Below, piece after piece: positions 1 through 64,000 of a stretch of DNA of 64,000 nucleotides. The stretch is taken from assembly GCF_001989615.1 (NCBI RefSeq), contig NZ_CP019067.1:3286001-3350000 (forward strand), given 5' to 3'. Both the position numbers and the translations under genes were made by a program. Source of the DNA: Halorientalis sp. IM1011. GTDB taxonomy: Archaea > Halobacteriota > Halobacteria > Halobacteriales > Haloarculaceae. The notes below the pieces were generated by a model. The model worked only from the letters and a program-made list of their open reading frames with translations. It was not told the DNA's origin and ran no database searches. The first letter of the stretch is position 1. Each line of letters starts with the position of its first letter.

Positions 1-586
1 GGATGTCGGCGTCGGCCATCTCCTCGAGCGCCGTCGCGGCACCGACCCCGAGGGTCACGTCGTCGTAGAAGTCGTCTTCGTCGTAGTCCATCAGCTCGAT
101 GGTCATCTGGCAGGCCTGCATCTCGACGCCCATGTCGAAACAGGTGTCAAGCAGTTCCTCGATGCTGGCCGTGTCGTTGTCGTCGATGCGCTTTCGCATC
201 ATCTTCGTCGTCACGCGGTCCATCCCGGGGAGGGACGCGATGGCGTTCGGGACGGGCATGTTCGGGTTGCCGACCGAACTCATCTGGAGGTCCTGAGAGT
301 GTTCCTCGTGGAGGATGTCCAGGCCCCAGAACGTGTGGAAGACGGTCACGTCCCAGCCGAAGGCGGCGGCCGTCGACGCGAGGATCAACGGGGGATAGGC
401 CATGTCCAGCGTCCCCTTGGTCGCGATGATGACCATCGACTTCTGCCCGTCGTCGACTTCGGTCTCGACGGCCGCCAGCTCGTCTTCGAGTTCGTCTACG
501 CGTGCGCGCAATTCCTCGAGTTCGGCTGGGTCTATGTCCAGTTCCGGACCGTCTGCCTCCGCGGTCTCGTCTGTCTCCGTACTCAT
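1..586 (-). CDS. DsrE/DsrF-like sulfur-relay protein, partial (C-terminus outside window)
   Basis: The ATG lies at 586-584 and the frame stays open to base 1, so about 195 N-terminal residues are visible and the end is missing. An acidic N-terminus is followed by a short heptad-rich helix (about residues 15-45). The DsrE/DsrF/peroxiredoxin-like fold starts near residue 50 with a VIIATKGTLD strand and later carries the family pattern MQACQMTIELM with its Cys. Such proteins accept and pass on persulfide sulfur in the cytoplasm and usually act with TusA. Its start overlaps the stop of the upstream tusA-like gene by ATGA, so the two are probably translationally coupled. Family assignment is good; the exact sulfur donor and acceptor are unknown. 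Confidence 0.85.
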   Translation of the reverse strand, partial: MSTETDETAEADGPELDIDPAELEELRARVDELEDELAAVETEVDDGQKSMVIIATKGTLDMAYPPLILASTAAAFGWDVTVFHTFWGLDILHEEHSQDLQMSSVGNPNMPVPNAIASLPGMDRVTTKMMRKRIDDNDTASIEELLDTCFDMGVEMQACQMTIELMDYDEDDFYDDVTLGVGAATALEEMADADI

Positions 587-840
587 TCCTCCACCTGCAC
601 GTAGTGGACGTAGACGCTCTCGCCGCCCTCCTCGCGCTCTTCCTGATCGAGCAGTGTCACACCGCTGGTGCCGTCGGCCCAGCCGTCGAGGTCGCTCATG
701 CTGCCCGAGTCCGTCGCGACGACCTCCAGCACGTCGCCGTCGCCGAGGTCGTCGATCGCCTGCTTGGTCTTCACGACCGGCATGGGGCAGGAGAGTCCTT
801 TCACGTCCAGCGTGTCGGTTACGTCTGCTTCGTGGCTCAT
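583..840 (-). CDS. tusA: TusA-family sulfurtransferase
   Basis: An 85-residue cytoplasmic protein with the diagnostic TusA signature near residue 15, LDVKGLSCPMPVVKTKQAI; the Cys-Pro Cys carries the persulfide. I chose the ATG at 840, because the in-frame extension upstream runs through AT-rich promoter DNA. TusA proteins relay sulfur for tRNA thiolation, cofactor synthesis or sulfur oxidation. The gene overlaps the DsrE-like gene by ATGA and lies divergent from a YeeE/YedE transporter operon, so its job is probably handling sulfur that enters through those transporters. A motif ACAATAC (857-863) that recurs in this cluster sits just upstream. Confidence 0.9.
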   Translation of the reverse strand: MSHEADVTDTLDVKGLSCPMPVVKTKQAIDDLGDGDVLEVVATDSGSMSDLDGWADGTSGVTLLDQEEREEGGESVYVHYVQVEE

Positions 841-1034
841 GTTGTGTCCTCGGAGTACAATACTATGCCCGACCTTGATAATTGTGTCGTTTACAACCAC
901 TACTACACTGCCACCAGCACTTTGAATGCCGATACAAGGCACGGTAGGAAGGGTATGGCGAAAACAGTATTGTGTGACTGGTGGTTTGCTATGCAAATCC
1001 TTTTGGCCGAGCAGCCGGTACGGACTGGTGAGAC

Positions 1035-1091
1035 ATGACCACTAAGAGATCCGATACGGTAGCCCGCTCGGGCGGGGTGACCCGTCCATGA
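1035..1091 (+). CDS. 18-residue upstream leader ORF overlapping the YeeE start
   Basis: ATG at 1035 opens an 18-codon frame (MTTKRSDTVARSGGVTRP) whose TGA overlaps the ATG of the YeeE gene (1088) as ATGA. A T-rich stretch near 995-1003 is at the right distance for a TATA element of a leaderless transcript beginning at this ATG. Inside the frame, GGGGTGA (1074-1080) resembles the Shine-Dalgarno complement of the 16S tail seen at 37492 and lies 7 bases before the YeeE ATG. It may be a translated leader that couples or gates YeeE synthesis. Translation is inferred, not shown. Confidence 0.4.
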   Translation: MTTKRSDTVARSGGVTRP

Positions 1092-1561
1092 TCGGTGCCG
1101 AACTGTTTCCCAACGGCATCGCGCGGTACCTGATCGGCGGGTTGTTCATCGGCGGCGGCGCGTCGCTGATCTACCTCTCGACCGGCATCATAGCAGGCGC
1201 GAGTACGTTCCTCGAATCGACGCTCTCGTACGTCTCGAACGTTCCGCGGTTCAACCGGCTCCCGTACGTGAGCTCACGGGACTGGCGCGTCGTGTTCACG
1301 CTCGGGATCGTGCTCGGGGCCGGCGTCTACGCCGTCCTCTGGCAGGGCGGCGCGTGGACCACCGACGTGCAGTGGTGGCGGTTGCTCGGCGGCGGCGTCC
1401 TCGTCGGGGTCGGCACCCGCCTCGGCAAGGGGTGTACGTCCGGCCACGGCGTCTGTGGCGTCGGCTCGCTCTCGTCGACCTCGATCGTGAACGTCGCGAC
1501 GTTCATGGCCGTCGCCATCGGGACCGCCCAGCTGGTGCAGGCCCTGGGGGTGTCGCCATGA
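1088..1561 (+). CDS. YeeE/YedE-family sulfur-compound transporter, first half
   Basis: 157 residues, about four to five hydrophobic segments, belonging to the YeeE/YedE (DUF395) family of inner-membrane carriers for thiosulfate and related sulfur species. The C-terminal half has the conserved cysteine motif GKGCTSGHGVCGVGSLS followed by a final membrane helix. Bacterial YeeE is one fused protein; here two half-length proteins are encoded in tandem, and this one overlaps the next by ATGA (1558-1561), suggesting a heteromeric channel made at fixed ratio. The ATG at 1088 is preceded by a Shine-Dalgarno-like GGGGTGA. The neighbouring TusA/DsrE genes support reduced sulfur as cargo, but the exact substrate is not evident. 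Confidence 0.88.
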   Translation: MIGAELFPNGIARYLIGGLFIGGGASLIYLSTGIIAGASTFLESTLSYVSNVPRFNRLPYVSSRDWRVVFTLGIVLGAGVYAVLWQGGAWTTDVQWWRLLGGGVLVGVGTRLGKGCTSGHGVCGVGSLSSTSIVNVATFMAVAIGTAQLVQALGVSP

Positions 1562-2016
1562 GCGACCGCGGCCCGGCGTTCTACCTGTCCATCCTCGTCG
1601 GCGGCCTGATCTTCGGCTTCGGGCTCGCCTACAGCCACATGGCCCGCCCGGAGATCGTTCTGGATTTCCTCCAGTTCGAGGACCTCGGCCTGCTGTTCGT
1701 GATGGGCGGGGCGGCCGTGGTGACCGCGATCGTCTTCACCGTCGCGACGAACTTCCTCAACGACGCCCCGCTCACCGGCGAGGAGTACGTTCGCCGGGTG
1801 AAGTCCTTCGACCGCAACGTCGTCGTCGGCGGTGTCGTCTTCGGAGCCGGCTGGGGGCTCTCCGGGATCTGTCCCGGTGCCGCCTACGCCAGCGTCGGCA
1901 TCGGCAACTGGCCGATCCTCTGGGCCGTCGCCGGGATGTTCCTCGGCGCGTACGCGCAGGGCCTCCTTCGCTCGCGGCTGACCGATTCGAGCGCCGGCCC
2001 CGCCACGGCCGACTGA
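1558..2016 (+). CDS. YeeE/YedE-family sulfur-compound transporter, second half
   Basis: 152 residues, mostly membrane-embedded. It starts at ATG 1558, overlapping the previous gene by 4 bases. The family motif GWGLSGICPGAAYASVGIG with its conserved Cys lies near residue 100. A soluble loop (about residues 65-85) separates the N-terminal helices from the core. It probably pairs with the preceding half-transporter in the cytoplasmic membrane to import thiosulfate or a similar sulfur compound for the TusA/DsrE relay. The tail is short and polar, as in other haloarchaeal members. No frameshift or truncation is apparent. Confidence 0.88.
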   Translation: MSDRGPAFYLSILVGGLIFGFGLAYSHMARPEIVLDFLQFEDLGLLFVMGGAAVVTAIVFTVATNFLNDAPLTGEEYVRRVKSFDRNVVVGGVVFGAGWGLSGICPGAAYASVGIGNWPILWAVAGMFLGAYAQGLLRSRLTDSSAGPATAD

Positions 2017-2247
2017 TTCGTTTTCCTCTCCGCGTTCGCGCGCGATTGTTGCTATCGTTCTCCGAACCTCTTCTCCACCCTCACGTCGACCCCCAGTAGT
2101 TACTCGTAACTTATCCATCGGTATCAGTCCGTTATGGCGATATTGTATTGTACGCTAAACCCAAAACCGTTATTTACCCGCTTGGACTACACACTCCTGT
2201 GCAGAATTTCACACTCGCTGCAAGACCGATGATACAGGTGAGTTCAG

Positions 2248-2460
2248 ATGTTCGGAATTGAGACGCTCGGCGGGAACGCACAGGCCGTCGTCCTCGTCGG
2301 CATCGTCCTCCTCGAGGCGCTGGTGCTGTACGTCGCCTACGGCGGACTGGAGACGTGGCTCGGCCCGCGGTTCAGGCGCGTACTCGAAGGACGGTGTGCG
2401 GTGCTGGACGCGATACTCATGCGCTGTCAGACCACCGAGAACGGAGGTGTCGATAGATGA
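2248..2460 (+). CDS. Small one-helix membrane protein (DUF7512-like)
   Basis: 70 residues with a single hydrophobic helix (about residues 11-32) and a basic, cysteine-containing C-terminal tail. It resembles the short haloarchaeal proteins often found directly before TauE/SafE exporters, which I recall as DUF7512; that name is from memory. The last codons overlap the TauE-family ATG (2457) by ATGA, so it is probably an accessory or assembly factor for the exporter. The promoter region upstream contains GTATTGTAC (2145-2153), also seen near other genes of this sulfur cluster. No catalytic motif is visible. Confidence 0.65.
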   Translation: MFGIETLGGNAQAVVLVGIVLLEALVLYVAYGGLETWLGPRFRRVLEGRCAVLDAILMRCQTTENGGVDR

Positions 2461-3500
2461 TGGAAGTGTTCGGCGTCAGCGCCACGTTGCTGGCGACCTT
2501 CACGGGTTTCGGCCTGCTCATCGGCATCCTCTTTGGCTTCTTCGGGATGGGCGGATCCTTCCTCGTGACGCCGGCATTGCTGGTCATGGGCTACGAGCCC
2601 AACGTCGCGGTCGGGTCCGGTCTGGCGTTCGTCTTCGGGACCTCGGTGATCGCGACGCTGAAACACCGTGATCTCGGGCAGGTCGACTACAAGCTCGGCG
2701 TGTTGATGATCGCCGGCACGACCGCAGGGATCGAGGTCGGCAAGATCGGACTGGAGTACCTCCAGCATATCGGACTGGCCGGCTCGGTCGTCAGCGTCGC
2801 CTACGTCCTCCTGCTCGGTGGCATCGGGGCGTTCGTGACCCGCGAGTCACTGAAAGGCTCCGACGACGACGGCGGCCTCGAACACGACGTCGACGAGGAC
2901 GCGGACATCGACGACGCCGACATCCCCGACATCGCCCAGAAGATCCAGTCCTACCGCATCCCGCCCATGATGTCGCTCCGGGGCGGGTTCGAGGTCTCGC
3001 TGTGGATGATCCTCCTCGTGGCCTTCGCCACCGGCCTGCTGTCTGGCTTCCTGGGCGTCGGCGGCGGCTTCATCCGCATGCCCGCGCTGTTCTACCTGAT
3101 CGGCGTGCCGGTGCCCGTCGCGGTCGGAACCGACCTGTTCGAGATCGTCTTCTCGGGCGGGATCGGCTCCTTCCTCTACGCCCAGTCCGGCGCGGTCGAC
3201 CTGAGCATCGTCGTGCCGCTGCTGGCCGGGAGCGCGCTCGGCGCGCGCCTCGGCGCGGCCGCGACGAGCCTCGTCGAGGAAGAGGACATCAAGGTCTACT
3301 TCGGCGTCATGCTCCTGCTGGGAGCCGTCGCAGTCGCCATCCGCGAGGTCGGCAACGCGATCCAGATGCCGGTCCTCGACACGGTGAGCCTCGTGATCAT
3401 CCTCGGCGCTGCGCTGCTGGTCAGTGGTGCCGTCTCCTACAGCGCCGTCCGCGAACTCCGCGACGAAGCCGCCGACCGGCCCGTCGCGACCGACGCCTGA
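2457..3500 (+). CDS. TauE/SafE-family sulfite/organosulfonate exporter
   Basis: 347 residues with about eight membrane segments in two homologous halves. Each half starts with the family's glycine-rich signature, FFGMGGSFLVTPALL near residue 30 and GFLGVGGGFIRMPALF near residue 200. A long acidic linker (about 140-165, Asp/Glu-rich) separates them, a typical haloarchaeal insertion. TauE/SafE proteins move sulfite, sulfoacetate or related anions across the cytoplasmic membrane. Overlap with the small membrane gene upstream and the flanking YeeE, TusA and rhodanese-MBL genes point to sulfite or thiosulfate-derived anion transport. Substrate and direction are inferred. Confidence 0.88.
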   Translation: MMEVFGVSATLLATFTGFGLLIGILFGFFGMGGSFLVTPALLVMGYEPNVAVGSGLAFVFGTSVIATLKHRDLGQVDYKLGVLMIAGTTAGIEVGKIGLEYLQHIGLAGSVVSVAYVLLLGGIGAFVTRESLKGSDDDGGLEHDVDEDADIDDADIPDIAQKIQSYRIPPMMSLRGGFEVSLWMILLVAFATGLLSGFLGVGGGFIRMPALFYLIGVPVPVAVGTDLFEIVFSGGIGSFLYAQSGAVDLSIVVPLLAGSALGARLGAAATSLVEEEDIKVYFGVMLLLGAVAVAIREVGNAIQMPVLDTVSLVIILGAALLVSGAVSYSAVRELRDEAADRPVATDA

Positions 3501-3676
3501 CCACTGCGGTCCGTCTCCACCCCGTATTGTTAATTTTCCACAACACAATTCTGCTGTAGTCCCGTCTCTCAACGGTGAAACCGTCTAATATTGCGGGAAC
3601 TCGACGCCTGGTGAGAAGTAGTATTGCACAGGATGCGCAAGATATATGGGCATCACTCCCCAACGGATGAGTGTAC

Positions 3677-4870
3677 ATGGACGCTGATGACTTCCCGACC
3701 CCGGACGTTGCAGTGGACGAGATCGAACCGAGCGAACTGAAGGAGCGGATCGACGCGGGCGAATCGGTGACGATCCTCGACGCCCGGATGGAGAGCGACT
3801 TCGAGGAGTGGCACGTCGACGGGGATTCCGTCGAGATCGCGAACGTCCCGTACTTCCACTTCCTCGACGAGGACGTGGACGCGGACCTCTTGGAGCGCGT
3901 GCCCGAGGGCGACCCGCTGGTCGTTCTCTGTGCGAAGGGGGGCGCGAGCGAGTACGTCGCCGGCCGGCTGGCCGAGGCAGGTCGCGACGTCGTCCACCTC
4001 GAAGAGGGGATGAACGGCTGGGCCCGGATCTACGAGCGCGAGGAAGTGTCGCGTTACGACGGCCCGGGCGACCTCTACCAGTACCAGCGCCCCTCCAGTG
4101 GCTGTCTCGGCTACCTGCTCGTCTCCGACGACGAGGCGGCCGTCGTCGACCCGTTGCGTGCGTTCACGGATCGCTATCTCGACGACGCGGCCGAACTCGA
4201 CGCCGAGTTGAGCTACGCGTTCGACACGCACATCCACGCCGACCACATCAGTGGCGTGCGCGCACTCGACGACCGCGGCGTCACCGGCGTTATCCCGGAG
4301 GCTGCCCGCCAGCGCGACGTGGCGTACATCGACGACCTCGAAACCGCCGAGGACGGCGACGTCTACGAGGTCGGCGAGGCCAGCGTCGAGACGATCCACA
4401 CGCCGGGTCACACCAGCGGCATGACCTCCTATCTGCTGGGCGAGAGCCTGCTGGCGACTGGTGACGGCCTCTTCATCGAGAGCGTCGCTCGCCCGGACCT
4501 CGAAGAGGGCGACGAGGGTGCCCCCGACGCCGCGCGTCAGCTCTACGAGACGCTCCAGACGAAGGTCCTGACGCTCGACGACGACGTTCTCGTGGGCGGC
4601 GCACACTTCAGCGACGCCGCCGTTCCCGCCGACGACGGTACTTACACCGCCCCGATCGGCCAGCTCGAAGCCGAGATGGACGCGCTCACGATGGACGAAC
4701 AGGAGTTCGTCGACCTCGTGCTCTCGGATATGCCGCCGCGGCCGGCCAACTACGAGGACATCATCGCGACGAACCTCGGTCAGCAGACGGCAGACGACGA
4801 GGAAGCCTTCGAACTCGAACTCGGCCCGAACAACTGCGCGGCCAGCCAGGACGCCCTCACCGGCGACTAA
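3677..4870 (+). CDS. Rhodanese - metallo-beta-lactamase fusion (persulfide dioxygenase/sulfurtransferase-like)
   Basis: 397 residues. The N-terminal 120 residues form a rhodanese domain with the active-site loop VLCAKGGAS, its Cys being the persulfide carrier. The rest is a metallo-beta-lactamase domain with metal ligands in THIHADHISG (about residue 182), TPGHTSGM (about 243) and an ATGDGLFIE segment. Proteins of this type (ETHE1/CstB-like) oxidise glutathione- or CoA-persulfide, or transfer sulfane sulfur; here the rhodanese is N-terminal rather than C-terminal. I prefer ATG 3677 over an in-frame GTG at 3671. A GTATTGC element (3621) lies in its promoter. It completes the sulfur cluster as the likely persulfide-consuming enzyme. 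Confidence 0.85.
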   Translation: MDADDFPTPDVAVDEIEPSELKERIDAGESVTILDARMESDFEEWHVDGDSVEIANVPYFHFLDEDVDADLLERVPEGDPLVVLCAKGGASEYVAGRLAEAGRDVVHLEEGMNGWARIYEREEVSRYDGPGDLYQYQRPSSGCLGYLLVSDDEAAVVDPLRAFTDRYLDDAAELDAELSYAFDTHIHADHISGVRALDDRGVTGVIPEAARQRDVAYIDDLETAEDGDVYEVGEASVETIHTPGHTSGMTSYLLGESLLATGDGLFIESVARPDLEEGDEGAPDAARQLYETLQTKVLTLDDDVLVGGAHFSDAAVPADDGTYTAPIGQLEAEMDALTMDEQEFVDLVLSDMPPRPANYEDIIATNLGQQTADDEEAFELELGPNNCAASQDALTGD

Positions 4871-4957
4871 ACCGACACCTGTTTTGTCGAGTATCGTCCA
4901 CAGTACTGATACCAGTGAACAGGATTCACAGTTCTACGCCGCAGCCGTGGGGACAGC

Positions 4958-5734
4958 ATGAGCGACGATGAGGCTCCGTCCGGCGACGACTCGGACGACG
5001 TCGAGCCAAGCCGCGGCTCCGACCGCGCCCGCGAATCGGAGCGGGACACACCGGGCCGCGCCGAACCGCTCGATCCTCGCGTCGGCGAGGGCCTGCTGGA
5101 CCGTGACATGGGACCGAGCGGGGCCATGGCGCACCTCTACCGTGGCGAGATCCACCGGATGAAGCTGTGGCGCGAGCGACTGGACAAGACTACCAACTGG
5201 GCGGTCCTGTTGATCGCGGCCGTGCTGACGTGGGCGTTCTCCAGCGAGGCCAATCCCCATTACGTGATCCTCGTCGGCCACGCCGCGGTCGTGATGTTCC
5301 TGTTCATCGAGGCGCGGCGCTACCGGGCCTACGACCTGTGGCGCTCACGCGTGCGAAAGCTGCAAGAACACGTCTGGGCCGTGGGGCTCGATCCCAATAT
5401 CGACCTCGAAGAGTCCGACTGGCGCGAGGAACTGGCAGCGGACTACCGGCGACCGAAATTGAAGATCTCGACCGAGGAGGCCATCGCCCATCGGCTCCGG
5501 CGGGTCTACTTCCCGCTTTTCACCGTGCTGAACGGCGCGTGGCTCCTCCGAGTGACCGCCTTCGCGGGCACGGACTGGCCGGCGAGCGCGGCGGTCGGCA
5601 CGATCCCCGGAACTCTCGTCACTGCAGTCGTCGCCGTGCTGTACGTCGGCGCACTGGTGATCTGCTGTCGACCACGGACCTGGCACACCCGAGGCGAACT
5701 GCTCGACGCGGATCTCAGACAGGACGGAGACTGA
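4958..5734 (+). CDS. DUF2270 membrane protein
   Basis: 258 residues. A hydrophilic, very acidic head (about 1-65) is followed by a conserved stretch (GEIHRMKLWRERLDKTTNWA), two closely spaced helices (about 85-120), an amphipathic region rich in Arg/Trp, and two further C-terminal helices (about 185-240). This matches the DUF2270 family of integral membrane proteins of unknown function, common in haloarchaea. It stands alone between the sulfur cluster and a universal stress protein. No enzymatic motif is seen, and I do not assign a role. Confidence 0.75.
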   Translation: MSDDEAPSGDDSDDVEPSRGSDRARESERDTPGRAEPLDPRVGEGLLDRDMGPSGAMAHLYRGEIHRMKLWRERLDKTTNWAVLLIAAVLTWAFSSEANPHYVILVGHAAVVMFLFIEARRYRAYDLWRSRVRKLQEHVWAVGLDPNIDLEESDWREELAADYRRPKLKISTEEAIAHRLRRVYFPLFTVLNGAWLLRVTAFAGTDWPASAAVGTIPGTLVTAVVAVLYVGALVICCRPRTWHTRGELLDADLRQDGD

Positions 5735-5839
5735 AACTGTCGGACAGCGTATTTTACGTCCGACGTGTCCGAGGACGACGGGAAAACAGTATATCCAGAC
5801 TGACTCGACGGACGCCCGTTACGAACGTCTATACTGTGA

Positions 5840-6688
5840 TCAGCGGACCCGTGACGGCGGCACCAGGAGGACGTTCGAGTTCGCCCGGGCGGTGACGTCC
5901 TCCGAGACGCTCCCGAGCAGGAGCCGCCGCATCGGACTCTTCCCGCGTGCCCCCAGGAGGATCGTCGTCGGCTCGAACTCGGCTTCGGCCGCCAGTATCT
6001 CGTCGGTCGCGACGCCTTCGCGAACCTGTGTGGTGGTCTCGATCCCGCGGGATCGCAGGTCGTCGCCGAGGTCGGTCAACCGTTCCTCGGCGTCGTCGAC
6101 GCCGCCGCTCCCCGCCCGTCGCTTCGGCGGCGCGACGTGAACCAGGAGCGCCTCCTTCGTCGCGGTCTGGAGCCGGTCGAACTGTTCGAAGGCGTGCTCG
6201 GCGTTCTCCGAGAAGTCGGTCGCGTAGAGGATCCGCTGGAAGAGGTGTTCGTCGGCCACCTCGTGGTCGTCGTCGCGTTCCACGATCCGCTGGACCAGCA
6301 GCGGGCGGACGCTCGTCCGCGCGACGTTCCGTGCGGTCCCGCCGATCAACCGCTGTTCGAGCGGGCTCTGTCCCCGCGAGCCGACGATCACGAGATTCGC
6401 GTCGACGCGATCGGCCAGCCCGTTGATCCGCCGGTGTGGCGTCCCGCGCATCACGTGGGTCTCGACCGCGAATCCCTCGCGTTCGAGGAGGTCCCGCTGT
6501 CGTTCGAGGGCGGCCTCGGTCCGCTTGCCCACGTCACTCCCCGGCATTCCGGCCGTGACGTTCGGGCTCGTGACGGTGACGAGGTCGATCGTGTCGATCC
6601 CGTACCGTCCGAGACACTCCAGACAGGTTCGTGTCCCGATTGCCGTCTCGATCGCCTCCGACAGGTCGGTCGCGTACACTGCGCGCAT
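5840..6688 (-). CDS. Tandem universal stress protein (two UspA domains)
   Basis: 282 residues, two UspA domains in tandem. Domain 1 (1-135) starts MRAVYATDLSEAIE and ends in VGSRGQSPLEQRLIGG. Domain 2 (about 150-282) starts RILYATDFSENAE and keeps an ATP-type loop GARGKSPMRRLLLGSVSE (pattern G-2x-G-9x-G-S). Usp proteins bind ATP or AMP and act in stress adaptation. I used ATG 6688, since translation upstream would cross an intergenic palindrome. That palindrome, GTATTGTG-N7-CACAATAC at 6718-6740, sits just upstream of the likely TATA region and probably controls this gene. Confidence 0.88.
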   Translation of the reverse strand: MRAVYATDLSEAIETAIGTRTCLECLGRYGIDTIDLVTVTSPNVTAGMPGSDVGKRTEAALERQRDLLEREGFAVETHVMRGTPHRRINGLADRVDANLVIVGSRGQSPLEQRLIGGTARNVARTSVRPLLVQRIVERDDDHEVADEHLFQRILYATDFSENAEHAFEQFDRLQTATKEALLVHVAPPKRRAGSGGVDDAEERLTDLGDDLRSRGIETTTQVREGVATDEILAAEAEFEPTTILLGARGKSPMRRLLLGSVSEDVTARANSNVLLVPPSRVR

Positions 6689-6717
6689 GGGTCGACCTAC
6701 GACGGCTGTCGTAATTA

Positions 6718-6740
6718 GTATTGTGGGTGTGGCACAATAC
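6718..6740. promoter_or_regulatory. Perfect inverted repeat GTATTGTG-N7-CACAATAC
   Basis: Both 8-base arms match exactly, separated by GGTGTGG. The site lies 30-52 bases upstream of the universal stress protein start, at or just above the expected TATA/BRE position, a common location for an archaeal repressor or activator operator. The half-site GTATTGT recurs in the promoters of the sulfur cluster (967, 2145, 3524; reverse at 857). Confidence 0.55.
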
Positions 6741-6839
6741 AAACGACTTCGTCCGGCACCGTTGCGACTCGGCACGATGGAGTCGGGGAGAATGGGGTTG
6801 TTGAAGAGCGGAGTCGAGTGGGGGACTCGTCCCCGGTCC

Positions 6840-7232
6840 TCACTGCTCGCTGGTGGGGCGGGCGTGCTGGCTCACTTCCAGTCCCATCTCGCCACTGGTA
6901 CCGAGCGTCACGACCACGTCCTCGACGGTGCGGACGTACTCGCTGCTGTGTTTCCCGGTGGTACAGATCCGCGTGCGCTCTTCGAGCAGCCCCGCGTCCG
7001 TTAGCAGTTCGAGTTTGCGGTACGTCGTCGAGAGCGGCAGGTCACAGGCGTCCGAGACTTCGTTCGCCGAGAGGGCGTCCCTGCTCGTCGCGTCGAGGAT
7101 AGCACGGCAGTCCGCATCGTGGAGGGCATCGAGGACGCTCTGAATCCTGCCGGTTTCTTCGACGGTCGTCACGTCGGTCGAGGCGTTGTCGGCGAACTTC
7201 ACGGACGAAACGGCGGTCGGTGACTGGCTCAT
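6840..7232 (-). CDS. Winged-helix transcriptional regulator (ArsR-like)
   Basis: 130 residues. The core (about 30-95) is a winged helix: DADCRAILDATSRDALSANE, then the recognition-helix segment LPLSTTYRKLELLTDAGLLEE and a wing containing a Cys (RTRICTTGK). The remaining C-terminus is short and may dimerise. Haloarchaea encode many such one-domain regulators. A TATA-like ATATAAA on the minus strand near 7289-7296 suggests a short leader before ATG 7232. It lies next to the universal stress protein and a second HTH gene, so local regulation is possible. The effector is unknown. Confidence 0.8.
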   Translation of the reverse strand: MSQSPTAVSSVKFADNASTDVTTVEETGRIQSVLDALHDADCRAILDATSRDALSANEVSDACDLPLSTTYRKLELLTDAGLLEERTRICTTGKHSSEYVRTVEDVVVTLGTSGEMGLEVSQHARPTSEQ

Positions 7233-7336
7233 ACTACGTACAACACCACCGAGAGGGAGGAACTGACAGCCCCAGTATTCGGGAGGGTTTATATGCAGGC
7301 CGAACCGGTTCGTCTCACGTTCTTCCGAGACGGGGG

Positions 7337-7972
7337 TCAGAGCAGGTCGCCGAGCAGTTTCGTCTCGGCCGCCGAGAGGTGCTCCCGAAAGGTCGAGGGG
7401 TTGATGTCGAGTTCGTCGGCGATCTCCGTCGCGTTGGCCCGTCGCGGGTTCTCGAAGTAGCCCATCTCGTGGGCCGTCTCCAGCACCTCTAGTTGGCGGT
7501 CGGTGAGTTTGCTCCGGTCGACCAGTACGGAGTCGCGCCCGGTTTCACCGGCCGGGGCCCGAACGAACCGCTTGATGTCGACACCGGGAAACTGCTGGCG
7601 GAGTTCGCCCACCACGGCCTGTAACTCTTCGTAATCGGCCGCGTGAAACACGACCGTCAGGTGCCCCTCCCTGGCGACGTATCGGGTGACTGGACAGCCG
7701 AACTGTCCGAGACACGCGCAGGGACAGGACACTTCGTCGTCGTGGACGAGCCGGTACCGCCGTGTCGACCCGTGGGAAAACACCGTCGTGAGGTCACTCT
7801 CGGGTTCGAGTTCCTCGTCGATAGAGAACTCCGTCGTGCTTTCGGCGTCCGCTGATGGACGGACGCTGGTCGCCACCGAATCGACCGTCGCCCCTGCCTC
7901 GGTAGCGTGTTCGACGATCGGACAGATGTCGGGCGTAGAAAATTCGACTGTCGCTCTGATCCCGGACGACAT
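7337..7972 (-). CDS. Bat-type HTH-10 regulator with cysteine-rich sensor region
   Basis: 211 residues. The C-terminal 55 residues are an HTH-10 (bacterio-opsin-activator type) DNA-binding domain: LTDRQLEVLETAHEMGYFE, then NATEIADELDINPSTFREHL. The N-terminal 150 residues are a sensor-like alpha/beta region with a tight cysteine cluster, CPCACLGQFGCP (about residues 85-96), which could bind metal or sense redox state. Similar haloarchaeal proteins control anaerobic or stress genes. The gene is single and divergent from no obvious partner. The regulatory target and the ligand at the cysteine cluster are not evident. Confidence 0.82.
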   Translation of the reverse strand: MSSGIRATVEFSTPDICPIVEHATEAGATVDSVATSVRPSADAESTTEFSIDEELEPESDLTTVFSHGSTRRYRLVHDDEVSCPCACLGQFGCPVTRYVAREGHLTVVFHAADYEELQAVVGELRQQFPGVDIKRFVRAPAGETGRDSVLVDRSKLTDRQLEVLETAHEMGYFENPRRANATEIADELDINPSTFREHLSAAETKLLGDLL

Positions 7973-8061
7973 CGGTGTGGACGCTTCCCCCGGGACTCAC
8001 TTTAGTGTACAGGTCAGTTCGGTGGTCCCTCCAGCAACTTCGTTCCTGGAAACGCCGACGA

Positions 8062-9627
8062 TCAGCTATTTCGACGGGCGACCAGATACGCGACGAGGAA
8101 GACGGCTCCCAGCCCACCTGCGACGACCGCGAACGGACCGTCCTGTACGGTCAGTATCGACGCGGTAATGGCCAGCGCGCCCGCGAGAACGGCGTATCCG
8201 AGTCGATCTCTCTGAGGGGCCCCGTTCGCCCGTTCGGTCCGCACGACGAGTTCACCGCGTTCGAGTCGGTCCAGCGTTCGGTCGAGTCGCGCTGGAAGAC
8301 GCGTGAGCGCAGGGAGTGACCGCTGTGCATCTGTCCAGGCTTCCTCGACCATCCCTTCGAGTTCGCGTTCGATGAACCCCTGTTCGACGAGGAACTGCCG
8401 GATGACGACCAGAAAGTCGAACTCCGGGTCGAGTTGTCGACAGACGCCTTCACCGACGGTTCCGACCCGGATGAGCAACATCACGTCCGGCGGAATCCGG
8501 AACGGGAAATCCTGCAACATCGTCGTCAGTTCGGTTATGATCGCCCGCCAGGTGACCTCCGAACGACCCTCGAGATTCTCGATGACGAGTTCGAGCACCC
8601 GACCGACCTCCGCGCGGTCGACGCCGGGGTCGAGGACCTCCAGTGCGATCAGTGCGTCGACCAGTTCGTGGACGTCACGCCGGACGAGCGCCCGATAGAG
8701 GCCGATAATGTCCGTCTGAACCCGGTCAGAGAGCCGCTCGCTCATGCCGAAGTCGTATATCAACAGCCGCCCGTCGTCCGTGACGGCGAGGTTGCCCGGG
8801 TGCGGGTCCGCGTGAAACACACCGTCGACCAGCCCCATCTCCAGGTAGATCGTCGCGATCCGTTCGGCCAGTTCGTGTGGCGTCACGTCGACGCCCTCGA
8901 ACGCGTCCTCGTCGGTTATCTTGCGCCCGGTCAGATAGTCCATCGCCAGGATCCGCTCGGAGGACAACTCCTCGTAGGTGGCCGGCACCACGACCCGATC
9001 GTCGTCGGCCAGATTGTTGCGGATGTCCTGCATCACCGCTCGCTCCCGGTCGAAATCCAGTTCGTCGACGATGATCTCTTCAAAGTCGTCGGCCGCGTTG
9101 CGAATCGAGAACTTCTGGCGCTCGTCGACGAAGACGCCGATCACCGGCACCAGCGCACGGACGACCTGGAGGTCGCGTTCGATTACCGATTTCAGCCCGG
9201 GGCGACGGACCTTCAGTGCGATCCGCTCCCCACGATACTCGACCGTGTAGACGTACGCGAGCGACCCGCCGGCGACGGTCTCGAGTGTCGAGAGGTCGAG
9301 TTCGTCCCCGAGTTCGGCTTCGACCACCGCACGCGGATCGCCACCAGCGTCCTCCGGGACCTCGTCCTGCAGCGTCCCGAACACGTCCGCGTAGGGAGGC
9401 GGGACGATGTCCGGCCGTGTCGAGAGGACCTGGCCAACCTTGACGAACGCCGGCCCGAGTTCGAGCATCGTATCGCGCATCCGTTCGGCCCGACGACGAT
9501 GGGCACCCTCGTCGAGCCGTCTTTGCCCCCCGAACAGCAGGAACCGCCGTCGGTCACGGAGAAACGCGACGGCAAACGGGAGAAACCGGGCGACGACGAG
9601 GAGATACCGGCGGACGAACCCCGTCAT
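8062..9627 (-). CDS. ABC1/UbiB (AarF) atypical protein kinase
   Basis: 521 residues. The KxGQ helix is present (AFVKVGQVLSTRPDIVPP, about residue 60), as are a Gly/Ala-rich nucleotide loop (VAGGSLAYVY), an invariant Lys (IALKVRRPG), the catalytic segment VFHADPHPGNLAV and a DFG motif (IYDFGMSE). Two hydrophobic helices near the C-terminus (about 475-515) anchor it in the membrane. ABC1/UbiB/COQ8 proteins have ATPase rather than protein-kinase activity and support isoprenoid quinone biosynthesis, in haloarchaea presumably menaquinone. It stands alone between unrelated genes. Confidence 0.92.
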   Translation of the reverse strand: MTGFVRRYLLVVARFLPFAVAFLRDRRRFLLFGGQRRLDEGAHRRRAERMRDTMLELGPAFVKVGQVLSTRPDIVPPPYADVFGTLQDEVPEDAGGDPRAVVEAELGDELDLSTLETVAGGSLAYVYTVEYRGERIALKVRRPGLKSVIERDLQVVRALVPVIGVFVDERQKFSIRNAADDFEEIIVDELDFDRERAVMQDIRNNLADDDRVVVPATYEELSSERILAMDYLTGRKITDEDAFEGVDVTPHELAERIATIYLEMGLVDGVFHADPHPGNLAVTDDGRLLIYDFGMSERLSDRVQTDIIGLYRALVRRDVHELVDALIALEVLDPGVDRAEVGRVLELVIENLEGRSEVTWRAIITELTTMLQDFPFRIPPDVMLLIRVGTVGEGVCRQLDPEFDFLVVIRQFLVEQGFIERELEGMVEEAWTDAQRSLPALTRLPARLDRTLDRLERGELVVRTERANGAPQRDRLGYAVLAGALAITASILTVQDGPFAVVAGGLGAVFLVAYLVARRNS

Positions 9628-9759
9628 CGGTGTCGCCCGTCCGTCTCGTCTCTGTATCGACAGTTCATAATTTCAGTTCGAATGTTTCATTCATATACCT
9701 GGCTGGGATTCGACTCGTCCGCGTGACCAACGACCGCGGTCGGAAGTGCGACCGAGACC

Positions 9760-9981
9760 TCACCGCATCTCCCCGAGGGAGACGAACGAGTCCTCGTCGG
9801 CGGTGATCCAGGTCGTCATCAACTCGACGCCGCTCACATTGGGCGGGTAGAGCGTACACTCGGCCGTCCCATCGCGTACGGGCACGATCTTCGCGGTGAT
9901 CGACACGGATCGCGCCCCATCGCGTGCGGGTGTCGGGAGCGGTGCTTCGTCCGGAACGTCGTCGGTCTGGTGGTTGCCCAT
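9760..9981 (-). CDS. Small conserved haloarchaeal protein (DUF7511-like)
   Basis: 73 residues. A polar N-terminus precedes a short domain with the pattern ECTLYPPNVSGVELMTTWITA, which I associate with the haloarchaeal DUF7511 family (from memory). No signal peptide, metal-binding site or catalytic motif is visible. ATG 9981 is used. It follows the ABC1-kinase promoter region and is followed by an FMN-binding protein gene on the same strand, but the 100-base and larger gaps do not suggest an operon. Function unknown. Confidence 0.6.
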   Translation of the reverse strand: MGNHQTDDVPDEAPLPTPARDGARSVSITAKIVPVRDGTAECTLYPPNVSGVELMTTWITADEDSFVSLGEMR

Positions 9982-10087
9982 CGTGATACCCTCCGAGTCG
10001 GCGGCTTACTCGGAGTGTGGTCTCCCCACCGTATAACACCGCTCGGAAGTTCCCGCGAATCGAAAATTGTGTCGCTACCGGCCGATA

Positions 10088-10549
10088 TCAGGCAGTATCC
10101 AGTGCCTCGTCGATGTTCACTTCCCGGCCGCTCAACTCCTCGGGGACGAGCTGATACAGCTGAATGTCGAGATCTTCCTTGGACTTCCCCCAGATCTCGA
10201 ACAGCGGGCGTTTGGCGTCACCGTACTGTTCGACGTGTTCGATGGTCAACTCCGACCGGGGGATCTGTTCGAGTGTCCCGACTGCGACGACGCTCCTGTA
10301 CACGTCGTTTTCGTTCTCGTAGACGACGAGTCGGACCTGTGGTGAAGAGCCGAGAAACGCACGTTTCTCGCTTTCCGGCGTCGAGACGAGTCGCAGATAG
10401 AACTGCCGTTGGTCACTATCGTACCCATAGGAGATCGGTATCGCGTACGGCTCGTCGTCGCGTGCGAGCGACAACACTCCGGTTTCGTGACGGGCGAGAA
10501 CCGTGTCGGTCTCGTCCATCGACAGCGACGTCTGCTGATCCAGAGCCAT
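10088..10549 (-). CDS. Pyridoxamine 5'-phosphate oxidase-like FMN-binding protein
   Basis: 153 residues with a split-barrel FMN-binding fold. It begins with an HETGVLSLARDDEPYAIPIS strand pair, has YLRLVSTPESEKRAFLGSSP in the middle, and continues with a beta strand VRLVVYENENDVYRSVVAVG. The family includes pyridoxamine-phosphate oxidases, flavin/F420-dependent reductases and haem-degrading proteins; haloarchaea have several uncharacterised paralogues, and another one lies at 41417-41863. Cytoplasmic. The gene is alone on its strand, and the substrate is not evident. Confidence 0.8.
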   Translation of the reverse strand: MALDQQTSLSMDETDTVLARHETGVLSLARDDEPYAIPISYGYDSDQRQFYLRLVSTPESEKRAFLGSSPQVRLVVYENENDVYRSVVAVGTLEQIPRSELTIEHVEQYGDAKRPLFEIWGKSKEDLDIQLYQLVPEELSGREVNIDEALDTA

Positions 10550-10618
10550 CTGTTCGCTCGGGTCTAAACCCCTGTGGGATTAATAGTTGTCCGTCCTGTA
10601 GTGTGGCCCGAGGAGCGA

Positions 10619-10786
10619 CTACACGGACTGCCTGTCTGGGGTGGTCTCAGAGAACGCCGTCGGCGGTACGCTCGCACTGCAGACCACACAGCCGTTCTCG
10701 ACCAGGGCGTCCCGCATGGCCGTGTTCACCGGTATGGATTCGCCACACTCCGGGCAGGCGAAGGTGTACTCAGATCCACTGGTCAT
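10619..10786 (-). CDS. Mini zinc-ribbon protein A (DUF7560-like)
   Basis: 55 residues from ATG 10786 to TAG at 10619. Two CxxC knuckles, CPECG near residue 11 and CVVC near residue 33, form a single zinc ribbon: MTSGSEYTFACPECGESIPV at the start and a short Ser/Thr-rich tail. It resembles haloarchaeal DUF7560 zinc-ribbon proteins (name from memory), which may bind nucleic acid or a partner. A divergent paralogue with the same spacing lies at 10934-11086. Coding is supported by the preserved paired cysteines. Confidence 0.65.
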   Translation of the reverse strand: MTSGSEYTFACPECGESIPVNTAMRDALVENGCVVCSASVPPTAFSETTPDRQSV

Positions 10787-10933
10787 ACCTACACGTAGGA
10801 CTGGCCCCGATAAATCATGTACTCTTCCTCCAGAGCAGTGGGAATTACTCGTTCAGGCCGCGACCATCCAAATTCCCGCGTGGCTGGAAATAGAGGCCTT
10901 CATTTAACCCCCGGGTACTAACTGTTAGTACGG

Positions 10934-11086
10934 ATGGTCGAGAACGGGGCCGCGGAGTATCGGTTCGTCTGCGAGGAGTGCGGCGAGTCCCTGGAGGTCA
11001 ACGAGGCGATGCGAGAGACGCTCATCGAGAAAGGGTGCGTCATCTGTAGCGCCACCGTAACGACTGCCGAGTTTTCCACCGAGTGA
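10934..11086 (+). CDS. Mini zinc-ribbon protein B (DUF7560-like)
   Basis: 50 residues. It has the same architecture as the divergent neighbour: CEECGESLEVNEAMRETLIE, then CVICSATVT, again two CxxC knuckles about 22 residues apart. Between the knuckles both proteins share the pattern GES-x-x-VN-x-AMR-x-x-L. The start ATG 10934 is about 30 bases after an AT-rich segment (10903-10927, taaccccc...actgttagtac) that may hold its promoter. The pair probably arose by inverted duplication. Function unknown; a zinc-dependent protein-protein or nucleic-acid contact is plausible. Confidence 0.65.
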   Translation: MVENGAAEYRFVCEECGESLEVNEAMRETLIEKGCVICSATVTTAEFSTE

Positions 11087-11578
11087 ACACCTCGAGGGAA
11101 TAACTATAGAACCTGTCACTATTCCCCTCACTGCGACACCCGTCGTCCCTATAGCGGCATATGGTTTATGCGACTCGTTTGTGACGGAATCGGATCGTGC
11201 TCGTCGGGAGCGATCGCTATCGAACTGAACACGAACGATGGGGGCGTGCCACGACAGTCACCGGTTGCTCACTCGACGGACACGGACGAGATACTCGATC
11301 GGCCTTTTCGACCGAAATCTGTAACCCCGATAGTAGCACCTCGACCCCAGGGGTCACGGCGGAAAAACGCCACCGCTCCAGTATCGGCCGACCACCACCC
11401 GCCAAGCACGCGGCGTTTGTATATTTGGCGCAGTGGTACCATACAGCCGTGCGTAGGGCACTAATAACTCAAATATCTTTACAATATCGTCGGCGAGAGG
11501 GTAACAGAGACACAAATAAGATAGTTTATTCGCAGTACTGGGGATAACCTTTAGTCCCCGGCGTTCGATCACACGGAC
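11087..11578. other. Gene-free stretch upstream of the DUF5805/recombinase pair
   Basis: About 490 bases with no convincing coding frame on either strand; open frames here lack the acidic composition of the neighbours and match no family I know. The right part (about 11460-11540) is AT-rich and probably contains the promoter of the DUF5805 gene. I see no tRNA, repeat array or strong hairpin. Confidence 0.5.
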
Positions 11579-11968
11579 ATGTCTACCGACGATGGTGTCG
11601 ACACGTCTCGGACGAGTGTTCGGACCTACGTCCCGGCGTACCAGAAAGACGAGTGGGAGCGACAGGCCGACCGCATGGACATGAGCCTCAGCGAGTTCGT
11701 TCGCTCGATGGTGCAGGCCGGGCGTCGTGGCTTCGACGGCGGTTCCGACGACGGTGCCGACCGGGCCGGTGAGCCACCGGAGAGCGACAATGGTGATCTG
11801 GAGGGCCAGGTCGTCGCCGAACTCCGGAAGCGAGAGTGTTGCTCCTGGGACGATCTCGTGACTGCAGTAACTGACGATATAGAATCCGAACTCGAACGCA
11901 CCTTACAGGAGAGTCCGCGTATTCAGCACAGTCCTCGGCAAGGTGGATACGTTCTGGAGGACCCATGA
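11579..11968 (+). CDS. DUF5805 protein with ribbon-helix-helix-like N-terminus
   Basis: 129 residues. The N-terminal third has the pattern RTYVPAYQKDEWERQADRM followed by DMSLSEFVRSMVQAGRRG, like a ribbon-helix-helix DNA-binding unit. A Gly/Asp-rich linker precedes a C-terminal helical segment (VVAELRKRECCSWDDLVTAV). The family is known as DUF5805 in haloarchaea and typically sits directly before a tyrosine recombinase, as here, with an ATGA overlap (11965-11968). It is likely a DNA-binding partner or regulator of the recombinase. The role is inferred from context. Confidence 0.75.
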   Translation: MSTDDGVDTSRTSVRTYVPAYQKDEWERQADRMDMSLSEFVRSMVQAGRRGFDGGSDDGADRAGEPPESDNGDLEGQVVAELRKRECCSWDDLVTAVTDDIESELERTLQESPRIQHSPRQGGYVLEDP

Positions 11969-13002
11969 GCCAGGCACGGACCACCGAGAACGCGGACGAT
12001 CCGGTGGCGTACTTCCTGCAAGACATCGAGTTTCAGGGCAAATCGGCCCGTACACGGGAGTCCTACGAACGGGTTCTCCGTGAGTTCGAGACCTATCTCG
12101 GCGCGAACGACATGGGCGGACTGGACGACGCGTCCTACAGGGACTGTATGTCCTGGATTCACACGCTCCGTGGCTCACACGCCGAAAGTTCGATCGCGAC
12201 GTACGCGTCCTACCTCCACAGGTTTTACTCCTACATGGTTCAGGTCGGTGTCTTCGACGCCAACCCGATGACCGTCGTGATCGAGGAGATGGACGAGTCG
12301 ATCCACACGGATCCGACAAGACGGGACCTCGCGATCGAGGAGATGCGGGGGTTCGTGGAGACACTACAACACCCGCTGGCCGACGGTATCGTTACGACAC
12401 TCCTCAAGACCGGGATGCGATCCGGTGAACTGTGCAATCTCGACGTCCGCGACCTCAATCTAGACGGGACCACACTCTCGAACGCCGGGCTGGACGAAGT
12501 CAGACCCCAGCTCGAGGGCCGTCCGGACTCGATATACGTCGACGATGCGCCCGAACGCGGCGAGCACATCAACGGCGAACGACGCAGCGCCTCGAACAAA
12601 CGCAAGCGAGCGACGGTCGTCCCGATCGATTCGGAGCTGAAAGCGACGCTGGAGCGATGGCTCGCCGTCCGACCGGACCCGGCGTCACCGGCCGATCCCG
12701 TGTTCGTGAGCACGACCCGGAACTGGGGAGAACGCGTCACGATCGATGCCGTCCACCATATCGTCGCGACCAACGCGGAACGCATGGGATGGTATCGGAC
12801 CGGCGGCGGTGCCGACGAGAACGTCACACCCCACTACTTCCGGCACTTTTTCACCACACACCTCCGGGACCGGACCGGCGATCGCGGGATCGTCAAGTAC
12901 CTCCGCGGCGACGTGGCTTCGGACGTGATCGACACCTACACCCACAACTGGGGAAGCCGTGTCCGTGAGACCTACGAATCTCACATCTATTCGCTCTCCT
13001 GA
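11965..13002 (+). CDS. Tyrosine recombinase (haloarchaeal XerC/D-like integrase)
   Basis: 345 residues. An N-terminal SAM-like core-binding domain (about 10-105) with YFLQDIEFQGKSARTRESYE is followed by the catalytic domain. Catalytic residues visible: Arg in TGMRSGELCNLDVRDL, a basic segment NKRKRATVVPID, the HxxR box HYFRHFFTTHLRDR and the nucleophile Tyr in IDTYTHNW. The usual LGH before the Tyr is RGD here, a difference I have seen in haloarchaeal chromosomal members. It makes and rejoins DNA strands at recombination sites. No other phage or island genes and no att repeats are visible, so a housekeeping recombinase is as likely as a mobile one. Confidence 0.88.
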   Translation: MSQARTTENADDPVAYFLQDIEFQGKSARTRESYERVLREFETYLGANDMGGLDDASYRDCMSWIHTLRGSHAESSIATYASYLHRFYSYMVQVGVFDANPMTVVIEEMDESIHTDPTRRDLAIEEMRGFVETLQHPLADGIVTTLLKTGMRSGELCNLDVRDLNLDGTTLSNAGLDEVRPQLEGRPDSIYVDDAPERGEHINGERRSASNKRKRATVVPIDSELKATLERWLAVRPDPASPADPVFVSTTRNWGERVTIDAVHHIVATNAERMGWYRTGGGADENVTPHYFRHFFTTHLRDRTGDRGIVKYLRGDVASDVIDTYTHNWGSRVRETYESHIYSLS

Positions 13003-13215
13003 CCGGGATCTCGTGCCCAATCATCAGTATGATTATTAAATTAAGCATATATTAATTGTCTACTGGACAACGCATAAACCATATACCGCTATATGCAAAC
13101 TGCTGGTTCGACCACCCCACAGACCCCGTGATGTAGCTCGTCCGATCACGAATCGTTCACCGGACGGTGTACAGTCCCTGGGTCAGTATCGAGCCCGGGA
13201 GCATGATACGATAGC

Positions 13216-13226
13216 TACTTATTTAT
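13216..13226 (+). promoter_or_regulatory. TATA-like box for the SMC-like gene
   Basis: TTATTTATT lies 23-33 bases before ATG 13249, the expected spacing for a leaderless haloarchaeal transcript. Confidence 0.5.
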
Positions 13227-13248
13227 TCGCTCGTCCGGACCGTTCTGT

Positions 13249-15198
13249 ATGTCAAAGGCCGATGCCGAACGCTCGAAAGCGACGGTCACCGCCGAGAATA
13301 TCGGTGGTATTTCGCGAACCGAGGTCGATATTCCACCAGGTGTGACCGTGCTTTCCGGACGTAACGCGACGAACCGCACGTCTTTCCTGCAGTCGATCAT
13401 GGCCGTCATGGGGAGCGACGACGTGACGCTCAAGGGAGATGCCGACGAGGGTGAGGTGGAACTCGCCCTCGACGGCGACACGTATCGACGGACCCTCAGT
13501 CGGACGAACGGATCGATCGCGTTCGGTGGCGATCCGTACCTCGAGGACGCCACACTGGCCGATCTGTTCGCGTTTTTGCTCGAATCGAACGAGGCCCGGC
13601 AGACTGTCGTCCAGAAGCGCGACCTCCGGGAACTGATCATGCGGCCCGTCGACACCGACGAGATCAAAGCCGAAATCGACCGCCTCGAACGCCAGCGTAC
13701 GGAGATCGACGACGAACTCGACGAACTGGATTCGCTCAAAGAGGAACTCCCGTCCCTGGAAGAGCGCAAACGGGAACTGGAGGACGATATCGACGCCAAA
13801 CGCGAGGCACTCGCCGAAAAGGAAGCGGAGATCGAATCGGCCGACGCCGACGTCGACGAAACCCGCGAGGAGAAACGCGAACTCGAATCCCGACTCGACG
13901 ACCTTCGTGATCTCCGGTCGGACCTCGAATCCGTCCGGTCGGACATCGACGTGCAGGAAGAGAGCATCGAGTCGCTCGAGCGTGAGTTAGCGGACCTCGA
14001 AACCGAGCACGACGAACTCCCCGACACGCCGATGGGTGAGCACGAGGAGATCGATCAGGAGATTTCTCGGCTTCGCGAGCGCAAACTGACGCTCGAATCC
14101 GAGGTCAGCGACCTCCAGGACATCATCCAGTTCAACGAGGAGATGCTCGACGGGGAGGAGACGGACGTCACCGACGCACTGGCCGCGGAGGACGATCCCT
14201 ACGAGGATCTGACCGACCAGCTCCTCGAATCCGAGTCGACGATCTGCTGGACCTGCGGGAGCGAAGTCGACCCCGACCGCATCGAAGAGACGGTGGACAC
14301 GCTCCGGACGGTCCGGCAGGACCAGATGAGCGAAATCCGCGAGATCGAGGACGAACTCGACGAGCTACGGTCCGACAAGCGCGACCGCGAGAAAGCCCAG
14401 CGCCGACGCGAATCACTCGAGAACGATATGGCGGACCTCGAAGCTGAGATCGACCAGCGCGAGACGCGACTCGAAGAGCTTCGGGAGCGACGCGACGACC
14501 TCAGCGAGGAAGTCGAAGCGGTCGAAGACGAGGTCGAGGCACTGGAATCGGAGGACTTCTCGGAAATTCTCGACCTGCACAAGGAGGCCAACCAGCTCGA
14601 GTTCGAGCTGGGACAACTCGAATCCGATCTCGACGACGTCGCCGATCGCATCGCGACTGTCGAAGACCGACTGGCCGACGAAGACGACCTGCGGGCACAG
14701 CGCGAGGAAATCAGCGAGGACCTCGAGGCCCAGCGGACTCGCATCGACCGGATCGAACAGGGGGCCGTCGAGGAGTTCAACGACCACATGGACGAGGTGC
14801 TCGAACTGCTGGGCTATGAAAACCTCGCACGGATCTGGATCGAGCGCGTCGAGAAGACAGTCAGGCAGGGGCGACGCAAGGTCGAGAAGACGGCTTTCGA
14901 ACTCCACGTCGTGCGCACCACGGACTCGGGCACGACCTACGAGGACACGATCGATCACCTCTCGGAGAGCGAACGCGAGGTCACCGGCCTCACCTTCGCG
15001 CTGGCGGGCTATCTGGTGCACGACGTGCACGAGACGGTGCCGTTCATGCTGCTAGACTCGCTCGAAGCGATCGACGCCAACCGACTGGCCGATCTCGTCT
15101 CGTACTTCTCGGAGTACGTCCAGTTCCTCGTCGTCGCGCTCCTCCCCGAGGACGCACAGGCGCTGTCGGACGAGTACGCCCGGGTCACCGAAATCTGA
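13249..15198 (+). CDS. Archaea-specific SMC/Rad50-like protein (Sph family)
   Basis: 649 residues with SMC-type architecture: an ATPase N-lobe (1-135), a long coiled coil (about 140-520) and a C-lobe. The P-loop region is unusual (VLSGRNATNRTSFLQSI near residue 37 in place of the usual GxNGxGKS). A central CWTCGSEVDPDR (about residue 330) resembles the Rad50 zinc hook. The C-lobe has the signature-like LSESEREVTGLTFALAGYL and a Walker B-like FMLLDSLEAID. Related haloarchaeal proteins are called Sph or archaea-specific SMC-related proteins. The convergent RdfA-like gene downstream suggests the cell-shape Sph/RdfA pair described in Haloferax; that link is from memory. Loss of the canonical Lys of the P-loop is notable. 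Confidence 0.85.
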   Translation: MSKADAERSKATVTAENIGGISRTEVDIPPGVTVLSGRNATNRTSFLQSIMAVMGSDDVTLKGDADEGEVELALDGDTYRRTLSRTNGSIAFGGDPYLEDATLADLFAFLLESNEARQTVVQKRDLRELIMRPVDTDEIKAEIDRLERQRTEIDDELDELDSLKEELPSLEERKRELEDDIDAKREALAEKEAEIESADADVDETREEKRELESRLDDLRDLRSDLESVRSDIDVQEESIESLERELADLETEHDELPDTPMGEHEEIDQEISRLRERKLTLESEVSDLQDIIQFNEEMLDGEETDVTDALAAEDDPYEDLTDQLLESESTICWTCGSEVDPDRIEETVDTLRTVRQDQMSEIREIEDELDELRSDKRDREKAQRRRESLENDMADLEAEIDQRETRLEELRERRDDLSEEVEAVEDEVEALESEDFSEILDLHKEANQLEFELGQLESDLDDVADRIATVEDRLADEDDLRAQREEISEDLEAQRTRIDRIEQGAVEEFNDHMDEVLELLGYENLARIWIERVEKTVRQGRRKVEKTAFELHVVRTTDSGTTYEDTIDHLSESEREVTGLTFALAGYLVHDVHETVPFMLLDSLEAIDANRLADLVSYFSEYVQFLVVALLPEDAQALSDEYARVTEI

Positions 15199-15234
15199 AC
15201 GATACCGGCTCGATCCGAGGGTCGCGATGCTACA

Positions 15235-15867
15235 TCATTCTGCCTCACACTCACAGCCGCCGCGTTTCACCAGGTCGACGAACTCGTACTGCGTCTCACA
15301 CTCCTCGCAGTGGACGCTTATGTCGATGAACAGCCGAAACTCCCCGAGGGTAATGCGATCGGTCCCGCGGAGTTGATCGAGGCTGCGTTCGGCCACGGAG
15401 CGCGTCCTGGATTTCAGTCGCTGGATCGTATCGACCACGCTCTCCGTTCGGTCGGCCTGACTGTCACTCTCGTACTGTGCGTCGCGATACTCTTTGAGGT
15501 AGGACCGGATCGCCTGGTAGGTGACGAAATCCCGTTCGAGCTGGTCGACGTCGACGCCGTGTTGTTCCAGACGGCGGCGGGCTTCGATACGATTCCCACT
15601 ACTCACGTCGTCGTCGGTCAGGAGGCGATAGATGTTCGCGACTTCGCCGTCGACCGTCGACATCCCGGCGTCCGTGATCGCAGCGTCGAGCAGGCGCTCG
15701 TTGAACCGATCTGCGAGCGCCCTGAGACTCTCCCGTTCGCTCCCATCCGCGGTCCAGAGCGATTCGAGGCGATCGCCGTACGCCCCACCGAGCCCGTACT
15801 CGTCGATGAGGCGGGCGACCTTACTGTCGATCGTGTTCCTCCCCTCCGTATCGTCTTCTGTAACCAT
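15235..15867 (-). CDS. rdfA: RdfA-like protein (rod-determining factor family)
   Basis: 210 residues. The N-terminal half (KVARLIDEYGLGGAYGDRLE ... ESLRALADRFNERLLDAAI ... NIYRLLTDDDVSSGNRIEAR) closely matches what I recall of haloarchaeal RdfA, a factor needed for rod cells in Haloferax volcanii. A central helical segment (VTYQAIRSYLKEYRDAQYE) follows, and the C-terminus has a probable zinc ribbon (CEECETQY ... CECE). It probably acts in the cytoplasm as a regulator. It converges on the SMC-like gene, 36 bases apart, consistent with the Sph/RdfA association. A 26-base palindromic motif (15957-15982) lies upstream of its start. Confidence 0.8.
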   Translation of the reverse strand: MVTEDDTEGRNTIDSKVARLIDEYGLGGAYGDRLESLWTADGSERESLRALADRFNERLLDAAITDAGMSTVDGEVANIYRLLTDDDVSSGNRIEARRRLEQHGVDVDQLERDFVTYQAIRSYLKEYRDAQYESDSQADRTESVVDTIQRLKSRTRSVAERSLDQLRGTDRITLGEFRLFIDISVHCEECETQYEFVDLVKRGGCECEAE

Positions 15868-15956
15868 CGTATACGCTCCGATAAGTGGAACTGACCATTA
15901 AATCCGTGGGTTCCAGAGCGGGTTCGACCGTCACGTACCTATATCTGGCCCCCCGG

Positions 15957-15982
15957 GAATAACACACATATCACTGTTATTC
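15957..15982. repeat. 26-base palindromic element, copy 1
   Basis: Arms GAATAACA and TGTTATTC are perfectly complementary around a 10-base spacer. The element lies about 90 bases upstream of the RdfA-like start. Copy 2 lies at 16139-16164 with the same length and arms. Probably a protein-binding site. Confidence 0.5.
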
Positions 15983-16138
15983 TAATGCCGTCGAAGCACA
16001 TCCAATACGGTGGCCATCCCGTTCAGGGGTGCCGACTGCGGTAATCCTCGGCAGCTATCGTCCCGCTATTTGGCTGCCAGAACGGCAGAGGACGTCGAAT
16101 AGGGAGCCCCGTGGAATTCGGCCACTGCGCGACGAATC

Positions 16139-16164
16139 TAATAACGCCTGTAGTTCTGTTATTC
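16139..16164. repeat. 26-base palindromic element, copy 2
   Basis: It carries TAATAAC at the left and GTTATTC at the right, with the inner AATAAC/GTTATT arms complementary. The spacer differs from copy 1, so conservation is limited to the arms. It lies in the middle of the gene-free stretch, same orientation and length as copy 1. Confidence 0.45.
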
Positions 16165-16545
16165 GGTGGTGCGGTCCATCGAACCGGTTGCGTGTCATCT
16201 TGGCGGGCGATCAGTACTACTGGGAGTCGACCGCTGTCCATTGCAGCACGGGAGCAACCGTTCCGAGCCTTCCGGATCTCGAAATCCCGAAGAACCAGAA
16301 CTCGCGGATAGCCACCCTGTGGTCTCGGTCGCACGAGAACGTTTCCGGAATGGTCGGAAATATTCCGTCCGGACTCGTAACTTCGACCGGGTCCAGAATT
16401 CGACCATAGAGACCACTCACGCCACCGTATTCGACGATTCACGACGAAATCGACCCGGTGGAAGTGTCGTTTTCAAAACTACTTCTCTCGGCAATCGTTC
16501 CGACGATGGCGGAACTGTTATGTGTGACACGTCGAATTGTGGGGT

Positions 16546-17313
16546 ATGACAAACGACGGCCGGATCAAGTCGATACAGACCGCCTTCGAGTTGATCGAAG
16601 GGCTCGAACAGCTCGACGGGGCCCGGGCGTCGACGCTGGCCGACCACGTCGACAAACCCGTCAGTACCGTCCACGACTATCTCCAGACGCTGGAACAGAT
16701 CCAGTACGTGACCAAACACGACAACGTGTACCGCCCCGGCACGCGGTTCCTGGAGATCGGCGAAGCCGAGCGGGTGAAGCGGCCGCTCTATCAGGTCGCC
16801 GAACCCGAACTCACGTCGCTCGCCGAGGAGACCGGCGAGTTGGCCACACTCATGGTCGAAGAACACGGGAAGGGCGTCCTGCTCGATATCGAGGAGGGCG
16901 AGGCGGCGATCCAGCTCCACACTTATCCGGGCGTCCGGATGCCGTTGCATACCTCGGCACTGGGGAAGGCGATTCTCGCTCACCTCCCCGAGGAGCGGGT
17001 CGACGAGATCATCGACGAACACGGGCTAACGGCGATGACCAAAAACACGGTGACGGAACGCGATCGACTCGACGACCAACTGGAGGACGCGCGCGAACAG
17101 GGGTTCGTGATCGATCGCGGGGAACGGATCGATGGCGTTCTCTGCCTCGCGGCCCCGATCCTCGGCCGGCAGGACCTGGTACTGGGTGCGATCTGTGTCT
17201 GTAGCCCCGCCAGTCGCATCGACAACGACGAGGACCTCGAACGGATCAGGGACGCCGTCATGCGCACGGCGAACATGATTCAGGTGAATCTGAACTACTC
17301 CGATACGCGGTAA
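16546..17313 (+). CDS. IclR-family transcriptional regulator
   Basis: 255 residues. The N-terminal winged helix (IKSIQTAFELIEGLEQLDGA, ASTLADHVDKPVSTVHDYLQ) is followed by an IclR effector domain (about 75-250) with GELATLMVEEHGKGVLLDIE, LHTSALGKAILAHLP and GVLCLAAPILGRQ. IclR proteins bind aromatic or organic acid metabolites and control adjacent catabolic operons. I used ATG 16546; a TTG nine bases upstream is in frame. It ends 10 bases before the convergent BadH-like gene and is the obvious candidate regulator for the catabolic cluster to its right. The ligand is unknown, perhaps an alicyclic acid or its CoA ester. Confidence 0.9.
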   Translation: MTNDGRIKSIQTAFELIEGLEQLDGARASTLADHVDKPVSTVHDYLQTLEQIQYVTKHDNVYRPGTRFLEIGEAERVKRPLYQVAEPELTSLAEETGELATLMVEEHGKGVLLDIEEGEAAIQLHTYPGVRMPLHTSALGKAILAHLPEERVDEIIDEHGLTAMTKNTVTERDRLDDQLEDAREQGFVIDRGERIDGVLCLAAPILGRQDLVLGAICVCSPASRIDNDEDLERIRDAVMRTANMIQVNLNYSDTR

Positions 17314-17322
17314 GCTGGCGTG

Positions 17323-18090
17323 TTATCCGACCATCGTCAGGCCGCCACTGATGCTGAGCACCTGGCCGGTGATGAAGTCGGCGTCGGAACTGGCGAGGAA
17401 GGCCACGCCGCCCGCGATGTCCTCGGGTTCGGCCATCCGACCGAGCGGGACCTTCTGTTCCATGCCGCCGAGAATCTTCTCGCCGAGATCCGACTCCTTC
17501 ATGTCGTCGGTCAGCGGCGTCTCCGTCGGTCCGGGAGCGATGGCGTTGCAGTTGACGCCGGTTCGCGCGAGTTCCCGTGCGATCGTCTTGGTGAACGAGA
17601 TGATGCCACCTTTCGCGCCGGAGTAGACCGCCTCGCCGGAGCTCCCGACGCGAGCGGCGTCCGAGGCGACGTTGATTATCTTCCCGTCCGTGTCGGTGTC
17701 GACGTAGTGGTTCGCGACCGCGTGGGCGCAGTTGATCTGGCCCTTGAGGTTGATGTCGATGATCCGGTTCCAGACATCGGGGTCCTGATCGACGAACCAC
17801 TCCATCACGTCCCAGCCGGCGTTGTTGACGAGCAGATCGACGCCGCCCTCGGCTTCGACGACCTCGTCGACCATCGACTGAACGTCCTCGTAGTCGGTCA
17901 CGTCGGCGACGGCAGTGAGCGCCTCGCCACCGGCGTCTTCGATCTCCGCGACGGTCTCCGCTGCCCGTTCCTCTTCGAGGTCGTTCACGGCGATCGTCGC
18001 ACCCTCCTCGGCGAGTCGGAGTGCGATGGCGCGACCGATTCCTTGACCGCTGCCAGTAACTATCGCTGTCGTCTCTGCTAGCCCTCGCAT
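17323..18090 (-). CDS. SDR dehydrogenase, BadH-like (2-hydroxycyclohexanecarboxyl-CoA dehydrogenase)
   Basis: 255 residues. The NAD-binding motif is TGSGQGIG (about 11-18), then NNAGWDVMEWF, the catalytic Ser in NVASDAARVGSSGEAVYSG, with the YxxxK (Y-SGAK) following, and the C-terminus ITGQVLSISGGLTM. The stretches NNAGWD, ASDAARVGSSGEAVY and GQVLSxSGGLTM are nearly those I recall from Rhodopseudomonas BadH, which oxidises 2-hydroxycyclohexanecarboxyl-CoA to the 2-keto ester, so I favour that activity over a generic FabG. It follows the acyl-CoA ligase gene on the same strand (54-base gap) and is probably co-transcribed with it. Confidence 0.75.
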   Translation of the reverse strand: MRGLAETTAIVTGSGQGIGRAIALRLAEEGATIAVNDLEEERAAETVAEIEDAGGEALTAVADVTDYEDVQSMVDEVVEAEGGVDLLVNNAGWDVMEWFVDQDPDVWNRIIDINLKGQINCAHAVANHYVDTDTDGKIINVASDAARVGSSGEAVYSGAKGGIISFTKTIARELARTGVNCNAIAPGPTETPLTDDMKESDLGEKILGGMEQKVPLGRMAEPEDIAGGVAFLASSDADFITGQVLSISGGLTMVG

Positions 18091-18144
18091 AGGTAGACGT
18101 GCGAGGGTGCTACCTTAACTGTTTCTCAAAAAATCGGACAGGCG

Positions 18145-19674
18145 CTAGTCGCGGTACTTGTAGCGCTGTTTCTTCCCGGTAGCGGTCCGCTCGATTTCGT
18201 CCACGAACTCGTACTTTCGGGGCCGCTTGTAGTCGGCGAGACCCTCGTGCGTTTTGCAGTACTCCTCGAGGTCGTCCGCGTCGAGGCCGTCGGCGACGAC
18301 GTACGCGGTGACGACCTGTCCCCACTCTTCGTCTTCGGTGCCGACGACGGTCACCGCTTCGACCTCGTCGTGGGCTTCCAGGGTCTCTTCGACTTCGATG
18401 GGTGAGACCAGTTCCCCGCCCGAGAGGATCATGTCGTCGGCGCGGCCGGTGATCCGGAGATAGCCGTCGTCGTTGACGACGCCGAGGTCGTCGGTGTAGT
18501 ACCAGCCGCTCCGGATCGACTCCTTGGTCTTCTCCTTGCTGCCGAAGTAGTAGTCCAGCGCCGCACCGCTGTTGACGACGATCTCGCCTTCCTCGCCCTG
18601 CGGGACGGTCTCGTCGGGGGCGACCACTCGGGAGCGGTCGAACTCGATGACGTTGACCTCCGTGTCGTTCGTGGGGCGGCCGGCCGAGCCCGCCTGTTCG
18701 GGGAGGTCCTCCGGTCGGAGCATCGTGTCGAGCAACGTCTCGGTGGTCCCGTACCCGTTGTACAGGTTCGGCGTGATCGTCTCCATGATCGCCTCGGCCA
18801 GTTGCTTCGACAGCGGCGAACCCATACAGAGCAGACACTCCAGACTGGAGAGGTCGCGGTCCTCGAGGTCGTCGAGTTCCGTCATCCGCTGGGCGACGGT
18901 CGGCACGCCGACGATGTGGGTCACGCCGTACGTTTCCACCATCTCGACGACCGAGTCCGGTTCCCAGTCCTGCGTGACGAGGATCGTCCCACCGGCCTCG
19001 ACGACCGGATGCACAGTGATGTCGACGCCGCCCGCGTGGAACCACGGTGACAGCTGCAGCGCCACGCTACTCTGTGAGATCCCGATGTTGCGGGCCGATT
19101 CTTGCGCCCGGTTCGAGGCCGTCTCTGCGGTGAATGTGACGCCCTTCGGCATGCCCGTCGTCCCGCTCGTATAGAGGATGTACGTCGGGTCGTCGGGTTC
19201 GATGGGAACTTCCGGCGGCGCGGACCCGTCGTCGTGGTCGGTGAGTGTCTCGAACTCCTCGTCGGAGTCCGAACACCCACCGACGCCGACGGTGTGGGGG
19301 CTCACGTCCGCGTCCGCGAGCGCGGCGCTGAAGTCGTCCTCGACGTCGGCGTCGTAGACTGCTACCTTCGGGGCGACGTCGTCGACGATGTACCGGAAGT
19401 TGTCCCGGGCCAGCATGAAGTTGATCGGGACGGGCACGGCGCCGAGTTTGTAACAGGCGTACAGCGTCAACGGGAACTCGGCCGTGTTGAAAAGCACCAT
19501 CGCGACCCGGTCGCCCTTCCGAATCCCGCGATCCGACAGCGCGTTCGCGACCCGGTTGACCCGTTCGTCGAACTCGGCGTAGGTGAGCGTCTCACCGGTC
19601 TCGACGATTTCGAGCGCCGACTCGTTCGCTCGCCACTCCACATTCCGTTCTAGGTATCTGCGTTGGGTAATCAC
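18145..19674 (-). CDS. Acyl-CoA ligase (AMP-forming), candidate alicyclic acid-CoA ligase
   Basis: 509 residues, ANL superfamily. Motifs in order: ATP loop YILYTSGTTGMPKGVTFT (about 170), GYGTTETLLDT (about 300), and the hinge/C-terminal region YYTDDLGVVNDDGYLRITGR with DDMILSGGELVSPIEVEE. The invariant catalytic Lys is in RTATGKKQRYKYRD at the extreme C-terminus. The enzyme activates a carboxylic acid as its CoA ester. A TATA-like TTTTATA lies on the minus strand near 19718-19725, upstream of ATG 19674. The BadH-like gene downstream and the acyl-CoA dehydrogenases nearby suggest it activates the cluster's substrate; cyclohexanecarboxylate is the leading guess, and other branched or cyclic acids are possible. 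Confidence 0.88.
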   Translation of the reverse strand: MITQRRYLERNVEWRANESALEIVETGETLTYAEFDERVNRVANALSDRGIRKGDRVAMVLFNTAEFPLTLYACYKLGAVPVPINFMLARDNFRYIVDDVAPKVAVYDADVEDDFSAALADADVSPHTVGVGGCSDSDEEFETLTDHDDGSAPPEVPIEPDDPTYILYTSGTTGMPKGVTFTAETASNRAQESARNIGISQSSVALQLSPWFHAGGVDITVHPVVEAGGTILVTQDWEPDSVVEMVETYGVTHIVGVPTVAQRMTELDDLEDRDLSSLECLLCMGSPLSKQLAEAIMETITPNLYNGYGTTETLLDTMLRPEDLPEQAGSAGRPTNDTEVNVIEFDRSRVVAPDETVPQGEEGEIVVNSGAALDYYFGSKEKTKESIRSGWYYTDDLGVVNDDGYLRITGRADDMILSGGELVSPIEVEETLEAHDEVEAVTVVGTEDEEWGQVVTAYVVADGLDADDLEEYCKTHEGLADYKRPRKYEFVDEIERTATGKKQRYKYRD

Positions 19675-19775
19675 ACAGCCATGTGGATAAGCAACTACAA
19701 TGAATCTTTCTATGGGGTATAAAAGCCGAACACTGCCGATAGGTTCGGTCGACGGATACAGTCAGTCGACGGCGA

Positions 19776-20552
19776 TCACAGCGCGGCGAGCCCGCCGTCC
19801 ACGTGGAGAACCTCGCCTGTGACCCACTCGTTGCGCGGGTCTGCGAGGAGGGCCACGCTCTCGGCCACCGCTTCCGGGGGGACGGTGTCGCCGTTCGGCA
19901 CGCGTTCTTCGAGGTCCTCCATGGCCGCGGCCGTCTCCTCGGATACCGACGCGTAGTAGTTGTCCTTTCGGAGCGGGCCGGGGTTGACCGCGTTGACGCG
20001 GATCCCCTTCTCGGCCTGTTCGACGGCCAGGTAGCGGACGAGACATTCGAGAGCTGCCTTCGCGCTCGCGAGGAGTCCGTGCAGTGGCATGTAGGTGTGG
20101 CTGTCGTTGCCCGAGACGGCGACGACGGAGCCGTCCCCGTCCATGAGATCGAGCGCGCGCTGGGTCGCGAGGAGGAATCCCGTGACGCCGAGGTCGTAGG
20201 TCAGTGCGATATCTTTCGCCGTCACTTCGTCGAGGGGCTTGAACGCCGTGACGGCGGCGTTGTGGACGAACACGTCGACTGTCCCGAACTCGTCGTCGAC
20301 GCGGTCGAAGAGGTAGTCGATGGCATCCGGATCACCCGCGTCCGCCTGCACGGCGAGGGCTTCGGCCTCGGGGTGGGCTTCCTCGACCGCGACGACGGTC
20401 TCGGCCGCTGCTTCCTCGTTCGACCGGTAGTTGACGACGACGGTGGCACCGCGAGCCCCGAACCGCTCGGCGATGGCTCGGCCGAGTCCGCGACTCGCGC
20501 CCGTGATCACGACGACTGCGTCTTGCCAATCCGGTGACTGGATCGCTGACAT
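19776..20552 (-). CDS. SDR-fold protein, FabL-like, lacking the catalytic Tyr
   Basis: 258 residues. The Rossmann motif is intact (TGASRGLGRAIAERF, about 18-32), as is VVNYRSNEEAAAE. The C-terminal part resembles enoyl-ACP reductase III (FabL): SAKAALECLVRYLAVEQAEK then VNAVNPGPL. At the active site the position four residues before the catalytic Lys is Leu, and the position of the FabL-type Tyr (Y-x6-K) is His (MPLHGLLASAK), so no canonical Tyr is present; the Ser region reads AVSGNDSH. It may be an altered reductase or a non-oxidoreductase. It is divergent from the amidohydrolase-fold gene (104-base gap). Confidence 0.72.
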   Translation of the reverse strand: MSAIQSPDWQDAVVVITGASRGLGRAIAERFGARGATVVVNYRSNEEAAAETVVAVEEAHPEAEALAVQADAGDPDAIDYLFDRVDDEFGTVDVFVHNAAVTAFKPLDEVTAKDIALTYDLGVTGFLLATQRALDLMDGDGSVVAVSGNDSHTYMPLHGLLASAKAALECLVRYLAVEQAEKGIRVNAVNPGPLRKDNYYASVSEETAAAMEDLEERVPNGDTVPPEAVAESVALLADPRNEWVTGEVLHVDGGLAAL

Positions 20553-20656
20553 CGACCGAACGTGGGCGCTCCGTCCTGAAGACCGTTTCCCCGCGACCGA
20601 TTCCTGTCGGGCAGAGAATGTGAAGATTTAGGAGGGAGGGGGAGTACGGATGGGGT

Positions 20657-21550
20657 ATGGACGTGCAAGCAATCGATACCATGTGTCGCGGGTTCTACGT
20701 CGAACCCGAACTGGCGAAACCGCTCTTCGAGGTCCGAGAGTTCAGGACGCTCGCCAAATCCACGTTCGGCGGTGTGATGGCGAAACACGACATCCCCGAG
20801 GACGAGATGTGGCGCGTCTTCGGTGTTCTCGGGAACGACTCGCTGGAGGAGACGGTCGACGAGATGGACGAGGTCGGCGTCGAGAAGATCTTCATCGACC
20901 AGCTCGTCCAGTGGTCCCGCGACGCGAAGGAGGCGCTGACGCTGCTCAGCGTCGAGGAACTCGCGGAGATGGTCGACCGGTCGGACGGCCGCGTGGTTCC
21001 CGGCGTCGGCTACAACCCCCACCGGATCCCCGAGAGCCTCGAACGGATCGAGCGGGCCGTCGAGGATCACGACTTCAAGTACGTCTGGTTCCACCCGATG
21101 ACGTTCGGGCTCGAACCGACCGACGAGAAGTGCTATCCGCTGTACGCGAAGGCCAACGAACTCGATATTCCTGTGAGTTTCCAGACCGGCCAGTCGGCCG
21201 AACCGCTGCCCAGCGAACCCGGGCACCCGATGTACGCCGACGAGGTCGCGATGGACTTCCCCGAGTTGACGCTCGTGCTCACCCACACCGGGTGGCCCTG
21301 GACGGAAGAGTGGTGTTCGATGCTCTGGCGACACCCCAACGTCTACGGCAACATCGGCGCGTACTATCCCTCCTTCCTCCCCGACAGTCAGGTGGAGTTC
21401 ATCGACGGCCGCATCCGCGACAAGGTTATGTGGGCGACCAACGGCCTCGGCCTGCAACGGTGCAAGGAGGAGTTCCTCGACCTGGATATCCGTGACGAGA
21501 CCAAGCGGGCCGTCCTCCGCGAGAACGCGCTCGACGTGTTCGACATCTAA
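20657..21550 (+). CDS. Amidohydrolase-2-fold protein with degenerate metal site
   Basis: 297 residues related to amidohydrolase_2 (ACMSD / decarboxylase-hydrolase type). The fold is recognisable: KYVWFHPMTFGLEPTDEKC, FPELTLVLTHTGWPWTEEW, NVYGNIGAYYPSF. The metal ligands are mostly missing: the N-terminal HxH position reads AIDTMCRGF, the next strand has Gln (IPVSFQTGQS) where His is usual, and the final Asp region reads MWATNGLG. Only the LTHTG His stays. It may be metal-independent or bind an acyl-CoA. A TATA-like gatttagg (20624-20631) precedes ATG 20657. It is the only hydrolase-type candidate near the ring-acid cluster for a ring-opening step. Confidence 0.68.
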   Translation: MDVQAIDTMCRGFYVEPELAKPLFEVREFRTLAKSTFGGVMAKHDIPEDEMWRVFGVLGNDSLEETVDEMDEVGVEKIFIDQLVQWSRDAKEALTLLSVEELAEMVDRSDGRVVPGVGYNPHRIPESLERIERAVEDHDFKYVWFHPMTFGLEPTDEKCYPLYAKANELDIPVSFQTGQSAEPLPSEPGHPMYADEVAMDFPELTLVLTHTGWPWTEEWCSMLWRHPNVYGNIGAYYPSFLPDSQVEFIDGRIRDKVMWATNGLGLQRCKEEFLDLDIRDETKRAVLRENALDVFDI

Positions 21551-21626
21551 GCGCCGACGTCGACCGTCACTGACAGCTCTCCCACCGGTCCAGTATTTTT
21601 AATACACGACGACGTCTCCTTCGGGT

Positions 21627-22763
21627 ATGGAGTTCGGATTGACGAATACGCAGCAGATGATCCAGTCTCAGATTCGCGACTACGTGACCGACAACGTCGT
21701 CGGCGAGAACCTGGACTGGGACGACGAGGACTTCCCCCACGACATCTACGACGACCTGATCGACATGGGCGTGCTCGGCCTGCACCTCCCCGAGGAGGCC
21801 GGCGGCGAGGGGTTCGATCCGGTAACGGCAGGACTCGTCTACGAGGAACTGGGTCGTGGCGACGTGGGTCTCACCATGCTCGCGCTCTCGGAGAACCTGG
21901 CGACCAAGATCGTCTGGGAGTACGGCGACGACCACCATCGGGAGGTCTCGAAGCGAGTCTGTGCGGGCGAAGACCACATCTGTTTCGCGCTCACCGAACC
22001 GGATCACGGATCGGACGCCCAGAACATCGAGACGACGGCCGAACCGACCGACGACGGGTTCGTCCTCTCCGGTGAGAAGACGGCGATCACCGGCGCGACG
22101 CTGGCGGATCACGGGCTCATCCTCGCGCGGGAGACGGGTGGCCCCGACGACATCCGGGCGTTCCTCGTCGACCTCGACAGAGAGGGGATCGACATCCAGC
22201 CCTACGCCGGGCTCGGGTGTGAGGTGAGCGGCTGGGGGCAGATCTTCCTCGACGACGTGGAGATCCCGTCCGATGCCCGGGTCAGCGACGAGAACGCGTT
22301 CAAGATGGCGATGCGGACCTTCGACAAGTCCCGCGCGTGGATCGCTCTCTACGCGCTCGGGGCGGCCCAGCAGTCGCTGGACGAGACGGCGACCTACCTC
22401 ACCGACCGCGAGGCGATGGGGAACCCGCTCGCCAGCTATCAGGGACCCCAGTTCGAGCACGCCGAGTGGCAGACTCGCGTCGAGGCCGCCCGTCTCAAGG
22501 CTTACCAGACGCTCTGGAAGGCCGACGCGGGCGAACCGCACACGAAGGACGCGGCGATGACGAAGTGGTACGCGCCGGAGGTCGCCGTCGACACCGTCCG
22601 CGCCTGTCTCGTCCTGCACGGCCACTACGGCTACTCCGACGACTTCGGGATCGGCAAACGCCTGCAGGACGTGCTCGGCCAGCAGATCGCCGACGGCGCG
22701 CCCCACGTCCAGAAGCTCATCGTCGCCCGCGAGACGTTCGGTCGCGAGTACCGCTCGTACTGA
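21627..22763 (+). CDS. Acyl-CoA dehydrogenase, candidate cyclohexanecarboxyl-CoA dehydrogenase
   Basis: 378 residues of ACAD fold: CFALTEPDHGSDAQNIETT (FAD/CoA contact, about 120), SGEKTAITGATLADHG, and a C-terminal QQIADGAPHVQKLIVARE. Most ACADs have a catalytic Glu in YEGT at this end; here the region reads IADGA with an Asp. I recall an Asp base in cyclohexane- and cyclohexenecarboxyl-CoA dehydrogenases of Geobacter and Syntrophus, so this enzyme may dehydrogenate a ring acid. A TATA-like tract (tatttttaatac, about 21594-21606) precedes ATG 21627. Electrons would go to ETF. It lies between the amidohydrolase and the glutaryl-CoA dehydrogenase-like gene. Confidence 0.8.
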   Translation: MEFGLTNTQQMIQSQIRDYVTDNVVGENLDWDDEDFPHDIYDDLIDMGVLGLHLPEEAGGEGFDPVTAGLVYEELGRGDVGLTMLALSENLATKIVWEYGDDHHREVSKRVCAGEDHICFALTEPDHGSDAQNIETTAEPTDDGFVLSGEKTAITGATLADHGLILARETGGPDDIRAFLVDLDREGIDIQPYAGLGCEVSGWGQIFLDDVEIPSDARVSDENAFKMAMRTFDKSRAWIALYALGAAQQSLDETATYLTDREAMGNPLASYQGPQFEHAEWQTRVEAARLKAYQTLWKADAGEPHTKDAAMTKWYAPEVAVDTVRACLVLHGHYGYSDDFGIGKRLQDVLGQQIADGAPHVQKLIVARETFGREYRSY

Positions 22764-22871
22764 TCGGCGCTCTCCAGTCCCCTCTGCACTGCTGTCGGTA
22801 CTGTCTCTCGTAGCGCCCCGTGGTTTCGGCGGAACCGAACTATTAATGCCGCAGCCGTCCGGTTTCGGAGT

Positions 22872-24038
22872 ATGCTCGACTACTACGGTCTGGAAGCGGA
22901 CCTGTCGGAGGAAGAGCGGATGATCCAGGAGTCGGCCCGGGAGTTCGTCGACGAGAAGGTGCGACCCGATATCGGGGAACACTGGATCGAGGGCACGTTC
23001 CCGAAGGACCTGATCCCCGAGATGGGTGAGATGGGCTTTTACGCACCGAATCTGGAGGGGTACGGCTCGCCGAACGTCAGCGAGACGGCCTACGGCCTCC
23101 TGATGCAGGAACTGGAAGCCTGCGATTCCGGCCTGCGCTCGATGGCCAGCGTCCAGGGCGCGCTCGTCATGTACCCGATCCACGCCTACGGCAGCGAGGA
23201 GCAGAAAGAGGAGTGGCTGCCAAAACTCGGGAGCGGCGAAGCGGTCGGCTGTTTCGGTCTCACAGAGCCGGAACACGGTTCGAACCCGACGGCGATGGAG
23301 ACTCGCGCCGAGGAGGCCGACGGCGGCTACCGACTCAACGGGTCGAAGACGTGGATCACGAACTCCCCCATCGCCGACGTGGCGATCGTCTGGGCCCGCG
23401 ATCGGACAGATCCCGACACACCCGTCCGGGGCTTCCTCGTCGAGACCGACCGCGACGGCGTCTCCACCAACAAGATCGACGAGAAGCTCTCGCTGCGGGC
23501 GTCCATTACGGGCGAGATCGGCCTCAACGACGTGTTCGTCCCCGAGGAGAACATCCTCCCTGGCGTCGAGGGGATGGGCGGTCCACTGGGCTGTCTCACG
23601 CAGGCCCGCTACGGTATCGCGTGGGGCGCGATCGGTGCGGCGCGTGACGGCTTCGAGACCGCACGCCAGTACGCCACCGACCGCGACCAGTTCGGCGGCC
23701 CCATCGCCCGGTTCCAGCTCCAGCAGGACAAGCTGGCGGAGATGGCCACCCAGATCACGCTCGCGCAACTGCTCGCCCACCGACTCGCCGACCTCAAGGA
23801 ACGCGGCGACATGCGTCCCCAGCACGTCTCGATGGCCAAGCGCAACAACGTCCGGATGGCGCGCAATCAGTCCCGGATCGCCCGCGAAATCCTCGGCGGG
23901 AACGGAATTACGGCGGACTACTCCCCGATGCGCCACATGGCGAATCTGGAAACGGTCTACACCTACGAGGGCACTCACGACATCCACACCCTGATCCTCG
24001 GGGAAGATCTCACCGGCTTCGCGGCCTACGAACAATGA
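22872..24038 (+). CDS. Glutaryl-CoA dehydrogenase-like acyl-CoA dehydrogenase
   Basis: 388 residues. The sequence follows glutaryl-CoA dehydrogenase closely along its length: SLVMYP-like LVMYPIHAYGSEEQKEEWLP, GCFGLTEPEHGSNPTAMETR, LNGSKTWITNSPIADVAIVW, SLRASITGEIGLNDVFVPEE, ARYGIAWGAIGAARDGFETA and the catalytic Glu in VYTYEGTHDIHTLILG. The enzyme oxidatively decarboxylates glutaryl-CoA to crotonyl-CoA with ETF as acceptor. A TATA-like attaatg (22840-22848) lies before ATG 22872. Its end overlaps the thiolase start by ATGA. In this cluster it would drain the C5 diacid end of a pimeloyl-CoA-type beta-oxidation. Confidence 0.88.
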   Translation: MLDYYGLEADLSEEERMIQESAREFVDEKVRPDIGEHWIEGTFPKDLIPEMGEMGFYAPNLEGYGSPNVSETAYGLLMQELEACDSGLRSMASVQGALVMYPIHAYGSEEQKEEWLPKLGSGEAVGCFGLTEPEHGSNPTAMETRAEEADGGYRLNGSKTWITNSPIADVAIVWARDRTDPDTPVRGFLVETDRDGVSTNKIDEKLSLRASITGEIGLNDVFVPEENILPGVEGMGGPLGCLTQARYGIAWGAIGAARDGFETARQYATDRDQFGGPIARFQLQQDKLAEMATQITLAQLLAHRLADLKERGDMRPQHVSMAKRNNVRMARNQSRIAREILGGNGITADYSPMRHMANLETVYTYEGTHDIHTLILGEDLTGFAAYEQ

Positions 24039-25174
24039 CAAGCGATACCGATCCCGTGGTCGTCGGTGCGGTGCGGACAGCACAGGGGAAACAGGACGGC
24101 GTGTACGCCGACGTGCGGAGCGAGGACCTCTCGGTCCCGCTCGTGAACGAATTGCTGTCGACTACCGGAGTGTCCAGCGACGACGTCGACGACCTCCAGT
24201 GGGGCTGTGCGAAGCAGGTCAAAGAGCAGGGGAACAACCTCGCCCGTATCATCGCGCTGCTCTCGGACCTCGGCGAGTCCGTGCCCGCGACGACGATCGA
24301 TCGCCTCTGTGGCTCGTCGGCCCAGGCGATCGCGACCGCATCCGACGCGATTCGCGCGGGTCAGCGCGAGTGTCTCATCGCGGGCGGCGTCGAGAACATG
24401 TCACGCGTCGAGCGCGATTTCGGCATCGACTCCTACCCCGGCATCCGCGAACGGTACGACGTGGACGACCTCCGGATGGGGATGACCGCCGAAGCAGTCG
24501 CCGAGCGGTTCGACGTTAGCCGTGAGGTACAGGACGCCTACGCCGCTCGCTCCCAGCAACGGGCCGTCGCGGCGACCGAAGACGGCCGATTCGACGAGGA
24601 GATCGTCCCGATCGAAGCGGGTGACGACACCATCACCGAGGACGAGGGACTCCGACCCGGCACGACGGCCGAGAAACTCGCCGATCTGCCGACCGTGTTC
24701 GAAGAAGATGGCACGGTCACGCCCGGCAACGCCTCCCAGATCTCGGACGGCGCGGCCGCGGTCATGCTCACGTCGCGCCGGTTCGCCGAGGAGCACGACC
24801 TCGACATTCTGGCCGAAGTCGGCGCACACGAGGTCGCCGGCGTCGATCCCGAGATCATGGGGATCGGCCCGGTGCCCGCGGTCCGGGGCCTGATGGAGCG
24901 GGCCGGGACGACCATGGACGACTACGACCTCGTCGAACTGAACGAGGCGTTCGCGAGTCAGACGCTGTACTGCCAGCGGGAACTCGGCATCGACGACGAC
25001 AGCTTCAACGTCAACGGCGGAGCTATCGCCATCGGCCACCCGCTCGGTGCCTCCGGCGCTCGCCTGCCGGTGACGCTCGTCCACGAGATGCACCGCCGAG
25101 ACGTCGACCGCGGGCTCTCGACGATGTGTATCGGCTACGGGCAGGGGATCGCGATCGAGTTCCGGGTCCCCTGA
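24035..25174 (+). CDS. Thiolase (acetyl-CoA acyltransferase)
   Basis: 379 residues, typical thiolase. The acyl-enzyme Cys is in [16 protein letters not shown] (about residue 90), the base His in [20 protein letters not shown], and the second catalytic Cys in [15 protein letters not shown]. It cleaves 3-oxoacyl-CoA with CoA to give acetyl-CoA and a shortened acyl-CoA. It is translationally coupled to the glutaryl-CoA dehydrogenase-like gene (ATGA at 24035). It probably performs the last step of beta-oxidation of the ring-opened product, or acetoacetyl-CoA thiolysis. It is convergent with livF. Confidence 0.9.
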
Positions 25175-25236
25175 CTCCTCGTCTGGATTTTATAGGAGAA
25201 TAGAGCAGTACCGACGACGTTCGATATCCGACGGGT

Positions 25237-25983
25237 TCAGTTCACGCCGAGGAGGCTGTTCCGCCGGTCCTCGTTCAGGTCGTCGAGGTGGCCCTCGAAC
25301 TTCACCTCGCCCTTCTCGAGGATGTAGTGGCGGTCGGCGCAGTAGTCGGCGATGTTCACGTTCTGCTCCACCAGCATGATCGTCAGTCCCGTCTCGCTGA
25401 TCTCCTCGACGATCTCGACCACGTCCTCGATGATCTTGGGGGCGAGACCCTCGGTGGGTTCGTCGAGCATCAGCACGTCGGGGCTGGTCATCAGGGCGCG
25501 GGCGATCGCGAGCATCTGCTGTTCGCCACCGCTGAGGGAGTGTCCTTCCTGCTCCCGTCGTTCGTCCAGTCGAGGGAAGAGGTCGTAGATGTCCGCGACC
25601 GTGAACTCCCTGATGGCCTCGTCCCCCGAGCGCTGGGCGGCCACCCGGAGGTTCTCCGCGACCGAGAGCTGGGGGAAGATCTCCCGTTCTTCGGGAACGA
25701 TGGCGATCCCTCGCTGGAGGATCTCGTGTGGCGGAAGACCGACGATCTCCTCGCCTTCGTACTGGATCGACCCGTTCCGGGGCGGCGTCAATCCCATGAT
25801 GCTCCGTAGCGTCGTGGTCTTCCCGACGCCGTTCCGGCCGAGCAGCGAGACGACCTCGCCGCGGTCGACGGCCAGCGACAGGTCGTGCAGGATGTGCGAA
25901 TCGGCGTAGAAGGTGTTGATCGAATCGACGGTCAGAACGCCCGCGGACGATTCGTCCCGCCGTTTCGTCTCGGCTTCAGGCAT
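25237..25983 (-). CDS. livF: LivF-type ABC transporter ATPase
   Basis: 248 residues. Walker A is LLGRNGVGKTT (about 48), the Q-loop lies after GIAIVPEERE, the signature is HSLSGGEQQMLAIARALM and Walker B is VLMLDEPTEGLAPKI, as in LivF of branched-chain amino acid (HAAT) importers. An in-frame ATG 12 bases upstream (25995) is an alternative start; I prefer 25983, which overlaps the livG stop by 8 bases. It pairs with LivG to power the two permeases encoded at 28235-30093. In this cluster the cargo is probably a small carboxylate, possibly cyclic, rather than an amino acid. Confidence 0.9.
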   Translation of the reverse strand: MPEAETKRRDESSAGVLTVDSINTFYADSHILHDLSLAVDRGEVVSLLGRNGVGKTTTLRSIMGLTPPRNGSIQYEGEEIVGLPPHEILQRGIAIVPEEREIFPQLSVAENLRVAAQRSGDEAIREFTVADIYDLFPRLDERREQEGHSLSGGEQQMLAIARALMTSPDVLMLDEPTEGLAPKIIEDVVEIVEEISETGLTIMLVEQNVNIADYCADRHYILEKGEVKFEGHLDDLNEDRRNSLLGVN

Positions 25984-26722
25984 AGATCTCGTCACCCCCG
26001 AAGTACGCCTCGTCGACGACCTCGCTCTCGCGGATGGCCTCGGGCGACCCCTCGTCGATGAACTCCCCGTAGTGCAGGACCGAAATCCGGTCCGAGAGCG
26101 ACATCACGACGTCCATGTCGTGTTCGACCAGGAAGACCGTGTACTCGGATTTCAGTCGGTCCAGCAACTCGATCATCTCACGCGTCTCCTCCTGGGACAT
26201 CCCCGCGGTGGGCTCGTCGAACATGAGCAGCTCGGGGTCGATGGCGAGAGTCAGGCCGATCTCCAGCATCCGCTGCTGGCCGTGTGAGAGGTCCTCGGCG
26301 GATTTGTCGGCGTACTCGGAGAGATCGAGAAACGCCATCACTTCCTCGGCCCGTTCGAGCGGCTCCTTCAGGGACGCTTTCGATCGGACCGGCGAGAGTC
26401 GGCCGGAGATTGCGGCCTGGGCCATCACCCGGATGTTCTCCCGGACGCTGAGACTGGGGAATACGCTCGTGACCTGAAACGAGCGGGCACACCCTTTCCG
26501 GGCGATCTCGTGTGGCGAGTCGCCGGTGATGTCGGCTCCGTCCAGGGTGACTCGTCCCGCTGTCGGTTCGAGGTCTCCCGTGATCATGTTGAACAGCGTC
26601 GTCTTCCCCGCCCCGTTCGGTCCGATCAGCGAGCGGAATTCGCCCGTCTCGATCTCGAACGAGACGTCTTTGACCGCGACGAGCGATCCGAACTCCTTTC
26701 TCAGAGTGTCGACTTCTAACAT
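25976..26722 (-). CDS. livG: LivG-type ABC transporter ATPase
   Basis: 248 residues. Walker A is LIGPNGAGKTT (about 36), the signature is EDLSHGQQRMLEIGLTLAID, Walker B is LLMFDEPTAGMSQEET, and the H-loop follows TVFLVEHDMDVVMSL. The insert after the Q-loop is typical of LivG. The start ATG 26722 is preceded about 28 bases upstream by TTATATAG on the minus strand (26750-26758), so it is probably leaderless. livG and livF overlap and are divergent from the binding-protein gene, giving a divergent importer locus. Confidence 0.9.
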   Translation of the reverse strand: MLEVDTLRKEFGSLVAVKDVSFEIETGEFRSLIGPNGAGKTTLFNMITGDLEPTAGRVTLDGADITGDSPHEIARKGCARSFQVTSVFPSLSVRENIRVMAQAAISGRLSPVRSKASLKEPLERAEEVMAFLDLSEYADKSAEDLSHGQQRMLEIGLTLAIDPELLMFDEPTAGMSQEETREMIELLDRLKSEYTVFLVEHDMDVVMSLSDRISVLHYGEFIDEGSPEAIRESEVVDEAYFGGDEIYA

Positions 26723-26747
26723 ACTGCTACTGGCCCTCAAACGAACC

Positions 26748-26758
26748 CAGCTATATAA
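26748..26758 (-). promoter_or_regulatory. TATA-like box for livG
   Basis: On the minus strand this reads ATTATATAG, about 28 bases before the livG ATG, matching haloarchaeal leaderless promoters. The divergent binding-protein promoter lies about 160 bases to the right. Confidence 0.5.
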
Positions 26759-26909
26759 TTTTTTGTCTGATAGTTCGTCTGCCAGAACGACAATACCCAG
26801 CCCAGACACGGTTTTCAGGGTTTCTGAGGGCGGACGGGACAGTATTCGCTGGCTGGGTGATCCGGGTGGCCGCGTGTATCGGGTTGGACGTGTGGGTACG
26901 ATCGGCGGA

Positions 26910-26920
26910 ACAATTTTATA
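26910..26920 (+). promoter_or_regulatory. TATA-like box for the binding protein
   Basis: CAATTTTATAG lies 27-37 bases before ATG 26947. This spacing favours 26947 over the in-frame ATG at 26923 as the true start of the binding-protein gene. Confidence 0.5.
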
Positions 26921-26946
26921 GCATGGCTCTGTGGGGGGTGTTAGCG

Positions 26947-28227
26947 ATGACAGCAGATAAGCCTATTTCGGGCGGAGCGACAGCACGACGTAACTTCTTG
27001 AAGGCCGCAGTCGCGGGCGCGGCGATCACCGGGACGGCGGGCTGTATCGGTGGAGGCGGTGGCGGCGACACCGTTCGTATCGGGAACTTGACCAGCCGGT
27101 CCGGGCCGTACGCGACGCTCGGGGAGTTCGCCACCACGGGTGCCGAGCTGGCGGTCCAGGAACTGAACGGGAACGACGGTATCGGCGGTCGGGACGTGGA
27201 ACTAGTGACGAAAGACACCGAGACCGACCAGACGACGGCGATTCAGCGGACGCGCGAACTGGTCGAGAGCGAGAACGTGGACATAGTCTCGAACGTCATC
27301 TCCAGTTCGGTCTCGCTGGCCGTCTCCTCGGAGTGTGCGAGCCTCGGCGTGCCCTACCTGTCGACGATCAACGGGACGGAACTTCTGACGGGCGCGGACT
27401 GCAACGAGTACACGTTCCGGACGAACAGCCAGGCACCGCAGGCGGCCTTCGCCTGCATGAAGTATCTGGTCGAGGAGCGTGACGTCGAGTCGATCTACAT
27501 CGTCGGCTCGGACTACGCCTGGGGCCAGGCCGTACAGAACTTCACGGAACGGGCGCTGTCGGATCTCGGCCTCGATCCGAACGAGGCAATCGTCGGGTCC
27601 GAACTGGTCCCGCTCGACACGAGTGACTACTCGACGCAGATCACCAACGCGTCCGACAGCGGGGCCGACGTGTGCTGGAGTATCCTGGCCGGCACACCCG
27701 CCGTCCAGTTCCTCTCCCAGGCCGGTGACTTCGGTCTCGGCGAGGAGATGTTGATCAGCGGTCCGACGATCAACCAGGTCGACCACCTCAGATCCCTCGG
27801 CGACACCGCACAGGGCGTCGTCGGCGGATCGCGCTGGAGTTACTCGGTCGACAAGCCCCGCAGTACCGAGTTCACGCAGGCCTATCTCGACGAACACGGG
27901 GAGTTACCGCACGTGTTCGCCGCGGAAGCGTACATCGGCGTCCACGCGTTCGCGGAGGCGGTCAGAGCGGCGGAGTCGCCCGATCCGGAGTCAGTCATCG
28001 AGACGTGGCCCGGACTGACCTGGGACACCATCGACAACGACGGGACCGTGATGCGGGAGTGTGACCACCAGGCGATGGTGCCGTTCTACATCACGGAGAT
28101 CGTCACCGAAGACGAGTACGACGGGCCGTACGCCGGGGAGTCCGAGGCAGGAGTCTACCCACAGGTCGTCGCCGAGTACGGCGAGGAGATGTTCCGGGAC
28201 TGCGGGGAGACCGGCTGCAACCTCTAG
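26947..28227 (+). CDS. Substrate-binding lipoprotein of branched-chain-type ABC transporter
   Basis: 426 residues. A Tat signal (ARRNFLKAAVAGAAITGTAG) ends at a lipobox Cys (about residue 33). The mature part is a periplasmic-binding-fold type I protein: RIGNLTSRSGPYATLGEFAT near the start, TTAIQRTRELVESENVDIVS in the middle, and a C-terminal VAEYGEEMFRDCGETGCNL. It is anchored outside the cell and delivers ligand to the LivHM-type channel. Its position in the acyl-CoA cluster suggests a carboxylic acid ligand; the ligand is not readable from sequence. I chose ATG 26947 from promoter spacing. Confidence 0.88.
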   Translation: MTADKPISGGATARRNFLKAAVAGAAITGTAGCIGGGGGGDTVRIGNLTSRSGPYATLGEFATTGAELAVQELNGNDGIGGRDVELVTKDTETDQTTAIQRTRELVESENVDIVSNVISSSVSLAVSSECASLGVPYLSTINGTELLTGADCNEYTFRTNSQAPQAAFACMKYLVEERDVESIYIVGSDYAWGQAVQNFTERALSDLGLDPNEAIVGSELVPLDTSDYSTQITNASDSGADVCWSILAGTPAVQFLSQAGDFGLGEEMLISGPTINQVDHLRSLGDTAQGVVGGSRWSYSVDKPRSTEFTQAYLDEHGELPHVFAAEAYIGVHAFAEAVRAAESPDPESVIETWPGLTWDTIDNDGTVMRECDHQAMVPFYITEIVTEDEYDGPYAGESEAGVYPQVVAEYGEEMFRDCGETGCNL

Positions 28228-28234
28228 TGGCACG

Positions 28235-29104
28235 ATGATCGACACGCTACTCACGTACACACTTCACGGGACAGCGTACGGGTTGACGCTGTTGCTCCTG
28301 GCGCTGGGTCTGTCGCTGATCTTCGGCGTGGGAAACGTCGTGAACTTCGCCCACGGAGCCCTCTACATGGCGGGGGCGTACGTCGCGTTCTCGGCCTACA
28401 ACCTCACGGGGAGTTTCGTGGTCGCGTTCGTCGCTGCGGTCGCTCTCATCGGGCTCCTGGGAATCGCGTTCGAGATCGTCCTGCTTCGACCCCTCTACGG
28501 TGATTCGACCGACCAGTTGCTGATGACCTTCGGTGCCATCTTCATCATCGAAGGGCTGATACACAACGTCTACGGGTCGATTCCCAAGCGAGCGTCGCCA
28601 CCGGCCATCGTCGACGGCACGGTCGATCTCGCCGGAATGTCGTACCCGACCTACCGGATCTTCGTGATGGTCGCGGCGGTCTGTCTCACGGCGGCCGTCT
28701 GGATACTGCTCGAACACACCGACTACGGGGTCAGACTCCGGGCCAGTGCCTTCAGCGGCGAAACCGTCTCGGCGCTCGGGACGAACACCGACCACCTCCG
28801 CACCGCGACGTTCGCGTTCGGGTCGATACTCGCCGGCATCGCTGGGGCGCTCGTACTTCCGCTGTACTCCGCCTCGCCCGATATGGGCGGCAGCGTCATC
28901 ATCACAGTCTTCATCATCGTCGTCGTCGGCGGGCTGGGCTCGTTCCGCGGGGCGGTCGTGGGCTCGATGTTGATCGGCTACGTCGAAACATTCGGCCAGC
29001 TCGTGGTTCCGGGGTATCAGCTCCTGTTGAGCTATCTGGCACTGATCCTGGTGTTGCTGCTCGCACCGCGTGGACTGTTCGGACAACACATCGAACTCGA
29101 GTAA
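28235..29104 (+). CDS. livH: LivH-type ABC permease
   Basis: 289 residues with about eight membrane helices. It has the LivH-like N-terminus (TLHGTAYGLTLLLLALGLSL), the motif FGVGNVVNFAHGALYMAGAY and a cytoplasmic loop EAA-like region before GGLGSFRGAVVGSMLIGYVE. It starts 8 bases after the binding-protein stop and is followed 2 bases later by livM, so the three are one transcript. It forms half of the translocation pore in the cytoplasmic membrane. Length and motifs are normal. Confidence 0.9.
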   Translation: MIDTLLTYTLHGTAYGLTLLLLALGLSLIFGVGNVVNFAHGALYMAGAYVAFSAYNLTGSFVVAFVAAVALIGLLGIAFEIVLLRPLYGDSTDQLLMTFGAIFIIEGLIHNVYGSIPKRASPPAIVDGTVDLAGMSYPTYRIFVMVAAVCLTAAVWILLEHTDYGVRLRASAFSGETVSALGTNTDHLRTATFAFGSILAGIAGALVLPLYSASPDMGGSVIITVFIIVVVGGLGSFRGAVVGSMLIGYVETFGQLVVPGYQLLLSYLALILVLLLAPRGLFGQHIELE

Positions 29105-29106
29105 CG

Positions 29107-30093
29107 ATGACAACGCAACTACTACGATTCTACGACCGGGTGAAGCGATGGACGGACGATACTGCGGCGACCGTCTGGGACGATACCCGTCTCCGATTGC
29201 TCGCTATCGTCGGTTCGATCGCGTTGGTCGCGCTCGCGCCCCTCATCTTTACGAGCACGTTGATCCGTCTCTTCATCGAGGTGGCCATCTACGGCATCTT
29301 CGCGCTGTCGCTGAACCTCCTCATCGGGTACACCGGCCTCCTCTCGTTCGGCCACGCGGCCTTCTTCGGAACGCCGGCGTACGTCGCCTTGCTCATGATG
29401 ACGAACGGGATCACCTCGGTGTGGCTGATCCTCCCCGTGGCGATACTGGCCACCCTCGTTCTGGCGCTGGTCATGGGCTACCTCTCGCTCCAGAGCTACG
29501 GGATCTACTTCGCCATGCTGACGCTCGCGTTCTCTCAGGTGGTCTACGTTCTGGCACAGAACCAGCCGTTCGGACTGACCGGCGGCTCCAACGGCCTGAT
29601 CAGCCTCGAATACCCGAACTTCGGCATCCCCGGCGTCGTTCACCTCGAGTTATCCACCGTCGAGTACTTCTACATCGCCGTCGTGTTGCTCGTGGCCGTC
29701 TATTACGTGGTTCGGCGGGTCGTCAACTCCCCGTTCGGGTCCGTGCTGATAGCGATCCGCGAGAACGAGGACCGCGTCGCGTTCGCCGGCTACAACGTGC
29801 TCTTCTACAAGCTCGCGTCGTTCTCGCTCAGCGCCGTGCTGTGTGCGTTCGGCGGCCTGCTCTTTGCCTTCTACTACCGCGCCGTCTCCCCGGAGCACCT
29901 GTACTGGCTCTGGTCCGGGGAAGGCGTCGCGATGGTCATCCTGGGCGGCGCGGGGTCGGTCGTCGGCCCGGTCTTCGGTGCCATCGCGTTCATCGGGATC
30001 AGGGAGGCCGTCTCCCCGTTCCTGACCGACTGGACCATCGTCCTCGGCATCGTCTTCGTCGGGACCATCCTGGTCCGCGCGCTCCGGGAGTGA
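29107..30093 (+). CDS. livM: LivM-type ABC permease
   Basis: 328 residues. A polar 40-residue N-terminus precedes about nine membrane helices. The family signature FALSLNLLIGYTGLLSFGHAAFFG is seen in parts (LSLNLLIGYTGLLSFGHAAF), and the loop IRENEDRVAFAGYNVLFYKL with GGAGSVVGPVFGAIAFIGIR contacts the ATPases. It pairs with LivH. A TATA-like tttattt (30103-30110) just after its stop marks the start of a separate downstream promoter. Confidence 0.9.
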   Translation: MTTQLLRFYDRVKRWTDDTAATVWDDTRLRLLAIVGSIALVALAPLIFTSTLIRLFIEVAIYGIFALSLNLLIGYTGLLSFGHAAFFGTPAYVALLMMTNGITSVWLILPVAILATLVLALVMGYLSLQSYGIYFAMLTLAFSQVVYVLAQNQPFGLTGGSNGLISLEYPNFGIPGVVHLELSTVEYFYIAVVLLVAVYYVVRRVVNSPFGSVLIAIRENEDRVAFAGYNVLFYKLASFSLSAVLCAFGGLLFAFYYRAVSPEHLYWLWSGEGVAMVILGGAGSVVGPVFGAIAFIGIREAVSPFLTDWTIVLGIVFVGTILVRALRE

Positions 30094-30133
30094 CTTCCCC
30101 ACGATTTATTTGGGTCCGTGTTCGGTGGTACCT

Positions 30134-30958
30134 ATGGACACAACAGTTCCGGAGATAGAGCCGAGTGACGTGTCTGGCGTCGCCGACCGACTCCGTCTGG
30201 ACGGTGAGCAGGCACTGGTGACCGGCGCGGGCAACGGAATGGGACGAGTGGCAGCGTTCACGTTCGCCGCTGCGGGCGCGGACATCGCCATCTCGGACCG
30301 GTTGGCGGACGATCTGGCCGAGACCGAGACCAAACTCCGCGAGAGCTTCGACGTCGGGGTGGCGACGATTCCCGCCGACCTGTCCGATCCCGACGACATC
30401 GTCGAACTGATCGACGAGGCGGTGGCCACGCTGGGCGATCTGGACGTGTTGCTGAACGTCGCCGGCATGTCGACCGAGGAAGAGTCCGCGTCGATGTCGG
30501 TGAAGGCGTGGGATCTCGTGCAGGACGTCAACCTCCGCGGGCCGTTCCTCTGTGCGCGCGAGGCGTATCCACACCTGCGGGGCGGCGGCCGAATCGTCAA
30601 CGTCGCATCGATAGCTGGGCTGTACGGGGCAGCCGATATGAGTCACTACGGTGCGGCGAAGGCCGGTGTCCGGAACCTGACCGCCTCGCTGGCCAACGAG
30701 TGGGCGAGCGAGGACGTCCGGGTCAACGCCGTCGCACCGGGGCCGACGCTCACCCCCGGCGCTGCGGGGCTCTTCGCGGACGCCGACCGGCTCACACACG
30801 ACCGGTCCCACGTCGACAGGGACGTGGGCTCGCCGGCGGAGGTCGCCGATACCATGCTGTTCCTGGCCAGTTCGATGGCGAGTTTCGTGACCGGCGAGAC
30901 GATACGTGTCGGTGGCGCTCCGCCCGACCAGACGGACGTTTCGCCGGTACTCGAGTGA
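30134..30958 (+). CDS. SDR-family dehydrogenase (third of the cluster)
   Basis: 274 residues. The Rossmann motif is TGAGNGMGRVAAFTF (about 33), the catalytic Ser is in NVASIAGLYGAADMSHYGAAKAG, with Tyr-x3-Lys intact, and the C-terminus MASFVTGETIRVGGAPP is typical. It is NAD(P)-dependent and would oxidise a 3-hydroxyacyl-CoA or related alcohol. I used ATG 30134, about 27 bases after TATTTGG-like TTTATTT. It follows livM and precedes the MaoC gene, each with its own TATA-like box. Substrate not evident; a beta-oxidation role is likely. Confidence 0.85.
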   Translation: MDTTVPEIEPSDVSGVADRLRLDGEQALVTGAGNGMGRVAAFTFAAAGADIAISDRLADDLAETETKLRESFDVGVATIPADLSDPDDIVELIDEAVATLGDLDVLLNVAGMSTEEESASMSVKAWDLVQDVNLRGPFLCAREAYPHLRGGGRIVNVASIAGLYGAADMSHYGAAKAGVRNLTASLANEWASEDVRVNAVAPGPTLTPGAAGLFADADRLTHDRSHVDRDVGSPAEVADTMLFLASSMASFVTGETIRVGGAPPDQTDVSPVLE

Positions 30959-31011
30959 GGATCGGACGGGATCGACCCCGCCGCGAGACCGCTCGTACCT
31001 GCCGACGGTAC

Positions 31012-31019
31012 GTTTTATC
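31012..31019 (+). promoter_or_regulatory. TATA-like box for the MaoC gene
   Basis: TTTTATCT lies 26-33 bases before ATG 31045, fitting a leaderless transcript. Confidence 0.45.
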
Positions 31020-31044
31020 TCTCTGGGAACACAGTCTGGAGTGT

Positions 31045-31485
31045 ATGACACGGTTCTACGAGGATCTGGAACTAGGGGAGACGTTCCCCTTTCCCGAGTA
31101 CACCGTCACCGCCGAGGAGATCACGGCGTTCGCTCGTGAGTTCGACCCGCAACCGTTCCATCTCGACGCTGAATCGAGTGCGGACTCGGTCTTCGACGGG
31201 CTCGTCGCCAGCGGCTGGCACACGGCGTCGCTCTCGATGCGGTTTCTCGTCGAGTCGGCATTCGCCGACATCGCCGTCCTGGGCGGACGCGGCGTCGACG
31301 AACTCCGGTGGTACGAGCCGGTGTACGCGGGCGATCGGATCACTGGCGAGGCGGAGATCACGTCGCTATCGCGGGACGACCGCGACCGCGGACACGTGGA
31401 TTTCACCGTCGACCTCCGGAATCAGAACGGAACGACGACTATGTCATACACGACGCTCAGTATGGTCCGCTGTCGCGAGGAGTGA
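31045..31485 (+). CDS. MaoC-like (hot-dog) acyl-CoA dehydratase
   Basis: 146 residues, single hot-dog fold. The hydratase-2 type motif is present: FAREFDPQPFHLDAESS (the D-x5-H pattern used in catalysis) and GLVASGWHTASLSMRFLVES. Such enzymes hydrate enoyl-CoA to 3-hydroxyacyl-CoA. In this cluster it could supply the hydration step otherwise made by a crotonase, either in the linear chain or on the cyclohexenyl ester. ATG 31045 is preceded by its own TATA-like box. It ends the catabolic cluster. Confidence 0.82.
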   Translation: MTRFYEDLELGETFPFPEYTVTAEEITAFAREFDPQPFHLDAESSADSVFDGLVASGWHTASLSMRFLVESAFADIAVLGGRGVDELRWYEPVYAGDRITGEAEITSLSRDDRDRGHVDFTVDLRNQNGTTTMSYTTLSMVRCREE

Positions 31486-31650
31486 GGCGGGAGCATTCCT
31501 GAAGACGGGGATGACGAAACCTCGGTGCCCGACGGTCGGCGTGGGCCCGTCTTCGCGGCATCGGGAAACGCAGACACTCATGGTAACGATTGACCGTTTC
31601 TCGTTGCCGCAGGGATGGATTCGCGGTCGTCGGTCTTATAGCTTGGTGGA

Positions 31651-32310
31651 TCACTGCTCCCGCACGAGGCCCAATTCCTGTAGCGTCGGCAGGTTCCAGC
31701 CGCGATTGACTGCGAACAACCGTGTTAGCACGGTCACGGCGGCACAGGCCCCGGCAGCGATGTCGCCGGAAATGCCGATGGTTCCCAGCAGGAAGTACGC
31801 GCTCCCGCCCAGCACGGCACAGGTCGCGTAGAAATCGTCGAAGAGGATAAAGGGCGCTCGATCCAGCAGGATGTCGGCGAACGCACCACCGCCCACTGCA
31901 TTGATCGTCGCGATACCGACGACGCCGACGACCGTCACGCCCGCATCGGTGGCGACTATCGCGCCGGTCGTCGCGAACGCGGCGAGTCCGATCGCGTCCG
32001 CGACGAGAGTGATCGGATGGGTGTCCGGAGAGTCGAGTGAGACGCGCAACACGATCGCCAACCCGACGCCGAGCAATCCCAGACTGATCTCGATCGGAGC
32101 CTGCAGTGCTAACGGAACTCGTGCCACGAGGATGTCTCGTGTCACTCCGCCGGCGAACGCCATCGCCAGCCCGACGATCGCGATTCCGAGCAGGTCGAAC
32201 TCCTCGCGGATCGCCTTCGACGATCCCACGAGGGCAAAGGCGACCAACCCGATCGTGTTCATCACCGCGAACGGATCGCCGAACAGTACGATCAGAAGAT
32301 CCTGCCCCAT
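31651..32310 (-). CDS. TRIC-type (UPF0126/YadS) membrane channel
   Basis: 219 residues with seven predicted membrane helices in a repeated pattern. The family signature glycines are seen in FAGGVTRDILVARVPLAL and NAVGGGAFADILLDRAPFIL, the two pseudo-symmetric halves of trimeric intracellular cation channel (TRIC) homologues. Archaeal and bacterial members conduct K+ or Na+; some are linked to glycine transport. It stands alone between the MaoC gene (convergent) and the BtrH-like gene. Cargo is not evident. Confidence 0.85.
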   Translation of the reverse strand: MGQDLLIVLFGDPFAVMNTIGLVAFALVGSSKAIREEFDLLGIAIVGLAMAFAGGVTRDILVARVPLALQAPIEISLGLLGVGLAIVLRVSLDSPDTHPITLVADAIGLAAFATTGAIVATDAGVTVVGVVGIATINAVGGGAFADILLDRAPFILFDDFYATCAVLGGSAYFLLGTIGISGDIAAGACAAVTVLTRLFAVNRGWNLPTLQELGLVREQ

Positions 32311-32375
32311 TGCTCGTTTCTCGTGGAACGACTCTCTTAAGCGCTCCGAGACAGCTCACCGTACCGTGTTGGACC

Positions 32376-33353
32376 CTATACTGCCGCTTGGAGGTCGGAA
32401 AACAGGGATTCTTCGCGATCCGCGATATCGTGTGCGAGATCGCTGGCTTCCGCGAGTTGGTCTCGGCGCGTAGCCCCGTCATCGGCTTCGCTGATCGCTT
32501 CGAGGACCCCGGCGAGGGCCGTCCAGTCGTCGGCGATCCGGCGCATTCGGTCGGCGAACTCGGGGGCGAGTCCCGCGTCCGTGCCGAGGGTATCGAGGAA
32601 GGTCGCGTAGAGGCGGCGGAACGCACCGCCGCCCGTGCCCCGGCGCTCGATGTTCTGATAGGCGAAGCGCGCGGTCCACTGCAGGTCGTCGAACCGCGTC
32701 CACGTCGGGAGGTCGTCCGCGAACGTTCGGATCGTCGCCACACCGCCACTTCCGGATTCGTCGTCGCCGTCCAGCATGATCGTCGCTGCTCGTTCGACCG
32801 CCGCCAGCGTCGCGGTCTCAGTCGCGACTGTCGGTGTTGGCTCCTCGACGGCGAGCCACCTGCGTTCGACCGGCCAGAACCCGTGGTCGGAGCTCCAGGC
32901 GTCGTCGAACGTCGCTCGGGTGACGGTCTGTGGCTCGTCGAACTCGCTGTCCGAGATCGTCACCGATTCATTGTCGACGTCGAGGACCACGATCGTATGG
33001 GGCCCGAAGTGAGTGGAGCTTCCGAAATACGGGAGGTAGTACAGGTCGACGAAACAGAGGACGGGTCCCGATTCGAGTCGCTTTTCGAGGGCATCCCAGG
33101 CCGTCTCCTTCGACTGCCCGTCACCCTCTGCGATCGAGATTCCCAGCGTATCGAAAAACGTCGTTTCAAGGTGTGGGTTTCGCCCCATGATCAGTCGCGA
33201 GGCAGTCTCGGACTCCCCGTACTCGAAGCCGATGCCGGCTCCGAGGCCGAAACACGACGCTTCCTCGAGTCCCCAGTCGTAGTACCTGGAGAGGTTCCTG
33301 AGAGAGGCGGATCCGCAGTGATCGCCGACCGAATGTCGATAGTCACCGAACAT
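32376..33353 (-). CDS. BtrH N-terminal domain / DUF4872 protein
   Basis: 325 residues. The N-terminal half is a BtrH-type acyltransferase/peptidase-like domain with a putative nucleophile Cys in SVGDHCGSASLRNLSRYYD, a second conserved stretch SCFGLGAGIGFEYGES and a His in STHFGPHTIVVLDVDN. The C-terminal half is helical and matches DUF4872 (AGLAPEFADRMRRIADDWTA). BtrH, in butirosin synthesis, transfers an acyl chain from a carrier protein. No carrier or biosynthetic neighbour is present here, so it is an orphan. Substrate unknown. Confidence 0.78.
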   Translation of the reverse strand: MFGDYRHSVGDHCGSASLRNLSRYYDWGLEEASCFGLGAGIGFEYGESETASRLIMGRNPHLETTFFDTLGISIAEGDGQSKETAWDALEKRLESGPVLCFVDLYYLPYFGSSTHFGPHTIVVLDVDNESVTISDSEFDEPQTVTRATFDDAWSSDHGFWPVERRWLAVEEPTPTVATETATLAAVERAATIMLDGDDESGSGGVATIRTFADDLPTWTRFDDLQWTARFAYQNIERRGTGGGAFRRLYATFLDTLGTDAGLAPEFADRMRRIADDWTALAGVLEAISEADDGATRRDQLAEASDLAHDIADREESLFSDLQAAV

Positions 33354-33473
33354 ACCGGACTGTGACGCGACACCACCAAAAGGATACGGCCGTCGGTTGG
33401 TATATGAACATACTATTTTTAAACGCTACACAATCCATAACGCTTACGTACCCAAGCGAGAAACGTTGTGTAT

Positions 33474-33824
33474 ATGCGATACAGGACATTGCTCGAACGA
33501 ACGGTCGACGAGTGGGAGGACGGACGCGGTGTCGTCCAGATCGTCACACCGGAGGATGCGGACGAGAACGAGCTGCGGTTCTGTTATTACAAGGACGGGG
33601 AGTTCGTCAACCGTCCACTGACGATGTCACCGGGGCAGGACGCCGCGGAGCGGACCGGCGAGATCGTCGAGACGATGGCGAGTCTCGCACGCACCTTCAC
33701 GGCCGACGAGATCGAGGCGCTCGTCGACGAACTCGGCGCGGAGCGCGTCCTCGAACTCTCGGTCCTCATCGAGGAACTCGGCAAGAGCCGCCTGACGGAG
33801 ATTCTGGGCGACGCAACCGAGTGA
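33474..33824 (+). CDS. Conserved hypothetical haloarchaeal protein
   Basis: 116 residues, acidic, no membrane segment. It begins MRYRTLLERTVDEWEDGRGV, contains ENELRFCYYKDGEFVNRPLT, and ends in a helical pair (LARTFTADEIEALVDEL, VLELSVLIEELGKSRLTEIL). I do not recognise a named family. ATG 33474 is used; a GTG six bases upstream is in frame. It lies just beyond the rRNA operon terminator and is transcribed towards it, so the hairpin at 33855-33887 may also shield it. Confidence 0.6.
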   Translation: MRYRTLLERTVDEWEDGRGVVQIVTPEDADENELRFCYYKDGEFVNRPLTMSPGQDAAERTGEIVETMASLARTFTADEIEALVDELGAERVLELSVLIEELGKSRLTEILGDATE

Positions 33825-33848
33825 CGCAGTCGCTGTTTGCGTTCGAAA

Positions 33849-33888
33849 TGAAAAGACCCCCGCAGGGCGTGATGCCCTGCAGGGGTCG
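33849..33888 (-). terminator. rRNA operon terminator hairpin
   Basis: A near-perfect 14-base stem (33855-33868 with 33874-33887, one C:A mismatch) and a 5-base loop are followed, on the minus strand, by TCTTTTCATTT. It lies just after the 5S gene, so it ends the rRNA transcript. Confidence 0.75.
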
Positions 33889-33897
33889 AAATGAGTG

Positions 33898-34019
33898 GAG
33901 GCGGCGAACCGGGTCTCCCAGAGGCTCGCGCACTCGAGTAGGCCCCGGAACGCAGGCGGGCTTAACTTCCGTGTTCGGGATGGGTACGGGTGGAAACCCC
34001 GCCGCTGTGGCCGCCTTAA
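33898..34019 (-). rRNA. rrf: 5S rRNA
   Basis: About 122 bases. The minus strand starts TTAAGGCGGCCACAGCGGCG and contains CCATCCCGAACACGGAAG and the 3' stem CGGTTCGCCGCC, pairing with the 5' GGCGGCC to close the terminal helix. Last gene of the rRNA operon. Its 5' end abuts a tRNA-like element (34020-34062), and its 3' end is followed by the terminator hairpin. Ends are set by comparison with haloarchaeal 5S from memory, within a base or two. Confidence 0.93.
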
Positions 34020-34062
34020 CGCCGACTCGCGGAATCGAACCGCGACATGTCCAACGTCGGTG
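34020..34062 (-). ncRNA. Pre-5S tRNA-like element (t-element)
   Basis: On the minus strand CACCGAC and GTCGGCG (six of seven pairs) enclose a T-arm-like hairpin CGCGG-TTCGATT-CCGCG. The 3' strand ends exactly where 5S begins. In Haloferax volcanii tRNase Z matures the 5S 5' end at such an element; this is the same arrangement. There is no D or anticodon arm. Confidence 0.7.
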
Positions 34063-34121
34063 TCTCGAACGTCAGTTGACGTTCGAGGCTTGAAAGGCTT
34101 CTCTTTCAGTGGTACGGTGCG

Positions 34122-34172
34122 GACGACCGTATATACGTGCAATCCAGTTGACGCCTGGACCCGATTCATCGG
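34122..34172 (-). ncRNA. 23S processing stem, downstream arm
   Basis: This segment is inversely complementary, with a few mismatches, to 37151-37200 on the other side of 23S (shared core ATTGCACGT and CGGTCGTC). Together they form the long helix whose bulge-helix-bulge is cut by the archaeal splicing endonuclease to release pre-23S. Confidence 0.7.
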
Positions 34173-34193
34173 GTCTGTGTGTCCAGTTGCGGT

Positions 34194-37129
<2,936 letters not shown>

Positions 37130-37150
37130 GATGTCGGACACACGTTCCAC

Positions 37151-37200
37151 GATGAAACGGGTCCAGTTGACGTCTGGATTGCACGTACACACGGTCGTCA
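37151..37200 (-). ncRNA. 23S processing stem, upstream arm
   Basis: Partner of 34122-34172. The plus-strand text gatgaaacgggtccag...attgcacgtacacacggtcgtc matches the reverse complement of the downstream arm with small differences. It lies between the tRNA-like spacer element and the 23S 5' end. Confidence 0.65.
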
Positions 37201-37304
37201 TCGTTCACACGCGGCGGTTATGCGTGCGACATCGTACCCTTCCCAACCACGCTTTCGCGGGATGGTGCATCGGTTGCGCAGACGGGATCGCCGTCCGCGG
37301 TAGT

Positions 37305-37368
37305 GACCGACCCGGAATCGAACCGGGGAAGCTGCGTAATGCAGTGCTCGACCACCGAGCGATCGGTC
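37305..37368 (-). ncRNA. Shortened tRNA-like element in the 16S-23S spacer
   Basis: Read on the minus strand: acceptor-like GACCGA/TCGGTC (6 bp), linker TC, D-arm GCTC-GGTGGTC-GAGC, a short arm CTGC-ATTAC-GCAG (4 bp, 5-base loop) where the anticodon arm should be, then a normal T-arm CCCGG-TTCGATT-CCGGG. With 64 bases and no 7-base anticodon loop it cannot be an ordinary tRNA. Haloarchaeal spacers normally hold tRNA-Ala(UGC); none is present. It is probably a decayed tRNA or an element kept for RNase P/tRNase Z processing of the rRNA precursor. Confidence 0.6.
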
Positions 37369-37390
37369 TATCCCTCTGAGAGGGAGTGAA

Positions 37391-37435
37391 CCTTGACAGT
37401 TCGGTTGCCAGCCGAGATGGCTGGCTGTCACCGTT
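37391..37435 (-). ncRNA. 16S processing stem, downstream arm
   Basis: CCTTGACAGTTCGGT (37391-37405) is an exact inverse match to 39050-39064 upstream of 16S, and the inner GTCACCG also pairs with the other side. The two arms form the helix cut to release pre-16S. Confidence 0.7.
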
Positions 37436-37491
37436 GCCTGTCCGTCGGACAGGACTTGTGGGCTGGGCGCGTCGGCCCAGTCCCGTGTTGT

Positions 37492-38964
<1,473 letters not shown>

Positions 38965-39049
38965 GGTTCCCCAATCATGGGGGGCTGGCGGAGACACGCT
39001 ATGTGTCCGTCAATCGGTGACAACGTATCGAGCAATTCGATACAGTATC

Positions 39050-39064
39050 ACCGAACTGTCAAGG
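39050..39064 (-). ncRNA. 16S processing stem, upstream arm
   Basis: ACCGAACTGTCAAGG pairs perfectly with 37391-37405 on the far side of 16S. Additional weaker pairing extends inward. Confidence 0.65.
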
Positions 39065-39538
39065 CTCACATCAGATACCATCTGTACGGCGAGGCCGCAG
39101 GGGTGGAATCCTCATACTTCCGCAGCCCCACTGAACGTGGGGAGCGAGATCGCACTGAGTGCGGTCCCGCTCACAGCGCCATCATCGACGAGGAAACTCG
39201 TCTTGGGCGTGGATGGCGTAGCGGGCGACCCCCGCTCGCCGCCATCCGTCGTGTGCATTCCATTCGATGAGGGTGGTACGTAAATACCCGTCGATAGCGA
39301 GACCGTGTGCGAACCGAGACCACGAGACGTGACGCCGAATCTCGTTTTATTTTCATATTCTCGTTTTCGATAGGTTTCCGGCAGATTCCAATATTCCCAC
39401 ACCGTACCCGTGGACCTCTGTGTGGATCTGTAATCGAAAGTCCCTGCATCCACCGAAACGGGACCGAAGGTTTCGTCGGTCGGTGGACTCGGTTTCGAAG
39501 GGGGAACCGACAAAAATCGGGCCCGCGTACGTACGCGC
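39065..39538. other. rRNA leader and promoter region, gene-free
   Basis: About 470 bases between the 16S processing stem and the copper-chaperone-like gene. It contains the rRNA leader, at least one rRNA promoter (39250-39296) and probably the divergent promoter of the small metal-binding gene. No coding frame is convincing. Confidence 0.6.
39250..39296 (-). promoter_or_regulatory. rRNA operon promoter
   Basis: On the minus strand TATCGACGGGTATTTACGTA, followed by a segment like GAATGGAATGCACACGACG, matches the layout of the repeated Halobacterium rRNA promoters (TTCGACGGTG-TTTTATG then GATGAGATGCGAACGACG, from memory). The TATA-like box is at 39279-39287 and transcription would start near 39255. 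Confidence 0.6.
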
Positions 39539-39736
39539 ATGGTCCAGACCATCACAGTCGAAGGGATGAGCTGCGAACACTGCGAGCAGACCGTCGCGGA
39601 CGCGCTCGAAGACGTCGACGGCGTGACGGCAGTCAGCGTCGATCGCGAAGCGGCGTCGGCGACCGTCGAGGGGGATGCCGACGAGGCAGCGCTCGTCGAG
39701 GCGGTCGAGGACGCGGGATACGACGCCGACGGATAG
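39539..39736 (+). CDS. Heavy-metal-associated (CopZ-like) copper chaperone
   Basis: 65 residues, one HMA ferredoxin-like domain. The metal-binding loop GMSCEHCEQTVADAL has the CxxC that binds Cu(I), and the rest, DVDGVTAVSVDREAASATVE, follows the HMA beta-alpha-beta pattern. It probably shuttles copper in the cytoplasm. No P-type ATPase is near. A run GGAACCGACAAAAATCG (39505-39522) upstream may be its promoter. It lies next to the rRNA leader, divergent from it. Confidence 0.85.
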   Translation: MVQTITVEGMSCEHCEQTVADALEDVDGVTAVSVDREAASATVEGDADEAALVEAVEDAGYDADG

Positions 39737-39868
39737 GGAACGGGACCCCAGCCCGCCCGTCTCGGATGGCGGTCGTGCTGGTACCCTGGGACTGGGGCTC
39801 CCCCGTTGTGGTTCCCCCGCAGTGGGAACGCACGGTGAACATTTACCCTCGGCCGCCGAACGTCGAGT

Positions 39869-40300
39869 ATGTACGATTCGATACTGGTCCCGACCGATGG
39901 CAGCGACACGGCACAGGCGGCTGTCGATCACGCCATCGACCACGCGAAACGGTACGACGCGACCTTGCACACGCTCTACGTGGTCGAGGAACCGCCGATA
40001 GACGAGGGGGACGCTCCGGAAGTACTCGACGCGATCGAATCGACCGGCGAACGGGCGATTCAGGACGTGATCGACGCCGCCAGGGCCGCCGACGTGGGGA
40101 CCGTCGAGGGGAGTGTCGCGGAGGGGGCCCCCTACCGGGCGATTCTCGAGTACGTCGACCAGAACGACATCGACCTCGTGGTCATGGGGACCCACGGGCG
40201 GACCGGACTGGACCGCTACCTGCTGGGGAGCGTGACCGAGAAGGTGGTGCGGTCGGCACCCGTGCCGGTGCTCACGGTTGGAACGGAACCAGCGGACTGA
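39869..40300 (+). CDS. Universal stress protein (UspA)
   Basis: 143 residues, one UspA domain. It starts MYDSILVPTDGSDTAQAAVD, and the ATP-type loop is VMGTHGRTGLDRYLLGSVTE with ending APVPVLTV. Binds ATP and acts in stress survival. It follows the small HMA gene by 132 bases on the same strand, so co-expression is possible but not shown. Normal length. Confidence 0.88.
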   Translation: MYDSILVPTDGSDTAQAAVDHAIDHAKRYDATLHTLYVVEEPPIDEGDAPEVLDAIESTGERAIQDVIDAARAADVGTVEGSVAEGAPYRAILEYVDQNDIDLVVMGTHGRTGLDRYLLGSVTEKVVRSAPVPVLTVGTEPAD

Positions 40301-40433
40301 TACTGGCGGACGGCGGATTTCACATCCGACGGGTGTCGAGGACGACGGTCCCAACAGTGTCACTGCACAGATTCGACGAATGATATTTACGAACTTCCGT
40401 CCGGCAGTATGAGCAGTCCCCTGCCCTGCCTTC

Positions 40434-41366
40434 TCAGATCTCGATCCGGTCGGCGAGGCGTTCGAGCGCGTCCCGCCCGTAGGCTTCCGGCCCGAGATCC
40501 GGAAGGACCTGGATCTCCCTGTCGGGAAACTCCCGGCGGATGCGGTCGAGGTGGCGCTGGTGGTTCTCGTGGCGGGTTCGACACCGTGGACAGTCCCCCT
40601 CGACAGTTTCCAGTACCCGGTTGACGAGCAGCGTCTCGACGGGAACGTCGTACGATTCGAGCCGGGAGACGAGCCGCCGGGTTTCCTCGATAGCCAGCGT
40701 CTCCGGCAACAGGACGACTCGAAAGTCCGTTCGCTCGGGGTCACGCAGGAGCGCCGCGACGCGGTCCATCCGATCCCGGAACGCCTCGATCTCGTCTTCT
40801 TCGCTACCCTTTCCCCAGAACGCGGCCGGCCCCATCACCATGCTCCGGGCCGTGCTGACGAGCCGTCGGACCTCACCCCGGACTTTCGTCGCCGTCGTGA
40901 GCGACTCGCTGAGAACGTCGGGCAGCGTCAACAACCGGAGCGTGTGGCCGGTCGGGGCGGTGTCGAAGACGACGCGGTCCCACTCGTCGTCGGCGTAGTC
41001 GAGGAAAAACTGCAGCGAGGCGATCTCGTCGCTCCCCGGGACGAACCCTGCCCGAAACAACTGCTCGACGTCCTCGTCGGTCAGGCTGATGCCGGCGTCC
41101 CGGAAGTCGGCTGCAAGCGACGAGACGATCCCCTGATAGGCCGCCTGCCCCTGCTCCGGGTCGGCTTCTACGCCCCAGAGGTCGTCGTCGATAGCCGTCG
41201 GTTCGCCGGCGAGCGACACGTCGAAGGCGTCACCCAGCGAGTGGGCCGGGTCGGTCGAGACGAGCAGCGTCCGGTCACCGCGGCCCGCGAGTTCGAGCGC
41301 AGTCGCGGCGGCACAGGTCGTCTTCCCGACACCACCCTTGCCACCGTACAGGACGAATTTCGGCAT
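40434..41366 (-). CDS. ArsA/Get3-family ATPase
   Basis: 310 residues. The deviant P-loop GGKGGVGKTTCAAATA (about 8-22), switch I-type STDPAHSLGDAFDV and switch II VVFDTAPTGHTLRLLTLP are all present. A CPRC motif in EGDCPRCRTRHENHQ is the zinc/dimer CxxC of Get3. Archaeal members probably chaperone tail-anchored membrane proteins rather than arsenite; no ars genes are near. Complete, single-domain length like Get3 rather than the doubled ArsA. Confidence 0.9.
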   Translation of the reverse strand: MPKFVLYGGKGGVGKTTCAAATALELAGRGDRTLLVSTDPAHSLGDAFDVSLAGEPTAIDDDLWGVEADPEQGQAAYQGIVSSLAADFRDAGISLTDEDVEQLFRAGFVPGSDEIASLQFFLDYADDEWDRVVFDTAPTGHTLRLLTLPDVLSESLTTATKVRGEVRRLVSTARSMVMGPAAFWGKGSEEDEIEAFRDRMDRVAALLRDPERTDFRVVLLPETLAIEETRRLVSRLESYDVPVETLLVNRVLETVEGDCPRCRTRHENHQRHLDRIRREFPDREIQVLPDLGPEAYGRDALERLADRIEI

Positions 41367-41416
41367 GTCTATCGGGACGGGCGACAGCCACTAATAGCCG
41401 CCCGCCGGTCCCACAC

Positions 41417-41863
41417 TCACTCGGAGCGGACTTCTTTGCGCCCGGACAGCCGCTCCGGGACCAGCCTGACGGTCCGAAACTCGACTTCGTCACGGGGTCT
41501 GTCGAAGATGTCGACGGCCGGGATGCGAACGTCCCACAGTTCGTGGACGGCGCTCGCCTCGTAGGGCAACTCGTCGAGTACTTCGAGCGCGCCGGTCGCG
41601 ACGACGCTGTGCCAGCGGTCGTCGGCCCTGTCGAACGTGGCGAACGCGACCGGGTTGTCGAGGACGGGCGTCTTCTCGGCACCCGGCGGCACCGAGAGCC
41701 GGAAGAAGAAGGTTCCCGCGTCGGCGTTGTAGCCGTACGACACGGGGCGCAACACGGGCGGCTGGTCAAACTCGGTCGTGAACGACAGCATGCCGGTCCC
41801 GCCACGACCGAGGAAGGTATCGATCTCGTCGTCGGTCAGGGTGATCCAGCGGAGTCCCTGCAT
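41417..41863 (-). CDS. Pyridoxamine 5'-phosphate oxidase-like FMN-binding protein
   Basis: 148 residues, split-barrel fold: MQGLRWITLTDDEIDTFLGR at the start, MLSFTTEFDQPPVLRPVSYG, and FFFRLSVPPGAEKTPVLDNP. I used ATG 41863; upstream in-frame codons belong to the intergenic region. It shares its family with 10088-10549. It lies between the ArsA-like and CBS-HPF genes on the same strand with about 50-70-base gaps, so an operon is possible. Substrate unknown. Confidence 0.8.
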   Translation of the reverse strand: MQGLRWITLTDDEIDTFLGRGGTGMLSFTTEFDQPPVLRPVSYGYNADAGTFFFRLSVPPGAEKTPVLDNPVAFATFDRADDRWHSVVATGALEVLDELPYEASAVHELWDVRIPAVDIFDRPRDEVEFRTVRLVPERLSGRKEVRSE

Positions 41864-41936
41864 ACTTGCCCGTCCCACGTTGGGACGGAAAACCGCTTGC
41901 GTGGCTGTCGGTTCGCCGAGACGTAGGGGTCGGCCG

Positions 41937-43154
41937 TCACTCTTCGAGCAGCCAGCCGAAGCGGCGCTCCCAGAACGCCTCGTCGGGGTGTTTCTTGGTT
42001 CGACCGCGGGTTTTCTCGTCGCGGATGCGCCGCTCCAGCACGTCACGGGCCTCGTTGAGGGCCTGCTTTGCACCGTAGCCTTCGCCGGAGGCCATGTAGA
42101 GCCCGCGGTCGGTGTGCAGGCGGATGCGCGCGAGCAGCAGCGGCGTCCCCCGGCGTTTCTCGTCGTGTTCGTGGAAGTGGATCCGCGCGTCGAGGACGTT
42201 CATGCCCCGGTCGCGCTCGTCGAACCCCTCGATCATGTCGGCGATATCCTCGTAGCTCACGTCCTCGATCAGGTCGGAGCCGGAGATCTGGACGGCTCGG
42301 TTGCCGCCGGCCTCCCACGTGAGCGCGTCTAGCACGTCCGTTTTGGTCAGGATGCCGTAGGGCTGGCCGTTCTCGGTGACGACCAGCGAGGAGCCGCCGA
42401 TCTCGAACATCTCGGCGACGGCGGTTTCGAGCGTCGCCTCGGGGTGGATCGTCCGGACCGGCGAGACCATCACGTCCCGAACGGGGAGGTCGAGTACCCC
42501 CTCGCGCTCGCCCTCGCGGGAGCCGAACCCGCCGCTGCGGGTGCGGCCGGCGCTGTAGTCGAGCGAGCCACCGACGCTGGGGGTCCCGCTCGTGTTTCCA
42601 CCCTGACTCGTCCCCGGGCGCTGGACCGTCAGGTCGGTCACGTCGAAGAGACTCAGGATGCCGACAGCTGTCCCGTCGTCGACGACGGGCAAGTGGGCGA
42701 TCCGGTCCTCTCGGAAGCGGTGGATGGCCTCACGGACCGGGGTGTCCGGGGCGAGCGTGATCAGGTCACGGGTCGTGGCCTCGGCCACCGTCGCCGCGTC
42801 GAGCGAGGGCTGAACCGCGTCGAGGATGGCGTCCGCAGTGACCACACCGACGAGTTCCTGTCCCTCGAAGACGGGCAGGAGCTGTGCGTCGCTGTCGATC
42901 ATAAGCTGGGCGACTTTTTGGACGTCCTCGTCGGGTCTGAGCCGTGGGACCGACCAGGCCAGCGAGCCGAGTTTTTCCGTTGGCGGCCGGCGGGACGTGG
43001 CGAGTTGGCGGCGCGTGACGACACCCTCGAACTCGTCGCCCTCGACGATCACCCCCGTCACGTCGGGATCTTCGAAGGTCCCGACGAGCTTCGAGACTCG
43101 TGTGTCGGGACTGTGCGCTACGAACTCCTGAGAGATGATCTCTTGAATGTCCAT
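41937..43154 (-). CDS. CBS-domain protein with ribosome-hibernation-factor-like C-terminus
   Basis: 405 residues. Four CBS motifs: MDIQEIISQEFVAHSPDTRV (first), VPRLRPDEDVQKVAQLMIDS (second), TTRDLITLAPDTPVREAIHR (third) and VSPVRTIHPEATLETAVAEM (fourth), with a Gly/Ser-rich linker between the third and fourth (about 200-235). The C-terminal 110 residues (MNVLDARIHFHEHDEKRRGT, LHTDRGLYMASGEGYGAKQA) look like the HPF/RaiA fold that binds the small ribosomal subunit. CBS pairs bind adenosine nucleotides, so the protein may tie nucleotide state to ribosome hibernation. Upstream start choice: ATG 43154. Confidence 0.8.
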   Translation of the reverse strand: MDIQEIISQEFVAHSPDTRVSKLVGTFEDPDVTGVIVEGDEFEGVVTRRQLATSRRPPTEKLGSLAWSVPRLRPDEDVQKVAQLMIDSDAQLLPVFEGQELVGVVTADAILDAVQPSLDAATVAEATTRDLITLAPDTPVREAIHRFREDRIAHLPVVDDGTAVGILSLFDVTDLTVQRPGTSQGGNTSGTPSVGGSLDYSAGRTRSGGFGSREGEREGVLDLPVRDVMVSPVRTIHPEATLETAVAEMFEIGGSSLVVTENGQPYGILTKTDVLDALTWEAGGNRAVQISGSDLIEDVSYEDIADMIEGFDERDRGMNVLDARIHFHEHDEKRRGTPLLLARIRLHTDRGLYMASGEGYGAKQALNEARDVLERRIRDEKTRGRTKKHPDEAFWERRFGWLLEE

Positions 43155-43344
43155 GATCTGTCCGTTGGCCGCACCGAACTGCCGGTTGACTGGCGATTCG
43201 TCGACACCTGAAAGTTCGGCTGACTCACCCAAGAACCCCGCGGTGGTTATCACCGACTGGTAACCAGACGGGACGCATCAGTGGTCCTTACGGCGGCTAC
43301 AACGATCTTCGTGACTGACGGGCAGAGACCGCGACGGCGGTAGC

Positions 43345-43643
43345 ATGGATCCAGCGTCCCAGAACCCGGTCTCGATCCCGGTCGACGGCGTCGAACTGGT
43401 AGGGACGCTTGCGGTGCCGACCGGCAGGTGGTGTCGCTCGATCGCACCGCAGCGGAGCAACTCTCCAGTCAGACGGAACGACACGTCGTCGCGGGTGCCG
43501 GCCATCTCTTCGAGGGCGACGGCGAACGCGACGAAGTCGCGACAGTCGCCGCCGACTTGTTCGCCGAGTGTCTCTGGTCCACCGACACTCTGGTTTTGGC
43601 GAACCTAAAAGTTCAAGAGCCCCACGTACTGACGGGTACGTAA
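43345..43643 (+). pseudogene. Remnant of an alpha/beta-hydrolase (dienelactone hydrolase family)
   Basis: From ATG 43345, the first frame gives NPVSIPVDGVELVGTLAVPTG, the typical N-terminus of haloarchaeal dienelactone-hydrolase-like proteins. After about 28 codons a different frame (from about 43431) gives LDRTAAEQLSSQTERHVVAG, then AGHLFEGDGERDEVATVAAD, which is the C-terminal end of the same family including the catalytic His context (GHLFEG). About 150 middle residues, with the nucleophile, are missing, and the halves are out of frame. The stop TAA at 43641-43643 just overlaps the next ATG. A decayed gene by internal deletion. Confidence 0.65.
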
Positions 43644-44353
43644 TGAGTCTACAGCAGGCACGAGCGGAGACAGAGCGATTCACGTTCGACGATCTGAGTG
43701 TCGTCATGGGGACGTACAACGAGGAAGCGGCGATCGGGACGGTGCTCGACGACATCGACGACGCGACCGGTGGTCGGGCGGAGGTCGTCTGTGTCGATGG
43801 GTCCGACGACCGGACGCCGGAGATCGCCCGCGACCACGGGGCTCGCGTCATCGAGCAGGAACCCCAGGGCTACGGCGTGGCGGTCGAGGCGGCGCTGCAG
43901 GCCGCGGAGAGACCGGTCGTCGTCACGACGGACTGTGACGACACCTACCCGATGGAGCGGTTGCCCGACTTCCTCGACCGGATCAACGAGGGCTACGACG
44001 TGGTCAGCGGCGACCGGCTCTACCACGGGGCCGACACCATGCCCACGTTCAACCGATTCGGGAACCACGCCTTCGCCGCGCTGGCGAGTGTCCTGCTCGG
44101 CGAGCGGGTCCACGACACGACCACCGGAATGAGAGCGTACCGGAGCGAAGTGATCGAGAAGATCGACTGGACCGAGAACACCGGCCTGTCGGCCGAACTG
44201 CTCATCAGACCCCTCATGCGGGAGTACGACGTGTGCGAGGTCCCCATCGAGTACAGCGAGCGCGCGGGCGAGACGAAACTCGATCCCATCAGCGGCGGCT
44301 ACGCCATCGCCAGATCCATCCTCGAAGTCGGGATCGAAGAACGACTGCGCTGA
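43643..44353 (+). CDS. GT2-family glycosyltransferase (dolichyl-phosphate-sugar synthase-like)
   Basis: 236 residues, GT-A fold. The N-terminal strand is LSVVMGTYNEEAAIGTVLDD, the metal-binding motif is in VVVTTDCDDTYPMERLPDFL, and the acceptor region is MRAYRSEVIEKIDWTENTGL. No C-terminal membrane helices are present. Such enzymes move a sugar from a nucleotide to dolichyl phosphate or another lipid in the cytoplasm, for example for S-layer glycosylation. The ATG overlaps the stop of the hydrolase remnant by one base. It converges on the Tat-signal gene downstream. Confidence 0.85.
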   Translation: MSLQQARAETERFTFDDLSVVMGTYNEEAAIGTVLDDIDDATGGRAEVVCVDGSDDRTPEIARDHGARVIEQEPQGYGVAVEAALQAAERPVVVTTDCDDTYPMERLPDFLDRINEGYDVVSGDRLYHGADTMPTFNRFGNHAFAALASVLLGERVHDTTTGMRAYRSEVIEKIDWTENTGLSAELLIRPLMREYDVCEVPIEYSERAGETKLDPISGGYAIARSILEVGIEERLR

Positions 44354-44359
44354 ACGGGC

Positions 44360-44956
44360 CTAATTTTCGGTTTCGGACTGTGGTCCCCGCTGGTAGCTGG
44401 TCGTTCCGCCCGGGTGGCCCTGCGGGTTCTCGATGCCGACGAGTTCGCCGCCCGTCGGGGAGGCATAGAGAGCGAAGAGCAGGTCGTTTATCAGGTAGTA
44501 ACGCACGCGCTGGACGTCTCCCCCGTCGGGTTCGGGGTCCACCGTGTCCGCGTTCATGTCCGAGAACACCTCGGTCCGGGTTTCGGGTGGGAGCGAGACG
44601 AACGCATCCACGTCGTACCACGTCGACACGTAGCCGTCGAGGTAGTCGACGGTCTCGCCGATATCCGTGGCCCGCTCGGGGTCGTCGGCCACGCGCCCGC
44701 GCAGGAAGTCGGTCACGAACCCCTCGACGTTCTCCACGGCCGACGGGTAGATCGACTCGGCGACCGCCACCGCGGTCGTGAGGTCGTGATCCGAGAGGGA
44801 CGCCCGATCGTCGTCAGATTCGGTCGGCGTCGTCGCTCGCTCGTCGGTTTTCCCGTCCCCGTCGTCCGACTGTGACAGCGCCGCCGCGCCGCCAGCGACG
44901 CCGAGGGCTCCAAGCGCGGCCACGGCGTCTCGTCGGGTCAGTTCCATATCGGTCAC
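44360..44956 (-). CDS. Gluconate 2-dehydrogenase subunit 3-like Tat-exported protein
   Basis: 198 residues. The start is a Tat signal (MTDMELTRRDAVAALGALGV then GGAAAL). The mature part matches the gluconate_2-dh3 family: VAESIYPSAVENVEGFVTDF, VRYYLINDLLFALYASPTGG and ELVGIENPQGHPGGTTSY. Subunit 3 normally helps export a GMC-type flavin dehydrogenase, but no such subunit is near here. The first ATG gives a slightly longer leader; the in-frame ATG at 44947 also fits. Substrate unknown. Confidence 0.82.
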   Translation of the reverse strand: MTDMELTRRDAVAALGALGVAGGAAALSQSDDGDGKTDERATTPTESDDDRASLSDHDLTTAVAVAESIYPSAVENVEGFVTDFLRGRVADDPERATDIGETVDYLDGYVSTWYDVDAFVSLPPETRTEVFSDMNADTVDPEPDGGDVQRVRYYLINDLLFALYASPTGGELVGIENPQGHPGGTTSYQRGPQSETEN

Positions 44957-44971
44957 TGGTCGCTCACGGGC

Positions 44972-47002
44972 TTATCCGTTCCCCTCTCCGGTCGTCAGGT
45001 CGGTTCGGACCGTCGCCCAGTCGGGCGCGAGGTCGGGCACGTAGCCGGCGTCCCCGCCGCACTCGCCGATGGCGACGCAGCGTTCGATCCGGGGCGTGAG
45101 CGCGCGGACGCGACCGTCGTCGCGGCGGACTGGTGTCTCGAACCGGTAACTGAAGCTCGCACCGGGGCCGCTGTCGACGAACAGCGTCAGCGACACGTCC
45201 TCCCTGTCGTCGTACTGGATCGGCTCGTGAGACCGCCAGCCCGGGCCGACGAGTCGGACGCCGTCGTCGGCGAAGCGGATGCGGGCGGTGGCGGAGTCGG
45301 TCGCGTTGCGCGCGCCGACGGTTACGCTCTCCTCGTCGGCGGTGAGGGTCGCCGACACCGATCGGTACGTCGACGGGAGGCCGACGGTCGCGTTCATCGT
45401 GACCGACTCGCCGGCGGCGTGATCGACGCGCTGGATTCGCGAGCCACGGGGCGAACCGCTGTACGGTTCCCACCCACCGCGGAGAGCATAGCGATACAGC
45501 GACCGGTCGGGGTAGGCGTCCACGACCGCGAAGGGGCGTTCGTCCATGGCGTACACCGTCTCCCCGTCGAATCCCGGGTCGTTCCGGAGCGGCTGGAACG
45601 GATGATTCAGCCAGTCACCGTACGGCGTCGGCAGGAAGACGAGTCCGCCGTCGAGCGACTGCTCCTCGAAGGGTTCGTACGCCCCCGCGTACGTCTCGGT
45701 CGCTCGCTCGTTCATCGACACGGGGCGATCGGCGTTGGCCACCGTTACGCCACCCAGTACCCCCGCGCCCACGAGGATCACGGCCACGACCGCAATCTGC
45801 ACCCCTCGTGGGTCGAGGCGCTCGTCGGCCAGTCGGCGGACGCCCCGGAGGATCGCCAGCGCACCGACGGCCGCGAAGGCGCCGAACGGCAGGAGCAGGT
45901 CGAAGTGGTAGTAGGGGCCGTGCGAGGCGATCAGCCCGTCACCGGCCCGGTCGAGCACGCCCAGGATGTTGAAGTTGCCCCAGAAGAAGACGTTCCCCGC
46001 GGCGATCGTTCCGATCTGTCCGACGAGGATCCCCTGTCGTGCCGAGAGTCCGCGCCGAACGGCGACGGCGATTCCGCCGAGGGCCACTGCAGTCCCGAGC
46101 AACCCGCCCGCCACCCAGGTGGTGGTCACCTGTTCGAGCACCAGCGCGTTCGCCTCTAGCGCGAGTTCGAGCGTGTACTCCACCTCGTGGCCGAGTATCT
46201 CGCGATGGCCGAGGCCGAGCCCGTCTTCCGGCGCGAACGCCTGATACGGGAAGACGAGCGGCGATCCGGTCATCACGGCGTTGTACCCTAGCGTGAGCAC
46301 GACGCCAGCCAGTCCGACCGCCGCGGTGACGACCTGTCGCGGGAGGGCATCGCGGCGGTCGCGGTAGAGCGTCCACAGCGCGTGCCCGATCACGGGGGCC
46401 GCGAACAGCACCGCGGTGTACGGCCGCGCGAAGAAGGCCAGTCCGACGGCCGCGCCGGCCGCCCCGGCCCAGCGGTAGTCCCCGGTCCGATCTCCCCGGA
46501 GGTACGCGTAGAGGAAGGCGAGGTTCAGCATCGTCGTCGGTGCGTACGGCAGGAACACCGCCGAGTCGAGCAGGAACAGTGGGGACGCGAGGACGAACAC
46601 GGCAGCGACGAGGCCGGTCCGGCGGTCGAACAGTTCCCGGACGACCAGCGCGACCAGCGCGACGTTCGCGGCGGCGATCCCGGCGAGTGCGAGCCGCGCC
46701 CCACCGAACAGCTTCCCGACGGCGAACAGCGCAGGCACTACCGGTGCGTACTTGGAGTAGAGCCCGCGGGCGTCCTCGACGAAGAACCAGGGTCGAAAGA
46801 CGCCTTCGACGGGTGGGGAGAGAAACAGCTGTCCGTCGAGCAACATCGCCGCCTGCTGGAGGTAGACCCCCTCGTCGTGGTTCAGCGAGTGGTACGGAAA
46901 CAGACGGGTGGCGAGAATCCAGACTGCGATAGCGGCGACGGCTGCGAGCGCGACGACGCCGATCCGCCACGTCCGCGACCGAACGTCACTCCCGGCGGCC
47001 AT
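44972..47002 (-). CDS. Multi-pass GT39-like glycosyltransferase
   Basis: 676 residues with about ten to twelve membrane helices (about 12-430) and a large outside domain (about 440-676). The GT39-like motif FPYHSLNHDEGVYLQQAAML with the acidic pair near the first loop, and a segment YSKYAPVVPALFAVGKLFGG, are as in PMT/ArnT-like lipid-sugar transferases. The C-terminal part is beta-rich. It transfers a sugar from a lipid carrier to an extracellular acceptor. The start overlaps the end of the ABC ATPase gene by 17 bases, but the unrelated functions make this a chance overlap. Confidence 0.78.
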   Translation of the reverse strand: MAAGSDVRSRTWRIGVVALAAVAAIAVWILATRLFPYHSLNHDEGVYLQQAAMLLDGQLFLSPPVEGVFRPWFFVEDARGLYSKYAPVVPALFAVGKLFGGARLALAGIAAANVALVALVVRELFDRRTGLVAAVFVLASPLFLLDSAVFLPYAPTTMLNLAFLYAYLRGDRTGDYRWAGAAGAAVGLAFFARPYTAVLFAAPVIGHALWTLYRDRRDALPRQVVTAAVGLAGVVLTLGYNAVMTGSPLVFPYQAFAPEDGLGLGHREILGHEVEYTLELALEANALVLEQVTTTWVAGGLLGTAVALGGIAVAVRRGLSARQGILVGQIGTIAAGNVFFWGNFNILGVLDRAGDGLIASHGPYYHFDLLLPFGAFAAVGALAILRGVRRLADERLDPRGVQIAVVAVILVGAGVLGGVTVANADRPVSMNERATETYAGAYEPFEEQSLDGGLVFLPTPYGDWLNHPFQPLRNDPGFDGETVYAMDERPFAVVDAYPDRSLYRYALRGGWEPYSGSPRGSRIQRVDHAAGESVTMNATVGLPSTYRSVSATLTADEESVTVGARNATDSATARIRFADDGVRLVGPGWRSHEPIQYDDREDVSLTLFVDSGPGASFSYRFETPVRRDDGRVRALTPRIERCVAIGECGGDAGYVPDLAPDWATVRTDLTTGEGNG

Positions 47003-48140
47003 CGCTCTCGGTGGGGAACCAGGCGAGCCGGTGGTCGGAGACGAGATCGACGCGGACCCGCCGATCCAGATCGAGGTGGTCGGAGTGGTTGTGTTCGCAG
47101 TAGACCACGTCGCCGGAGTCGAGTTCGACGGTGTAGACGAACGAGGGGCCGGTGTACTCGCGTTCGACGATCACGCCGTCGCCGTCGCTGTCCTCGGCCG
47201 GAATCGCTCGCAGGTCGTCGGGCCGGGCCAGCACGTCGATATCGGCTCCGTCGTACTCCGGCCCGAGCCCCTGGATCATGTCGGTGTCGAGTGCCCCCAG
47301 CCCCGTCTCGATGGTGTGTTCGTCGAGGCGGCCGGAGACGAAACCGGCCTGGCCGAGGAACTCCGCGACGAACCGGGATTCGGGCTGCTGGAAGACGACC
47401 TCCGGCCGACCGACCTGTTCGATGTGGCCCTCGGACATGACGGCAACCCGGTCGCTGATGGAGAGGGCTTCCTCCTGGTCGTGAGTGACCGAGAGGGCGG
47501 TGACGCCTGTCTCTTTCAGGATACGTCGCACCTCCTCGCGCATCTGCTTGCGCAGGGAGACGTCGAGGTTCGAGAACGGTTCGTCGAGCAGGAGGACGTC
47601 CGGTTCGGGAGCCAGCGAGCGCGCCAGCGCGATCCGCTGTTGCTGGCCGCCAGAGAGGTCGTCGGGGCTCGCGTCCCGGTAGTCGGCCAGGCCGACCAGT
47701 TCGAGCAGTTCCTCTACCCGCGCCTCGGTCGCCTCGCTGTCCCAGTCGTCGATGCCGTAGGCGATGTTCTCGCCGACCGAGAGGTGGGGGAAGAGTGCGT
47801 AATCCTGGAAGACCAGCCCCACGTCGCGTTTGTCCGGTTCGACGAACCGGCCGTTACCGGCGACGACGTCGCCGTCGACGGCGATGGTCCCGCTGTCGGG
47901 GCGGATGAGACCGGCCAGCAGGCGAAGCGTCGTGGTCTTGCCACAGCCAGACGGGCCGAGAAGTGTCAGCAGTTCCCCCTCGTGGACAGACAGCGAGAAG
48001 TCGGCGACGGCACGTTCGTCGCCGAACGTCCGCGTCACGTCGTCGAGTTCGAGGATCGCCTCCTCGGACTGTCCATCCCGGGTCGCCGTTACGACCCGTT
48101 CCGTCTCCGTCTGTGTCGTGGTCTGTGTCGAATCGTTCAT
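46986..48140 (-). CDS. Fbp-type iron ABC transporter ATPase
   Basis: 384 residues. Walker A is LLGPSGCGKTTTLRLLAGLI (about 55), Q-loop VGLVFQDYALFPHLSVG, signature DDLSGGQQQRIALARSLAPE, Walker B VLLLDEPFSNLDVSLR, and a TOBE-type C-terminal domain (about 270-384). It resembles FbpC/PotA-type ATPases of ferric iron and polyamine uptake. It overlaps the permease gene by ATGA (48137-48140). Iron is favoured by the palindromic box at the operon head and by the binding protein type. Confidence 0.9.
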   Translation of the reverse strand: MNDSTQTTTQTETERVVTATRDGQSEEAILELDDVTRTFGDERAVADFSLSVHEGELLTLLGPSGCGKTTTLRLLAGLIRPDSGTIAVDGDVVAGNGRFVEPDKRDVGLVFQDYALFPHLSVGENIAYGIDDWDSEATEARVEELLELVGLADYRDASPDDLSGGQQQRIALARSLAPEPDVLLLDEPFSNLDVSLRKQMREEVRRILKETGVTALSVTHDQEEALSISDRVAVMSEGHIEQVGRPEVVFQQPESRFVAEFLGQAGFVSGRLDEHTIETGLGALDTDMIQGLGPEYDGADIDVLARPDDLRAIPAEDSDGDGVIVEREYTGPSFVYTVELDSGDVVYCEHNHSDHLDLDRRVRVDLVSDHRLAWFPTESDGRRE

Positions 48141-49792
48141 GATGAGTCACCGCGTTCCTGTGAGAGGATGACGGCCATCGAGAGGCCGGAGACGACGACG
48201 AGGATCAGGGCCGGCACAGCCGCCTGTCCGTAGAAGCCCGCCTCCTCGACCGTCCAGATGTACGTGACGAGCGTATCGAACCCCAGCGGGCGGAGCATCA
48301 GCGTGGCCGGCAACTCCTTCATCGTCGTCAGAAAGACCAGCGCCGCACCGGCGGCGACCCCCGGGAGAATCAGCGGGAGCGTCACCGACCGGAAGGCGCG
48401 CAATCGCGACCGACCGAGCGTCTGTGCCGCCTCGACCAGTTCCCGGTCGACCTGGAGCGTCGAGGTTCGGATCGACCCGATCGCCTGGGGCATGAACCGG
48501 ACGACGTACGCGAACACGAGCATCGGGATCGTCTTGTAGAAGAGCCCTACCACGTCGACGCCCGTCAGATCCGTGAGAGTCGGCAACAGGTCGAGACTGA
48601 ACGCGAGCAGGGCGATGGCCAGCACGATGCCCGGCGTCGCGTACCCGACGTAGGACACGCGGTCGGCCAGCGCCGCCAGTCGGGAGTCCGACCGGGCCGA
48701 CGCGATGGCGATCGGTAAGGCAACGATCACGGAGGCTACGGCGGCCAGCAGCGCCAGATTCGTCGAGTTCCAGGCGTACTCCCAGGAGAACGCGATCTGT
48801 CCGGCCTGGTACCCAGGGCCGCCCCGCGTGAGCCACATGCCGAAGATACCGATCGGCACGAGGATCGCGAGCGCGAAGACGGCGACCGGGACCAGCAGTG
48901 CGGGGTACCGCCAGGCACCCAGATCCAGGGCGACCGCTCCGCGATTGCCCCCGCTCTCGTAGGCACCGGACTCGTCGGCACCGATGCGGGACTCGATAGC
49001 GAGGATGACGGCGGTGACGGCCAGCAACTGCAGCGAGAGGACCACCGCGTAGTCCCGGGCGAAGGCGTTGTACTGCGCGTAGATGAACTGCGTGAACACC
49101 TCCACGCGCATGATGTTTGGCGTCCCGAAGTCCGCCAGCGTATACAGCGCCACGAGCAGCGACCCCGCGGCGATCCCGGGGAGTATCTGCGGTATGGTGA
49201 CCCGCTTGAGCGCCTCCCAGCGACCGGAGTTGAGCGTCTGCCCTGCCTCGACGAGCGTCCCGTCGAGCGAGAGCAGCGACGCCCGCGTCGTCAGGAAGAC
49301 GTAGGGGTAGGTGTACAGCGTCAACACGAACGCGGCGCCCGCGAAACCGTACACGGAGGGGAGCGATTCGACGCCGATGGGGGCCAACAGATCGGCGAGT
49401 GTCCCGTTCGGGCCGAACGCCGAGACGAACGCGAAGGCACCGAGGTAGCTGGGGACCGCGAGCGGCAGCGCACAGAGGATCGTCCAGAACCGTTCGAAGG
49501 GCAGGTCACCCTGCACAGTCAACAGCGCGAGCGCCACGCCCAACACGATGCTCGCACCCGTTACGACCGCCACGAGGGCGAGGCTCCGTACTAGCACCGC
49601 GGTCGTTCGGGACTCGACTGCGAGTTCGACCGCCGCCCACCCAAGCCCCGCCGCATCGACGGCGAGCCACGCGATGGGGACGACGAGGATGGCGGCGATG
49701 GCCGCAGCGAGCAACGTCAGGCCGGTATCGATAGTGGAGGACCTGTCTGCGGACTTGCCGCTCATCCGCTCTAAGTCCTCCTGGCCGGTCAT
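48137..49792 (-). CDS. Fbp-type iron ABC permease (two fused halves)
   Basis: 551 residues with about twelve helices. It is a fused permease, each half with an EAA-type loop: VEAGQTLNSGRWEALKRVTI (about 180) and VEAAQTLGRSRLRAFRSVTL (about 455). This double structure is typical of FbpB-type ferric-iron transporters. The ATG at 49792 overlaps the binding-protein stop; an in-frame ATG at 49765 is an alternative. It lies in one transcript with the binding protein and ATPase. Confidence 0.9.
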   Translation of the reverse strand: MTGQEDLERMSGKSADRSSTIDTGLTLLAAAIAAILVVPIAWLAVDAAGLGWAAVELAVESRTTAVLVRSLALVAVVTGASIVLGVALALLTVQGDLPFERFWTILCALPLAVPSYLGAFAFVSAFGPNGTLADLLAPIGVESLPSVYGFAGAAFVLTLYTYPYVFLTTRASLLSLDGTLVEAGQTLNSGRWEALKRVTIPQILPGIAAGSLLVALYTLADFGTPNIMRVEVFTQFIYAQYNAFARDYAVVLSLQLLAVTAVILAIESRIGADESGAYESGGNRGAVALDLGAWRYPALLVPVAVFALAILVPIGIFGMWLTRGGPGYQAGQIAFSWEYAWNSTNLALLAAVASVIVALPIAIASARSDSRLAALADRVSYVGYATPGIVLAIALLAFSLDLLPTLTDLTGVDVVGLFYKTIPMLVFAYVVRFMPQAIGSIRTSTLQVDRELVEAAQTLGRSRLRAFRSVTLPLILPGVAAGAALVFLTTMKELPATLMLRPLGFDTLVTYIWTVEEAGFYGQAAVPALILVVVSGLSMAVILSQERGDSS

Positions 49793-50997
49793 GGGGAGAC
49801 GTTAGCTGACTCCATCAGGTCGGTGGTCTCTTGCACGTTCGATAGCTTCGCCAGGTCGATGTCCGGCGGGCTGAGTTCGTCGACCGTCGGCAGGTCCGTG
49901 ACAGGTTCGACACCCTCGATCATCGGATACGAGAAACTCACCGTCGCGAAGAACTCCTGGGCCTCCGCCGAGAGCAGGTGGCGCACGAAGTTGTCGACCA
50001 GGTCGCCCTTGTCGGTGCCCTTGATCTTCATCGCGCCGGAGACGTTGACGAGCGCGCCGGCGTCGCCCTCGGTGAACGCCAGGTCCAGCGGCGCGTCGGG
50101 GCGCTGGTTCTTGACCCGGATCGAGTAGTAGTGGTTCGCGAACCCGGCCGCCAGCGACCCGTCGGCGACGTTCTGCGAGACAGCATACTCGTTGCCGTAG
50201 CGTTGAGTGCCGGCCTCGCGCATGTCGACCAGCCACTGGCGGGTCGCCTCGTCGCCGCGGATGAGCCGCATCGCGGTCACGAAGGACTTGAACGCCCCGT
50301 AGGTCGGGGCCCAGCCCATCGTCCCCTGCAGGGCGCTCGTCTCCGGGAACTCCTGGACTTTGTTCGGAATGTCCGACTCGCTCAGCTGGTTCGTGTTGTA
50401 CGGGATGGCTCGCGCGCGACCCGCGACGCCCGCCCAGGCGTTGTCGTCACCGACGAACTGGGCGTTTCCGACGGGCGCGACCGCCTCGTCGGAGAGTGGC
50501 TCGTACGCGTCGTTGTTCGCGACGTAGCCCAGCGAACTGGCGTCGATCGACCAGAACACGTCGCCCCGATCGACGCCCGAGTTCGCCTCGTCAACGATGC
50601 TCTGGGCGAGCGACGTCGAGTCGTTGCTCCGTGGCTTGACCGAGAAATCGGGATAGATCGTCTCGAGCTTGTCGATCAGGTCCATGTAGAGGCCGCCCTC
50701 GCCACCGCCGATGTAGAGCGCGAGCGAGCCGGAGAGATCCGGGAGGTCGTTGATCGACGTCCCACCTGGGTAGGGCCGGCCCTGTGCCACCCGTCCGGAC
50801 CCGCGGAAATCGCCCTCGACGAGCGGGCCCTGCCCACGGAAGTCCGTGACGTTCGCGTTCCCGGGCGTGGAGTTCCCGTCGCCGTCACTTAGCAACCCGA
50901 AACAGCCCGCGACCGACGCGGTCCCGACTACCGCCCCGCCCTGCAGGAGGCGGCGGCGTGAAACGGTCCGTCCGTGAGAGTTTCCGTCGTCTTCCAT
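49789..50997 (-). CDS. Ferric-iron-type substrate-binding lipoprotein
   Basis: 402 residues. The Tat signal RTVSRRRLLQGGAVVGTASV ends at the lipobox Cys (AGCFG). The mature domain resembles iron-binding FbpA-like type II proteins: LALYIGGGEGGLYMDLIDKL, ARAIPYNTNQLSESDIPNKV and GWAPTYGAFKSFVTAMRLIR. It binds Fe(III) or an Fe-chelate outside the cell. The gene starts 8 bases after a perfect palindrome TTTAGGCCGGCCTAAA (51005-51020), with TATA-like GTATAAG on the minus strand at 51024-51030, so an iron regulator there would block initiation. Confidence 0.9.
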   Translation of the reverse strand: MEDDGNSHGRTVSRRRLLQGGAVVGTASVAGCFGLLSDGDGNSTPGNANVTDFRGQGPLVEGDFRGSGRVAQGRPYPGGTSINDLPDLSGSLALYIGGGEGGLYMDLIDKLETIYPDFSVKPRSNDSTSLAQSIVDEANSGVDRGDVFWSIDASSLGYVANNDAYEPLSDEAVAPVGNAQFVGDDNAWAGVAGRARAIPYNTNQLSESDIPNKVQEFPETSALQGTMGWAPTYGAFKSFVTAMRLIRGDEATRQWLVDMREAGTQRYGNEYAVSQNVADGSLAAGFANHYYSIRVKNQRPDAPLDLAFTEGDAGALVNVSGAMKIKGTDKGDLVDNFVRHLLSAEAQEFFATVSFSYPMIEGVEPVTDLPTVDELSPPDIDLAKLSNVQETTDLMESANVSP

Positions 50998-51004
50998 ATA
51001 TTTA

Positions 51005-51020
51005 TTTAGGCCGGCCTAAA
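51005..51020. promoter_or_regulatory. TTAGG-N4-CCTAA iron box, fbp operon
   Basis: TTTAGGCCGGCCTAAA is a perfect 16-base palindrome 8 bases upstream of the binding-protein ATG and just inside the TATA box. Its half-sites match the DtxR/IdeR-type iron operator half-sites. Four others are in this window. Confidence 0.7.
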
Positions 51021-51038
51021 ACACTTATACTTGCCGGT

Positions 51039-52202
51039 TCAGTCGTCCGCAGACGTGGGTGCGTGTTCCGAGACCGAGCCGGGTCGGAGCCCTTCGAGAC
51101 AGGACAGCCAGTCCCGCATGAACTCGCCGCAGTAGTTGATGAACGCGGCGTTCTCGTAGTCGAAGTCGCCCTCGGCCATCGCGTCGGCCATCGCGGCGAA
51201 CACGCCCGCGTACGAGTCGGCGTCGTCGCCGACTTCGTCGATGATCTCCCAGACGTGTTCGTTCAGTTCCAGTCCGGGGACCTCGTTGTTCAGGTCGGAG
51301 AACGTCGAGCGCGGGGCCTTGTTGTGTTCACAGAGCGGGTACCCGTTGATGATCCGCTTGTCCAGCACGTCACAGGCCCGCTTGAGGAACAGGCCGCTCC
51401 AGATGTCGTCGAACCGGCCCACGTCCCACTCGTTCTCGTCCATCGGGAGCTGGTAGAACGCGGGGATGACCTCCCGGCGGAAGGCGAGGTTCATCGAACA
51501 GACGGTGAGGTAGTTCTCGCGCTCGGCGACGAAGTTCCCCTCGTAGTCGTCGGTCGAGGTGCGGGTCTGGGCTTGCCCCTGCAGGTCCCCGTCCATCAGG
51601 ATTCGGACCGCGTCGAGGTCGGGGACGTTCGTCCAGAGGCCCTGGGAGGCCACCACGTCCTCGACCTCGGCCTCGCCGACCTCGATCTCCTCGTCCATCG
51701 CGCTGTAGGGGTACCCACGCGGGTAGAGCCCGTGTTCGTCGACGTTCTGGTAGAGGACGTTCACCCAGTCCTCGTCGGACCCGATCGACTCGACGGTGCC
51801 CTCGAAGGCGAGATTGTCGAAGTGGGTCCCGAACCAGTCGAAGTCCGGGTGGGGGAGCGTGTCGTCGTCGATGAAGAAGCCGTACTCGAAGTCGTTGGCC
51901 CACATGTACAGGAGGCCGAAACTCGTCTGGGCGTGGCTGGCCTCGGGGATCAGGTGGGCGTACTCGTCGACGCCCTGCTCCTCGAACCACTCCTCGCGGG
52001 CGGTCCCGTCGAAGACGCGGCCCTCGACCCCTTCGTCGTCGAGCATCGCCTGCATCTCGTCGGTGTCACAGAAGTCCTCCGTGACCAGCGCGACGTGCAA
52101 CCGGTCCAGATCGAACCCGTGCTCGCGCGCGTTCTCGAAATACGTCCGCATGCACTCGAACTCCCGGATCGTCGGCACGATTACGCAAACGTCAGCACTC
52201 AT
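51039..52202 (-). CDS. GT75-like glycosyltransferase (reversibly glycosylated protein family)
   Basis: 387 residues. The N-terminus MSADVCVIVPTIREFECMRT begins a GT-A-like fold. The acidic motif FFIDDDTLPHPDFDWF resembles the DDD of plant reversibly glycosylated polypeptides (UDP-arabinopyranose mutase), and CSMNLAFRREVIPAFYQLPM follows. Haloarchaeal members are usually annotated as alpha-1,4-glucan-protein synthase. Sugar donor and role are not known. The imperfect box TTTAGGGAAGCCAAAA at 52218-52233 lies 16 bases upstream of ATG 52202, so iron control is possible. It sits between the fbp operon and a beta-ketoacyl-type reductase. Confidence 0.75.
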   Translation of the reverse strand: MSADVCVIVPTIREFECMRTYFENAREHGFDLDRLHVALVTEDFCDTDEMQAMLDDEGVEGRVFDGTAREEWFEEQGVDEYAHLIPEASHAQTSFGLLYMWANDFEYGFFIDDDTLPHPDFDWFGTHFDNLAFEGTVESIGSDEDWVNVLYQNVDEHGLYPRGYPYSAMDEEIEVGEAEVEDVVASQGLWTNVPDLDAVRILMDGDLQGQAQTRTSTDDYEGNFVAERENYLTVCSMNLAFRREVIPAFYQLPMDENEWDVGRFDDIWSGLFLKRACDVLDKRIINGYPLCEHNKAPRSTFSDLNNEVPGLELNEHVWEIIDEVGDDADSYAGVFAAMADAMAEGDFDYENAAFINYCGEFMRDWLSCLEGLRPGSVSEHAPTSADD

Positions 52203-52431
52203 TCGTAGGCACCTCTCTTTAGGGAAGCCAAAAGTAACTGTCGTGTTCCCGGCGTCCTCTGACAGGAATCTCGATACCACATTATACACTACGGATTTTG
52301 ATTACAGCTGTATAAGGGGAACTATTATCTGCGAGTGCATGGGCAGAAGTACGTGAGGAGAGGGGTGTGGCCACACTGTCGTGCGGTTGACAGAGAGGGT
52401 ACGACGGTGGCCACGCCGGAGATATCTAACC

Positions 52432-53172
52432 ATGCTCGAAAACCAGATCTGTGTGGTAACGGGTGCATCACGAGGTATCGGCCGCGGCATCGCCGAGGAG
52501 TTGGGACGTCACGGGGCGACCGTCGTCGTCAACTACCGGTCCTCGGAAGCGGCGGCACACGAGGTCGCCGACCGGATCGACGAGGCGGGTGGAGAGGCCG
52601 TCCCGTTACAGGCCGACGTTTCGGACCAGGACGAGGTCGACGCCATGGCCGAACGGGTCGGCGAACTGTACGGATCGGCCGACGTGCTGGTCAACAACGC
52701 GGGGATCACCATCGACAAGAAGTTCGAGAACATGACCAAGGAGGACTGGGAGACGGTGATGGACGTGAATCTCGGCGGCGTCTTCAACGCGACCAACGCC
52801 TTCTTCGAGGACATCAAGGCCGCCGACGAGGGCAGACTCGTCAACATCTCGTCGGTCGTGGGCCAGCAAGGTAACTACGGCCAGGCCAACTACGCCGCGA
52901 CGAAGTCCGGCCTGTTCGGCTTCACCCGGACGCTGGCGCTCGAACTCGCCTCCACCGGGTCGACCGCCAACTGCGTCGCCCCCGGATTCGTCGAGACCGA
53001 CATGCTGGACGACGTGCCCGAGCGCGTCCAGCAGAAGATTCTCGACCGGATCCCCCTGAATCGGTTCGCCACGGTCGACGACGTCGCCGGAATCGTCCGG
53101 TTTCTCGCCAGCGAGGACTCAGGCTACATGACCGGCCAGGTGATGGCCGTCAACGGCGGCATGGAGTGGTAA
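52432..53172 (+). CDS. SDR-family 3-oxoacyl reductase (PhaB/FabG-like)
   Basis: 246 residues. The Rossmann motif is TGASRGIGRGIAEELGRH, then NNAGITIDKKFENMTKEDWE, the catalytic Ser region NISSVVGQQGNYGQANYAAT with Tyr-x3-Lys, and the C-terminus YMTGQVMAVNGGMEW. It strongly resembles haloarchaeal acetoacetyl-CoA reductase (PhaB). It reduces 3-oxoacyl-CoA with NADPH, for example for polyhydroxyalkanoate. Its stop is one base before the carboxyltransferase gene, so the two are probably co-transcribed. I start at ATG 52432. Confidence 0.85.
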   Translation: MLENQICVVTGASRGIGRGIAEELGRHGATVVVNYRSSEAAAHEVADRIDEAGGEAVPLQADVSDQDEVDAMAERVGELYGSADVLVNNAGITIDKKFENMTKEDWETVMDVNLGGVFNATNAFFEDIKAADEGRLVNISSVVGQQGNYGQANYAATKSGLFGFTRTLALELASTGSTANCVAPGFVETDMLDDVPERVQQKILDRIPLNRFATVDDVAGIVRFLASEDSGYMTGQVMAVNGGMEW

Positions 53173-53173
53173 C

Positions 53174-54754
53174 ATGAGCCAACAGGAGGAAGAAGCGTCC
53201 GACCAGACCGAACAGTCCCCGGTCGAGGAACTCCGCGAGCGCCGCCGCGAAGCCGAACTCGGCGGCGGGGAGGCACGCATCGAGCGCCAGCACGAGAAGG
53301 GAAAGATGACCGCGCGCGAGCGGGTCGACTACCTGCTCGACGACGACACCTTCCGCGAGGTCGACCCGTTCGTCGAACACCGCGCCCAGTCGTTCGGGAT
53401 GGACGAGAAGACGTTCCCCGGCGACGCCGTGGTCACCGGCTACGGCGAGGTAAACGGCCGGAAACTCTTCGTCTTCGCCCACGACTTCACGGTGCTCGGC
53501 GGCTCGGTCGGCGAGGTCGTCGCCGACAAGATCTGCAAGGTGATGGACAAGGCCATCGAGAACGGCGTTCCCGTCGTCGGCCTGAACGACTCCGGCGGCG
53601 CGCGCATCCAGGAGGGCGTCGACTCGCTCGTGGGTTTCGCGAAGATCTTCAATCGCAACACGGAGGCCTCAGGCCTGATCCCGCAGATCTCGGCGATCAT
53701 GGGGCCCTGTGCCGGCGGCGCGACCTACTCGCCCGCCCTGACCGACTTCACGTTCATGGTCGAGGACACCAGCCACATGTTCATCACCGGCCCGGACGTG
53801 ATCGAGACGGTCACTGGCGAGCAGGTCTCGAAGGCCGAACTCGGCGGCGCGAAGACTCACACCACCAAGTCGGGCGTCGCCCACTTCGCGGCGCGGTCGG
53901 AGGAGGAAGCGCTGGACGATATCCGCAAACTCCTCTCGTACCTGCCCCAGAACAACATGGCCGACCCGCCGCGGGTCCAGCCGTGGGACGATCCGACCAG
54001 GGAGTGCGACGAACTCGTCGACATCGTCCCCGAGGAACCGCGCAAACCCTACGACATGAACGAGGTGATCGAGGGAATCGTCGACGAGGATTCCTTCTTC
54101 GAGGTCCACGACGGGTTCGCGCGCAACGTGGTCACGGGGTTCGCCCGACTCGACGGCCGCGTCGTCGGCGTCGTCGCCAACCAGCCCCGCGTCTCGGCCG
54201 GGACGCTCGACATCGACGCCTCCGAGAAGGCCGCCCGCTTCGTCCGCTTCTGTGACTCGTTCAACGTCCCCATCACGACGCTGGTGGACGTGCCCGGGTT
54301 CATGCCCGGTACCGATCAGGAACACGACGGGATCATCCGCCGAGGTGCGAAACTGATCTACGCCTACGCCGAGGCGACCGTCCCGCTCATGTCGGTGGTC
54401 GTCCGGAAGGCCTACGGCGGGGCCTACATCGTCATGTCATCGAAGTTCCTCGGGAGCGACGTGAACTACGCCTGGCCCGGCGCGGAGATGGCGGTGCTGG
54501 GCCCGCGTGGCGCAGTCAACATCCTCTACCGGAAGGAACTCGCCGCGGCCGACGACCCGGATGCCAGACGCCAGGAACTGATGGACGAGTTCCGCGAGGA
54601 GTTCGCCCACCCATACGGTCCGGCCAAGCGGGGCTACCTCGACGACGTGATCGAGCCACAGAACACGCGCAAACGGCTGATCGACGACCTCGAACTGCTC
54701 GAACGCAAGCGCGAAGACACGCCGCCCAAAGACCACGGGAACATCCCGCTATGA
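53174..54754 (+). CDS. Acyl-CoA carboxylase carboxyltransferase (propionyl-CoA carboxylase beta-like)
   Basis: 526 residues, two crotonase-type halves of a carboxyltransferase. N-half: VVGLNDSGGARIQEGVDSLV, ISAIMGPCAGGATYSPALTD. C-half: RVSAGTLDIDASEKAARFVR, TTLVDVPGFMPGTDQEHDGI, VVRKAYGGAYIVMSSKFLGS. It transfers carboxyl from carboxybiotin to an acyl-CoA, making methylmalonyl- or malonyl-CoA. The biotin carboxylase/carrier (alpha) subunit gene is not in the window. It overlaps the next, small, gene by ATGA. A reductase gene lies just before. Confidence 0.92.
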   Translation: MSQQEEEASDQTEQSPVEELRERRREAELGGGEARIERQHEKGKMTARERVDYLLDDDTFREVDPFVEHRAQSFGMDEKTFPGDAVVTGYGEVNGRKLFVFAHDFTVLGGSVGEVVADKICKVMDKAIENGVPVVGLNDSGGARIQEGVDSLVGFAKIFNRNTEASGLIPQISAIMGPCAGGATYSPALTDFTFMVEDTSHMFITGPDVIETVTGEQVSKAELGGAKTHTTKSGVAHFAARSEEEALDDIRKLLSYLPQNNMADPPRVQPWDDPTRECDELVDIVPEEPRKPYDMNEVIEGIVDEDSFFEVHDGFARNVVTGFARLDGRVVGVVANQPRVSAGTLDIDASEKAARFVRFCDSFNVPITTLVDVPGFMPGTDQEHDGIIRRGAKLIYAYAEATVPLMSVVVRKAYGGAYIVMSSKFLGSDVNYAWPGAEMAVLGPRGAVNILYRKELAAADDPDARRQELMDEFREEFAHPYGPAKRGYLDDVIEPQNTRKRLIDDLELLERKREDTPPKDHGNIPL

Positions 54755-55068
54755 CCGCCGCGAGGCTCGACATGAAGGGGGACGACGAGATTCTGGAAAT
54801 CGACCTGGACGACTTGCTGCGGCGACTGGAGTTCGACGGTTCAGTGCCGACCGACCGCGAGGCAGCGGCCGTCGCGGCCGCCATCGCGACCCACTGGACC
54901 GACCGGGAACGCGCGGCCGCCGAAGCGACCGCCGGGGAGAGCAGTCCCGAGACGATCTCGGAGTGGACGCTCGCGGGGCGGTTCGAATCCAGCGGCGTTC
55001 GCTCGCGACGCCGGCCCCGGAACGTCGAGCGCGGCCGGGAGTGGCAGGCCGCCGCGCGGTCGCTGTGA
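54751..55068 (+). CDS. Epsilon/PccX-like small subunit of acyl-CoA carboxylase
   Basis: 105 residues. A middle helix PTDREAAAVAAAIATHWTDR and the C-terminal EWTLAGRFESSGVRSRRRPR pattern resemble the actinobacterial AccE/epsilon subunit and the haloarchaeal third subunit called PccX. It lacks a biotin motif. It overlaps the carboxyltransferase gene (ATGA at 54751), so its product probably binds that subunit and sets its stability or specificity. The first 25 residues are unlike known AccE. Identification is by context and weak similarity. Confidence 0.65.
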   Translation: MTAARLDMKGDDEILEIDLDDLLRRLEFDGSVPTDREAAAVAAAIATHWTDRERAAAEATAGESSPETISEWTLAGRFESSGVRSRRRPRNVERGREWQAAARSL

Positions 55069-55120
55069 GTCGTGGTCGATTCCGCATCGACTCCACCTGA
55101 CTCGGGTTGCAAACATTGAT

Positions 55121-55136
55121 GTTAGGTGGGCCTAAA
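55121..55136. promoter_or_regulatory. TTAGG-N4-CCTAA iron box, FecE-like gene
   Basis: GTTAGGTGGGCCTAAA, with the two half-sites intact (55122-55135) and an asymmetric centre. It lies 63 bases before the GTG start of the ABC ATPase and 11 bases before an upstream ATG (55147). Confidence 0.65.
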
Positions 55137-55146
55137 ACTTGTAGCA

Positions 55147-55209
55147 ATGAACGAGCCAGACGGTTGCGGACGCTCCGGCAGCGGCGGGGTGACCGGACGT
55201 GGGCGCTAA
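55147..55209 (+). CDS. 20-residue upstream leader ORF overlapping the FecE start
   Basis: ATG 55147 reads MNEPDGCGRSGSGGVTGRGR and stops at 55207-55209, overlapping the GTG start (55199) of the ABC ATPase in another frame. It contains GGGGTGA (55186-55192), six bases before that GTG, which can serve as Shine-Dalgarno. The arrangement mirrors the 18-codon leader before YeeE. Translation is unproven. Confidence 0.35.
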   Translation: MNEPDGCGRSGSGGVTGRGR

Positions 55210-56056
55210 CGCCGACACCGGTTCGGTGGAGCGGTCGCGGGAGACACGGACGGCCGGCCGCGAAACCGCCGAGGCGGACAGTCACCTGTTCGCGGAAGAC
55301 CTGATCGTCGGGTACGCGGGGACCGACGAACCGGTCGTGACCTGCGACCGGATCGACCTTCCACGTGGGGAGATCACGGCGCTGGTCGGCCCGAACGGCA
55401 GCGGGAAGAGTACGCTCCTGAAGTCGCTCTCGAAACACCTCGAACCGTCGGACGGATCGGTCGTGCTCGACGGCGAGTCGATCCACACCTACGAGCAGAA
55501 GGAACTCGCCCGGGAACTGGGCTTTCTCTCACAGGAACACAACTCGCCCGAGAGCATCAGCGTCGAGGAACTGATCTACCACGGCCGGTACCCACATCGT
55601 GGCTTCTTCGAGGGTGTTTCGGAGGCGGACCGGGAGGCCGTCGAGCGAGCGATCGACCTGACCGGGATCGACCACCTGCGCGACGACCACGTCGGGAGCC
55701 TCAGTGGCGGACAGAAGCAACTGGTCTGGATCGCGATGGTCCTCGCACAGGAGACAGACGTGCTCCTGCTCGACGAACCGACGACGTTCCTCGATCTGCA
55801 CCACCAGCTACAGGTCCTCGAAGTGGTGCGGTCACTGAACGAGCGAGAGGACGTGACCGTCGGCGTCGTCCTCCACGACATCGAACAGGCCGCTCGCTTC
55901 GCGGATTACGTGGTCGCCCTCGAAGACGGCGACGTCTACGACTGGGGGCCGCCCCGCGAGGTGATCACCGAGGAACTGCTCGCCGACGTGTTCAACGTCG
56001 ACGCCGCCGTCACGACCGACGCGGACGTCCGAATCAGCCCGAAAAAACCGCTCTGA
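55199..56056 (+). CDS. FecE/BtuD-type ABC ATPase for iron-siderophore uptake
   Basis: 285 residues. Walker A is LVGPNGSGKSTLLKSLSKHL (about 63), signature GSLSGGQKQLVWIAMVLAQE, Walker B VLLLDEPTTFLDLHHQLQVL, and H-loop VGVVLHDIEQAARFADYV. It matches the ATPases of siderophore, haem and cobalamin importers. The first ATG in this frame is far inside, so a GTG (55199) preceded by GGGGTGA is the most likely start. Iron box upstream at 55121-55136. It is followed by the permease and binding-protein genes, each with its own iron box. Confidence 0.9.
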   Translation: MGANADTGSVERSRETRTAGRETAEADSHLFAEDLIVGYAGTDEPVVTCDRIDLPRGEITALVGPNGSGKSTLLKSLSKHLEPSDGSVVLDGESIHTYEQKELARELGFLSQEHNSPESISVEELIYHGRYPHRGFFEGVSEADREAVERAIDLTGIDHLRDDHVGSLSGGQKQLVWIAMVLAQETDVLLLDEPTTFLDLHHQLQVLEVVRSLNEREDVTVGVVLHDIEQAARFADYVVALEDGDVYDWGPPREVITEELLADVFNVDAAVTTDADVRISPKKPL

Positions 56057-56091
56057 ACACTCCGCGCCGTATCGTAACTCCTATCCGTCTT

Positions 56092-56107
56092 TTTAGGCCA
56101 TCCTAAA
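56092..56107. promoter_or_regulatory. TTAGG-N4-CCTAA iron box, FecCD-like gene
   Basis: TTTAGGCCATCCTAAA at 4-19 bases upstream of the permease ATG (56111). Half-sites perfect, centre asymmetric. Confidence 0.65.
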
Positions 56108-56110
56108 CAA

Positions 56111-57220
56111 ATGGAAACCTCCCAGCAGGTATCGTCGTCCGCCGGAACGCGAGAGCGGGACGGCTGGCTGACGCGGTCGCTCGTCGTCTTCTGTCTGTCC
56201 TGTCTCGCCGTGACCGTCGTCGCGGGCCTGATCCAGGTACGCTACGGTTCCTACCCGATGACGTGGTCCGAGACGATCACTGCAGTGTTCGATCGAGACG
56301 TGTGGCGCGATCCGGCGGTCTGGAACGCCTTTCTGTTCGACGGTGACCTCCCCCAGCTCGATCCCCGGAGTCTGGTGGTCTGGACCATTCGGATGCCTCG
56401 GGTGGTCGTCGCAATCCTCGCGGGCGCGGCGCTGGCCGTCTCGGGGGCCATCTTCCAGGCCGTGACGCGGAACGAACTCGCCAGTCCGTTCGTGCTGGGC
56501 GTGAGTTCCGGCGCGGGCTTCGCCGTCCTCGCGACACTCGTCGTCTTCAGCAGTCTCACGCCCTTCCTCCCCTTCGTGGCCGCGCTCGGCGGTGCGACGG
56601 CCTTCCTGATCGTCTACGCCATCGCCTGGAAGGGAGGCACGAGCCCGCTCAGACTCGTGCTGGCGGGAGTCATCGTGAACATGGTCTTTCACTCGCTCCA
56701 GCGGGGGCTATACTTCTTCGCGGACGACATCGGCACCGTCCAGACCGCCATGGCGTGGGTAACCGGCTCGCTCACCGGTGTCGGGTGGGAGCAGGTCCGG
56801 ATCGCGCTGGTCCCGACCGTGATCTCGATCGCACTGGCGCTGATCGCTGCCCGACAGTTGAACGTCCTGTTGCTCGGGGAGACGACGGCGCGGTCGCTGG
56901 GAATGCGCGTCGAGCGCGTCCGGCTCATCCTGTCCGGGGTGGGCATCCTCGCCGCCAGCGCCGCCATCGCGGTGGCCGGCGTCGTCGGATTCTTCGGCCT
57001 CGTCATCCCCCACATCGTCCGCAACGTCGTCGGCACCGACTACCGGCAGTTGATGGTCGGCTGTCTGTTCGCCGGGCCGGCCCTGATGGTCGCGGCCGAC
57101 GTGGGCGCGCGCCTGGCTCTCCAGCCGGCACAGATCCCCGTCGGCGTCGTCACTGGCCTGCTCGGTGGCCCCTACTTCCTCTATCTGATGCGGAAACAGG
57201 ACTCGATGGGCGAACTCTGA
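56111..57220 (+). CDS. FecCD-type ABC permease
   Basis: 369 residues with about ten helices of the BtuC/FecCD family: TIRMPRVVVAILAGAALAVS, GAIFQAVTRNELASPFVLGV, GVVGFFGLVIPHIVRNVVGT. It forms the membrane channel for a ferric siderophore or other chelate. The start ATG 56111 follows an iron box by 4 bases. It is normal in length and complete. One subunit probably homodimerises. Confidence 0.92.
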   Translation: METSQQVSSSAGTRERDGWLTRSLVVFCLSCLAVTVVAGLIQVRYGSYPMTWSETITAVFDRDVWRDPAVWNAFLFDGDLPQLDPRSLVVWTIRMPRVVVAILAGAALAVSGAIFQAVTRNELASPFVLGVSSGAGFAVLATLVVFSSLTPFLPFVAALGGATAFLIVYAIAWKGGTSPLRLVLAGVIVNMVFHSLQRGLYFFADDIGTVQTAMAWVTGSLTGVGWEQVRIALVPTVISIALALIAARQLNVLLLGETTARSLGMRVERVRLILSGVGILAASAAIAVAGVVGFFGLVIPHIVRNVVGTDYRQLMVGCLFAGPALMVAADVGARLALQPAQIPVGVVTGLLGGPYFLYLMRKQDSMGEL

Positions 57221-57246
57221 TCGACGATCCGAAGCGGTTATGTGTT

Positions 57247-57262
57247 TTTAGGCCAGCCTAAA
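57247..57262. promoter_or_regulatory. TTAGG-N4-CCTAA iron box, FecB-like gene
   Basis: TTTAGGCCAGCCTAAA, 4-19 bases before ATG 57266; half-sites intact, centre asymmetric. The same layout as the permease box. Confidence 0.65.
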
Positions 57263-57265
57263 AAT

Positions 57266-58381
57266 ATGGGGCGCAACACGCAACCGAGGCGGACAGTGTT
57301 GAAGACGGGTGCAGCCATGGCTGCGGGCGGGATGCTCGCGGGGTGCACCGGGTTCGGCGGCGGAGAAGACGGCGAGACCGATCCGTACACGGTCTCGATC
57401 GAACCGATGGGTGAAGTCGAGTTCGACGGCGTCCCCGAGACCTGGGTCGCCAACAACGGGGGGTGGGCGGACATGGGCGTCGCGCTCGGCGTCCAGCCCC
57501 CGGAGGGGGTGTACCTGACCTCGCGGTACCACACGCAGTACTACGACGAGATTCCGGACGTGAGCGTCGACAAGAGCAGTATGACCACACTCTGGGGCGG
57601 CGAACTCGGACAGGAGCAGTTCCTGTCGCTCGGCGAGGACGCCGACGTGTTCGTCATGGACCCGAACTTCATCATCAGTCGGAGCGACAACTGGGACCAG
57701 GAGGCGATCGACGAGGTGAAATCGACCGGCACCCCCTTCTTCGGGAACAGCATCTTCTCGCGGGCGTACGATTTCCACGAGGACTACCGGTACTACACGC
57801 TTTACGAGGCCTTCGAGAAGCTCTCGCAGGTGTTCCAGCGCCAGGACCGCTACGAGGAGTTCGCGTCCCTCCACGAGGAGTTCCAGTCCGAGGTCGACGG
57901 CGTCGTCCCGGCCGAGAGCGAGCGGCCGTCGGTCGCCATCGTGTGGCCCCAGCCGGTGGACGAGCCCGAGCAGTTCTCCCCGTACCTGATCGGCGAGGGG
58001 ACGAGCTTCAAGCAGTGGCGCGACCTCGGGGTCGAGGACGCGTTCGCCAACACCGACGTCAAGGACTTCCACGAGAACCGCGGCCGCATCGACTACGAGA
58101 CCCTGCTGAAGGTCGACCCCGACGTGCTCTTGCTCCGCGGGAACGAGGCCAAGACGGCCGCTGAGTTCCAGGACACGGTGGTCTCGTTCATGGAGAACCA
58201 CGACACGGCGAGTCAGCTGACGGCGGTCGAGAACGGCGACGTCTACCGCGGTGGCACGCTCTACCAGGGCCCGATCACGAACATGGTGCTGACCGAACGC
58301 GCCGCACAGCAACTCTACGGCGTGGATCGCGAGCTGTTCGACCGCCAGGCCGTGAGCGACGTCGTCAACGGAAACTTCTGA
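57266..58381 (+). CDS. Iron-chelate substrate-binding lipoprotein
   Basis: 371 residues. The Tat signal (RRTVLKTGAAMAAGGMLAGC) ends in a lipobox Cys. The mature protein is a type III (helical-backbone) binding protein typical of ferric siderophore, haem or cobalamin: VANNGGWADMGVALGVQPPE, DADVFVMDPNFIISRSDNWD, LKVDPDVLLLRGNEAKTAAE. I take ATG 57266 because an iron box ends four bases before it, and an upstream in-frame start would place the box inside the gene. It is the external partner of the FecE/FecCD genes before it. Confidence 0.9.
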   Translation: MGRNTQPRRTVLKTGAAMAAGGMLAGCTGFGGGEDGETDPYTVSIEPMGEVEFDGVPETWVANNGGWADMGVALGVQPPEGVYLTSRYHTQYYDEIPDVSVDKSSMTTLWGGELGQEQFLSLGEDADVFVMDPNFIISRSDNWDQEAIDEVKSTGTPFFGNSIFSRAYDFHEDYRYYTLYEAFEKLSQVFQRQDRYEEFASLHEEFQSEVDGVVPAESERPSVAIVWPQPVDEPEQFSPYLIGEGTSFKQWRDLGVEDAFANTDVKDFHENRGRIDYETLLKVDPDVLLLRGNEAKTAAEFQDTVVSFMENHDTASQLTAVENGDVYRGGTLYQGPITNMVLTERAAQQLYGVDRELFDRQAVSDVVNGNF

Positions 58382-58482
58382 GCTGACGGCCGGGCGCTGA
58401 TCGTCCTCCAGGGGGCTCGAAGCCAGCGAATATCGCGGAAGCATCGGGGTTTACGTTACCGCCCGTCGCAGTGTGAGGTGAT

Positions 58483-59637
58483 ATGGACAGGGAGGTTGCC
58501 ATCATCGGCGGGTCGATGACCAAGTTCGGCCAGCGAGACGCCTGGATACGCGAGTTGCTGGCGGAGGCTGGTGAGGCGTGTCTGGACGACGCTGGCGTCG
58601 AACCCGACGCCGTCGACCACGTTTACGTGTCGAACATGGCGAGCGGGGAGTTCGAGGGACAGACGGGGATCATGAACGCGCTGGCCCACGACCTGGGCCT
58701 CATGCCGGCCTATAGCCAGCGCGTCGACCAGACGAGTTCCAGCGGCGGGGCCGGAATGTACGCCGCCTGGCAGTCGATCAAGTCCGGAGCCAGCGATATG
58801 ACCCTGCTCGTCGGTGGGGAGAAGATGACCCACAAGGGCACCGGCGGCGCGACGGACATCATCGCCTCCATCACCCACCCCGCCGAGTACAAACACGGCG
58901 TCACCCTCCCGTCCTTCGCCGGGATGACGGCGCGACACTATCTCGAACGGTTCGACGCACCACGGGACAGTCTCGCCAAAGTCGCCGTCAAGAACCACGA
59001 GAACGGCACCCGCAACCCGAAGGCCCAGTTCCAGAAGGAGATAACGGAAGAAGATGCGCTGGAGAGCCCGATCATCGCCGATCCGCTCCGGCTGTACGAC
59101 TTCTGTCCGATCACGGACGGGAGTTCGGCGCTCATGTTCTGCCCCGTCGAGGTGGCCGAGGAGTACGCCGACGAGTACGTCGTGGTGTCGGGCATCGGCG
59201 GCGCGACGGACACCCACGTCGTCCACGAGCGCGACGATCCGACGACGATGGGCGGCGTCGTGGAGTCGGGCGCAGAGGCCTACGAGATGGCCGGAATCGG
59301 ACCCGAGGACCTCGACGTGGCCGAACTGCACGACATGTTCACGATTCTCGAGTTCCTCCAGATGGAGGGGCTGGACATCGCCGAGAAGGGCGAGGCCTGG
59401 AAGATGGTCGAGGAGGGTCGCACCGAGATCGACGCCGAACTGCCGATCAACACCTCCGGCGGGCTGAAGTCGAAGGGCCACCCGCTGGGGGCCAGCGGTG
59501 TCGCACAGGGCTACGAGATCTACGAGCAACTGGTCGGTGAGGCCGGCGACCGGCAGGTCGACGCCGAGACGGGGCTGGCCTGCAACGTCGGCGGCTTCGG
59601 GAACTGCGTCATCACCACGATCATGGAGGCACGATAA
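58483..59637 (+). CDS. Thiolase-like protein with Ser in place of catalytic Cys
   Basis: 384 residues of the thiolase/SCPx type. The acyl-Cys position reads VDQTSSSGGAGMYAAW, so the nucleophile Cys appears as Ser. The second His is kept in [20 protein letters not shown], and ELHDMFTILEFLQME is typical. With the following DUF35 gene (one-base TAATG overlap) it matches the thiolase/DUF35 pairs that in methanogens form part of the HMG-CoA synthase complex, but no HMG-CoA synthase is present. It may be a binding scaffold or have a changed reaction. Confidence 0.75.
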   Translation: MDREVAIIGGSMTKFGQRDAWIRELLAEAGEACLDDAGVEPDAVDHVYVSNMASGEFEGQTGIMNALAHDLGLMPAYSQRVDQTSSSGGAGMYAAWQSIKSGASDMTLLVGGEKMTHKGTGGATDIIASITHPAEYKHGVTLPSFAGMTARHYLERFDAPRDSLAKVAVKNHENGTRNPKAQFQKEITEEDALESPIIADPLRLYDFCPITDGSSALMFCPVEVAEEYADEYVVVSGIGGATDTHVVHERDDPTTMGGVVESGAEAYEMAGIGPEDLDVAELHDMFTILEFLQMEGLDIAEKGEAWKMVEEGRTEIDAELPINTSGGLKSKGHPLGASGVAQGYEIYEQLVGEAGDRQVDAETGLACNVGGFGNCVITTIMEAR

Positions 59638-60008
59638 TGTCGATGGACGCCATCCGCTGTCCGAACGGTCACGTGAAGTACCCCACGCACCCACGCTGTC
59701 CGGAGTGTGGCGAGAAACCCGCCGAAACTATCGACCTGAGCGAGCGCACGGGAGAGGTCGTCACGTGGACGAAGAGCACGGCAACGCCGCCCGGCGTTCG
59801 CGAGCCGAACGTGCTCGCGTTCGTCGAGTTCGAGGTGGACGGCACGTCGGTGCGGGCCCTCGGGCAGGTCGCGGACAACGCCGACGTGGAGACCGGCGAC
59901 GAGGTCGAACCGGTCTACGTCGAGGAGTTGCGCGAACCCGGTGTCGGACTCAAGCCGGCGGATGCGGATCAGGAGTGGGGCGGGTACCGATTCGAACTCT
60001 CCCAGTGA
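59637..60008 (+). CDS. DUF35 zinc-ribbon/OB-fold protein
   Basis: 123 residues. A zinc ribbon (IRCPNGHVKYPTHPRCPECG, with CxxG-like and CxxC knuckles) is followed by an OB fold (VRALGQVADNADVETGDEVE). DUF35 proteins bind thiolases and bring CoA substrates together. It is translationally coupled to the thiolase-like gene. A hairpin and an imperfect direct repeat (60002-60089) follow its stop. Confidence 0.85.
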   Translation: MSMDAIRCPNGHVKYPTHPRCPECGEKPAETIDLSERTGEVVTWTKSTATPPGVREPNVLAFVEFEVDGTSVRALGQVADNADVETGDEVEPVYVEELREPGVGLKPADADQEWGGYRFELSQ

Positions 60009-60040
60009 GGACCCTGTCCGAACCGAGAGTTCGTATCGGA

Positions 60041-60089
60041 GGTTTCAGCTTTCTCAGTGAGGGCTCCGCCCGAACCGAAAGCTGAAACC
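60041..60089. terminator. Hairpin between convergent genes
   Basis: GGTTTCAGCTTTC (60041-60053) pairs perfectly with GAAAGCTGAAACC (60077-60089); the loop is 23 bases. It lies between the convergent DUF35 and HTH-type genes and may stop transcription from both sides. The surrounding DNA also has an imperfect direct repeat of about 25 bases (60002-60026 and 60054-60078) that copies the end of the DUF35 gene. Confidence 0.45.
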
Positions 60090-60130
60090 GAAGATTCCGA
60101 CTGTCCCAGTAGAAGCGAAGACCGCGATTT

Positions 60131-60625
60131 CTAGCGGTTTGGGGGAGCCTGATTCGCCGCTCGCGGCTGATTCCATGGACGTGTCCGCTCGGTTGCCAGC
60201 CCGCTCTCGGCTTCCAGCATGGAGACGCCGTCGAGGACCGTTCTGATCCCGGCCTCCGAAGAGTGGGGGTAGACCGCGATCAGGTCCTCGTCGTCGTACA
60301 GCGCCAGGCACGTTACGGGGAGGACGACCGTCGTGTAGTGGCTGTCGGTGAAACTGTTGTGGCAGTCGTGGCGTTCGAAGGCGGGCGCGAGGCGGACACC
60401 GTGGGCGTCGGCCCAGGCCTCGAACTCCCGGTAGAGGGCGAACTCGCGGCGTGCATCTGCATCGCCGACCGTCACCCGGTGGGGCCACCGTCGGACCGAC
60501 AGAGCCGCGATGACGCCCGCGGCGGACAGCGACTGGAGACGACCCTGAACCCGGGCCTGTTCTGTCCGGGCCCCGGCCGCAACCGATTCGCGGAGAAACA
60601 GTTCCGCTCGCGTAATGTGGGTCAT
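60131..60625 (-). CDS. Haloarchaeal HTH-type regulator-like protein, paralogue 1
   Basis: 164 residues. The N-terminus MTHITRAELFLRESVAAGAR is followed by a helical stretch (VQGRLQSLSAAGVIAALSVR), and a later segment LPVTCLALYDDEDLIAVYPH ends in HSSEAGIRTVLDGVSMLEAE. It resembles the haloarchaeal family called HTH_63 in Pfam (from memory). The paralogue at 60718-61215 shares AVYPHS and the overall order. Both may bind DNA. ATG 60625 used. Confidence 0.6.
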   Translation of the reverse strand: MTHITRAELFLRESVAAGARTEQARVQGRLQSLSAAGVIAALSVRRWPHRVTVGDADARREFALYREFEAWADAHGVRLAPAFERHDCHNSFTDSHYTTVVLPVTCLALYDDEDLIAVYPHSSEAGIRTVLDGVSMLEAESGLATERTRPWNQPRAANQAPPNR

Positions 60626-60717
60626 GGGTGCATCCGCAACGCCGCCAGCGTGCTTAGCTGTTCGGGAAGATGTCACACAGGCATGGGTGTCGAGAACGGT
60701 CGGGAACCGGCAGGTAC

Positions 60718-61215
60718 TCAGTCCGAGACTTCGACGGGGTCCCGCCATTCGGTCCCGTCGGATTCCAGCGTGTCGGTGACTCGGCCAGACCCTGCCTCGA
60801 TGGCGCGCAGACAGTCGAGGACGGACCGGGAGCCGTCGGTGGTCGAGTGGGGATAGACGGCGTCGAGGTCACCGTCGCGGTAGACGGCGAGACAGAGGGC
60901 GGGGCGGACCAGCCACCTGCCTCGTTCGCCGGTCTCCATGGAGTAACACGACCGGGTGTCGAAGAAGGGGTCGAGCGAGACGCCGGTGTTTTCGGCCCAC
61001 TCGCTGAACCGCTCGTATCGCTCGTGGCTGTCCCCCTCTGACAGCGGCACTTTCTTCTCCCAGGTATCGATCGTCACGTCGTCGACGTGGCCCTCCCTCG
61101 CCAGTCGTTCCAGTCGGCCCGCCACGTCGTCGCGTCGCCGCGCTGCGACCTCGGGCAGCGAGGACCGAGCGAACAGTTCCACCCGTGTCCCGGTGGAGCT
61201 CCCGTTACCGGACAT
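60718..61215 (-). CDS. Haloarchaeal HTH-type regulator-like protein, paralogue 2
   Basis: 165 residues. It begins MSGNGSSTGTRVELFARSSL and has RRRDDVAGRLERLAREGHVD, then LCLAVYRDGDLDAVYPHSTT, parallel to paralogue 1. It lies in tandem with it on the same strand (92-base gap). A gene duplication is the simplest explanation. No ligand domain is obvious. ATG 61215 gives a start matching the other copy better than an upstream in-frame Met. Confidence 0.6.
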   Translation of the reverse strand: MSGNGSSTGTRVELFARSSLPEVAARRRDDVAGRLERLAREGHVDDVTIDTWEKKVPLSEGDSHERYERFSEWAENTGVSLDPFFDTRSCYSMETGERGRWLVRPALCLAVYRDGDLDAVYPHSTTDGSRSVLDCLRAIEAGSGRVTDTLESDGTEWRDPVEVSD

Positions 61216-61325
61216 TCGTATTACTGGATGCAACGCTGGAATAAATAAAGCCTGCTATGTTAGGGGTCGTTGACACTGTACCCCACGGGACTCTCGGGAG
61301 CAATACAGAGAGAGGGTGGTCCACT

Positions 61326-61904
61326 TCAGTTGGATCGACCGCCGTCACCGTCGCTGTCCCCGCCGTCGTCGATGTCGTCTTTTATCGACTGGAGTTCGGC
61401 GTCCACGTCGACGGGGACCGACGCCCCGCCGGATTCGACGTCGAGGTCGGCGTCCGTAGTTTCGGAGTCGGCGAGTCGATCGTCGATCTCGTCGCGGAGC
61501 GACCGCGCCTCCTCGAGGACGCGCCGGGCGTCGTCGTCGGTGGATCGCCCCTCCATCGCGTCCTGAACGTCTGCCAGCACGTCGTCGAGTTTCCGAACGG
61601 TAGTCCGACTGAGTTGGACCGCCCGGTCCCGGACGGCGGTGTCGCGCTCGTCGGTCAGGCCGCGGTCGGGATCGGAGAGCCGGATGGCCCGCTGCAGGAG
61701 GCGGAGTGCACGGACGTTCGTCTCCAGAATCAGGATCGCACCGGGGATCGCTACCTCGTCGGTGAATCGGAGGAGTTCCCGCGGCGAAGGGGGGCGGAGT
61801 CGACGCCGCCGTCCGGGTTCGAGTTCGCGCTGGAGGTCTCGAAGCGACCGTGCGAGGTCCGCCGCGAGCCGCGCGAGGTCCTCGTCGCTGGCCGAATCGC
61901 TCAT
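61326..61904 (-). CDS. Conserved haloarchaeal hypothetical (DUF7547-like)
   Basis: 192 residues. A helical N-terminus (LARLAADLARSLRDLQRELE), a Pro-rich patch RPPSPRELLRFTDEVAIPGA with a probable amphipathic helix, then a second helix pair (LSRTTVRKLDDVLADVQDAM, RRVLEEARSLRDEIDDRLAD), and a very acidic C-terminus. I recall similar proteins as DUF7547. No signal peptide. Function unknown; possibly membrane-associated through the IPGAILILETNVRAL stretch. Confidence 0.6.
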   Translation of the reverse strand: MSDSASDEDLARLAADLARSLRDLQRELEPGRRRRLRPPSPRELLRFTDEVAIPGAILILETNVRALRLLQRAIRLSDPDRGLTDERDTAVRDRAVQLSRTTVRKLDDVLADVQDAMEGRSTDDDARRVLEEARSLRDEIDDRLADSETTDADLDVESGGASVPVDVDAELQSIKDDIDDGGDSDGDGGRSN

Positions 61905-62043
61905 ACCGACCCTACGCGGCGTCGGGTCTTAAGCCCGGGTCCTCCCACGCCGCCGACCGTCCGCTATCGACCACTCGCCGACTCCGTTTCGAGCGCCGAA
62001 ATCTGCACAAATATTATGGCATCGAGGGCGAAAATTACGACGT

Positions 62044-62628
62044 ATGAGCACGACATCCGTGGCAGCCAAGTTCCCCGGCGCGCTATCGGGGCTCGAGCGC
62101 CGCGGGGGCGGGATTCTCGTCGTCGGGACGCCGGACGGACAGCGACGGGTCTGCGAGCGGCTGCTCGGGTCCGGCGATCGGGAACGTCTCGTCGTCGACA
62201 CGGACCAGGCCCAGTTGACCGCGAACTGTCACCACGGAGCCACGGAGGTCCGCGCGCGTCCGACACAGGCCGCGGCTTGCCGGGCGGGCGCAGTCATGCA
62301 GTCGTCGACGCTTGCCGACCGAGTCGCCGAGACCATCGACGACCACGCGCGGGGTCTCGACCCGTCGGAGTTGCGGATCTGTCTCGGCTCGGCCGCCTCT
62401 GACGCGACTGCGGCCCGGTCCATATTCTTCGATGCCGTCCTCACCGAACTGGAACGCGTGAGCGCGCTGGGACACGTCCACGTTCCCGGGACTTACGACA
62501 GCGATCTCGTCCGTCGGCTCGAACCATTGTTCGACGCGGTCGTGGAGGTACAGACCCAGCCGCGACCCCAGCAGCGCTGGCACGTCCCCGACCACGACGT
62601 CACCACCGACTGGATCGGTTTAGGGTAA
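62044..62628 (+). CDS. Conserved haloarchaeal protein (DUF7504-like, degenerate RecA/KaiC type)
   Basis: 194 residues. The N-terminus GGGILVVGTPDGQRRVCERL resembles a RecA/KaiC-like strand-loop without the Walker A Lys. Later, RICLGSAASDATAARSIFFD and FDAVVEVQTQPRPQQRWHVP fit the family I recall as DUF7504. It may be a non-hydrolysing signalling protein. An iron box follows its stop (62645-62660), serving the next gene. Confidence 0.6.
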   Translation: MSTTSVAAKFPGALSGLERRGGGILVVGTPDGQRRVCERLLGSGDRERLVVDTDQAQLTANCHHGATEVRARPTQAAACRAGAVMQSSTLADRVAETIDDHARGLDPSELRICLGSAASDATAARSIFFDAVLTELERVSALGHVHVPGTYDSDLVRRLEPLFDAVVEVQTQPRPQQRWHVPDHDVTTDWIGLG

Positions 62629-62644
62629 CCAAAACCCTTTTAGA

Positions 62645-62660
62645 TTTAGGCGCGCCTAAG
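62645..62660. promoter_or_regulatory. TTAGG-N4-CCTAA iron box, small-protein gene
   Basis: TTTAGGCGCGCCTAAG has a perfect 14-base core palindrome (TTAGGCGCGCCTAA). It ends nine bases before ATG 62669 and lies next to a TATA-like cttttaga, so it would control the 56-residue gene. Confidence 0.65.
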
Positions 62661-62668
62661 GTCGGGTA

Positions 62669-62839
62669 ATGAGTCACGCGCCGGATACCGTCGACGAGTC
62701 CGAGGCGGCGCCAGAACCGGAAGAAGATGCGCCACTGATCAAGTGTCACAGAGCGACCGACGAGCGAACGGTATTCACCGAGGACGGCAACACCGACGGC
62801 TGGATCGCGACGGATCTGACCGTCGAGTGTCGGGATTGA
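62669..62839 (+). CDS. 56-residue acidic protein under an iron box (DUF7331-like)
   Basis: An acidic N-terminus is followed by PLIKCHRATDERTVFTEDGN, then TDGWIATDLTVECRD; the pattern xVFTEDGNTDGWIATDxTVE recalls the haloarchaeal family DUF7331 (from memory). Two Cys (CHR and ECRD) are candidates for metal binding. Too short to judge its role. The iron box makes a role in iron homeostasis plausible; DpsA is the next gene on the other strand. Confidence 0.6.
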   Translation: MSHAPDTVDESEAAPEPEEDAPLIKCHRATDERTVFTEDGNTDGWIATDLTVECRD

Positions 62840-62920
62840 GCGACCTGCAGCTGGCGGCTGACGTTCACCGCAAAAAAGAACGAAGTTTTCGATCGCGACT
62901 CTTCTCGCGGTCCGGCGGTC

Positions 62921-63466
62921 CTATTCGGCGCTGGTGTCGAACACGAGCGTGTCGTCTTCGAGGTAGTGGTCGAGGTGGTGGGCGTCGTCCTCGGTCTCGA
63001 CGAGGATTTCCCGGAGGATCTCGGCGGTCGCGTGGTCGCCGAGTTCCGTCGCGAGTTCGATGTGTTCCCGGAGGTTCTCGATGATGTCGCCGTAGATCTC
63101 CAGATCGTTCTTCAGCGACGTGCGGATCGGGTACACGTCACCGTCCTCGTGGGGGACGCCGGCCCGCTCGGAGAGGTTGGGCATGCTCGCCACGGGCGTC
63201 CCGCCGATGGCCTGCAGGCGCTCTGCGATCTCGTCGGCCGCCGCTTCGGCGTTCTCGGCGGCGTCGCCGAGGAAGATGTGGAGGTCGCGGAACTCCGCAC
63301 CCTCGACGTTCCAGTGGTGTTTCCGAAGCTGGTGGTAGAGGACGTACGTGTCGGCGAGGTCGTCGTTCAGCGCCTCGACGATCTGTTCGGCCTTCTCCTG
63401 TTCGAGTCGAAGTTCGTTCGCTTCGACTTCTCCGAACTCCTTCCGAACGGTTTTCTCGGTGCTCAT
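62921..63466 (-). CDS. dpsA: DpsA, ferritin-like DNA protection protein
   Basis: 181 residues, typical DpsA. The ferroxidase-type residues are in TYVLYHQLRKHHWNVEGAEF (His) and HIFLGDAAENAEAAADEIAE (Asp/Glu). DpsA forms a 12-mer that stores iron and protects DNA. I used ATG 63466; its TATA-like region (ATAAACT on plus, 63492-63499) is about 28 bases upstream, a leaderless start. The gene is complete and matches known haloarchaeal DpsA well. Confidence 0.92.
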   Translation of the reverse strand: MSTEKTVRKEFGEVEANELRLEQEKAEQIVEALNDDLADTYVLYHQLRKHHWNVEGAEFRDLHIFLGDAAENAEAAADEIAERLQAIGGTPVASMPNLSERAGVPHEDGDVYPIRTSLKNDLEIYGDIIENLREHIELATELGDHATAEILREILVETEDDAHHLDHYLEDDTLVFDTSAE

Positions 63467-63489
63467 CTCGTTCGAACAGTGGTTCGGAG

Positions 63490-63500
63490 GTATCATAAAC
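63490..63500 (-). promoter_or_regulatory. TATA-like box for dpsA
   Basis: On the minus strand AGTTTATGATA lies about 25-34 bases upstream of ATG 63466, fitting a leaderless transcript. Confidence 0.45.
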
Positions 63501-63540
63501 TTTGGGTTCGAGAAACTATTTTTTCCATCCCTAAAATTGA

Positions 63541-63570
63541 TTTCGGCAAGCCGAAACCGAACTGGTTCGG
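63541..63570 (-). terminator. Tandem hairpins after the 63571 gene, also upstream of dpsA
   Basis: TTTCGGC-AA-GCCGAAA (63541-63556) and CCGAAC-TG-GTTCGG (63557-63570) are two adjacent short palindromes directly after the stop codon of the upstream minus-strand gene. They could end that transcript or be an operator region for dpsA. The later T-run (AATTTTAGG on the minus strand) is weak. Confidence 0.45.
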
Positions 63571-63942
63571 TCAGGAACGTTTCAGGACCATCGCTCGCTC
63601 GTCGTCGCCGATACCGGCACCGGTATCCCGTCGGAGTTGTTCCTCGTGGGCGTCGAGCAGGGCGTGGAGGTCCGTCTCGGCGATGTCGAGGGCGTCGGCG
63701 AACTCGTCCCAGACGTGGGCGCGCAGGCGCAGGAAGTAGGTGTCGTCGGTCCGCTCGACCACCGGCTGTCCGTGGAACTGCGAGCGCCACTCGTAGACGA
63801 TGTCCTCGACGCCGGGGTTGTCCCGGACCTGTTTCTGGTGGCGGGTCAGCAGGTCCCGGAGAGTGGGCTCGTCGACATCGTGACGGCTGGCGACCGTCGC
63901 GAGCAGGTCGTCGTCGAAGGGGGCGAGGGAGTCGTCGGTCAT
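63571..63942 (-). CDS. Conserved hypothetical haloarchaeal protein
   Basis: 123 residues. It has helical, acidic composition: LAPFDDDLLATVASRHDVDE, then TLRDLLTRHQKQVRDNPGVE and VWDEFADALDIAETDLHALL. I do not recognise a family; it looks soluble and has no cysteines. ATG 63942 used; a further Met 27 bases upstream is possible. Function unknown. Confidence 0.6.
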   Translation of the reverse strand: MTDDSLAPFDDDLLATVASRHDVDEPTLRDLLTRHQKQVRDNPGVEDIVYEWRSQFHGQPVVERTDDTYFLRLRAHVWDEFADALDIAETDLHALLDAHEEQLRRDTGAGIGDDERAMVLKRS

Positions 63943-64000
63943 CGTTCCCACGAGGAACGGCCGGGACAAAAACGCCGTCGCCGACGACAGGGTCCGATAG

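Follow-up and report, generated by a model that had tools for sequence, protein, structure and literature searches.

Sequence comparison and phylogeny place a 297-amino-acid protein of Halorientalis sp. IM1011 in an ancient, widespread and unnamed subfamily of PF04909 that is without the canonical metal site of amidohydrolases. Its gene (20657..21550, + strand, ATG start) lies in a module of acyl-CoA genes in the window, by which we mean the whole stretch of 64,000 nucleotides analysed here. The neighbourhoods of the gene and of its relatives support a role on CoA esters, and our tentative preference is for a metal-independent hydrolase that would open an alicyclic ring.

An amidohydrolase barrel without its metal ligands

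The protein matches the PF04909 (Amidohydro_2) profile with 112.9 bits against a gathering cut-off of 26.4, and none of the curated NCBIfam models gave a match. An AlphaFold model made with 54 sequences (pLDDT 96.6, pTM 0.93) has the amidohydrolase TIM-barrel fold, and Foldseek matched it to members of the family in the order BB4693 (3irs), then dihydroxybenzoate and 5-carboxyvanillate decarboxylases, and ACMSD. BB4693 of Bordetella bronchiseptica, the best PDB match by both sequence and fold (3irs/3k4w; E 6.8e-15; TM 0.75/0.79), is an uncharacterised TIM barrel with 24% identity to the window protein. It likewise keeps the beta-6 His and is without the beta-5 His (MMTGG) and the last Asp (GTAYP), but has Thr and Ala at these two positions, not Gln and Asn. 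ACMSD and the dihydroxybenzoate decarboxylases have PF04909, the fold and the beta-6 His in common with the window protein, yet hold their metal by HxH, His and Asp, and all four of these positions are replaced in the window protein.

The ligand positions were read by alignment against canonical haloarchaeal PF04909 proteins (IDTHAH, VFHGG, IAHP and FGTDYP), to which IDTMCR, SFQTGQ, LTHTG and WATNGL correspond in the window protein, and were placed on strands by reading the listed elements of the AlphaFold model. At the end of beta-1, the canonical HxH site is T8-M9-C10-R11 (20678..20689, on the + strand as are all residues below), with Met9 and Arg11 at the ligand positions. The canonical ligand His at the end of beta-5 is replaced by Gln176 (21182..21184), and the canonical Asp at the end of beta-8 by Asn262 (21440..21442). 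The sole canonical active-site His retained is His210 (21284..21286), at the end of beta-6 within THTGWPW. Also marked in the model are His146 (21092..21094) at the end of beta-4, a possible alternative active-site residue, and Glu182 (21200..21202) in the loop after beta-5. A sequence-only reading of this DNA had held that most metal ligands were lost, with the mid-barrel His changed to Gln, the final Asp replaced in ATNGL and the His of LTHTG kept, and the alignment agrees on every one of these points. That reading had also given TMC as the remnant of HxH; the loss is real, but the register was one residue off, the ligand positions being M9 and R11 of T-M-C-R.

Conservation and selection

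The closest orthologue, 96% identical, is carried on a plasmid of Natrinema sp. DC36; others are found on a plasmid of Natribaculum breve (91% identity) and in another genus of the same family (69%). At 50-65% identity, orthologues occur in Ca. Alkanophaga (Alkanophagales), Peptococcaceae BRH_c4a, a deltaproteobacterium (Desulfobacterota-type) and Dehalococcoidia, and an additional member with 59% identity (L169) comes from the phylum of locus L041. The same M-R-Q-H-N set is common to the orthologues from 50 to 96% identity in several archaeal and bacterial phyla, so the loss of the ligands is not due to chance; shared as it is across archaeal and bacterial groups, it is neither a local quirk nor a sign of decay. 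None of the orthologues examined retained all ligands, and wherever the region was present the same ones were missing, in keeping with the sequence-only reading.

In a maximum-likelihood tree, for which the five ligand columns were left out of the alignment, the rows without HxH and the beta-5 His form a 60-row clade (support 95/99) that has no ligand-bearing row inside it and sits on a weak deep backbone, with several long outgroup rows. BB4693-like proteins (IDFRFR) fall outside this clade; the exceptions, all other such rows being inside, are three ligand-less rows of this 3irs type just outside it, besides L227 and L020, which retain HxH. A nested clade of 28 rows (94/89) has Asn in place of the last Asp, or His in two cases (L171 and L176), and Asn at this position is also found in two more small groups. 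Gln176, His210, Glu182 and Glu218 are invariant in the 28 rows, Asn262 is Asn in 93% of them, and Arg11 is fixed in the window protein's own subclade.

Conservation of this kind might also be expected of a metal enzyme whose site has been relocated, for example to His146, Glu182 and His210, which are conserved at 96%, 100% and 100% in the 28-row clade; binuclear amidohydrolases do have a bridging ligand on beta-4, where His146 lies. We consider such a site improbable, as His146 is Gln in L040, a 55% identical orthologue, and is conserved in only 65% of the whole ligand-less set (Glu182 in 60%), and the four canonical ligand positions are now taken by non-ligating or weak residues.

The missing ligands, and nothing else, could suggest a decaying or mis-called gene. 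However, the gene is intact in all close relatives and its fold is predicted with high confidence. In pairwise comparisons among the window, Natrinema and Natribaculum copies, its dN/dS is 0.043, 0.060 and 0.042, against 0.035-0.149 for other genes of the module (SDR1, ligase, SDR2, ACAD1 and IclR); dN/dS is lowest or near-lowest in each pair, and dN is lowest in every pair. The gene is under purifying selection, and these values rule out decay, to which we give next to no probability.

The acyl-CoA module in the window

The gene of an IclR-family regulator (16537..17313, +), also present in L030 and L031, is followed by that of SDR1 (17323..18090, -), which is BadH-like (TIGR03206, 290.6 bits, below the cut-off of 431.2) and has an intact catalytic YxxxK, by an AMP-forming acyl-CoA ligase (18145..19674, -) and by SDR2 (19776..20552, -), the divergent neighbour of the amidohydrolase gene without the YxxxK tyrosine. 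On the far side of the amidohydrolase gene are two acyl-CoA dehydrogenases, ACAD1 (21627..22763, +), whose best match is cyclohexanecarboxyl-CoA dehydrogenase (TIGR03207, 275 bits, below 575.35), and ACAD2 (22872..24038, +), and a thiolase (24035..25174, +; TIGR01930, 449 bits, over cut-off). Translated ORFs read as a Liv-type ABC importer (25237..30093), with two ATPases on the - strand and a binding protein and two permeases on the + strand, as SDR3 (30110..30958, +) and as a MaoC-type dehydratase (31051..31485, +) that has a homologue in L026 and may be the hydratase of the module. Since the equivalog matches are below cut-off, the thiolase excepted, the names given to these genes express likenesses only.

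As a set, these genes resemble those of ali/bad alicyclic-acid degradation without BadI; the 11 crotonases of this genome all score below the BadI cut-off and lie away from the cluster. Benzoyl-CoA reductase was not found in the genome either, and the haloarchaeal module is therefore not a benzoyl-CoA reductase pathway. The acyl-CoA setting that the gene had been given from its sequence is supported by the best matches of SDR1 to BadH and of ACAD1 to cyclohexanecarboxyl-CoA dehydrogenase, both below cut-off, and it extends to relatives, which lie in benzoyl-CoA-reductase-like and benzylsuccinate-synthase clusters.

A meaningful pairing with the Tyr-less SDR2, proposed in the same reading, did not hold up. 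The YxxxK site of SDR2 reads HGLLASAK, with Leu at K-4 and His at K-7, and the best NCBIfam match is FabL (177 bits, below cut-off). In Natribaculum breve (L031, 6258-6824), where the amidohydrolase is intact, all that is left of the SDR2 gene is a fragment interrupted by frameshifts and stops, and SDR2 was not found as a close neighbour of the bacterial orthologues. Its decay in Natribaculum breve means that SDR2 is not an obligate partner of the amidohydrolase, and we reject a special partnership between the two.

Genes for an archaea-specific SMC-related protein and the rod-determining factor RdfA adjoin modules with a ligand-less amidohydrolase in the window (13249-15867) and on the plasmids of L030 (3646-6334) and L034 (3847-6498), company that suggests a recurrent genomic-island neighbourhood. 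About 2.4 kb past the end of the module, the window also holds complete 16S, 23S and 5S rRNA genes (Rfam; 33896-38964, -).

Gene neighbourhoods of relatives

The neighbours of relatives were grouped by unbiased clustering. Subunits resembling benzoyl-CoA reductase (BCR) stand beside members of the sister clade at nine loci from about seven phyla (three in Acidobacteriota, the others in Fraserbacteria, Armatimonadota, Acetothermia, Myxococcales, Planctomycetota and Tectomicrobia), usually together with hydratase and BadH/Had-like genes. Of 34 clade loci, 9 have such subunits nearby, as opposed to 2 of the other 83 PF04909 loci (p = 2e-4 by Fisher's test, with no correction for phylogeny); by a looser measure, at least three classes of acyl-CoA genes are nearby at 28 of 99 ligand-less loci and at 2 of 18 canonical ones. 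Operons such as those of L048 and L052 consist of the amidohydrolase, a hydratase, reductase subunits and ATPases, spaced by -4 to 37 bases, and have an SDR further on. Dienoyl-CoA hydratase is the best equivalog for the hydratase in L048 and L050 (174-184 bits, cut-off 292.5), and representative scores are 342.7 bits for BCR-C (cut-off 421.15), 251.5 bits for the SDR to BadH and 259.4 bits for the ADH to Had (cut-off 338.65). All BCR-like subunits score below cut-off except bzdQ, which is over cut-off where it adjoins the amidohydrolase of L178.

Elsewhere, SDRs near the amidohydrolase have BadH as their best NCBIfam match in L041, L043, L044 and L176, and in the first two of these the BadH-like gene is directly upstream. 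The L040 gene has bbs-like beta-oxidation genes on one side and, on the other, a glycyl radical enzyme clearly of the benzylsuccinate-synthase type (924 bits to TutD), the amidohydrolases of L170 and L171 adjoin other glycyl radical enzymes, and a BaiCD-like flavoenzyme adjoins those of L172-L175. Near many wider relatives (among them L093, L095, L097, L102, L111, L112, L114 and L033), only a ligase and/or an acyl-CoA dehydrogenase was classed.

Two arrangements were seen besides. The ligand-less amidohydrolase of L171 (1-19000) is surrounded by three genes for glycyl radical enzymes of about 800 amino acids, each paired with an acyl-CoA dehydrogenase, and no NCBIfam equivalog was over cut-off. 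In L182 (9153-14146), a ligand-less PF04909 protein of the 3irs type (IDFRFR, with Thr and Ala at ligand positions) adjoins the sulfopropanediol dehydratase HpsG (NF048011, 1499 bits, over cut-off) and its activase, and comparable gene pairs occur in L179-L184.

A candidate metal-free hydrolase of alicyclic acyl-CoA

We tentatively read the window protein as a metal-independent hydrolase of alicyclic (beta-oxo)acyl-CoA that would carry out ring opening or a closely related hydrolysis. The fold, the lost ligands, the conservation, the purifying selection and the gene neighbourhood are observed; what we infer is that no metal is needed, which class of substrate is used and, most of all, that a ring is opened. 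With neighbours that resemble BadH and cyclohexanecarboxyl-CoA dehydrogenase, and relatives in BCR-like and benzylsuccinate-synthase clusters, 2-ketocyclohexanecarboxyl-CoA is a reasonable candidate substrate. In the proposed order of steps, the ligase would be followed by desaturation by an acyl-CoA dehydrogenase, by the hydratase and by oxidation by the BadH-like dehydrogenase, after which water would open the cyclic 2-oxoacyl-CoA (a beta-oxoacyl-CoA), with the amidohydrolase in the slot of BadI or Oah. His210 may serve as general base or acid, activating or protonating, and Gln176 and Asn262, joined by Arg11 in the near clade, may stabilise the thioester or the carbonyl (ketone) oxygen where the metal would sit.

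BadI (2-ketocyclohexanecarboxyl-CoA hydrolase) and Oah/BamA would fill the same proposed slot, after a BadH/Had-type dehydrogenase, but they have the crotonase fold, unrelated to the Amidohydro_2 barrel of the window protein. Of the nine genomes with BCR operons, one has Oah over cut-off and eight do not, and BadI was over cut-off in none of 15 genomes, MAGs being incomplete. The slot is not always empty: in L176 a MenB/BadI-like crotonase is directly upstream of the amidohydrolase, Oah is over cut-off in the genomes of L064 and L040, and G461 has a BadI-like protein (321 bits). At L199, a PF04909 protein of the canonical metal type stands beside Had and the following ORF reads as Oah-like, so the presence of PF04909 in a ring cluster does not by itself point to the ring hydrolase, and the gene may serve another step.

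These cases bear on a second possibility, to which we give a somewhat lower probability, namely that the protein is a metal-free acyl-CoA enzyme with other chemistry, a hydratase, isomerase, retro-aldol lyase or thioesterase acting on enoyl- or hydroxyacyl-CoA. The many wider relatives with only a CoA ligase and/or an acyl-CoA dehydrogenase point to an acyl- or enoyl-CoA substrate with no beta-oxo step, so that a beta-oxo ring substrate is not required, and PF04909 already includes hydratases, such as 4-oxalomesaconate hydratase (2gwg), itself a weak match to the window protein (E 0.43). The nearest clade, however, is repeatedly accompanied by a BadH-like dehydrogenase and by BCR-type operons without Oah or BadI, which argues for a ring step. 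It is the coexistence with crotonases and Oah, the canonical PF04909 protein beside Had and the minimal ligase/acyl-CoA dehydrogenase contexts that keep ring opening a tentative preference and leave other chemistry its share.

A non-catalytic role within the acyl-CoA module, whether as binding protein or as scaffold, would have a precedent in the CRMPs among dihydropyrimidinase relatives, which have lost the catalytic metals and retained the fold. We think this quite improbable, less likely even than a relocated metal site, given the strict conservation across phyla of three pocket residues (Gln176, His210 and Asn262) and the varying sets of partners between loci, which is a better fit to an enzyme.

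Relation to BamU, ThnN and LigI

ThnN, of the amidohydrolase superfamily, is considered the best remaining candidate for opening of the first ring in anaerobic naphthalene degradation; it is assumed to use metal-activated water, and BamU is its homologue of unknown function (2025 review, PMC12016498). In the Geobacter benzoate cluster, BamU is Gmet_2147, which is induced on benzoate (PMC1924859). Both proteins are of the PF04909 type, like the window protein, and belong to CoA-dependent ring degradation. The L189 protein that takes the place of BamU next to Had, and whose identity as BamU is by synteny only, is remote in the tree, at the end of a very long branch, and has kept all canonical ligands (HCH, YH, PH and GSD); the present clade is therefore not BamU. 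Membership of BamU in the same subfamily was rejected on synteny, the proteins beside Had in L189, L195 and L199 all keeping their ligands, and most of the bam/Had loci L190-L208 had no detectable relative, L195, L199 and L202 excepted.

Canonical-ligand PF04909 proteins (DFHVHL, HTGSS and GSDWP) were observed in L199 (8520-9332), L195 (7913-8734) and L064 (14955-16064), either adjoining 6-hydroxycyclohex-1-ene-1-carbonyl-CoA dehydrogenase or as part of a benzoyl-CoA-reductase-like operon, and are possibly of the BamU/ThnN kind. A literature search for characterised metal-less PF04909 proteins, or for amidohydrolases in BCR or bss clusters, returned only mentions of BamU/ThnN. LigI (2-pyrone-4,6-dicarboxylate lactonase) is a hydrolase of the amidohydrolase superfamily that is reported to be active without a divalent metal; it keeps several His and Asp residues as catalytic groups, and its substrate is a free lactone, not a CoA ester.

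Conclusions

Proteins of the subfamily are annotated as 'amidohydrolase family protein'. Throughout the clade, across phyla, the metal site is replaced, the Gln-His-Asn set is fixed and the neighbourhood is that of CoA esters. In a wider reading, which we hold to be rather unlikely, this metal-free branch would be the unrecognised ring-opening hydrolase of alicyclic-acid pathways and of those of the class-I-benzoyl-CoA-reductase type, among some seven bacterial phyla and two archaeal groups without BadI/Oah; the haloarchaeal version would be aerobic and carried on a mobile module. If ring opening is its true function, the subfamily would fill missing steps in many predicted pathways of aromatic and alicyclic degradation, and would give the amidohydrolase superfamily a second large case of catalysis without a metal. 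Either way, the family name alone is an unsafe basis for inferring metal-dependent hydrolysis.
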